Part shown: positions 1 to 24,389 of the stretch, in pieces
Position numbering within the stretch: position 1 is the first letter of the stretch
Layout of the letters: each line of letters begins with the position of its first letter
The notes under the pieces: model-generated
The model's input: only the letters and a program-made list of their open reading frames with translations
The model's database searches: none
What the model was told of the DNA's origin: nothing
Virus record (IMG/VR): IMGVR_UViG_3300044712_000458
Location: 1 to 24,389 of that record
DNA: 24,389 nucleotides
Source of the DNA: a virus
Direction: 5' to 3' (one strand)
Translations under genes and position numbers: made by a program

Positions 1-1
1 A

Positions 2-40
2 CAGGTTAAAGTAAATAGAAAAAAGAGGCATAAACAATGA
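2..40 (+). CDS. C-terminal end of an upstream gene (partial)
   Basis: An open frame runs from the window edge and ends QVKVNRKKRHKQ before a TGA that overlaps the next ATG as ATGA, the same junction seen between the following genes. The visible tail is strongly basic. Function cannot be told. Confidence 0.4.
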   Translation, partial: QVKVNRKKRHKQ

Positions 41-105
41 CAGCAGCACTTATAGTTACATTTTTAGCTATTGCATTTATATTTTGGATGGAGAATAATA
101 AATGA
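37..105 (+). CDS. 22-residue single-span membrane peptide
   Basis: MTAALIVTFLAIAFIFW is a clean hydrophobic span followed by a short polar tail MENNK. An AAAGAGG ribosome site lies 8 bases before the ATG and the TGA overlaps the next start (ATGA). Very short predicted membrane peptides like this recur in the window (see 12910-12975). No function is recognised. Confidence 0.5.
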   Translation: MTAALIVTFLAIAFIFWMENNK

Positions 106-284
106 ATAATAACGATCTCCTTTCACAAATAAATGAAAGATTTGCTATTGAATCTGCTAAAAGAGTAGAAGAAGCAGTTACATCATTGCGTGAGCAAATT
201 GCTCAAGATATCCTTGAGTGGGCACAGAAGTATCATGATAATCCAATAGTTGAAAATTGTGTTCGTATTGCTAGGGGTAAATAA
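102..284 (+). CDS. hypothetical 60-aa protein
   Basis: A small, mixed-charge, probably helical protein (residues 8-45 are rich in A, E, K, R and Q). It is coupled on both sides: its ATG overlaps the previous TGA and its TAA overlaps the next ATG. No family recognised. Confidence 0.75.
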   Translation: MNNNDLLSQINERFAIESAKRVEEAVTSLREQIAQDILEWAQKYHDNPIVENCVRIARGK

Positions 285-496
285 TGAAAACTGAGTTATT
301 TGGCGGAAGTCAGGATGGGAAACCAATTGAGCTTAAAGGTCATATGCCATTAACAATTAAAATCCCAGTTGTCCCTGATTTGATAGCAAGAATAGAAGAT
401 CCAAATGATGATCCAGCAAAACCATTTGAAATGCAAACATTATCTTATCAGCTAGATATAGATGGTAAATATAAAGCAGAGGATATGAGCAGATGA
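284..496 (+). CDS. hypothetical 70-aa protein
   Basis: Start overlaps the previous stop (TAATG), with AGGGG shortly upstream as ribosome site. The protein is a soluble, acidic, probably beta-rich chain (LTIKIPVVPDLIARIEDPN). No domain recognised. Confidence 0.75.
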   Translation: MKTELFGGSQDGKPIELKGHMPLTIKIPVVPDLIARIEDPNDDPAKPFEMQTLSYQLDIDGKYKAEDMSR

Positions 497-687
497 AAAA
501 AACATTTACTATTTCTGCAAAAGATGTTATACTTATGCCTACCTATTACCTTGAACATTTAGCTAAGGGTGCAATAGAATATACTCAATATCCTGACGGA
601 AGTATTGCATATATTAAGGATATTTCAATTACTAAACCAAAATGGCGAGCAAGAACTAGATCAAGAATTGTGAGGAATCATAAATGA
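493..687 (+). CDS. hypothetical 64-aa protein
   Basis: ATGA overlap with the preceding gene. The C-terminus is strongly basic (KPKWRARTRSRIVRNHK), so nucleic-acid contact is possible but unproven. No family recognised. Confidence 0.7.
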   Translation: MKKTFTISAKDVILMPTYYLEHLAKGAIEYTQYPDGSIAYIKDISITKPKWRARTRSRIVRNHK

Positions 688-890
688 GCAAAAAATATAA
701 GGCTACTTGCGTATGTGGTGGCACAATAGATACAGATAACTCAGTTTATTTTTCTAAATGGCAAACTGATCACAATGCTAAACATGCTGAAAAGATTCTT
801 TCTAATAAAAAGAAAGAATTAGATGAAAGTCTTGGTAGATATAATGGTGACGGAACTTGTGGAACTCTTTTTGGAAGAACATATTACTAG
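684..890 (+). CDS. hypothetical 68-aa protein with possible zinc site
   Basis: Start overlaps the previous stop (ATGA) and a GAGG ribosome site precedes it. CVCGG near residues 9-13, histidines at HNAKHAEK and a late cysteine could bind a metal. No named family recognised. Confidence 0.7.
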   Translation: MSKKYKATCVCGGTIDTDNSVYFSKWQTDHNAKHAEKILSNKKKELDESLGRYNGDGTCGTLFGRTYY

Positions 891-903
891 GACTGGAAAA
901 TAA

Positions 904-1206
904 ATGATAAACAGCAATCCTAAAATAAGACCTTGGATCGAAGCCAGCTGGTTTTATTGGAGTCATTGGAGCCTAGGTTTAGACTTTAAAAATGATGGCT
1001 ATAGTTATAGTATAGACATTAATCTAATTAGATTTAGAATAAGTATTGGATATACATATCATAAATATAGCCATGTTGATGCCCTCCCACATGTATTTAA
1101 TCAGATGGTTTTAGCTGGTAGAACATTGACGGAAGAGCAGCAGGCTGATATGATTAGGCAGGCGGAATCAAAAGACAATAAGAAATGGTGGCAAATGTAT
1201 GATTAG
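904..1206 (+). CDS. hypothetical 100-aa protein
   Basis: Aromatic-rich N-terminal half (repeated W, Y, F and S, probably beta strands) and a helical C-terminal half (LTEEQQADMIRQAESK). The end overlaps the start of the next gene at 1199. No family recognised. Confidence 0.75.
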   Translation: MINSNPKIRPWIEASWFYWSHWSLGLDFKNDGYSYSIDINLIRFRISIGYTYHKYSHVDALPHVFNQMVLAGRTLTEEQQADMIRQAESKDNKKWWQMYD

Positions 1207-1321
1207 CGAAGAGAAGTTTGATAAAGAGTTCGACTTTGAAAGATATAAGAGATTAAAGAATATTGTGGCGGAACTAGGTAAGCAAGATAAAGAACTACTA
1301 GAAAGGCTAGCAGATGATTGA
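1199..1321 (+). CDS. hypothetical 40-aa helical peptide
   Basis: MISEEKFDKEFDFERYKRL and the remainder are highly charged with heptad-like spacing, so a single amphipathic helix is likely. It overlaps its neighbours on both sides (8 bases each), which supports it as a real coupled gene. Confidence 0.6.
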   Translation: MISEEKFDKEFDFERYKRLKNIVAELGKQDKELLERLADD

Positions 1322-1592
1322 TTGGTTAGTTAGACGCATATTCAGCTGGAAACCACTATATGAGGCGGTAACAGAAGAAGTAGAGCTATATAAAGAAATA
1401 AATAAAAGACTTACTGATAATACTCCAGGATCGGCATATTGGGATGATGGGGATGGATGGCGTTCATGGTCATACAACAAAGAGCGGAAGAAGTACTACT
1501 TCAATGATATTCCAGAGGAAAATCTGGGTGATGCAATTAGATATGCCCTTCAATCAATAGGGCCAGAATTTGATATAGATGAGGTTTGGTAA
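1314..1592 (+). CDS. hypothetical 92-aa protein
   Basis: Tryptophan-rich acidic protein: WDDGDGWRSWSYN mid-chain and a C-terminus ending DIDEVW. The TAA overlaps the next ATG at 1592. No family recognised. Confidence 0.7.
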   Translation: MIDWLVRRIFSWKPLYEAVTEEVELYKEINKRLTDNTPGSAYWDDGDGWRSWSYNKERKKYYFNDIPEENLGDAIRYALQSIGPEFDIDEVW

Positions 1593-1780
1593 TGAGCCAG
1601 AAGATCAATGATGCCATAGATTTCCTATTTGACATACTTGGAGATAATACTGGAAACGTTTTAAAGTGGTTATATGGCAATAATACTGCTCTTGGCGGGG
1701 TTCCAGTAGATTTAATTAAAAACGGTAGGATAGAAGAAGTCTATAACTACTTGCATTTTCAGAGATATGGTCCATACTGA
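1592..1780 (+). CDS. stand-alone Xre/MbcA/ParS-type toxin-binding domain (putative antitoxin)
   Basis: The 62-residue protein carries the signature of the C-terminal toxin-binding domain of Xre/MbcA/ParS antitoxins (DUF2384): W26-L27, N30, A33-L34-G35-G36, P38, L41 and G45 with a following VYNYL helix. In full-length antitoxins this domain neutralises RES-domain (NAD-attacking) toxins and is preceded by a DNA-binding region; here almost nothing precedes it and no RES toxin is adjacent. A role as a phage-borne antidote to a host toxin is an inference. The ATG at 1592 overlaps the previous TAA; a TTG six bases earlier is possible but less likely. Confidence 0.65.
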   Translation: MSQKINDAIDFLFDILGDNTGNVLKWLYGNNTALGGVPVDLIKNGRIEEVYNYLHFQRYGPY

Positions 1781-1959
1781 TGAGTACTAGAGATGCTAAG
1801 AAGCAGGCTAAACGTAAGGCTAAGAAGAAGAATCATGAAGACTTCCTATTTAAGACATATAATAAATACGGTAAGCTTCAACTAAAGCAGGAGCTTCCTC
1901 ATGGAGCCAAATACATAAATGATCTATTTAAATTAGATAAAGAAAATAGATCAGAATAG
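1780..1959 (+). CDS. hypothetical 59-aa basic protein
   Basis: The N-terminus is a lysine/arginine run (DAKKQAKRKAKKKNHE), consistent with nucleic-acid binding, followed by a short helical part. TGATG overlap with the upstream gene. No family recognised. Confidence 0.65.
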   Translation: MSTRDAKKQAKRKAKKKNHEDFLFKTYNKYGKLQLKQELPHGAKYINDLFKLDKENRSE

Positions 1960-2060
1960 TCAACTATAATTATATTGATTATATAGCCCGCAATTAGTGA
2001 TGCGAAAAAGTGCGACGGTAGAGACAACACCGCCAGTACCTGGCATGATATACTTATACT

Positions 2061-2165
2061 ATGAAAAACGATGGCAATTGCCAGAATGAATCTGGTAAAG
2101 ATATCGATGACGCCATGGATCCCGAAGCGGGATCAATAATGGCTATAGCCTTTGGAAGTAATTAA
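2061..2165 (+). CDS. hypothetical 34-aa acidic peptide
   Basis: MKNDGNCQNESGKDIDDAMD and the rest read openly into a TAA that overlaps the next ATG (TAATG). A TGATATACT extended -10 ends six bases before the ATG, suggesting a leaderless start after a 100-base gap in the gene row. Confidence 0.5.
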   Translation: MKNDGNCQNESGKDIDDAMDPEAGSIMAIAFGSN

Positions 2166-2398
2166 TGGCATATAGTAGATTCTCAGATTCAGATATATAT
2201 ATCTATCCTAGCGTATTAGGAGATATATGTTGCTCAGCTTGCTTTCTATATAATGGATCTATTCATATAGATAATGATCAACTTTTAGTCGACCATATTA
2301 AAGAACATAGAGATGCAGGACATAATATTCCAGCGGGGCTGGAAGATGAGATATTAGCTGATCCAAGTAGATATAAAGACCTAGAGGATACATTATGA
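2165..2398 (+). CDS. small zinc-finger-like phage protein, 77 aa
   Basis: Begins MAYSRFSDSDIYIYPS, a type I recall from small actinophage proteins. Possible metal ligands are CCSAC (residues 22-26) and the histidines in VDHIKEHRDAGH. Acidic C-terminus. Function unknown. Confidence 0.75.
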   Translation: MAYSRFSDSDIYIYPSVLGDICCSACFLYNGSIHIDNDQLLVDHIKEHRDAGHNIPAGLEDEILADPSRYKDLEDTL

Positions 2399-2520
2399 GT
2401 ATATTAGATAACCTTGAAGCATATATAGAATACACCGAAGAAGATGCCAATTTAAGCGTTAAGCTATTCAAGGACAATGTTTGCAAAGACTGTGTGTCCA
2501 CAGAAAATAGCAAGAAGTAA
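2395..2520 (+). CDS. hypothetical 41-aa protein with CxxC
   Basis: ATGA overlap with the preceding gene. Acidic helical N-terminus and a CKDC pair near the end. Last gene of the rightward block. Confidence 0.6.
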   Translation: MSILDNLEAYIEYTEEDANLSVKLFKDNVCKDCVSTENSKK

Positions 2521-2553
2521 GTCCTAGGTCTATCTATCCCCCCGTCCTAAAAC

Positions 2554-2587
2554 CCTCTTAAAACCCCCTTAGAAGCCTTTTTAGAGG
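2554..2587 (+). terminator. weak hairpin after the rightward block
   Basis: CCTCTTAAAA and TTTTTAGAGG can pair with one mismatch around a 14-base loop, just after the last plus-strand gene. There is no good T-run, so it may be only a processing or partial terminator hairpin. Confidence 0.35.
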
Positions 2588-2971
2588 TATTCTAGAGACA
2601 ATCATAGAATGTAAATGCTATTAATTAGATGAGAATAACTGTCTATTTGTCGACAAAGATATATATGTGTAATTGAACACCCTCCATTCTTAACCATAAT
2701 CCTCCATTTTGCTCCACTTCTACCATATCGATCCCAATTCTGTCAATATATCCATATAAAAATCTCATATAATGGGATCAATTTAGGGAGAAATTAGATC
2801 TATTTATATCTATTTAGATCTATATCTATATAGATTTGTCGACATTTGTATGCAAATTTCAGGGATTTTGTCAATAGCTTCGTAATAGAAGAATTTGGCC
2901 CACAATTTCAGGGACATTTATATATGATCCGTAAATAGAAATATTGGCCCACATATGAAAACATACAAAAA

Positions 2972-3003
2972 GGACATACTGTACAAATCTGTACAATATG
3001 TCC
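2972..3003 (-). terminator. strong terminator of the leftward block
   Basis: GGACATA and TGTACA arms pair with their mirror images (13 pairs, one mismatch, four-base loop). On the minus strand the stem is followed by TTTTTG. It lies 70 bases past the stop of the gene at 3075. Confidence 0.85.
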
Positions 3004-3074
3004 TAATTGGTTTGATCTATGATCTATATAGGATCAAGAGTAATACTAGGCTTTGAAAGCTTTTCGGTCCCGCC

Positions 3075-3362
3075 CTACTTAGGTAATCTTAGATTAGATA
3101 AATCCTCTAATTCCTTAATTGCCTGGATTGCATGTTTTAGTTCATTTGCTAATTTGAGTCCATGTGATGAAACTCCGTCCAACTTGTCTACTTCGTAGCG
3201 ATTGGACATTGTATGGATTACCTGGACAACCATTTCCATTACCTTATCAACTGTGTAATATGGCTGGTCTGAGAGATACCGACCAAATATTGCTGGATTA
3301 AAGAAATGGTCTTCTACTGCATTAGTAAGTTGTTCTGCTATCTTTGATTCTTTTGATTTCAT
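3075..3362 (-). CDS. hypothetical 95-aa helical phage protein
   Basis: Soluble, all-helical in appearance, with a central YYTVDKVMEMVVQVIHTMSN stretch; it resembles a conserved actinophage protein of unknown role (KIAEQL..AVEDHFFNPA). Expressed from its own TTGACT-17-TACAAT promoter with GAAAGAGG as ribosome site. Confidence 0.75.
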   Translation of the reverse strand: MKSKESKIAEQLTNAVEDHFFNPAIFGRYLSDQPYYTVDKVMEMVVQVIHTMSNRYEVDKLDGVSSHGLKLANELKHAIQAIKELEDLSNLRLPK

Positions 3363-3387
3363 ATCCGCCTCTTTCTAGTAACCCCGC

Positions 3388-3416
3388 ATTGTATCAAAGT
3401 ATGTGGGGAGAGTCAA
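3388..3416 (-). promoter_or_regulatory. sigma70-type promoter for gene 3075-3362
   Basis: TTGACT (3411-3416), 17-base spacer, TACAAT (3388-3393) reading leftward. The -35 lies inside the 3' arm of the hairpin at 3405-3440. Confidence 0.8.
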
Positions 3417-3440
3417 GAACCGAAACTCTGGACCCTCCCC
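3405..3440 (-). terminator. hairpin between genes, overlapping a promoter
   Basis: GGGGAGGGTC pairs with GACTCTCCCC (10 pairs, one G-U) directly after the stop at 3448. It probably ends the upstream unit while its 3' arm supplies the -35 of the next promoter. No clear T-run. Confidence 0.55.
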
Positions 3441-3447
3441 AACTCTA

Positions 3448-3597
3448 TTAAGCCTTCTTAGATGTAGGCTTCTCTGCTGTAAACTGGATCCCCTTAGCTG
3501 CTGCCTCCTGGAGAGCTACCTTAGCTGCTCCTGAGAAACGACCACGAGCTCCGACTGTGATGCCCTGCTGCTTGAGATATTCACGCTTTGTTGTCAT
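3448..3597 (-). CDS. 49-aa basic protein, weakly Lsr2-tail-like
   Basis: REYLKQQGITVGARGRFS followed by an alanine-rich helix and a basic tail. The G-x-RGRFS pattern recalls the DNA-binding C-terminal domain of actinobacterial Lsr2 and is common in small actinophage proteins; the match is by eye only. Own promoter TTTACA-17-TATAAT and GAAAGGA ribosome site. Confidence 0.7.
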   Translation of the reverse strand: MTTKREYLKQQGITVGARGRFSGAAKVALQEAAAKGIQFTAEKPTSKKA

Positions 3598-3634
3598 CTG
3601 TTTTATCCTTTCGAGATAATTTGTTAGGGTATTA

Positions 3635-3663
3635 ATTATATATCAATTTACAGATTTTGTAAA
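3635..3663 (-). promoter_or_regulatory. sigma70-type promoter for gene 3448-3597
   Basis: TTTACA (3658-3663), 17 bases, TATAAT (3635-3640) on the minus strand, 38 bases before the start codon. Confidence 0.75.
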
Positions 3664-3703
3664 TAGATTTTCCGCCGATATTTAATTGTGTCCGTAAGAG
3701 CGT

Positions 3704-3844
3704 TTATTCGCCCCTAGGAATTTTTTGGCCCCCTTCTACAATGGACCTGATAATAGATTTGGCTAAATCTTCATGACCCTGTTCTAGCCAATGTTTAGCC
3801 AAACTTAGTTTCATCTTAGTAGAATCTTCAAATGGATCAGTCAT
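3704..3844 (-). CDS. hypothetical 46-aa protein
   Basis: MTDPFEDSTKMKLSLAKHWL and the following residues form one or two amphipathic helices. TAATG overlap with the upstream gene; last gene of its unit. Confidence 0.7.
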   Translation of the reverse strand: MTDPFEDSTKMKLSLAKHWLEQGHEDLAKSIIRSIVEGGQKIPRGE

Positions 3845-4179
3845 TACTCCTCCCCATCATAGACTTCTACGATGCCGACCTCTAGCATCCAGGCTCTCAG
3901 GTCCTCATAGAGTTGCTCTGAGCCGTATTCGATTGTGAATTGGTTCTGGTCAGCCTGTGTCCAGAATAGTTCCCACATCTCTTCTTCTTCCATGGCTGTG
4001 CTGTACTCTGGGTCTCCGCCCTCCTGCACATCCTTATAGATAGACTTAGCAACATCCCATGTCCACACCCAGGTAAGGGGCGGGAAGACATCAAGTTCTC
4101 CAATCTCATCTAGGATGTTATTAATCTTGGCATATGTATCAGTCATACGTGTCTTCTCTTGTAGGTCCATATTACTCAT
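3844..4179 (-). CDS. hypothetical 111-aa acidic protein
   Basis: Acidic, aromatic-rich (PPLTWVWTWDVAKSIYKD) with an EEEEMWELFW helix. The start at 4179 is preferred because GGAGG lies 9 bases before it; an ATG at 4185 is too close to that site. No family recognised. Confidence 0.75.
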   Translation of the reverse strand: MSNMDLQEKTRMTDTYAKINNILDEIGELDVFPPLTWVWTWDVAKSIYKDVQEGGDPEYSTAMEEEEMWELFWTQADQNQFTIEYGSEQLYEDLRAWMLEVGIVEVYDGEE

Positions 4180-4342
4180 TCTCATATACCTCCACTAGTT
4201 CAATTACGTTGTCTGTCTCGATTTCAAACCAATCATCTGTATTTCTAGATTCAGCAATATCATAGGCTTGGAGCCCATCTTCTGCTGCTACATCCATATA
4301 GTACAGTTTAGTTAAAGCACCAGTTACTCTAAATATCTTCAT
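4172..4342 (-). CDS. hypothetical 56-aa protein
   Basis: MKIFRVTGALTKLYYMDVAAEDGLQA is a beta-alpha pattern also seen in small phage proteins. ATGA overlap with the upstream gene; the end carries the ribosome site for the next gene. Confidence 0.7.
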   Translation of the reverse strand: MKIFRVTGALTKLYYMDVAAEDGLQAYDIAESRNTDDWFEIETDNVIELVEVYENE

Positions 4343-4602
4343 TTAGAATTCCTTTCTGATATTGCAAATGCCAATTGATAAGTTAATTGATATACTGCTG
4401 TCAAGGCGTCCATGTATCCTTCGTTATATAAACGTTGAACAGTATCTTCGTAGTCCTCATCTGAGCCCAACTCATTTGAGTTCTCTAGCAGAGGTGCTAG
4501 TTCTTGCTCACATTCATACATCATGTTCTTTAATTCACCATGAAGAATATCTGTGCCAGATTCTCCTAGGTCTACTAGTTTTTGAATTCTATCTAACAAC
4601 AT
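4339..4602 (-). CDS. hypothetical 87-aa helical protein
   Basis: Helical, acidic (YECEQELAPLLENSN, DEDYEDTVQRLYNEGYMDAL). Two adjacent ATGs (4605 and 4602) follow AACGAAAGG; 4602 has the better spacing. It has its own box-type promoter, which lies within the 3' end of the upstream gene. Confidence 0.75.
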   Translation of the reverse strand: MLLDRIQKLVDLGESGTDILHGELKNMMYECEQELAPLLENSNELGSDEDYEDTVQRLYNEGYMDALTAVYQLTYQLAFAISERNSK

Positions 4603-4828
4603 CATATGCCCTTTCGTTTGTTTTTTGCAGTATATCACGAGCCACCGACAAAAGGTGGGAGGTGGCATATATTTCACCAGTATTATTCATATCAGTAATC
4701 TCTAACTCCTCATATTCATCAGAGTCATAGTCACCTTCAAATTCATCCATTTGGGTTTGAAGCTTTTCTGCATCTTGATATAAACTAATTAGATGTAGTT
4801 CCATATAGGCGATCATTTCTTCCAACAT
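4589..4828 (-). CDS. hypothetical 79-aa protein whose tail is coded by a promoter
   Basis: Acidic helical protein (QTQMDEFEGDYDSDEYEELE). Start at 4828 overlaps the previous TAA (TAATG). Its last 20 or so residues (LLSVARDILQKTNERAYDVV) are encoded by the box promoter and leader of the next gene, so the reading frame may have been extended by read-through into that module. Confidence 0.7.
   Translation of the reverse strand: MLEEMIAYMELHLISLYQDAEKLQTQMDEFEGDYDSDEYEELEITDMNNTGEIYATSHLLSVARDILQKTNERAYDVVR
4629..4653 (-). promoter_or_regulatory. box-N10--10 promoter, copy 1
   Basis: Minus strand TTTTGTCGG (4645-4653), 10 bases, TATACT (4629-4634), upstream of gene 4339-4602 and inside the coding region of gene 4589-4828. 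Confidence 0.75.
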
Positions 4829-4989
4829 TATTCCCCCCAATATTCTTGAATTAATGCCATTGCCTGGTGAAGATTGCAATCGCAATCCCCACCGTTCATA
4901 TTCTCCATAAAATCGAAATGAGAATAATTATCCTCATAGATTGCTGTAACTAATTCATGGATTGCATATGGCTTATATGTTGTGCTCAT
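4828..4989 (-). CDS. hypothetical 53-aa protein
   Basis: The start at 4989 overlaps the upstream TAA (TAATG) behind a GAGGGGG ribosome site, so a longer in-frame reading is rejected. Contains CDCN and an IQEYWGE tail. Function unknown. Confidence 0.7.
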   Translation of the reverse strand: MSTTYKPYAIHELVTAIYEDNYSHFDFMENMNGGDCDCNLHQAMALIQEYWGE

Positions 4990-5663
4990 TATTCCCCCTC
5001 GTTTGTAGGTTCTGATTGTACACCATGGGTCTGACAATTTGCTCTGTCCTCATCTATTGGCTCACCATAGCCACATTTAGGACACATATCGAATTCACAG
5101 GTTTCACAGTATGGAGGCTCATCTGATTCTTCATAACCGCATTCCCAGCATTTCCAGTTATATTCAGAATGAGAAAGCATTTTGCCATTAGCAAACTCTG
5201 CTGAACCACCCCAGCCTGTTTCTTCTTGATACTCATTTGTAATCAAAACGGACGGGAACTGATTAGATAGTTCTATTAGTACTGTATTAGGAGTTCCCCA
5301 TGCTGTATCAAAGTTATATACAAGTACGTGATTCTCACCATTTGGCTCATCATAAACTAATTCAGGACTATTTGCATCCCACTTAACACCCCAATTACGA
5401 TTATTCCAAGAATACCAGTCATTACCTGAATATGGTGAATCTGATTTGAAATCAGGTTGCTTAGGATATGCTTCCATATCTGTTGGTTTAATTATATTCC
5501 AAAAAGAAAAGACGGAATCAACAGGTACATCTTTAACAGAATAAGCCAAATCACCATTAGCCTCAACAGGCATAACATATGGCTTAGATACTTGCTCTTT
5601 AATCTGATTAATTAATTCAGGCTTACCCTCAATTGATACTGAATTAGATACCCAATTTGGCAT
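4989..5663 (-). CDS. Api92/YubB-like (DUF1281-type) protein with C-terminal zinc ribbon
   Basis: The 224-residue protein opens MPNWVSNSVSIEG and shows the landmarks of the Api92/YubB ferredoxin-like-fold family: FSFWNIIKP (52-60), WYSWNNRNWGVKWDA (83-97), FDTAWGTP (118-125) and ETGWGG (148-153). These proteins occur in phages and plasmids and have no settled function. The C-terminal part adds CWEC (172-175), CETC (186-189), CPKC (194-197) and a late C/H pair, likely two zinc sites. Start 5663 is set by GAAAGG behind the conserved leader and box promoter. Confidence 0.8.
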   Translation of the reverse strand: MPNWVSNSVSIEGKPELINQIKEQVSKPYVMPVEANGDLAYSVKDVPVDSVFSFWNIIKPTDMEAYPKQPDFKSDSPYSGNDWYSWNNRNWGVKWDANSPELVYDEPNGENHVLVYNFDTAWGTPNTVLIELSNQFPSVLITNEYQEETGWGGSAEFANGKMLSHSEYNWKCWECGYEESDEPPYCETCEFDMCPKCGYGEPIDEDRANCQTHGVQSEPTNEGE

Positions 5664-5690
5664 TTTATATCCTTTCGTTGATATGAGAGA

Positions 5691-5716
5691 ATTATAGCCT
5701 ATGCCACCGACAAATT
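5691..5716 (-). promoter_or_regulatory. box-N10--10 promoter, copy 2
   Basis: AATTTGTCGG (5707-5716), 10 bases, TATAAT (5691-5696), then a leader ending AACGAAAGG before gene 4989-5663. A degenerate CRP-like word (TGTGT-N6-GCACA, 5731-5746) lies upstream. Confidence 0.85.
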
Positions 5717-5861
5717 GAATACTATTTGGGTGTGTTTCACAGCACATTGTTAGGTTTGAAATGTCCGATTTTGTAAGCTTTTGTTAGGTTTGATCAAAAA
5801 TTCCAGGAAATTTTATTGACATACGTAAAAGAGATATGTTACCCTCTGCTTTTGAGGGCAT

Positions 5862-5901
5862 AAAAAAGTGGCCCCTATAGCCCACCCAAGCTATAGGGAC
5901 C
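5862..5901 (-). terminator. terminator after gene 5944-6348
   Basis: GGTCCCTATAGC pairs with GCTATAGGGGCC (11 of 12 pairs) and is followed on the minus strand by TTTTTT. A classic intrinsic terminator. Confidence 0.9.
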
Positions 5902-5903
5902 GT

Positions 5904-5936
5904 GTGGGGAGGGAGAACGAAAGGAAACCTCCCCAC
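5904..5936 (-). terminator. second hairpin before the terminator
   Basis: GTGGGGAGG and CCTCCCCAC pair perfectly around a 15-base loop directly after the stop of gene 5944-6348. It stacks in front of the stronger terminator at 5862-5901. Confidence 0.6.
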
Positions 5937-5943
5937 CATTCAT

Positions 5944-6348
5944 TTAAACTGGCAACATATGGTCCGAGTATTTCTCTACGAATGTTGACAAGTCCATTGT
6001 AAAGATTGCCTCATTCTTCATCCCTCGAATTTTGTTATCTTCATTTCTAAAGTCGTCTTCCTCATGAAGACTGAATGTCTGCTGCTCCCAGTCGATTACA
6101 GGAATCTTGTGCTCGTTATCTAGAATCTCATTAACACTGAGCCCCCAGCCTGTCTCCATGTTCCACTGGTCCGCCACGAGACGTGAGACCGCAATACGTG
6201 TTGCATATGATGAATCATTCCAGCGTGGACGTGCATGCCCTACAGCCTCAGCCAAACGGTTAAGCATTTGGTGTCCAGCCCAGTGTCCATAGAGTACAAT
6301 TGAATCACCCTTACGGTCCACGAATGCGAAGTTCGCTCTATCACCCAT
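5944..6348 (-). CDS. conserved phage protein of the MGDRAN type, 134 aa
   Basis: Starts MGDRANFAFVDRKGDSIVLYGHWAGHQML, a pattern familiar from many actinobacteriophage early proteins; role unknown. The start overlaps the end of the upstream gene by 8 bases. Last gene of a three-gene unit (7104 to 5944). Confidence 0.8.
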   Translation of the reverse strand: MGDRANFAFVDRKGDSIVLYGHWAGHQMLNRLAEAVGHARPRWNDSSYATRIAVSRLVADQWNMETGWGLSVNEILDNEHKIPVIDWEQQTFSLHEEDDFRNEDNKIRGMKNEAIFTMDLSTFVEKYSDHMLPV

Positions 6349-6538
6349 TTATTTTTTCTTCCGTTTCTACTAGTTCTTTCTTGTCTAATTCTATAACTTC
6401 ATAGGCCTGTTTGTCAAGAGCCTCTTTATTTTTATTATAATGATGCCCGCAGAAATAAAGCTCTCCAGCGATCATCCTGACCAGGTATAACGCCTGCGCC
6501 GAAGCGCAGGCATCACACCCAACCCAACCTGAATCCAT
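6341..6538 (-). CDS. DUF7455-like zinc-binding protein, 65 aa
   Basis: CDACASAQALYLVRM, a short turn, then LYFCGHHYNKNKEAL: a CxxC plus CGHH metal site as in the actinobacterial/phage DUF7455 family. TAATG overlap with the upstream gene. Confidence 0.75.
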   Translation of the reverse strand: MDSGWVGCDACASAQALYLVRMIAGELYFCGHHYNKNKEALDKQAYEVIELDKKELVETEEKING

Positions 6539-6912
6539 TAGTATGGCTCCTCTACTGAATAGAGTTCGTAGTTATCGATAACCACATTGCCGTTGTTGAT
6601 GTCTACATAAACATCTTCAAGGGCGGAGGTTAGGTCGAAGTCTGCAACCTCATTCATTGGAATATCGATAGAACCTGAGAAGTGGATTACACCCTCAAAC
6701 TGTACTGTCTTAACAGGATTGTAATCGATAATCTCGCAGATTGATTCTAGAATATCTGATGAATCTGAATCGTTCTCATATGCATTATTAACTAAATCAA
6801 TTAATTGTGAGCCGATGCGACCATGCTCAGCCTTCCAGTAATCTGCTTGCTGAAGCTTTAGTTCAAGTTCTGTAATTTTTGCAGTTAGTTCTGGCAATGC
6901 ATTTTCAATCAT
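6538..6912 (-). CDS. internal-start 124-aa product
   Basis: ATG at 6912 (MIENALPEL) is preceded by AACGAAAGAGG at good spacing and by a box promoter with TACAAT, so it is likely made independently of the 188-aa frame in which it lies. Sequence features are those of residues 65-188 of the longer product. Confidence 0.6.
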   Translation of the reverse strand: MIENALPELTAKITELELKLQQADYWKAEHGRIGSQLIDLVNNAYENDSDSSDILESICEIIDYNPVKTVQFEGVIHFSGSIDIPMNEVADFDLTSALEDVYVDINNGNVVIDNYELYSVEEPY

Positions 6913-7104
6913 TGGTTCCTCTTTCGTTGTTGTTGATGGGAGTATTGTAGCATCTGCTACTGACAAAAGTGTTAATGGCCTGCCACAAGGACATGTGATG
7001 TTCATCACATTTGGAATTCCACGGTCATCTCTAACTGTATATTCAATTAAAGTATCACAAGCATCTGGGTCACATGCTAACGAATACTTAGTCCATTTTT
7101 TCAT
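6538..7104 (-). CDS. 188-aa protein, probably two genes fused through an embedded promoter
   Basis: The N-terminal ~50 residues form a small zinc-ribbon-like unit (CDPDACDTLIEY, CPCGRPLTLL). Residues 65-188 begin at an internal ATG (6912) behind GAAAGAGG, with a coiled segment (LTAKITELELKLQQ) and a beta-rich tail. Between them a complete box promoter and leader (6913-6968) is read in frame as LLSVADATILPSTTTKEEP. Both a long and a short product are likely; the short form (6538-6912, 124 aa) has its own signals. Function unknown. Confidence 0.7.
   Translation of the reverse strand: MKKWTKYSLACDPDACDTLIEYTVRDDRGIPNVMNITCPCGRPLTLLSVADATILPSTTTKEEPMIENALPELTAKITELELKLQQADYWKAEHGRIGSQLIDLVNNAYENDSDSSDILESICEIIDYNPVKTVQFEGVIHFSGSIDIPMNEVADFDLTSALEDVYVDINNGNVVIDNYELYSVEEPY
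6944..6968 (-). promoter_or_regulatory. box-N10--10 promoter, copy 3 (inside a gene)
   Basis: TTTTGTCAG (6960-6968), 10 bases, TACAAT (6944-6949), then CTC and a leader with AACGAAAGAGG before the ATG at 6912. Fully within the reading frame 6538-7104. Confidence 0.75.
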
Positions 7105-7130
7105 TTTTACCTCTTTCGTTTTATAGGAGT

Positions 7131-7156
7131 ATTATAGCGGACCCCACTGACAAATT
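7131..7156 (-). promoter_or_regulatory. box-N10--10 promoter, copy 4
   Basis: AATTTGTCAG (7147-7156), 10 bases, TATAAT (7131-7136), then a leader with ACGAAAGAGG before gene 6538-7104. Confidence 0.85.
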
Positions 7157-7179
7157 GTGGGATTTCCTGGAAATTAAAT

Positions 7180-7195
7180 TGTGATTCGTAACACA
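7180..7195 (-). promoter_or_regulatory. CRP-like site (imperfect)
   Basis: TGTGA-TTCGTA-ACACA, one mismatch in the right arm, centred about 64 bases before the inferred start of the promoter at 7131. Confidence 0.5.
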
Positions 7196-7251
7196 AAAAA
7201 TGTGCGTTCAGCTTTGGGGGCATCAGATCGGTTTTGTCAAATTTCAGCTAG

Positions 7252-7283
7252 ATCCCTAAGGGATGGGGCCCCGCAGGGCCCCA
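7252..7283 (-). terminator. GC-rich hairpins after gene 7289-8293
   Basis: TGGGGCCC and GGGCCCCA pair perfectly around a four-base loop just past the stop; an ATCCC/GGGAT hairpin partly overlaps it. There is no T-run, so it may block or process rather than terminate in the classic way. Confidence 0.6.
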
Positions 7284-7288
7284 CCAAT

Positions 7289-8293
7289 TTATAGGGCTTT
7301 TACCGCCTGCAGAATCTTATTCTTTTCTGCGGTGAGAACAGGGTCAAATCCTGATGCACCCGCCATGAGTGTTTCAGAATTACCACGACCTGAGCGGAAA
7401 TAATCTAGGCGCTCAGTAAGCGCATTAAATGCACCCCACTTTGTGCCCTTGATTGTTTCGTTAGTTGGTGATGTGTGATACAAATCGTTAATGAGAACAA
7501 TTTTATTCTCCCAACGCTTAAGAGCATTCTTAGCCTCAGTTTCAGGCTTTGGATAAATTGATGTAATCAACTTATTAAATTCCAAATCGGTAATCGCCTG
7601 AGAATAAAGAGCCTGAGCCTCTTTCTCAAACTCATCAAAGTAACCAAGAGCAAGACCAAGAGTCTCACGTGCAACTTGAATTCTGCCGTCGACAGATTGC
7701 GTGTGACGAATCTTGAATGACTGCTTTGCATTACGCATTGCAAGATTCAAAGTATTTTGGCAAACTACACGAACAGGTGTAACTGCAGCCTGAACAGCAA
7801 CAGAACCGTCATGCGATGTCCAAACAATAAGATATAACTTAGTTTGGTCATTAGCGCCTTGTGGGTCTAGAACCATTGTGCGAGGAATGTCAACAGTTCC
7901 AAACACGACACGACCCTTCTTCAATGAGCCTGCAGATTCCCAACGGCAGGCAGGGTCTGCATCATGAATTGCATCAGCAAATGCAAATAATTCTTCATTC
8001 TGCACAGGCTTATAACGCTTACCAACAGTTGCGAGAACGTCGGTTCCACCATTAAATGGATTAGTACGCAAAACTAGTTGAGCATCTGATGTATCGCTCC
8101 ATGTCTCAGGGAGATATTCTGCAACAGGTGAGAGGCGAACATTCCAATTGGAAAGTTTAGCCTCTTCAAGCATGGTTGATGTTGTAACTTCTTCATCTTG
8201 TGAAAAGATACGGTTTGCGAGATTGTGCCATGCAGGTGCTCCACGCAATGCAAATGCAACTTCGCCGTTTTCGATTTCGAGGTTATGAGCCAT
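7289..8293 (-). CDS. DUF932-family phage protein
   Basis: The 334-residue protein matches the DUF932 (phage/plasmid-like, TIGR03299) family: AFALRGAPAWHNL near the start, TVGKRYKPVQNEELFAFADA (about 89-108), ESAGSLKKGRVVFGTVD and VTPVRVVCQNTLNLA. Such proteins are common in phages and plasmids; their biochemical role is unsettled. The start at 8293 (MAHNLEIEN) is fixed by GAAAGAAGGA behind the box promoter; an upstream in-frame ATG lies within the promoter and is rejected. Largest gene of the leftward block. Confidence 0.85.
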   Translation of the reverse strand: MAHNLEIENGEVAFALRGAPAWHNLANRIFSQDEEVTTSTMLEEAKLSNWNVRLSPVAEYLPETWSDTSDAQLVLRTNPFNGGTDVLATVGKRYKPVQNEELFAFADAIHDADPACRWESAGSLKKGRVVFGTVDIPRTMVLDPQGANDQTKLYLIVWTSHDGSVAVQAAVTPVRVVCQNTLNLAMRNAKQSFKIRHTQSVDGRIQVARETLGLALGYFDEFEKEAQALYSQAITDLEFNKLITSIYPKPETEAKNALKRWENKIVLINDLYHTSPTNETIKGTKWGAFNALTERLDYFRSGRGNSETLMAGASGFDPVLTAEKNKILQAVKAL

Positions 8294-8324
8294 GATTTCC
8301 TTCTTTCGTTTGATTGATTGGGTA

Positions 8325-8350
8325 ATTATAACAGGTGGGTCTGACAATTA
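8325..8350 (-). promoter_or_regulatory. box-N10--10 promoter, copy 5
   Basis: AATTGTCAG (8341-8349), 10 bases, TATAAT (8325-8330), leader with AACGAAAGAAGG before the DUF932 gene. Confidence 0.85.
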
Positions 8351-8378
8351 CTAGTCTGGCATCATCTTATGATCAGAA

Positions 8379-8394
8379 TGTGACCAGTCTCACA
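8379..8394 (-). promoter_or_regulatory. CRP-like site, perfect arms
   Basis: TGTGA-CCAGTC-TCACA, an exact match to the CRP/GlxR-type consensus, centred about 68 bases before the inferred start of the DUF932 promoter and next to a TTTCAGGG element. Confidence 0.7.
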
Positions 8395-8434
8395 ATTTTC
8401 AGGGTGTGTTGGTACTTGACGTAAACGATCAAAT

Positions 8435-8469
8435 GCCCCCACAGCTATGGGGGCCCCTTTCGGGGCCCC
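8435..8469 (-). terminator. two overlapping GC hairpins after gene 8475-8717
   Basis: GGGGCCCC-GAAA-GGGGCCCC and GCCCCC-(8 bases)-GGGGGC share the same central arm and cannot form together. A weak T-rich stretch follows. Probable terminator with alternative folds. Confidence 0.65.
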
Positions 8470-8474
8470 GCATA

Positions 8475-8717
8475 CTATGCGAAAGCTTTGGCTTTAGTTT
8501 TAATTGATTGTGTTATTTCCATCGGAACAAACGCAGCTGTTGTCTTCTGCTTCTTTAGCATGTCATAGACGAAAGCTTTGACATTACCATCGAACTTATT
8601 GATATTAGAATAAACTAATTCAACGAGATGTTCTTTATCTACACCGATCTCGGAATAAATAGTAACATCGTTCTGCTTTACTTCGTCATAGATTTCAACT
8701 CGAAAGCGATTACGCAT
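8475..8717 (-). CDS. hypothetical 80-aa protein
   Basis: MRNRFRVEIYDEVKQNDVTIYSE suggests a beta hairpin, followed by helices and a lysine-rich tail. Single-gene unit with its own ordinary promoter (TTGACG-17-TATACT) and GAAAGAAAAAAG leader. No family recognised. Confidence 0.75.
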   Translation of the reverse strand: MRNRFRVEIYDEVKQNDVTIYSEIGVDKEHLVELVYSNINKFDGNVKAFVYDMLKKQKTTAAFVPMEITQSIKTKAKAFA

Positions 8718-8747
8718 TTCTTTTTTCTTTCTCTAGTAGGGATATAA

Positions 8748-8776
8748 AGTATAGCAATTTAATTTAACCCCGTCAA
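8748..8776 (-). promoter_or_regulatory. sigma70-type promoter for gene 8475-8717
   Basis: TTGACG (8771-8776), 17 bases, TATACT (8748-8753). One of the few units in this block without the TGTCRG box. Confidence 0.8.
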
Positions 8777-8834
8777 GGGGAGCAGTTTATCCACTTACTC
8801 AGGTGCTTTGTTTTGGCGTTATTGCCAAACTTAT

Positions 8835-9236
8835 TTAGAGATACTGTGCAATCTGCTTGAAGGTTGAGGCATTTACAACTTCCTCATCTGTCATCTTCAA
8901 GATACGAATTGCGTTCTCGATTTCTGTAATTTCATACTGACCAAGTTCACGCTCTAGGTCAATAGTTGGCTTCTCAGGAAGTTTAATTGAACCAGCAGGA
9001 AGTGTGATGGTTACATTAACTTCATTACGCCAGTTCTCATGTGCAGAAACTTCTGCCTTTGAGATTTGCTTGAATACAGCATCTGCTACTTCCTTAGCCC
9101 AAGTCTTCTCTACCTTCTCGTATTCCTTGCGCTTCTTCTCGTTATTAACGATAGCCTTCTTGCTATCTGCTAACTTATCTTCAAGTGCCTTAACTACCTT
9201 AGTAGTTGCGACCTTAACTGAAATTGCTCTTGACAT
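8835..9236 (-). CDS. hypothetical 133-aa protein with coiled-coil N-terminus
   Basis: Residues 10-60 are strongly helical and charged (LEDKLADSKKAIVNNEKKRKE), then beta-like (VNVTITLPAG) and helical again. Resembles a recurrent actinophage protein of unknown role. Box promoter and AACGAAAGG leader. Confidence 0.8.
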   Translation of the reverse strand: MSRAISVKVATTKVVKALEDKLADSKKAIVNNEKKRKEYEKVEKTWAKEVADAVFKQISKAEVSAHENWRNEVNVTITLPAGSIKLPEKPTIDLERELGQYEITEIENAIRILKMTDEEVVNASTFKQIAQYL

Positions 9237-9265
9237 TGTATTACCTTTCGTTTGTTTGTTGTTGT

Positions 9266-9290
9266 ATTATAGTGGGTGGGTCTGACATTT
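9266..9290 (-). promoter_or_regulatory. box-N10--10 promoter, copy 6
   Basis: AAATGTCAG (9282-9290), 10 bases, TATAAT (9266-9271), leader with AAACGAAAGG before gene 8835-9236. Confidence 0.85.
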
Positions 9291-9300
9291 TCCCCTAAGG

Positions 9301-9340
9301 GAGAGAGTTCTTACTTACGACATTGGGCGAGAACACTCTC
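9301..9340 (-). terminator. hairpin after gene 9368-9505
   Basis: GAGAG-x-GTTCT pairs with AGAAC-x-CTCTC (10 pairs, one mismatch) around an 18-base loop. No good T-run; likely 3' end hairpin. Confidence 0.5.
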
Positions 9341-9367
9341 TTAAACTGCCCCTGTTTCGATTCTAGT

Positions 9368-9505
9368 TTATGCTGTTGTCCAGCGGTCTTTTCCATTTAC
9401 ATCAAGTAGAAGACGCTGTGTTCCATTTGGATTAGCAACGATTTCCTTGATAGTTCCGACAACGCCTGACTTGGCGGTTGTGAAGGTCTGTCCGATTTCT
9501 AGCAT
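9368..9505 (-). CDS. conserved small phage protein, 45 aa
   Basis: MLEIGQTFTTAKSGVVGTI and LLLDVNGKDRWTTA make a short SH3-like beta barrel pattern common in actinophage early regions. Function unknown. Box promoter and TCGAAAGG leader. Confidence 0.75.
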   Translation of the reverse strand: MLEIGQTFTTAKSGVVGTIKEIVANPNGTQRLLLDVNGKDRWTTA

Positions 9506-9535
9506 TTTGTTTCCTTTCGATTGGTTATGGTGAGT

Positions 9536-9560
9536 ATTATACACGACCCCACCGACATTT
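9536..9560 (-). promoter_or_regulatory. box-N10--10 promoter, copy 7
   Basis: AAATGTCGG (9552-9560), 10 bases, TATAAT (9536-9541), before gene 9368-9505. Only a half CRP-like word (TGTGA) is seen upstream. Confidence 0.85.
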
Positions 9561-9595
9561 ATCGTGTTTATTTAATTATTTAATTGTGACCTTTA

Positions 9596-9718
9596 TCATA
9601 TAAACTCGAAGGGGTCACGATCTTCGAAGATATCTTCCAGCTCTTGGAAACTATACTCTCCAGGGTTTGCATAGTAGTCCTGGAGAGCTTCCATAATTCT
9701 AGTATCTTGCTCGCTCAT
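9596..9718 (-). CDS. hypothetical 40-aa acidic peptide
   Basis: MSEQDTRIMEALQDYYANPG and an acidic tail. TAATG overlap with the upstream gene, so translationally coupled. No family recognised. Confidence 0.65.
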   Translation of the reverse strand: MSEQDTRIMEALQDYYANPGEYSFQELEDIFEDRDPFEFI

Positions 9719-9990
9719 TATTCCTCATCCCATTGTGGTAGCCAAGCATCTAAGTGGTGAGCATCTACAATTGCAGACGCAGGGCATGAAGTTTGCCCAC
9801 GCCATGAGATACCTTCTGGAAGATTAATCTCACGGGAATAATCTTCCTCGAAGTATGCATCGATAGCATCGATACAAGGTTGCACCATAGCAACGGGGAC
9901 GGGTGGATAATGATTAGCCTGGAGGTGATAAGCGAGTCCTGCTTCTAGTGATAAATCCTCTGCAAGTCCTACTGCGGTTGTGTGTCCCAT
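9718..9990 (-). CDS. conserved actinophage protein of unknown function, 90 aa
   Basis: LSLEAGLAYHLQANHYPPVP and PASAIVDAHHLDAWLP are motifs I recall from a widespread actinobacteriophage protein; no function is assigned. Box promoter and AACGAAAGGA leader set the start. Confidence 0.8.
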   Translation of the reverse strand: MGHTTAVGLAEDLSLEAGLAYHLQANHYPPVPVAMVQPCIDAIDAYFEEDYSREINLPEGISWRGQTSCPASAIVDAHHLDAWLPQWDEE

Positions 9991-10019
9991 TTTATTTCCT
10001 TTCGTTTGATTATATGGAG

Positions 10020-10044
10020 ATTATATCAGGGGGTACTGACATTT
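10020..10044 (-). promoter_or_regulatory. box-N10--10 promoter, copy 8
   Basis: AAATGTCAG (10036-10044), 10 bases, TATAAT (10020-10025), before gene 9718-9990. Confidence 0.85.
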
Positions 10045-10063
10045 AATCAGTACCCCCATTTAA

Positions 10064-10285
10064 TTATTCTACGATAGTTAGACGGGCGAAGCCTGCGGAG
10101 CCCTCATTGACATCTGCAATAAAGTTTGTAACCCCTAGAGCATGAATTGTTGTTTGCTTTACCATTTCGGTAAGTTCTGCTTCCGAGAGAGAGATAAGAG
10201 TTGGAAGCAATTTAGCCTCTACCTTATCAATATTGATTTCTGCCATGAAAGTAATTGTGTGTGGGATTCGCATAATGTTTGACAT
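10064..10285 (-). CDS. hypothetical 73-aa protein
   Basis: MSNIMRIPHTITFMAEINID: beta strand, helix (SLSEAELTEMVKQTTIHALG), beta strand. Start at 10285 is fixed by AACGAAAGG; a longer in-frame reading runs back through the promoter and is rejected. Confidence 0.75.
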   Translation of the reverse strand: MSNIMRIPHTITFMAEINIDKVEAKLLPTLISLSEAELTEMVKQTTIHALGVTNFIADVNEGSAGFARLTIVE

Positions 10286-10315
10286 GTCGTGCCTTTCGTT
10301 TGTTGGTATGAGAGT

Positions 10316-10340
10316 ATTATAGCGTGTTGCACCGACATTA
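10316..10340 (-). promoter_or_regulatory. box-N10--10 promoter, copy 9
   Basis: TAATGTCGG (10332-10340), 10 bases, TATAAT (10316-10321), before gene 10064-10285. Confidence 0.85.
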
Positions 10341-10374
10341 TCTAATCTATTATCGGCGTGTCGCAAATATATTT

Positions 10375-10390
10375 TGTGATTAACCTCACA
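10375..10390 (-). promoter_or_regulatory. CRP-like site, perfect arms
   Basis: TGTGA-TTAACC-TCACA, centred about 73 bases before the inferred start of copy 9, directly followed by TTTCCAGGG. Confidence 0.7.
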
Positions 10391-10415
10391 ATTTCCAGGG
10401 TGTGTCGGAGCTTGA

Positions 10416-10473
10416 CATAAAAAGATTTTGGCCCCCACAGATCTACGGGCCCTAGCCCGCTTTGTCAAGCGGG
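10416..10473 (-). terminator. tandem hairpins after gene 10490-10696
   Basis: CCCGCTT-(4)-AAGCGGG (10456-10473, perfect) then GGCCC/GGGCC (10430-10451), followed on the minus strand by AAAATCTTTTT. Probable terminator. Confidence 0.75.
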
Positions 10474-10489
10474 AAGGGTGTGAATTAAA

Positions 10490-10696
10490 TCACATATAGT
10501 CTTCGTCTGAACCAAATCCAGCGGAAGCGAGGGCATAGTTATCATCAGCATGATCATACCACTCATGAAGATACATGTCTTCAGCATTTTGACAGTTAGG
10601 GCAGAGATAGTCATCTTCATAGAAGCCATACTCATAGTCATCTAGAATGATAGAATCTGAACAGTCTGCGTTCATGCAATATACTTTGTATTCCAT
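10490..10696 (-). CDS. 68-aa zinc-ribbon-like acidic protein
   Basis: C7 and C12 (YCMNADC) and CPNC (about 32-35) suggest one zinc site; the rest is rich in D, E and Y. TAATG overlap with the upstream gene. Confidence 0.7.
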   Translation of the reverse strand: MEYKVYCMNADCSDSIILDDYEYGFYEDDYLCPNCQNAEDMYLHEWYDHADDNYALASAGFGSDEDYM

Positions 10697-10836
10697 TAGT
10701 TTGCCTCCGTTGTTACGAATAGTTGGTCAATGATGTCATACTCTAGCATAGCCTCAACTTCACGGTCAAGGTAGCAGTGGAAACAGTAGAGTTCTGTCAT
10801 TGAGACAGAGTTCTCATTACATGAGATACATGTCAT
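10696..10836 (-). CDS. 46-aa zinc-finger protein
   Basis: CISC and CFHC pairs (residues 3-6 and 18-21) form a likely four-cysteine zinc site, followed by an acidic helix. Start at 10836 follows the AACGAAAGG leader of box promoter copy 10. Confidence 0.7.
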   Translation of the reverse strand: MTCISCNENSVSMTELYCFHCYLDREVEAMLEYDIIDQLFVTTEAN

Positions 10837-10865
10837 GGGTGTTGCCTTTCGTTCGATTTAAGAGA

Positions 10866-10890
10866 ATACTACCATTACGGACTGACAAAT
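10866..10890 (-). promoter_or_regulatory. box-N10--10 promoter, copy 10
   Basis: ATTTGTCAG (10882-10890), 10 bases, TAGTAT (10866-10871), before gene 10696-10836. Confidence 0.8.
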
Positions 10891-10929
10891 CAAAAACGAC
10901 ACGCCGTATTTTTCAGGGGATCTATCTGA

Positions 10930-10945
10930 TGTGTCTTAAATCACA
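10930..10945 (-). promoter_or_regulatory. CRP-like site (one arm mismatch)
   Basis: TGTGT-CTTAAA-TCACA, about 78 bases before the inferred start of copy 10. The same 16 bases recur at 11961-11976. Confidence 0.55.
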
Positions 10946-10948
10946 TTT

Positions 10949-10970
10949 GGCCCCCGCAGTTTTGCGGGCC
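10949..10970 (-). terminator. hairpin after gene 10982-11095
   Basis: GGCCCGCA-AAAC-TGCGGGGGCC pairs over at least eight bases just past the stop, followed by AAATGT. Probable terminator without a strong T-run. Confidence 0.6.
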
Positions 10971-10981
10971 TGCATATTTAT

Positions 10982-11095
10982 TCATTCATATGAATTTTTA
11001 TGCTTGCGCTTGCGTGTGTATTTTTTCTTATTGCGAACAGGGGTTGCGGCATTTGATCTCCGCAACTCCTGAATGCGTTTAATCTTCGACAACAC
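10982..11095 (-). CDS. 37-aa arginine/lysine-rich protein
   Basis: Residues RIQELRRSNAATPV and NKKKYTRKRKHKN make a very basic peptide of a type seen in actinophages. Start GTG 11095 (or TTG 11092) overlaps the upstream gene by 17 bases, so coupling is assumed. A 39-aa frame with an ATG over the same DNA is possible but looks less protein-like. Confidence 0.5.
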   Translation of the reverse strand: MLSKIKRIQELRRSNAATPVRNKKKYTRKRKHKNSYE

Positions 11096-11189
11096 ATTTA
11101 CATCTTTTAACACTTAACACATCTCCCTCAATATATACTGCACCAAAATCTTCGCAACTAGAACATACAAACATTTCAACTAATTGCAT
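11079..11189 (-). CDS. 36-aa zinc-ribbon-like peptide
   Basis: FVCSSCEDFG and KRCKCVVED give a CxxC/CxC pair of metal ligands. Starts directly after the upstream TAA. Small CxxC proteins like this recur through the block. Confidence 0.6.
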   Translation of the reverse strand: MQLVEMFVCSSCEDFGAVYIEGDVLSVKRCKCVVED

Positions 11190-11375
11190 TTAATTAACCG
11201 CTTTCATATTGTAATTGCTTGCTTCATGAAATTTAGTTACATCAAAGTTAGGATTTTCTTTTGCAAACATCTCCGCAAAATCTGTAACCATCTTAGTAAA
11301 TAATGCAGGGTGCATTTTATTGCTTGCATACTTTAGAATTTCGGCGGTTGCCTCAAAGTGTTTTCTAGTCATCAT
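11190..11375 (-). CDS. conserved small phage protein (MTRKHFEA type), 61 aa
   Basis: MTRKHFEATAEILKYASNK and FAEMFAKENPNFDVTKFHEA is a pattern familiar from many actinophages; role unknown. A paralogue lies at 12131-12304. TAATG overlap with the upstream gene. Confidence 0.8.
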   Translation of the reverse strand: MMTRKHFEATAEILKYASNKMHPALFTKMVTDFAEMFAKENPNFDVTKFHEASNYNMKAVN

Positions 11376-11581
11376 TATTTAACTACTACCCTTCCATCTC
11401 GGTAAAATACTTTTGTGTAACATTTTCCTGTTGGTGTGTAAAGATTAACTGTTGAATACTCATTTGCTAATCCCCAATCCTTGAACATGAAAAAATTTTC
11501 CCATGCTGCATATTCCATTTCATATGTAGCAGACCAATGAGGTGATTCCTCAAAGTCATATTGGCAAGTTAATTTATACAT
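11375..11581 (-). CDS. hypothetical 68-aa protein
   Basis: MYKLTCQYDFEESPHWSATY and a C-terminal GKCYTKVFYRDGRVVVK suggest an all-beta fold. Overlaps the next upstream gene by one base. Confidence 0.75.
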   Translation of the reverse strand: MYKLTCQYDFEESPHWSATYEMEYAAWENFFMFKDWGLANEYSTVNLYTPTGKCYTKVFYRDGRVVVK

Positions 11582-11784
11582 TACTCACCTACCTTTACTG
11601 CAACTGTGCGGTATGTAGTGGAAATTCGGTTATCAGGCTGTACCTCAACTAGATAAGAATCGCAACCTTCATACCATACTGCATGAGGGTGTTCCTCTGC
11701 AGATACGATAACTCCAGAAAGAGTTGAAGAGGTGTAACGCTTGCCGATAAGCAAGTCACGGACAGAATAAACATTTGCAGACAT
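11581..11784 (-). CDS. conserved small phage protein, 67 aa
   Basis: VYSVRDLLIGKRYTSSTLSG and SYLVEVQPDNRIS point to a small beta barrel; similar short proteins occur in actinophages. First gene of a five-gene unit (11784 to 10982) under box promoter copy 11. Confidence 0.75.
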   Translation of the reverse strand: MSANVYSVRDLLIGKRYTSSTLSGVIVSAEEHPHAVWYEGCDSYLVEVQPDNRISTTYRTVAVKVGE

Positions 11785-11814
11785 GGAATCCGCCTTTCTT
11801 TAGGTTATGCAGAT

Positions 11815-11840
11815 ATTATAGCCTAGGGGTCTGACAAATA
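11815..11840 (-). promoter_or_regulatory. box-N10--10 promoter, copy 11
   Basis: ATTTGTCAG (11831-11839), 10 bases, TATAAT (11815-11820), leader ending AAAGAAAGG before gene 11581-11784. Confidence 0.85.
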
Positions 11841-11884
11841 TCCAATCCGTCAAGACTTTTTCTCAATATATGGAACAAAATTCA

Positions 11885-11900
11885 TGTGATGCTAGTCACA
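11885..11900 (-). promoter_or_regulatory. CRP-like site, perfect arms
   Basis: TGTGA-TGCTAG-TCACA, about 84 bases before the inferred start of copy 11. Confidence 0.7.
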
Positions 11901-11960
11901 TTAAAATGTCCGAATTGTCTGTCAAATCGACACGCCGAGGAATTCCAGGGAATTTCTTAA

Positions 11961-11976
11961 TGTGTCTTAAATCACA
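11961..11976 (-). promoter_or_regulatory. CRP-like site (one arm mismatch), second copy
   Basis: TGTGT-CTTAAA-TCACA, identical to 10930-10945. It lies next to a terminator, far (about 160 bases) from the nearest box promoter. Confidence 0.45.
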
Positions 11977-12000
11977 AAAAGCCCCCACGCTTTTGCGGGC
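11976..12000 (-). terminator. terminator after gene 12034-12141
   Basis: GCCCGC-AAAA-GCGTGGGGGC stem with a bulge, followed on the minus strand by TTTTTG. Confidence 0.7.
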
Positions 12001-12033
12001 GGATCAGCTTTTGTCAAGCCGACACGCCGTGTT

Positions 12034-12141
12034 TTATTTTATTTTTTCTAGAATCTTTTCAAGCTCTTTTAATTGTTCTAGATTAAGGTGATCGAGTTGA
12101 ATAGCATTCGCAAAACCGAAAGGGTCTTGATTATTTTCCAT
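12034..12141 (-). CDS. hypothetical 35-aa helical peptide
   Basis: MENNQDPFGFANAIQLDHLN and a leucine/lysine/glutamate helix (LKELEKILEKIK). Overlaps the upstream gene by 11 bases. Confidence 0.55.
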   Translation of the reverse strand: MENNQDPFGFANAIQLDHLNLEQLKELEKILEKIK

Positions 12142-12304
12142 GAATTGCCTCCATAAACTTAGAGCGGTTGAAGTTAGGGTTATCGGTTTCGAATATCTCA
12201 CACATGTTGTTAATTAGGAAACGCTTAGCCTCAAAATCTGGAAAGCCTTTCTCTATTGAATTAAGTAGACCCGCAAAACGTTGATAGTCTTTCTTAGTCA
12301 TCAT
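12131..12304 (-). CDS. paralogue of the MTRKHFEA-type protein, 57 aa
   Basis: MTKKDYQRFAGLLNSIEKG and EIFETDNPNFNRSKFMEAI align by eye with gene 11190-11375 (shared MT-K, F-A and NPNF--xKF). Start overlaps the upstream TAA. Function unknown. Confidence 0.7.
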   Translation of the reverse strand: MMTKKDYQRFAGLLNSIEKGFPDFEAKRFLINNMCEIFETDNPNFNRSKFMEAIHGK

Positions 12305-12432
12305 TAGTCTGCCTCCTTAGTGTTGAACAATTGTGACATTGTAGCATTAGCCTGTGACATTGTAGCGATAGCCTTTTGTAGGCTTGCTTGACGTTGCGCC
12401 TCTACATGCGCCTTGTATTCTTCAAGAGTCAT
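12304..12432 (-). CDS. hypothetical 42-aa peptide with internal repeat
   Basis: MTLEEYKAHVEAQRQASLQK then ATMSQAN-ATMSQLF, a seven-residue repeat that also shows as a DNA repeat. Probably one long helix. Second gene of the unit led by copy 12. Confidence 0.65.
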   Translation of the reverse strand: MTLEEYKAHVEAQRQASLQKAIATMSQANATMSQLFNTKEAD

Positions 12433-12435
12433 TTA

Positions 12436-12552
12436 TTAACGACCTTTCTTATCTTGTAGGGACTTAGCATAGTCTACATCAGAAACGGCGGATTCGCCAA
12501 ATTCCTCGTAGATGTCTAGATAAATTTCGTCGTAGTAATCGTTGTAGTCCAT
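12436..12552 (-). CDS. hypothetical 38-aa acidic peptide
   Basis: MDYNDYYDEIYLDIYEEFGE is unusually rich in D, E and Y, followed by SAVSDVDYAKSLQDKKGR. First gene behind box promoter copy 12, with GAAAGGTGG ribosome site. Confidence 0.65.
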   Translation of the reverse strand: MDYNDYYDEIYLDIYEEFGESAVSDVDYAKSLQDKKGR

Positions 12553-12590
12553 TGTGAACCACCTTTCTTTTGTTTAACTCTATGTATGGA

Positions 12591-12615
12591 ATACTACCAT
12601 GGGGGTCTGACATTT
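12591..12615 (-). promoter_or_regulatory. box-N10--10 promoter, copy 12
   Basis: AAATGTCAG (12607-12615), 10 bases, TAGTAT (12591-12596), before gene 12436-12552. Confidence 0.8.
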
Positions 12616-12645
12616 ATGAGGGTATAAATCGGACATAGTGGACAA

Positions 12646-12661
12646 TGTGGTGTAGCTCACA
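12646..12661 (-). promoter_or_regulatory. CRP-like site, tandem pair member 1
   Basis: TGTGG-TGTAGC-TCACA, about 69 bases before the inferred start of copy 12. Confidence 0.6.
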
Positions 12662-12677
12662 TGTGGTGTGCATCACA
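12662..12677 (-). promoter_or_regulatory. CRP-like site, tandem pair member 2
   Basis: TGTGG-TGTGCA-TCACA, abutting the previous site, so the two palindromes sit 16 bases apart centre to centre. Confidence 0.6.
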
Positions 12678-12731
12678 ATGTGACAGAAATCTCAGGGGAA
12701 TTTTACGACACGCCGTATAATAACTTGACAA

Positions 12732-12753
12732 CGCCCACAAAAGAATGGGGGCG
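12732..12753 (-). terminator. hairpin after gene 12788-12910
   Basis: CGCCC and GGGCG arms pair about a loop, downstream of the stop; followed by TTGTCAAG rather than a T-run. Part of the terminator-plus-decamer arrangement shared with 11976-12029. Confidence 0.5.
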
Positions 12754-12787
12754 GATCGCCTATTTGTCAAGGCGACACGCCGATAGG

Positions 12788-12910
12788 CTAATGTGATTCG
12801 TGCCACATCTCTCGCATGTCTGCGATTACCTCACGCCCTACGATCCTCGCCATATATAGGGCGGGGATAGCGATAAAGAGCTGAACCATACTAGTTAAAA
12901 ATCTATTCAT
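12788..12910 (-). CDS. 40-aa membrane peptide
   Basis: MNRFLTSMVQLFIAIPALYMARIV has one hydrophobic span (about 5-23) and a charged tail (GREVIADMREMWHESH). Ribosome site GAAGGAAAG. Role unknown. Confidence 0.6.
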   Translation of the reverse strand: MNRFLTSMVQLFIAIPALYMARIVGREVIADMREMWHESH

Positions 12911-12975
12911 TACTTTCCTTCTTTCATCTGTTTAATAGCGAATAATACGGAGGCGGTTAGTAGTAGCGTAGCCAT
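12910..12975 (-). CDS. 21-aa membrane peptide
   Basis: MATLLLTASVLFAIKQMKEGK, one short hydrophobic span. TAATG overlaps on both sides, as with its neighbours; its own 3' end supplies the GAAGGAAAG ribosome site of the next gene. Confidence 0.5.
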   Translation of the reverse strand: MATLLLTASVLFAIKQMKEGK

Positions 12976-13142
12976 TACATCTCCTCCCACTCATCTAAGT
13001 CAAACTCAACATCTTCAACATCATCAAGTTCAACATCTAGGTCAAACTCTTCATCATCATACTCAACCTCATAGCCGTGTTGAATAGTCTCAAACTTTTC
13101 ATCTGAAGAGGAATCTCTTTCCCATGACATTTTGTAACCCAT
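12975..13142 (-). CDS. 55-aa extremely acidic protein (possible DNA mimic)
   Basis: 24 of 55 residues are D or E, with only four K/R, and the middle reads EVEYDDEEFDLDVELDDVED. Such composition occurs in DNA-mimic anti-restriction and anti-nucleoid proteins (Ocr is the classic case), but the length is short and no family is recognised. TAATG overlap with the upstream gene. Confidence 0.7.
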   Translation of the reverse strand: MGYKMSWERDSSSDEKFETIQHGYEVEYDDEEFDLDVELDDVEDVEFDLDEWEEM

Positions 13143-13309
13143 TAGTTATTACCTACTTTCTTTTGAGCCTCACGGACTCTTTGCAACCATGGTGAAGAGG
13201 CTACTCTAGCCTCATGGATAAGGCGGTTACGCTCTTGCTGAGCAATAGCGAAAGCCTTGAAGTATTCATGTGTATTGCGGTCTCTATCCGCCTGTGTTAG
13301 TTGAGTCAT
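13142..13309 (-). CDS. hypothetical 55-aa helical protein
   Basis: MTQLTQADRDRNTHEYFKAF followed by a basic helix (ERNRLIHEARVA). Start at 13309 is chosen because AAAGGAG lies 5 bases upstream; an ATG at 13324 precedes that site. Confidence 0.7.
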   Translation of the reverse strand: MTQLTQADRDRNTHEYFKAFAIAQQERNRLIHEARVASSPWLQRVREAQKKVGNN

Positions 13310-13336
13310 TTTGACTCCTTTCATTTTGTTAGTAAT

Positions 13337-13365
13337 AAGGTATCAGATTATATTTAGTTTTTCAA
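13337..13365 (-). promoter_or_regulatory. probable promoter for gene 13142-13309
   Basis: TTGAAA (13360-13365), 17 bases, TACCTT (13337-13342). Weaker match than the others. Confidence 0.5.
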
Positions 13366-13375
13366 GTCTATTCGG

Positions 13376-13391
13376 TGTGGTGTTGCTCACA
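13376..13391 (-). promoter_or_regulatory. CRP-like site
   Basis: TGTGG-TGTTGC-TCACA, immediately after gene 13392-13568 and about 53 bases before the inferred start of the next unit. Confidence 0.6.
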
Positions 13392-13568
13392 CTAGAACGC
13401 TTGGCTAGTGATTACTAGTCTGCGCTCTTCACGCTTAGCGATATTACGCTTAAGTATTGGGAAAGGTAACTTATAGAGAGAAACATGTGTTTCTGTTTCG
13501 CTAGTTACAACACCTTCAAGGAACTTGCCGTTCTTGAGTGTTATCTCTGTCCAAAGTTTGTTAGTCAT
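13392..13568 (-). CDS. hypothetical 58-aa protein
   Basis: WTEITLKNGKFLEGVVTSE has an LxNGxxxxG pattern faintly like an Sm-type strand pair, then a basic tail (KRNIAKREERRLV). First gene transcribed in the leftward block, under box promoter copy 13. Confidence 0.7.
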   Translation of the reverse strand: MTNKLWTEITLKNGKFLEGVVTSETETHVSLYKLPFPILKRNIAKREERRLVITSQAF

Positions 13569-13601
13569 TTTATGACTCCTTTCGTTTTTCTTTATATATA
13601 A

Positions 13602-13626
13602 AGACTAACACGGGGGTCTGACAAAT
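13602..13626 (-). promoter_or_regulatory. box-N10--10 promoter, copy 13
   Basis: ATTTGTCAG (13618-13626), 10 bases, TAGTCT (13602-13607), leader with AACGAAAGGAG before gene 13392-13568. Confidence 0.75.
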
Positions 13627-13671
13627 TTCAACTCGCAAATCGGACATTAGGGACATATTGAAAAAATACTT

Positions 13672-13687
13672 TGTGAGATAGACCACA
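13672..13687 (-). promoter_or_regulatory. CRP-like site (imperfect)
   Basis: TGTGA-GATAGA-CCACA, about 85 bases before the inferred start of copy 13. Confidence 0.5.
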
Positions 13688-13745
13688 TTTAGGGATATAT
13701 GGGCACACTAATGGGGTAAATCGGACATTTTTAAATCGTGTATCA

Positions 13746-13873
13746 TACAAATTAAAATTATATTAACATTTTTAGAAATATGAAATAGTAGTTGACTAGA
13801 ATATGATCAGAATGAAAAATAAAATTTTATTAACATTTTGTAGATATTGATATTGTAGTCGACTAAGATTATA
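13746..13873. repeat. imperfect tandem repeat, about 64 bases, two copies
   Basis: Two successive copies share TTATATTAACATTTT / TTTTATTAACATTTT, a TAGAAATAT / TAGATATTG stretch and TAGTTGACTAGAAT / TAGTCGACTAAGAT. They fill the gap between the leftward block and the 2OG oxygenase; no gene is seen here. Confidence 0.65.
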
Positions 13874-14708
13874 TGTAGTATTCTTTAATGTCGGCTGGAA
13901 CAAGATCTTTGCTCTCTTGTAGAGCTTCATACATAAGTCCATGACGCATCTTCATATCTTCTTTGGAAGCAATCTCGTCATCGCTAAATCCTTCATATGG
14001 ACTTGCAGACCAATGTTTGATATCTGCCTTATTAACTTGCCAATGACCTTTGATCAAATACTTAAATCCACTAGTGATCGTATGCACTGTATGAATATAT
14101 GGATACAAAGGCGGGAAGATGATAATTGAGAAGGCTTCAGGTTTTAGCCAGAAGTCAATCAATGGCTTATTTACTGGATCTTCAGGACTACGATTAGATC
14201 TTGGACCATTTTGAACAATACCATTGATTACATGAAACTTATAGTCTTTGCGTGGAATTGAGAATGCAATTTCTCCTCCAGTATAGTCGTCATTGAGGTA
14301 AAAGAGCATAGTAAAGGATTCTACTCCGATTGGAGCACTATCAATATGAGTAGCGTATGCTGTACCTGGCATATGCTTATCTACTGAGTTAAATGGATGC
14401 ACTGGATTATTTCCTGTAATTCCAAAGTGTTCCACATAGTGAGCATGAGCTCTCTTGTATGCTGCATCAATTATTTTTCTAATTTCAGGATCGGCAGGTG
14501 GAATGATATTCTTTCTATACATAACCATAATGGACTGGAATCCATTATCATCTCCATCTACTCTATTTGGATCATATTCATGACCATCATCGAAAATTCT
14601 TTCCCAATCATCAACATTAGCTAAGATGTTATTTACTGTCTCTTTCTCTTGATCTGTCAAAAGGTCGGTGTAGTAAAACATCTTATCGTGTAATTGAGTT
14701 GCTTTCAT
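13869..14708 (-). CDS. 2OG-Fe(II) oxygenase (prolyl-4-hydroxylase-like)
   Basis: A 279-residue protein with the double-stranded beta-helix signature: H121-x-D123 (THIDSAP), FYLNDDYTGGEIAF after it, and the distal H206 in YPYIHTVHTITSGFKY with K216 where 2-oxoglutarate is held. This predicts hydroxylation of a protein or small molecule using Fe(II), O2 and 2-oxoglutarate; the substrate is unknown. The start at 14708 (MKATQLHD) is preferred over an ATG five codons earlier because that ATG overlaps a TATAAT lying six bases before 14708, implying a leaderless mRNA. Confidence 0.85.
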   Translation of the reverse strand: MKATQLHDKMFYYTDLLTDQEKETVNNILANVDDWERIFDDGHEYDPNRVDGDDNGFQSIMVMYRKNIIPPADPEIRKIIDAAYKRAHAHYVEHFGITGNNPVHPFNSVDKHMPGTAYATHIDSAPIGVESFTMLFYLNDDYTGGEIAFSIPRKDYKFHVINGIVQNGPRSNRSPEDPVNKPLIDFWLKPEAFSIIIFPPLYPYIHTVHTITSGFKYLIKGHWQVNKADIKHWSASPYEGFSDDEIASKEDMKMRHGLMYEALQESKDLVPADIKEYYI

Positions 14709-14767
14709 ATCTCTATTATACATTAAGTATTTTAAGTTGACTAGGATTATGTTATGATAGGTTCGCT

Positions 14768-14875
14768 ATGAGAATCGTTATATGTGATAAATGTGGGCGG
14801 GAGATCCAAGTAAAATCTTCTTTTGCCTATATGACACTTACCAATCACTTAAAATCATGTCCTAATAAGGCGTAG
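14768..14875 (+). CDS. 35-aa single zinc-finger protein
   Basis: MRIVICDKCGREIQVKSS, AYMTLTNHLKSCPNKA: CxxC plus H-x4-C, a complete C2HC zinc-finger pattern. It is divergent from the 2OG oxygenase. A TTGACTA motif lies about 30 bases upstream. Likely nucleic-acid or protein binding; role unknown. Confidence 0.6.
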   Translation: MRIVICDKCGREIQVKSSFAYMTLTNHLKSCPNKA

Positions 14876-14955
14876 GAAGCCTTTAGAGACGTTTTAAGTC
14901 CCTCTTGGACATAGAGACCTCAAATCAGGGGGTAAAGTCCTTAGAATCGATCCTA

Positions 14956-14985
14956 TTGACCTTTCAAATTATCTAATGTTATACT
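14956..14985 (+). promoter_or_regulatory. promoter of candidate small RNA
   Basis: TTGACC (14956-14961), 18 bases, TATACT (14980-14985) with TG one base ahead (extended -10). No gene follows directly. Confidence 0.75.
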
Positions 14986-14991
14986 TATCTC

Positions 14992-15080
14992 GGTTTGTGG
15001 GGGCTTACACTGAAACTCATGATGACGGAAAGATATTTCCAGAGTTAAGTTAGCTTCTCTATCCCGCCTTTTTTATTTTT
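14992..15080 (+). ncRNA. candidate structured small RNA A
   Basis: Starting just past the promoter, the transcript can fold as nested helices: GTGGG with CCCGC near the ends, AACTC with GAGTT (15014-15018/15042-15046) and GGAAA-GATA-TTTCC (15027-15040). A TTTTTTATTTTTTT run follows the last arm (15069 on), as in an intrinsic terminator. Only a nine-codon ORF is inside. Not matched to any RNA family I know. Confidence 0.55.
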
Positions 15081-15188
15081 TTAAAATTGGGGGGTAGGGG
15101 GGCTTTCCTAAAATCTAAAATTCTGGAAATGGGTACACAGAAAAAATATTAAATATATTAATATATATTATATATACATAGAAAGTAG

Positions 15189-15278
15189 TTGACTAAAATT
15201 AAGACAATACTCTGGGTAGGAATTATAGCAATCCTAGTTAATATATGTGGCATATTAATGCAGATATTTATATTCTAG
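15189..15278 (+). CDS. possible 29-aa membrane peptide (TTG start)
   Basis: From TTG at 15189: TKIKTILWVGIIAILVNICG then ILMQIFIF, one hydrophobic span, ending at a TAG that abuts tRNA-Ile. The TTG is also the start of a TTGACTA motif, so the frame may be fortuitous. No clear ribosome site. Confidence 0.3.
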   Translation: MTKIKTILWVGIIAILVNICGILMQIFIF

Positions 15279-15352
15279 GGCCTATAGCTTAATTAGGTAA
15301 AAGCAGTTGTCTTATATACAACCGACTATCGGTTCAAATCCGATTAGGCCTA
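15278..15352 (+). tRNA. tRNA-Ile (anticodon UAU)
   Basis: Complete cloverleaf: anticodon stem GTTGT/ACAAC with loop CTTATAT, T-arm ATCGG/CCGAT, acceptor GGGCCTA/TAGGCCT. Reads AUA. It stands 2 kb ahead of the main tRNA array. Confidence 0.9.
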
Positions 15353-15427
15353 CAAATAAATGTTCTTCTCTCCCAACGGCGCACTGAATTTCGCACTTAA
15401 TATGATCAATATAATATAATAAGGGTA

Positions 15428-15709
15428 ATGAAGACTGAGAAGGTCTCTGTAGCTAAACAAAAGGCTGCCCTCGCAAATTATATACGAGATTATAAGGAAC
15501 GCCATCCTTGCGCCGATTGTAAGATACAGTACCCCTATTATGTTATGGACTTTGATCATGTCCGTGGGGTAAAGCATAAGAATGTTATGGAACTGATTCC
15601 AACACTATCTAAAAAGAAGATCGATGAAGAGATTAAGAAATGTGAAGTGGTATGTTCTAACTGCCACCGTGTTCGTACTCACATGAGAAAGACTGCAAAA
15701 CGTAAATGA
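15428..15709 (+). CDS. HNH endonuclease
   Basis: 93 residues with C28/C31 and C76/C79 zinc pairs, the DFDHVRG block (41-47, catalytic H44) and CEVVCSNCHRVRTH (72-85). These are the standard marks of small phage HNH nucleases, which may act as homing enzymes or in DNA processing. Stop overlaps the next start (ATGA). Confidence 0.9.
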   Translation: MKTEKVSVAKQKAALANYIRDYKERHPCADCKIQYPYYVMDFDHVRGVKHKNVMELIPTLSKKKIDEEIKKCEVVCSNCHRVRTHMRKTAKRK

Positions 15710-16485
15710 AGTTCTACTGGTTTGAGAGAATAGGCAAAGTTACTTCAGAGACAATAAGAAGAAGATCTTACGAGCTAGAGAGCTATGGATTCTCTGGAAT
15801 GCTGCTCCCATTTGGACCGTTGTGGGGAGATAATTTTGTCAGAGTAGCTAGAGCAATTGATCCTTCAATAAGATTTAAATATATGATTGCTATAAGGCCA
15901 CATACTATATCTGGACAGTACCTTGCTATGTTGTGTAGCAGCATAGATGAGATATCTAGAAATCGTATAATGATTAATTTTGTAGCTGGCGCAGTACAAG
16001 ATCACGAGAAAAACTTTGGCGGGATCCTCGGTGATGTCAATGATCACTCGCATAGATTTGATAGAAAAGACTACCTATGTGAATACGTTGATATGTTTAC
16101 AGAACTTATGAAAGATAAGCATTATAAACCAGACATACTTATCTCTGGACAATCTTCAGAAGTAATATCATGTGTTGATAGAAATAATATAACATCAATC
16201 ATTGGCTATTTGTACTACAAAGATGATAAGACGCTTTTGTCTGATGGTAGAAAAACTATGGTTGCTATAGTTCCAGTAATTAGAGATACACATGAAGAGC
16301 TTGAAGAATTTAAAAACAATGCTAAGTCACATTCAGCAGACGTAGCGCTACTAACTTCATCAGAGTTCTATGCTTTGATAGATGAGTTTAAAAGTAATGG
16401 TATAGAGAATTTATTGGTGCATAGGCATGCTGATGATGATCAGCACCATAAGATATACAGTATAATTAAAAATATTATTCGTTAA
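15706..16485 (+). CDS. LLM-class flavin-dependent monooxygenase, SsuD-like
   Basis: 259 residues resembling the N-terminal two thirds of alkanesulfonate monooxygenase SsuD: YGFSGMLLPFG (27-37), IRFKYMIAIRPHTISGQYLA (55-74), SSIDEISRNRIMINFVAG (78-95) and the HSHRFDRKDYLCEY segment (114-127) that parallels HDERYEASDEF of SsuD. Such enzymes use FMNH2 and O2 to release sulfite from sulfonates. The chain is about 100 residues shorter than SsuD, so activity is uncertain. Coupled to the HNH gene; its 3' end overlaps the convergent methyltransferase gene by 11 bases. Confidence 0.75.
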   Translation: MKFYWFERIGKVTSETIRRRSYELESYGFSGMLLPFGPLWGDNFVRVARAIDPSIRFKYMIAIRPHTISGQYLAMLCSSIDEISRNRIMINFVAGAVQDHEKNFGGILGDVNDHSHRFDRKDYLCEYVDMFTELMKDKHYKPDILISGQSSEVISCVDRNNITSIIGYLYYKDDKTLLSDGRKTMVAIVPVIRDTHEELEEFKNNAKSHSADVALLTSSEFYALIDEFKSNGIENLLVHRHADDDQHHKIYSIIKNIIR

Positions 16486-17119
16486 TTATTACTGCTTTAC
16501 CAGTAGCCATAATTGTCATTGGATGTCCCTGAAAGAAATCTAGGGTTGCTTTTTCTGCACCAGTTGAAACTGAATCGTGGAAATCAACTATTACAACTCC
16601 ACCAGGAACTACTTTTTCCCACAAAGCTTCCAGTGTTGTTTTTGTAGGATTATAGTTATTTAGATCCACATGTAGTAAAGATATCTCACCAAGCTGATCA
16701 AATTCAAATGGTACTTCTCCAATATGAAGTGTAACATTATCAAATCCTGCTAAAGCTGTATTTACTGCATTTGCACTTCCAGCAAAAGTATTTTCTCTAT
16801 AGTAGTCGTTATCATGCTCTGTAAAATCAGTAGCACCCTCAAAAGAATCAAATAGGTGTAGATGTGTCTTACAATGCTTGGCCATGAAAAAAGCAGAGTT
16901 TCCATTAGATACTCCACATTCAACAAAGTCACCATTTAAATCAGTTACACTCTTAGCATACTCCCATAGAATGTAATATCTCTCGTTCTTGAAATATCTA
17001 AGATCATTATCTTGATCATCAATGTTTAAGATGTTTTCTGTTAATTCTGTATAGTCACGAACAAAGTTTCCTGGGATCTTTAAGTCTGTTTCCCAGCTGC
17101 CAGTTGGATAATTTATCAT
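16475..17119 (-). CDS. TylF/MycF-type O-methyltransferase
   Basis: 214 residues with the Rossmann SAM-binding pattern of the macrocin O-methyltransferase family: VECGVSNGNSA (66-76), LFDSFEG (89-95), HVDLNNYNPT (150-159), PGGVVIVDFHDS (172-183). Family members methylate sugar hydroxyls with a divalent metal. A second member lies at 20463-21104. ATGA overlap with the small upstream gene. Confidence 0.85.
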   Translation of the reverse strand: MINYPTGSWETDLKIPGNFVRDYTELTENILNIDDQDNDLRYFKNERYYILWEYAKSVTDLNGDFVECGVSNGNSAFFMAKHCKTHLHLFDSFEGATDFTEHDNDYYRENTFAGSANAVNTALAGFDNVTLHIGEVPFEFDQLGEISLLHVDLNNYNPTKTTLEALWEKVVPGGVVIVDFHDSVSTGAEKATLDFFQGHPMTIMATGKAVIINE

Positions 17120-17268
17120 GCTGTTGGCTCACACACCTCTTCATTATTTACAGACTCTACCGCCTCAATAATTTGAGCAGCATTTACATAGCTCTCTGAA
17201 ACAGTAAAGTCAGGAACTATTTGCCTTAATCTTTCGGCAACTACCTCAATTTTTTTATTTGTCTGCAT
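17116..17268 (-). CDS. hypothetical 50-aa protein
   Basis: MQTNKKIEVVAERLRQIVPD and AAQIIEAVESVNNEEV form a small helical protein. ATGA overlap with the methyltransferase. TATAAT with TG ahead ends six bases before the ATG, so a leaderless start is likely. Confidence 0.65.
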   Translation of the reverse strand: MQTNKKIEVVAERLRQIVPDFTVSESYVNAAQIIEAVESVNNEEVCEPTA

Positions 17269-17313
17269 ATATCGATTATATCATTTTATAATTATTTATG
17301 CTTAAATAAGTAG

Positions 17314-17342
17314 TTGACTAGATTTTAAAAATGGTATATAAT
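17314..17342 (+). promoter_or_regulatory. promoter of the tRNA array
   Basis: TTGACT (17314-17319), 17 bases, TATAAT (17337-17342): nearly consensus. The leader contains CTTACG-GGAAT-CGTAAG inside CCTCTT/AAGAGG arms, just before tRNA-Met. Confidence 0.9.
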
Positions 17343-17396
17343 TTATACATAACACCTCTTACGGGAATCGTAAGATCCGCACCAAAGAGGTTACTT

Positions 17397-17471
17397 AGCG
17401 GATTAGAGCAGTTCGGTTAGCTCGAAAGCCTCATAAGCTTTAGGTCCTGGGTTCGAATCCCAGATCCGCCA
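17397..17471 (+). tRNA. tRNA-Met (anticodon CAU)
   Basis: Anticodon stem AAAGC/GCTTT with loop CTCATAA. Acceptor AGCGGAT/ATCCGCC leaves an A-C mismatch at position 1-72, a trait of initiator tRNAs, yet the anticodon stem lacks the three G-C pairs of initiators. Could also be an Ile2 type if C34 is modified. Confidence 0.85.
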
Positions 17472-17682
17472 CAAACAAGACTACGACGGTAGGCTTGGAG
17501 CATGACAGAATATCCTAATGTGTCAAAAGCGGGGATAACGTAAGATCTGAGATAGCTCTCAATGTTAGCAACATAAAGATCTGTAGGCTTAAAAGGGGTA
17601 CTTGAGACAACTTTGACTTGGCCTTGTAGGTGAAATCCAATCCTACTGCTCACAATAAAACCCCGTAAGGGGTTTTATATTT
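17472..17682 (+). ncRNA. structured non-coding stretch between tRNAs
   Basis: No credible gene. Contains AGATCT-(GAGA-TAGC-TCTC)-(ATGTT-AGC-AACAT)-AGATCT (17544-17582), a three-way-junction-like fold, then GTAGG/CCTAC (17627-17646) and a perfect terminator hairpin. TAGGCTT occurs twice. Could be a separate RNA made from the tRNA-Met promoter. Confidence 0.45.
17657..17676 (+). terminator. terminator within the tRNA array
   Basis: AAAACCCC, GTAA loop, GGGGTTTT, then ATATTTT. It sits seven bases before tRNA-Asn, so part of the transcription would stop here or the hairpin acts in processing. Confidence 0.8.
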
Positions 17683-17755
17683 TGGTCCATAGCTCAGTTG
17701 GTAGAGCGCCGAACTGTTAATTCGGATGTCGCAGGATCGAGACCTGCTGGACCAG
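17683..17755 (+). tRNA. tRNA-Asn (anticodon GUU)
   Basis: CCGAA/TTCGG anticodon stem, loop CTGTTAA, acceptor TGGTCCA/TGGACCA, T-arm GCAGG/CCTGC. T-loop starts with A instead of T. Confidence 0.9.
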
Positions 17756-17759
17756 CGAT

Positions 17760-17830
17760 GCGGATGTTGCATATTGGTAGTGCCTCTGCCTTCCAAGCAG
17801 AAGGGGTGAGTTCGATTCTCATCATCCGCT
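17760..17830 (+). tRNA. tRNA-Gly (anticodon UCC)
   Basis: TCTGC/GCAGA stem, loop CTTCCAA, acceptor GCGGATG/CATCCGC; CCA is encoded just after (17831-17833). Confidence 0.9.
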
Positions 17831-17834
17831 CCAA

Positions 17835-17908
17835 GATCTCATAGCTCAATTGGTTAGAGCGCTACCCTGTCACGGTAGAGGTTGCGAGTTCAAGTCTCGT
17901 TGGGGTCG
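17835..17908 (+). tRNA. tRNA-Asp (anticodon GUC)
   Basis: CTACC/GGTAG stem, loop CTGTCAC, acceptor GATCTCA/TGGGGTC with two G-U pairs, discriminator G, encoded CCA follows. Confidence 0.9.
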
Positions 17909-17912
17909 CCAA

Positions 17913-17985
17913 GTTCCTATAGCTCAGTTGGTAGAGCAGCAGACTTTTAATCTGCGGGTCGTTGGTTCAAGCCCAACTGGGAACA
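17913..17985 (+). tRNA. tRNA-Lys (anticodon UUU)
   Basis: GCAGA/TCTGC stem, loop CTTTTAA, T-arm GTTGG/CCAAC, acceptor GTTCCTA/TGGGAAC. Confidence 0.9.
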
Positions 17986-17989
17986 CTAA

Positions 17990-18071
17990 GCCCGTATGGT
18001 GGAATAGGCAGACACAGCAGACTTAAAATTTGCCATCGCAAGATGTATCGGTTCAAGTCCGATTACGGGTA
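17990..18071 (+). tRNA. tRNA-Leu (anticodon UAA)
   Basis: GCAGA/TTTGC stem, loop CTTAAAA, long variable arm (CATCGCAAGATG), acceptor GCCCGTA/TACGGGT. Confidence 0.9.
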
Positions 18072-18072
18072 C

Positions 18073-18155
18073 GGAAGATTGGCAGAGTGGTCGAATGCAG
18101 CGGTTTGCTAAATCGTAGTCCGAAAGGTCCACAGGTTCGAATCCTGTATCTTCCG
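18073..18155 (+). tRNA. tRNA-Ser (anticodon GCU)
   Basis: Loop TTGCTAA, long variable arm, acceptor GGAAGAT/ATCTTCC, discriminator G, encoded CCA follows. Confidence 0.9.
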
Positions 18156-18159
18156 CCAA

Positions 18160-18231
18160 GCCTCCATCGTCTATCGGTTAGGACTCCAGATTTTCAATCT
18201 GGCAAGACGGGTTCAACTCCCGTTGGAGGTA
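18160..18231 (+). tRNA. tRNA-Glu (anticodon UUC)
   Basis: CCAGA/TCTGG stem, loop TTTTCAA, T-arm ACGGG/CCCGT, acceptor GCCTCCA/TGGAGGT. Confidence 0.9.
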
Positions 18232-18232
18232 C

Positions 18233-18261
18233 TTGCATAAAACAAAAAGAAAGTGTATACT
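18233..18261 (+). promoter_or_regulatory. promoter inside the tRNA array
   Basis: TTGCAT (18233-18238), 17 bases, TATACT (18256-18261), beginning two bases after tRNA-Glu. Confidence 0.75.
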
Positions 18262-18267
18262 ATATAT

Positions 18268-18418
18268 TATGAACGCAACACTTCGATCATATCAGACCAC
18301 ATCACAGCGTGGACATTTTGTCCTGCCGTCATCAGTGTGGTTTATTGGAAGTGTTGTCTGAAATAGTTTTATTATATAAAACCAAATCGGGCAAATTGAA
18401 AAATTTGACCCGATTTTT
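18268..18418 (+). ncRNA. candidate structured small RNA B
   Basis: Behind its own promoter, the transcript folds as CAACACTTC (18276-18284) with GAAGTGTTG (18348-18356), AGACCACA (18294-18301) with TGTGGTTT (18336-18343), and GGACA-TTT-TGTCC (18311-18323), then a strong terminator. The stacked helices fit an RNA better than the 30-codon frame (18269-18361, MNATLRSYQTTSQRG...) it also contains, though that frame starts seven bases after the -10 and could be a leaderless peptide. Confidence 0.65.
18384..18418 (+). terminator. terminator of small RNA B
   Basis: AAATCGGG and CAAATT arms pair with their complements around a GAAA loop (14 pairs, one bulged A), followed by TTTTTG. Confidence 0.9.
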
Positions 18419-18424
18419 GTTTAT

Positions 18425-18496
18425 ACCCACATAGCTCAGCGGAAGAGCATCTCGCTACGAACGAGAAGGTCATAGGTTCAAATCCTATTTTGGGTG
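18425..18496 (+). tRNA. tRNA-Arg (anticodon ACG)
   Basis: TCTCG/CGAGA stem, loop CTACGAA, T-arm ATAGG/CCTAT, acceptor ACCCACA/TTTGGGT with one mismatch. Confidence 0.88.
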
Positions 18497-18497
18497 C

Positions 18498-18571
18498 AGA
18501 GGTATAGCTCAGTTGGTAAGAGCGTCTGTCTGATACACAGAAGGCCAATGGTTCAAGTCCATTTATCTCTA
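18498..18571 (+). tRNA. tRNA-Ile (anticodon GAU)
   Basis: TCTGT/ACAGA stem, loop CTGATAC, acceptor AGAGGTA/TATCTCT. Confidence 0.9.
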
Positions 18572-18572
18572 C

Positions 18573-18644
18573 GGGATGTTAGCTTAAATGGTAAAGCGTA
18601 TGTCTGAAGAACATAAGTACTAAGTTCGATTCTTAGACTTCCCA
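18573..18644 (+). tRNA. tRNA-Phe (anticodon GAA)
   Basis: TATGT/ACATA stem, loop CTGAAGA, T-arm CTAAG/CTTAG, acceptor GGGATGT/ACTTCCC with one mismatch. Confidence 0.9.
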
Positions 18645-18660
18645 CTGATCGAAAGATCAG
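18645..18660 (+). other. GNRA hairpin between tRNAs
   Basis: CTGATC-GAAA-GATCAG fills exactly the gap between tRNA-Phe and tRNA-Thr. There is no T-run, so a processing or stability element is more likely than a terminator. Confidence 0.55.
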
Positions 18661-18733
18661 GCTTGACTAGCTCTAATGGTAGAGCGCCCGCCTTGTAAGC
18701 GGATGGTTGTCAGTTCGAATCTGACGTCAAGCT
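18661..18733 (+). tRNA. tRNA-Thr (anticodon UGU)
   Basis: Loop CTTGTAA, T-arm GTCAG/CTGAC, acceptor GCTTGAC/GTCAAGC. Confidence 0.9.
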
Positions 18734-18734
18734 C

Positions 18735-18805
18735 ATCGACGTGGTGTAGTGGTAGCACAAGACCTTCCAAAAGTCTTGGCGTGGGTTCGATTCCTACCGT
18801 CTTTG
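18735..18805 (+). tRNA. tRNA-Trp (anticodon CCA), irregular
   Basis: D-arm GTGT/GCAC, anticodon stem AGACC/AGTCT (last pair C-A), loop TTCCAAA, T-arm GTGGG/CCTAC, discriminator G as expected for Trp. Acceptor ATCGACG/CGTCTTT has two T-pyrimidine mismatches, so it may be poorly functional or decayed. Confidence 0.75.
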
Positions 18806-18806
18806 C

Positions 18807-18879
18807 CTGGTTGTAGTTCAGTTGGTAGAACGCCTGCTTTGGGAGCAGGAGGTCGCAGGTTCGAGTCCTGCTAATCAGA
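18807..18879 (+). tRNA. tRNA-Pro (anticodon UGG)
   Basis: CCTGC/GCAGG stem, loop TTTGGGA, T-arm GCAGG/CCTGC, acceptor CTGGTTG/TAATCAG. Confidence 0.9.
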
Positions 18880-18883
18880 CTCA

Positions 18884-18955
18884 GGAAACATAGCTCAGCG
18901 GAAGAGCGCCTGCTTTACACGCAGGATGTCGTAGGTTCAATCCCTACTGTTTCCA
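18884..18955 (+). tRNA. tRNA-Val (anticodon UAC)
   Basis: CCTGC/GCAGG stem, loop TTTACAC, acceptor GGAAACA/TGTTTCC. Confidence 0.9.
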
Positions 18956-18956
18956 C

Positions 18957-19030
18957 GGTGGCGTTAGCCAAGTGGTTAAGGCAGTCGGTTGTGGTCCGAC
19001 TATTCGTGAGTTCGATTCTCACACGTCACA
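18957..19030 (+). tRNA. tRNA-His (anticodon GUG)
   Basis: GTCGG/CCGAC stem, loop TTGTGGT, an extra G at position -1 as in His tRNAs, acceptor GTGGCGT/ACGTCAC; CCA encoded at 19031-19033. Discriminator is A rather than the usual C. Confidence 0.9.
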
Positions 19031-19034
19031 CCAT

Positions 19035-19114
19035 GCCGTATATGCTCCAAGGTGGGGCAGGGGACTGTAAATCCCTCGTCTATGACACGCTAGGTTCGAT
19101 TCCTAGATGCGGTA
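19035..19114 (+). tRNA. tRNA-Tyr (anticodon GUA)
   Basis: Loop CTGTAAA, long variable arm, T-arm CTAGG/CCTAG, acceptor GCCGTAT/ATGCGGT. Confidence 0.9.
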
Positions 19115-19118
19115 CTAA

Positions 19119-19206
19119 GGAAGGTCAAGTCCGATTGGCGACGGCAGCTGTCTTGAAAACAGTCGAGGTGTTAAAGCCCTTGGGAGTTCGACTCTCCCAC
19201 CTTCCG
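19119..19206 (+). tRNA. tRNA-Ser (anticodon UGA)
   Basis: Loop CTTGAAA, long variable arm, T-arm GGGAG/CTCCC, acceptor GGAAGGT/ACCTTCC. Confidence 0.9.
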
Positions 19207-19211
19207 CTTAT

Positions 19212-19282
19212 TCTTCCTTCGTCCAACGGCAGGACTCCTGACTCTGACTCAGGCAATCTTGGTTCGAATCCAGGGGGAAGAG
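19212..19282 (+). tRNA. tRNA-Gln (anticodon CUG)
   Basis: CCTGA/TCAGG stem, loop CTCTGAC, T-arm CTTGG/CCAGG, acceptor TCTTCCT/GGGAAGA. Confidence 0.88.
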
Positions 19283-19286
19283 CAAA

Positions 19287-19360
19287 GCTCCATTAGTCCA
19301 ATTGGTAGAGGCGCATGATTTAGGATCATGATGTTGTAAGTTCGAGTCTTACATGGAGCA
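19287..19360 (+). tRNA. tRNA-Leu (anticodon UAG), short variable arm
   Basis: CATGA/TCATG stem, loop TTTAGGA, acceptor GCTCCAT/ATGGAGC, discriminator A. The variable region is only five bases, whereas bacterial Leu tRNAs normally have a long variable arm. Confidence 0.85.
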
Positions 19361-19382
19361 CAACATATTGTACAATATGAAT

Positions 19383-20015
19383 ATGCCAGAAATTAATGAT
19401 AAAAACATAAAGGCTGCTGGATTTGAATTTGAGCAGTTAGATCCAAACGTATTTTTAATTAAAGATTTTATTTCTGAAGAAGAATGTAATTTTTTTTACA
19501 ATCTTGCAGAAAGCAAGACTCAAGAAGATTGGCTTGGAGCATATCTAGAAGGAATTAAAGACAGGGCGGAAGCTAGATATGGCACAAGAGATTTAGAGGA
19601 AACAGATTTAGAGGTTACTCATAACTGGAATGATAAGGTAATTTTTATAGTAGATACCATTAAGCAGTATGGCTTAGATGAAAGATTAGAATCATTATTC
19701 GATAAAGATGCCAACCTTTCATTTAGACCGTTTGGAATTATTCAGAGGCAGTACACTGGATCAGAACTTGGTGGACACTATGACCAGTATGTTGATGATA
19801 GAATGAAGTGGGCAGCAGTAATATATATAAATGAAGACTATGTAGATGGAGAGTTTTATTTTAGCGAGAAGCAAATAGCTATTAAGCCACCAAGAAGGTC
19901 TATGCTAGTATTTCCAGCAACAGAGGAATATTGGCATGGCGTTAAGATGGTCGGAGAAGGACCAACCAGATATGCTATGCCTTCTTTTGTTTGGTCAGAG
20001 CCAGATATTTTTTAA
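19383..20015 (+). CDS. 2OG-Fe(II) oxygenase (P4H-like), second copy
   Basis: About 210 residues with the Fe(II)/2-oxoglutarate triad: GGHYDQY (H-x-D), AAVIYINEDYVDGEFYF, and ATEEYWHGV with the distal H, followed by GPTRYAMPSFVW whose R binds 2-oxoglutarate. It is shorter than, and only distantly like, the oxygenase at 13869. ATGs lie at 19377 and 19383; TACAAT ends six bases before 19383, so a leaderless start there is favoured. An earlier ATG inside tRNA-Leu is rejected. Confidence 0.85.
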   Translation: MPEINDKNIKAAGFEFEQLDPNVFLIKDFISEEECNFFYNLAESKTQEDWLGAYLEGIKDRAEARYGTRDLEETDLEVTHNWNDKVIFIVDTIKQYGLDERLESLFDKDANLSFRPFGIIQRQYTGSELGGHYDQYVDDRMKWAAVIYINEDYVDGEFYFSEKQIAIKPPRRSMLVFPATEEYWHGVKMVGEGPTRYAMPSFVWSEPDIF

Positions 20016-20133
20016 TCTTTAAAAGAAATGCTTCTACTTTTTTTTCTGTAATACCATTTTTTGTTTCATTCTTATAGTAATCAGATTGAAAGTATGGAGA
20101 TGTGTATACCTGCTTGAAATGATCTCTAGTCAT
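19975..20133 (-). CDS. hypothetical 52-aa lysine-rich protein
   Basis: MTR-DHFKQVYTSPYFQSDYY, then a basic helix (EKKVEAFLLKIKKYLAL). It overlaps the tail of the convergent oxygenase by 41 bases. An extended -10 (TGCTATAAT) sits nine bases ahead of the ATG, right beside the terminator of small RNA C. Confidence 0.5.
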   Translation of the reverse strand: MTRDHFKQVYTSPYFQSDYYKNETKNGITEKKVEAFLLKIKKYLALTKQKKA

Positions 20134-20150
20134 AATATATTAATTATAGC

Positions 20151-20184
20151 AAAAGACCCAACCAGAGGCGGATCTGATTGGGTC
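20151..20184 (-). terminator. terminator of small RNA C
   Basis: GACCCAATCAGA pairs with TCTGGTTGGGTC over 12 bases (one G-U), loop of six, then TTTTGC on the minus strand. Confidence 0.85.
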
Positions 20185-20238
20185 ATGCTGCACAGATGTG
20201 CAATGCAGGGAGCAGTATGCGGGATGCTTCAACCTGCA
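20151..20238 (-). ncRNA. candidate small RNA C (about 88 nt)
   Basis: A promoter at 20244-20272 and a terminator at 20151-20184 bracket a stretch with no ORF. The transcript forms GCAGG/CCTGC and AAGCA/TGCTC helices (5' domain), TGCAC-(4)-GTGCA, then the terminator hairpin. No known family recognised. Confidence 0.7.
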
Positions 20239-20243
20239 AAGAT

Positions 20244-20272
20244 ATTGTAAAATAATATATACTTTAAGTCAA
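20244..20272 (-). promoter_or_regulatory. promoter of small RNA C
   Basis: TTGACT (20267-20272), 17 bases, TACAAT (20244-20249) on the minus strand; its -35 follows directly on the stop codon of gene 20273-20473. Confidence 0.85.
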
Positions 20273-20473
20273 CTACTTTTCTAAAGATTCTTCATCCGAT
20301 AAATAAGATGGAAGTGGACCAAGTAGGTAGCCCTGCTCATGATAACCAACCATTTTTGCAGTATCTTCTGGATTTAATTTTGTTGCTATCAAAGTAAGTA
20401 TGTCATATATTCTATGCATCATTATATATGATGCCATATCTAAATTTTCTTCAAGATTGTCTTTATTCTCCAC
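20273..20473 (-). CDS. hypothetical 66-aa protein
   Basis: Acidic N-terminus, helical centre (MMHRIYDILTLIATKLNPED), TAKMVGYHEQGYLLGPLPSYL. Overlaps the methyltransferase gene upstream by 11 bases. No family recognised. Confidence 0.7.
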   Translation of the reverse strand: MENKDNLEENLDMASYIMMHRIYDILTLIATKLNPEDTAKMVGYHEQGYLLGPLPSYLSDEESLEK

Positions 20474-21104
20474 TTGTTATCCCCTTAAATACTATTGCCT
20501 GTCCAGTAGGTAATTCAATTATACTAGATCTTTTAAAGAAATCGTTCATTGCTTTTCTAGCACCAGTAGTTTTATGTGAACCATAGTCATCGCATATCAT
20601 AACGCCACCATCACATAATCTAGGCCAGAAGTAAGAAATCGAATCCCTTGTAGGTTCATACATATCTACATCTATGTGAACATAAGAGTATTCTAATTCA
20701 TCTAGATTGTTTAGCGCTTCTGGTATCCAGCCTTTATAAATTTCAACATTTGAAATTCCATCTAATGTTAATAATGCATATTTCATATCAATATCAAGTT
20801 TTACTGTATCGAAATAGTCTGTATCAAATTCTGTTTTATCAGATACTCCTTCAAAAGAATCTACCCCTATAAATCTCTTATTGCATTTGTCTGCTGTAAA
20901 TAGCATGCTCATTCCAGCATAGACACCACATTCTGCAAAGTTTAAATTTTTTGATGATTGTTGTGCTGCAAGTTGTCTTAGTATATAAAGTCGTGCAATA
21001 AATGCTGTATCTATCTGATTATTTAATTCATACAAATTATTAAATTTATTAAAAAGCTCAATAAATTCTGTATCGTCAGACCATCTACTTAGATATGATT
21101 CCAT
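20463..21104 (-). CDS. TylF/MycF-type O-methyltransferase, second copy
   Basis: 213 residues: FAECGVYAGMS (56-66), GVDSFEG (80-86), HIDVDMYEPT (143-152) and GGVMICDDYGSHKTTGARKA (166-185). Same family as 16475-17119, with the more canonical metal-binding D-x-D and DD residues. Predicted to methylate a sugar hydroxyl from SAM. Sits in a run of five overlapping or close genes (21984 to 20273). Confidence 0.87.
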   Translation of the reverse strand: MESYLSRWSDDTEFIELFNKFNNLYELNNQIDTAFIARLYILRQLAAQQSSKNLNFAECGVYAGMSMLFTADKCNKRFIGVDSFEGVSDKTEFDTDYFDTVKLDIDMKYALLTLDGISNVEIYKGWIPEALNNLDELEYSYVHIDVDMYEPTRDSISYFWPRLCDGGVMICDDYGSHKTTGARKAMNDFFKRSSIIELPTGQAIVFKGITSGE

Positions 21105-21222
21105 CTGGTCTTCCTAAATCTTCCCAAAATATTTCTCTACCCATATTATCAGTAACTATGATGGGTTGTGATTCATTTTCTGTTTCCCCAAATGGAGGCT
21201 TATTGTTTACGTAAAAATCCAT
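21085..21222 (-). CDS. hypothetical 45-aa protein
   Basis: MDFYVNNKPPFGETENESQP, then IVTDNMGREIFWEDLGRPDG. Overlaps both neighbours (23 and 20 bases). No family recognised. Confidence 0.65.
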   Translation of the reverse strand: MDFYVNNKPPFGETENESQPIIVTDNMGREIFWEDLGRPDGIISK

Positions 21223-21418
21223 TTACTGCTGCCTTGATCTTGTCATACGCTGCTTGACCTATAATATTTTTATAGTCACACGAAAGACAGTATAAGTATA
21301 TTCTATCATTTTTATCTGCATTAACGGAAAGAAGGCCTTGATCTAGTGGACATTCCAATCTAGAAACAAGACCTTCTTCCGAAAGAGCGATATATTTAGA
21401 TACTACCTGTATCTGCAC
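21200..21418 (-). CDS. 72-aa zinc-ribbon-like protein
   Basis: LECPLDQG and YLYCLSCDYKN give one C plus a CxxC pair; helix at the end (YDKIKAAVNGFLRKQ). Function unknown. Confidence 0.7.
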   Translation of the reverse strand: MQIQVVSKYIALSEEGLVSRLECPLDQGLLSVNADKNDRIYLYCLSCDYKNIIGQAAYDKIKAAVNGFLRKQ

Positions 21419-21426
21419 AATATCTC

Positions 21427-21984
21427 CTACTTCTCCTTACTAGGAAAGTCATCGAGCCATTCCCTAGCTGCGGCATTTAAGCCTTTCCAAGATGACCAGT
21501 CTTGGCCGCCCCTGGTCATATAATACGCTATCTCTGCATTTATTACTGGGTCAAATAGTAGTACATTTGACTTCAGGTTAAATTTTTCTTTACGATCAAT
21601 GCCGAGTTTTCCCAACATATTAATCTGAAAAATTCCATAGGAACTGTCTCCAGTATTCCTGTTACCATTGTAAGCCATGGGTCTTCCATTAGACTCACGC
21701 TTAGCAATAGCCCAAGCCGTTTTAAGGGCTTTTCCTTCAAATCCAGCAGCCCATAGCAACTCTTTAAGTTCTAGGCCTGTAAGACTCTCCGAAGGCTTGT
21801 AAGCAGTATTGCTGTACTTCTCTAAGGTTTCTTTCTTTAGTTGTACTTCAGTTTTTGTTGGTACTGCTACCAACGCCTCAGCTTCTGTTACCCCTGGGTT
21901 TACTGAAAATAGAAATAATGTTATCATTCCTATAGCAGTCCAGTGATGAACTACATCGCTAAGCTTTTGCTTGATATTCTCCAT
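21427..21984 (-). CDS. lysozyme-like/SLT transglycosylase with signal anchor
   Basis: 185 residues. A hydrophobic span (HWTAIGMITLFLFSVNPG, about 14-31) ending VTEAEA suggests export. The domain from about residue 70 shows the lysozyme-fold marks: catalytic E97 in AIAKRESNGRP, GDSSYGIFQINM (112-123) and a late SSWKGLNAAAREWL. It likely cleaves peptidoglycan. Start 21984 (MENIKQ) has AGGAGG eight bases upstream; earlier ATGs are too near or ahead of that site. Confidence 0.8.
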   Translation of the reverse strand: MENIKQKLSDVVHHWTAIGMITLFLFSVNPGVTEAEALVAVPTKTEVQLKKETLEKYSNTAYKPSESLTGLELKELLWAAGFEGKALKTAWAIAKRESNGRPMAYNGNRNTGDSSYGIFQINMLGKLGIDRKEKFNLKSNVLLFDPVINAEIAYYMTRGGQDWSSWKGLNAAAREWLDDFPSKEK

Positions 21985-22017
21985 TGGCATTTCCTCCTTT
22001 AGAGATAGCGGACTATA

Positions 22018-22047
22018 ATAGTAGCATTGGCGGTAAGTTACTGTCAA
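22018..22047 (-). promoter_or_regulatory. promoter of the lysozyme-like gene unit
   Basis: TTGACA (22042-22047), 18 bases, TACTAT (22018-22023) on the minus strand. Confidence 0.7.
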
Positions 22048-22068
22048 GTCAGTTGACTAGAAAATATT

Positions 22069-23058
22069 ATGAAAATATCATTCTCTACGCTTAGATCTAA
22101 CTTTAATAAATCTGTTGGATATGGTCATGCAGCAGTAAATATAGTAGAAAATCTAAACAAGCTTGGTCATCAAGTACCTTACCAAACAAAAGAAGCTCCA
22201 GTTCAGCTTAACTTTTCTCAGCCAACGCATTTTAAAATGCATCGTGGACAATATCAGATTGGTTACACACCGTGGGAATCTACTGAGTTACCAGATGAAT
22301 GGATGGAATTTTTAGAAGTTTGTGATGAAGTCTGGACAACATCAACATGGTGCAAAGAGGTTTTTGAGTCACATGGATTAAAGGATGTTAGAGTTTATCC
22401 ACATGGGATTGAACCATTTTGGGAGCCTAAAAGACGCAAGCAAGATGGTGTTATTAAGTTTTTGCATATAGGAGAGCCAGCTCCAAGAAAAGCTGGTCAG
22501 ATGGTTGTAGATGCATTCAGTTCATTGTTTGGCGATGATCCAAGATATCAGTTAACAATTAAAGCTTACAAAAACAATACAACTAGAATTTATAATAACT
22601 ATATTGATAAAGAGATTGTTGGATTGCCAGATAAAGTGTTTAGTAATATTAAAATAATTACTGATGACTATAATGAACAAGATATGTTACAACTTTACTA
22701 TGAGCATGATGTTCTAGTGTATCCAACTTATGGAGAGGGCTTTGGGTTTATTCCGCTTCAAGCTTTAGCTACTGGAATGCCAGTTATTTCAACTTATGAC
22801 TGGGCAGAATATAAAGACTTCTTAGGTCCATTAAAGCTTAGAGCAACGCTGATAGATTCACCATGGCAGAATCCACATAAAGGAAAGGTCTTTGAGCCAG
22901 ACTATCAACATCTACTGGAGCTTATGAGAGATTTTGCCTTGAATAGTAATGCTTATTCTGGATATTACTATGCACAAGCTCAAAAAGTACATGAGACATA
23001 CAATTGGTTGCAGTTGACCAAGAATGCATTTGAACATATCTTTAAAAAGTTTTCCTAA
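22069..23058 (+). CDS. glycosyltransferase, GT4-like (GT-B fold)
   Basis: 329 residues: N-terminal acceptor domain with GYGHAAVNIVENLNKLGH and GYTPWEST, linker VYPHGIEP (109-116), FLHIGEPAPRKAGQ (131-144) and the donor-binding YGEGFGFIPLQALATGMPVI (221-240). The EX7E motif reads E223 to Q231, so the second acid is replaced. It would transfer a sugar from a nucleotide donor to an unknown acceptor. TTGACTA lies 10-16 bases before the ATG. Confidence 0.87.
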   Translation: MKISFSTLRSNFNKSVGYGHAAVNIVENLNKLGHQVPYQTKEAPVQLNFSQPTHFKMHRGQYQIGYTPWESTELPDEWMEFLEVCDEVWTTSTWCKEVFESHGLKDVRVYPHGIEPFWEPKRRKQDGVIKFLHIGEPAPRKAGQMVVDAFSSLFGDDPRYQLTIKAYKNNTTRIYNNYIDKEIVGLPDKVFSNIKIITDDYNEQDMLQLYYEHDVLVYPTYGEGFGFIPLQALATGMPVISTYDWAEYKDFLGPLKLRATLIDSPWQNPHKGKVFEPDYQHLLELMRDFALNSNAYSGYYYAQAQKVHETYNWLQLTKNAFEHIFKKFS

Positions 23059-23145
23059 AGACTATCTTTGCTAATAATCTTTTGGTAGAATTGTACTCTT
23101 ACTTAATTTTATTAACCGTATTAAAAGTACGGAGAAAAGGCGACT

Positions 23146-24389
23146 ATGAAAAACACTATTGAGAACCCGTATGAAAACTTTATTGCATTATCACGATATG
23201 CAAGATGGATGCCAGAAGAAAACCGTCGTGAGACATGGGGTGAAACAGTAGATCGCTATTTTGATTTTATGCTTTCACACTTAGGCAAGATGGATTATCA
23301 TCCAGATCAAAAAGTTGTTGAAGAACTAAAAAGCGCAGTATTTAACAGAAATGTTATGCCATCAATGAGATCTGTTATGACAGCTGGAGCTGCATTAGAT
23401 AGAGATCATGTTGCAGGATACAACTGCTCATTCGTACCAGTTGATTCCCCACGCTCTTTTGATGAAACAATGTACATTCTTATGTGTGGAACTGGAGTAG
23501 GATTCTCCGTTGAGTACAAGTATGTTAATAAACTTCCTTCAGTTCCAGAAACTTTTGAAAAGTCTACAACAATTATTACTGTTGAAGATTCTAAGCAAGG
23601 ATGGGCAAAAGCATACCGTGAGCTACTTGCATTACTCTGGTCTGGTCAGATTCCAGCAATTGATGTAAGCAAGTTACGTCCAGCTGGTGCACGTCTTAAA
23701 ACTATGGGTGGAAGATCATCTGGTCCCCAGCCATTAATCAACCTTTTTGATTTTACTATTGCAAAGTTTAAGTCAGCTGCTGGTCGTCAACTCAAGCCAA
23801 TTGAAGCGCATGATATTATGTGTAAGATCGGTGAAATTGTTGTTGTTGGAGGAGTTCGAAGATCAGCAATGATTTCTCTTTCAAATATTAATGATATTGA
23901 AATGGCACAAGCAAAGGCAGGAAACTGGTGGGAAAATAATTCTCAACGTGCATTAGCAAATAATTCTGTTGCATATTCACGCAAGCCAGATATGGAGCAA
24001 TTTATAGCAGAATGGAAATCTTTGTATGACTCAAAATCTGGGGAACGTGGAATCTATAACGTCGCAGCAGCGCAGGCGCAGGCAGCTAAATATGGTCGTA
24101 GAGACCCTGAGATCCATTATGGAACGAACCCATGTTCAGAAATTATTCTTCGTCCTTATCAGTTTTGTAACCTTTCAGAAGTCGTATTACGTGAAGAGGA
24201 TACAGTTGAAGATGTATCAAATAAAGTACGCCTTGCAACAATTCTTGGTACATGGCAATCAACATTAACTGATTTCAAATACCTAAGAAAAATTTGGAAA
24301 GACAATACAGAAGAAGAAAGACTGCTTGGAGTTTCACTCACAGGACAGTTTGGCCACAAGTTCTTCTCTGGTAAAGAAAATCTTGCAAA
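23146..24389 (+). CDS. nrdJ: class II (adenosylcobalamin-dependent) ribonucleotide reductase, partial
   Basis: 414 residues visible; the frame runs off the window. It matches the monomeric RTPR-type class II enzyme: GYNCSFVPVDSP (C94, equal to C119 of Lactobacillus RTPR), the N328-P-C330-S-E332 radical site and C341, eleven residues on (C408/C419 spacing), plus GGVRRSAMISLSN. It makes dNTPs from NTPs using B12. AAAGG five bases before the ATG is the ribosome site; a CCGTA/TACGG hairpin lies just upstream. Confidence 0.93.
   Translation, partial: MKNTIENPYENFIALSRYARWMPEENRRETWGETVDRYFDFMLSHLGKMDYHPDQKVVEELKSAVFNRNVMPSMRSVMTAGAALDRDHVAGYNCSFVPVDSPRSFDETMYILMCGTGVGFSVEYKYVNKLPSVPETFEKSTTIITVEDSKQGWAKAYRELLALLWSGQIPAIDVSKLRPAGARLKTMGGRSSGPQPLINLFDFTIAKFKSAAGRQLKPIEAHDIMCKIGEIVVVGGVRRSAMISLSNINDIEMAQAKAGNWWENNSQRALANNSVAYSRKPDMEQFIAEWKSLYDSKSGERGIYNVAAAQAQAAKYGRRDPEIHYGTNPCSEIILRPYQFCNLSEVVLREEDTVEDVSNKVRLATILGTWQSTLTDFKYLRKIWKDNTEEERLLGVSLTGQFGHKFFSGKENLA

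Follow-up and report, generated by a model that had tools for sequence, protein, structure and literature searches.

PafBC is a WYL-domain activator whose mode of action is known as sigma adaptation, and the structure of promoter-bound PafBC has already been solved. The RecA-NDp (P1) promoters of Actinobacteria have the consensus tTGTCRgtg-8 nt-TAnnnT, and deletion of pafBC blocks P1 induction (PMC5656591). PafBC reads the -26 motif, at which it is found within the initiation complex, touches sigma-A domain 4, and requires ssDNA (PMC11804915). The known promoters of this type have no -35 and lie 5' of recA and other repair genes, candidate hosts included. We analyzed a 24,389-nucleotide stretch of viral DNA (the window) that carries a promoter motif matching the RecA-NDp consensus in bases and spacing: tTGTCRgtg-N8-TAnnnT, with the element near -26 at a fixed distance. 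Judged from this comparison, the TGTCRG motif is an already known host-type RecA-NDp promoter and not a new phage motif. The phage versions differ from those of hosts in that 14–19 copies stand in one block of small genes of unknown function, the -10 is close to TATAAT, and no LexA box adjoins.

Several phage systems resemble this arrangement in part. The middle promoters of T4 (MotA at a -30 box, AsiA) are likewise activator-dependent: a box near -30 takes the place of the -35 and works via sigma domain 4; however, MotA and AsiA are phage-encoded, whereas none was seen here and a host activator fits. The likeness lies in the logic and extends neither to sequence nor to ancestry. The proposal of an earlier note on this DNA, that these promoters form a non-standard class with the box at the MotA-like position instead of -35, agrees with our results, and the class is most likely activator-dependent. 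Coliphage 186 tum and other phage genes are LexA-controlled, which also ties a phage gene to the host DNA-damage response. That control is a release from a repressor, usually for prophage induction, whereas here there would be a positive activator, many promoters and a seemingly lytic gene block. The stoperators of cluster A mycobacteriophages are also short, asymmetric and numerous, contain TGTC and lie largely on one strand, but they are 13-mers of the TGTCAAG type, halt elongation or repress, and have no fixed link to a -10. In the window, TGTCAAG occurs on both strands without a -10 link; stoperator identity was rejected because the window sites carry TGTCRG at a set distance from a -10. 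Finally, the Stanwilliamsviridae (Streptomyces phages Jay2Jay and Karimac) have homologues of the DUF932 and GP88 genes within a small-gene block, there in terminal repeats, but no RecA-NDp sites in that block and only chance-level sites across whole records.

The promoter array in the window

A pattern search of the whole window for TGTCRG-N10-TANNNT returned 14 sites, each on the minus strand, from 4629 to 13623 (Table 1). The minus-strand array described in the earlier note is thus real, with 14 copies and not the 13 counted there. Its account of the geometry also held: the spacing from TGTCRG to the -10 was exactly 10 bases in 14 of 14 sites, as the search pattern demanded, WWW lay directly 5' of the box in all of them, and eight of the -10s were TATAAT, the others being TACAAT (two), TAGTAT (two), TATACT (one) and TAGTCT (one). 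Dinucleotide shuffles of the window gave a chance expectation of 0.43 for TGTCRG-N10-TANNNT, with a maximum of 2, and the reversed pattern had no match in the window; a chance origin of the sites was ruled out by these controls. The remaining TGTCRG hexamers of the window had no -10 at the 10-base distance. Downstream of TGTCRG, tg was present at about half of the window sites. A weak -35-like string was seen at some individual sites, and no LexA box was found beside the phage promoter sites.

At nearly all 14 sites, the gene that follows has a GAAAGG ribosome-binding site of actinobacterial type. The (A)ACGAAAG string, which does follow most copies as the earlier note had it, matches, as a Shine-Dalgarno sequence, the 16S tail ...CCTCCTTTCT read in a candidate host genome; it is a ribosome-binding element and lies outside the promoter proper. 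Ordinary TTGAC-N16-18 promoters coexist in the window, for instance at 17314 on the plus strand (5' of the tRNA cluster) and at 8776 and 3416 on the minus strand, in line with the view that the rule is not simply host style. An Rfam search of the block gave nothing credible.

Table 1. Predicted promoters of RecA-NDp type and associated features in the window
Feature	Position	Strand	Remarks
RecA-NDp-type promoter, TGTCGG-N10-TATACT	4629..4650	-	pattern; gene start ~4605
RecA-NDp-type promoter, TGTCAG-N10-TACAAT	5015..5036	-	pattern; gene start ~4989
RecA-NDp-type promoter, TGTCGGTGG..TATAAT	5691..5712	-	5' of DUF1281_C (Api92-like) gene, start ~5663
RecA-NDp-type promoter, TGTCAG-N10-TACAAT	6944..6965	-	within ORF 6538-7104; shorter in-frame product would begin ~6912
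RecA-NDp-type promoter, TGTCAGTGG..TATAAT	7131..7152	-	5' of ORF 6538-7104
RecA-NDp-type promoter, TGTCAG-N10-TATAAT	8325..8346	-	5' of DUF932 gene
RecA-NDp-type promoter, TGTCAG-N10-TATAAT	9266..9287	-	5' of ORF 8835-9236
RecA-NDp-type promoter, TGTCGGTGG..TATAAT	9536..9557	-	gene start ~9505
RecA-NDp-type promoter, TGTCAG-N10-TATAAT	10020..10041	-	5' of ORF 9718-9990; overlaps hairpin 10029-10057
RecA-NDp-type promoter, TGTCGGTG..TATAAT	10316..10337	-	gene start ~10285
RecA-NDp-type promoter, TGTCAG-N10-TAGTAT	10866..10887	-	short ORF from ~10836
RecA-NDp-type promoter, TGTCAG-N10-TATAAT	11815..11836	-	5' of ORF 11581-11784
RecA-NDp-type promoter, TGTCAG-N10-TAGTAT	12591..12612	-	short ORF from ~12551
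RecA-NDp-type promoter, TGTCAG-N10-TAGTCT	13602..13623	-	5' of ORF 13392-13568
DUF932 protein (PHROG 1221), block marker gene	7289..8293	-	homologues in terminal repeats of Streptomyces BE-type phages
Controlled block (predicted)	3844..13623	-	many short genes, mostly without known domains, singly or paired behind one promoter

Conservation of the motif in related phages

Across 80 related phage loci, 1121 sites were found against 11 in the reversed control, so that here, as in the window, the motif is far more frequent than at random. The sites were restricted in each genome to one block of ~10-13 kb, with 14-19 promoter copies per block. When TGTCRG and TATAAT were paired at any distance up to 30 bases, 427 of the 456 pairs had a gap of exactly 10. 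The phage consensus was waaTGTCAGtg, TGn-TATAAT; T or A preceded the box in 97%, and T (65%) and then G (53%) were the commonest bases after it; ACC/CCC alternatives to tg were present both in the phage relatives and in hosts. No conserved position was seen 5' of WWW in 817 phage sites. All 80 orthologous loci had the DUF932 promoter, and among its 51 distinct sequences TGTC and G were invariant and the spacer was variable. TG 5' of the -10 was also invariant in these promoters and was frequent across phage sites generally.

Because of this TG, a -10-only promoter could work, and the earlier note had offered an operator built into such a promoter as one reading: TGTCRG would be a repressor operator in an extended -10 promoter, like the TGTC-containing stoperators of cluster A, which the many copies per genome would also suit. 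We regard this as very unlikely. In the relatives, TGTCRG on the same strand had a -10 at exactly 10 bases in 1117 cases and lacked one in 384, whereas on the opposite strand the numbers were 4 and 235; stoperators have no such tie to a -10, and the TGTCRG element activates host genes. The fixed -10 distance and the activator role of the element in mycobacteria make the operator the weaker reading.

The -10 was TATAAT in 427 of the 1117 phage sites, unlike the listed host sites, whose -10s were farther from TATAAT. These near-consensus -10s would fit constitutive extended -10 promoters with a remnant box and a lost or minor PafBC dependence, but a remnant would decay, and the invariance of TGTC and G beside a variable spacer in the 51 DUF932 promoters makes this improbable. 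Since the phage -10s are near TATAAT and, of the TG.TATAAT strings of the phage loci, 51% have the box, the promoters may nevertheless have some activity without PafBC.

All 120 records matched by the pattern have proteins in common with the phage family of the window, and the idea that they are unrelated phages was therefore rejected. A second pattern with AGGAGG retrieved more distant phage groups, and soil-type contigs of 53-55% G+C had promoter clusters of their own, which suggests that the strategy extends beyond a single phage family. Cultured phages that have homologous genes, among them Jay2Jay, Karimac and L5-like phages, were without the sites, a point against the reading proposed below. 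The sampling covered 24 genomes of cultured actinophages; single sites occurred in Microbacterium phage Blett and Mycobacterium phage MosMoris. Inheritance of the array from the homologous Streptomyces phage block was rejected, as the Streptomyces phages are without sites.

The source of the activator

A weight matrix built from phage sites only was scanned over a candidate host genome of 1,344,614 b. The six top sites lay 5' of rmuC, recA, carD, a LysM/YneA-like gene, an AddA-like helicase-nuclease gene and a DUF6504 gene; we take the LysM gene to be cell-division-suppressor-like and the DUF6504 gene to be of the dnaE2/imu type. A LexA box adjoins the recA site, and another was found at the DUF6504 gene. 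When the matrix was scored a second time, at spacing 10, five of the top six sites and six of the top eight preceded those genes. In the same genome, none of these genes was retrieved with spacings of 9, 11 or 12 or with reversed or complemented matrices, and spacing 8 retrieved two of the same boxes at lower scores. Matches above fixed score cut-offs were no more numerous in this genome than in shuffled sequence; we therefore relied on gene identity and the spacing controls. The search of related phages and the host that the earlier note had advised gave the sites in the 80 loci and, in a candidate host genome, repair promoters.

The 1.34-Mb candidate host genome encodes PafB and PafC. Adjacent pafB-pafC genes, flanked by trmI-like and tatC-like genes, were present in 11 of 12 small genomes; the pair matches solved PafBC structures, and a stretch of PafB, RMFERDK..LR.LGI, is near-identical. 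Of 297 Actinomycetes genomes, 217 had RecA-NDp sites, as against ~30 with the reversed control. In the candidate host order, the ACCC variant of the phage site gave 45 sites against 8. A pattern scan of genome contigs gave mostly chance matches and some Actinobacteria. With a G+C content of 36-39%, the phages lie below the scanned candidate host genome (48.6%), which also counts against the proposed reading.

Searches of the phages with the WYL Pfam and with PafB and PafC profiles found no WYL protein and no PafB or PafC homologue, and a sigma-70 region 4 search found no confident sigma factor; these searches yielded no candidate for a MotA-like activator of the phage's own. A WhiB gene, an actinophage marker, was present in 10 of 11 phage records, and proteins of the WhiB type bind domain 4 of sigma. 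A phage-encoded MotA-like activator at -26, resembling RecA-NDp by convergence or PafB mimicry, would suit the box position and fixed spacing expected of an activator working with that domain. We nevertheless think it rather unlikely: the site equals the host motif, including its spacing and variants, and such an activator would leave unexplained why a phage matrix retrieves a host regulon. Of the earlier suggestion of a phage activator, dependence on an activator is likely to stand, but its origin in the phage is not. That the host regulator ClgR reads the element instead of PafBC is hardly credible. A 2011 study, as cited in PMC5656591, had ClgR recognizing the RecA-independent P1 promoter, but later work gives the motif to PafBC (pafBC deletion, PMC5656591; initiation complex, PMC11804915). 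The motif identity, the presence of PafB and PafC in candidate hosts and their absence from the phages together make the host the most likely source of the activator. On these sequence grounds, the 14 sites are very probably RecA-NDp (PafBC-dependent) promoters served by host PafBC.

Proposed control of the gene block and its meaning

We infer the PafBC dependence of the block, its ssDNA gating, the timing of its genes and the identity of the hosts, which would be freshwater actinobacteria and probably soil actinobacteria too. In the proposed mechanism, TGTCRG would be the -26 element read by the helix-turn-helix of PafB, with the -10 at a fixed 10 bases downstream, and PafC would hold domain 4 of the main host sigma factor, so that no -35 would be needed. 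The phage, without PafBC, would rely on that of the host. Because ssDNA switches PafBC on, ssDNA from phage entry, replication or host-DNA destruction would turn the block on or up, and with it small, probably early, host-takeover genes. More tentatively, several actinobacterial phage lineages might run a many-promoter lytic regulon, ssDNA-gated via host PafBC, with the DNA damage of infection as its signal; 14-19 near-consensus sites, against about half a dozen strong host ones, might also capture PafBC-RNA polymerase and so mute host repair.

Within the library covered by our literature search, there appears to be no report of the ssDNA-activated damage regulator serving a phage regulon. If the reading is true, a function would be named for the promoters of genes otherwise without known domains, and actinobacterial hosts would be predictable from promoter style. 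The phages would also provide a natural collection of thousands of PafBC promoters for studies of sigma adaptation, and would make it possible to test directly whether infection by a phage sets off the LexA-independent damage response. An abundant freshwater phage family would then have tied a gene block to an ssDNA-sensing host stress activator, without a regulator of its own.

RecA-NDp-type sites in the window and in related phages

The window spans an entire IMG/VR record (24,389 bases) and is a phage fragment; a pattern search of it retrieved 14 copies of TGTCRG-N10-TANNNT on the minus strand (4629-13623), against 0.43 expected from dinucleotide shuffles and none for the reversed pattern. 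Three A/T bases preceded the box in all 14 sites, and the -10 was TATAAT in 8 of them. At most sites, an ATG with a GAAAGG-type ribosome-binding site lay 20-40 bases past the end of the -10. The leader (A)ACGAAAGG does follow most sites, as described in the earlier note, but it matches the 16S rRNA tail CCTCCTTTCT (taken from a candidate host genome) and is therefore a translation signal, not a promoter element.

Related phages were collected as 80 loci by a protein search with the product of the block's DUF932 gene (window 7289-8293; 81-87% identity over the protein). These loci contained 1121 sites, against 11 in the reversed control. Of 456 pairs of TGTCRG and TATAAT, 427 were separated by exactly 10 bases, and a -10 stood at 10 bases from 1117 of 1501 TGTCRG hexamers on the strand of the promoter block, compared with 4 of 239 on the opposite strand. 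The promoter motif of the DUF932 gene was kept in 80 of 80 orthologues (51 distinct sequences), with a variable spacer but no variation in TGTC, the final G of TGTCRG or the spacing. Sixteen long records (72-117 kb) carried 15-24 matches each, nearly all in a single block on a single strand; the 24 matches of G004, a phage contig of 112,011 bases, include a repeated end and come to about 20 without it. This repeat of about 3.27 kb, present at both ends (L380, start; L385, end) inside the promoter block, is longer than the usual assembly overlap and is possibly a real terminal repeat, like that of Streptomyces BE phages.

Several other features were observed in the window. A strong hairpin overlaps one promoter, and TGTCAGTACCCC is therefore one hairpin arm; two further promoters show similar overlaps of shorter length. 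Such overlap may be why the spacers (ACCC or GTGG) are rich in G/C. One frame has a promoter before it and another within it, a pair that would be predicted to yield one protein in two lengths, long and short. Two stretches of the block resemble each other, contain TGTCAAG/CTTGACA and GC-rich stems, and recur in relatives as spurious similar frames; neither had a match in Rfam, and they could represent a structured element or a terminator that is repeated.

Positions of features in the window
Feature	Position	Remark
Hairpin GGGGGTACTGAnnnnnnnTCAGTACCCCC	10029-10057	overlaps promoter 10020-10041
Promoters with similar but shorter overlap	4629, 7131	
Frame with two RecA-NDp promoters	6538-7104	7131-7152 (before), 6944-6965 (within)
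Similar stretches of the block	10403-10480, 12000-12100	
21 tRNA genes	15278-19361	20 packed within 17397-19361
Ordinary TTGACT-N17-TATAAT promoter	17314	precedes packed tRNA genes
Oxygenase-like, methyltransferase-like (by eye) and glycosyltransferase (PHROG) genes	13869-14723, 19353-20015, 16475-17119, 20463-21104, 22069-23058	outside block
HNH-like frame	15428-15709	outside block

Identity of the motif and its putative activator

At the level of sequence, the published RecA-NDp (P1) motif of mycobacteria, tTGTCRgtg-8 nt-TannnT (PMC5656591), is the TGTCRG-N10-TAnnnT of the phage sites. In PafBC, the -26 motif is read by PafB and sigma domain 4 is held by PafC; binding of ssDNA to the WYL domains turns the activator on (PMC11804915). 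This -26 position is where the box described earlier lies, 10 bases before the -10. Compared with host RecA-NDp sites, the phage sites have near-consensus -10s (TATAAT 427, TACAAT 263 and TATACT 176 of 1117 in the relatives), often with TG before them. Whereas some host sites have an adjoining LexA box, none was found beside the phage sites in the window or relatives. As a promoter type it is already known; a phage regulon built on it is, as far as we have seen, new. In a literature set made up mostly of open-access papers, no title or abstract on PafBC or RecA-NDp described such promoters in phages, and the motif string had no match.

TTGTCRGTG-N8-TANNNT was present in 217 of 297 genomes of the class Actinomycetes, and the reversed pattern in about 30. 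All 12 small Actinomycetes genomes (1.2-1.5 Mb), judged by size and G+C to be probably Nanopelagicales or similar, contained the short form of the motif; in several it preceded recA with a LexA box directly after, the same two-promoter recA arrangement as in mycobacteria. Two adjacent WYL genes, flanked by trmI-like and tatC-like genes, were found in 11 of the 12. In the candidate host genome G047, this pair matched PafB and PafC of solved complexes (E 1e-47 and 7e-22) and Pfam HTH_PafC, and the stretch RMFERDK..LR.LGI of its PafB was almost identical to M. smegmatis PafB.

A weight matrix derived from phage sites only was used to scan G047 in full (1,344,614 bases). Its six top-scoring sites preceded rmuC, recA, carD, a LysM protein, an AddA-like helicase-nuclease and DUF6504. 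The LysM protein resembles the division suppressor YneA, and a LexA box adjoins the recA, LysM and DUF6504 sites. With an informative-column matrix at spacing 10, the four best were carD, rmuC, recA and LysM; at spacings of 9, 11 and 12, and with reversed or complemented matrices, not one of them was retrieved, and at spacing 8 two of the same boxes came up with a lower score. The number of matches above the cut-off was not above that in shuffled sequence, and therefore the matrix test rests on which genes come up. TGTCAG-ACCC, which is the second variant of the spacer in the phages, is also found in hosts: across 151 genomes of the candidate-host order, TGTCRG-NCCC-N6-TANNNT had 45 sites and its reversed control 8.

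The phage activator proposed in the earlier note found no counterpart in the phages: the WYL Pfam family was present in 0 of 11 long records, and PafB and PafC profiles built from 11 host pairs detected nothing in the phages' six-frame translations, also when filters were switched off (lowest E 1.3; host controls 1e-125). Sigma-70 region 4 gave just two sub-threshold matches, in 51-residue frames. WhiB, an actinophage marker (PMC10202952, PMC6802176), was found in 10 of the 11 records. The Pfam families listed for one phage genome included RecA, DnaB, primase-type Toprim, ribonucleotide reductase, pyrimidine-dimer glycosylase and endonuclease VII, and no RNA polymerase.

Sites in other phage groups

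A second pattern, having a different ribosome-binding site, retrieved clusters of RecA-NDp-type sites in contigs of 46-55% G+C from other phage groups. Those in L514, L526, L488, L583 and L547, from groups of 40-55% G+C, precede small genes and GP88-like genes; L514 and L526 are 58-72 kb records with 9 sites apiece, and L488 (95 kb) has 5. In contig L133, shared proteins are about 50% identical, and TGTCGGTGG occurs in most of the sites. Among cultured phages, 24 that encode a homologue of DUF932 or GP88 had sites at chance level (22 versus about 20 reversed). Single RecA-NDp-like sites stand just before the ssDNA-binding-protein gene of Microbacterium phage Blett (28654-28675; L608 6155-6176) and the Cas4-type exonuclease gene of Mycobacterium phage MosMoris (36776-36797; L607 976-998), and these may be real.

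Proposed induction and timing

In our best reading, host RNA polymerase with the main sigma factor, adapted by host PafBC, would start transcription at the phage sites. As PafBC needs ssDNA, ssDNA arising from the infection itself would induce the block. In Streptomyces BE-type phages, homologues of DUF932 occur twice per record, 1.2-2.6 kb from the genome ends, and a GP88 homologue lies near the right end of L5-like phages. These end regions are known as early, and we therefore infer that the block would consist of early genes. Given their near-consensus -10s, frequent TG and lack of a LexA box, the phage sites may have some activity without PafBC and may escape LexA.
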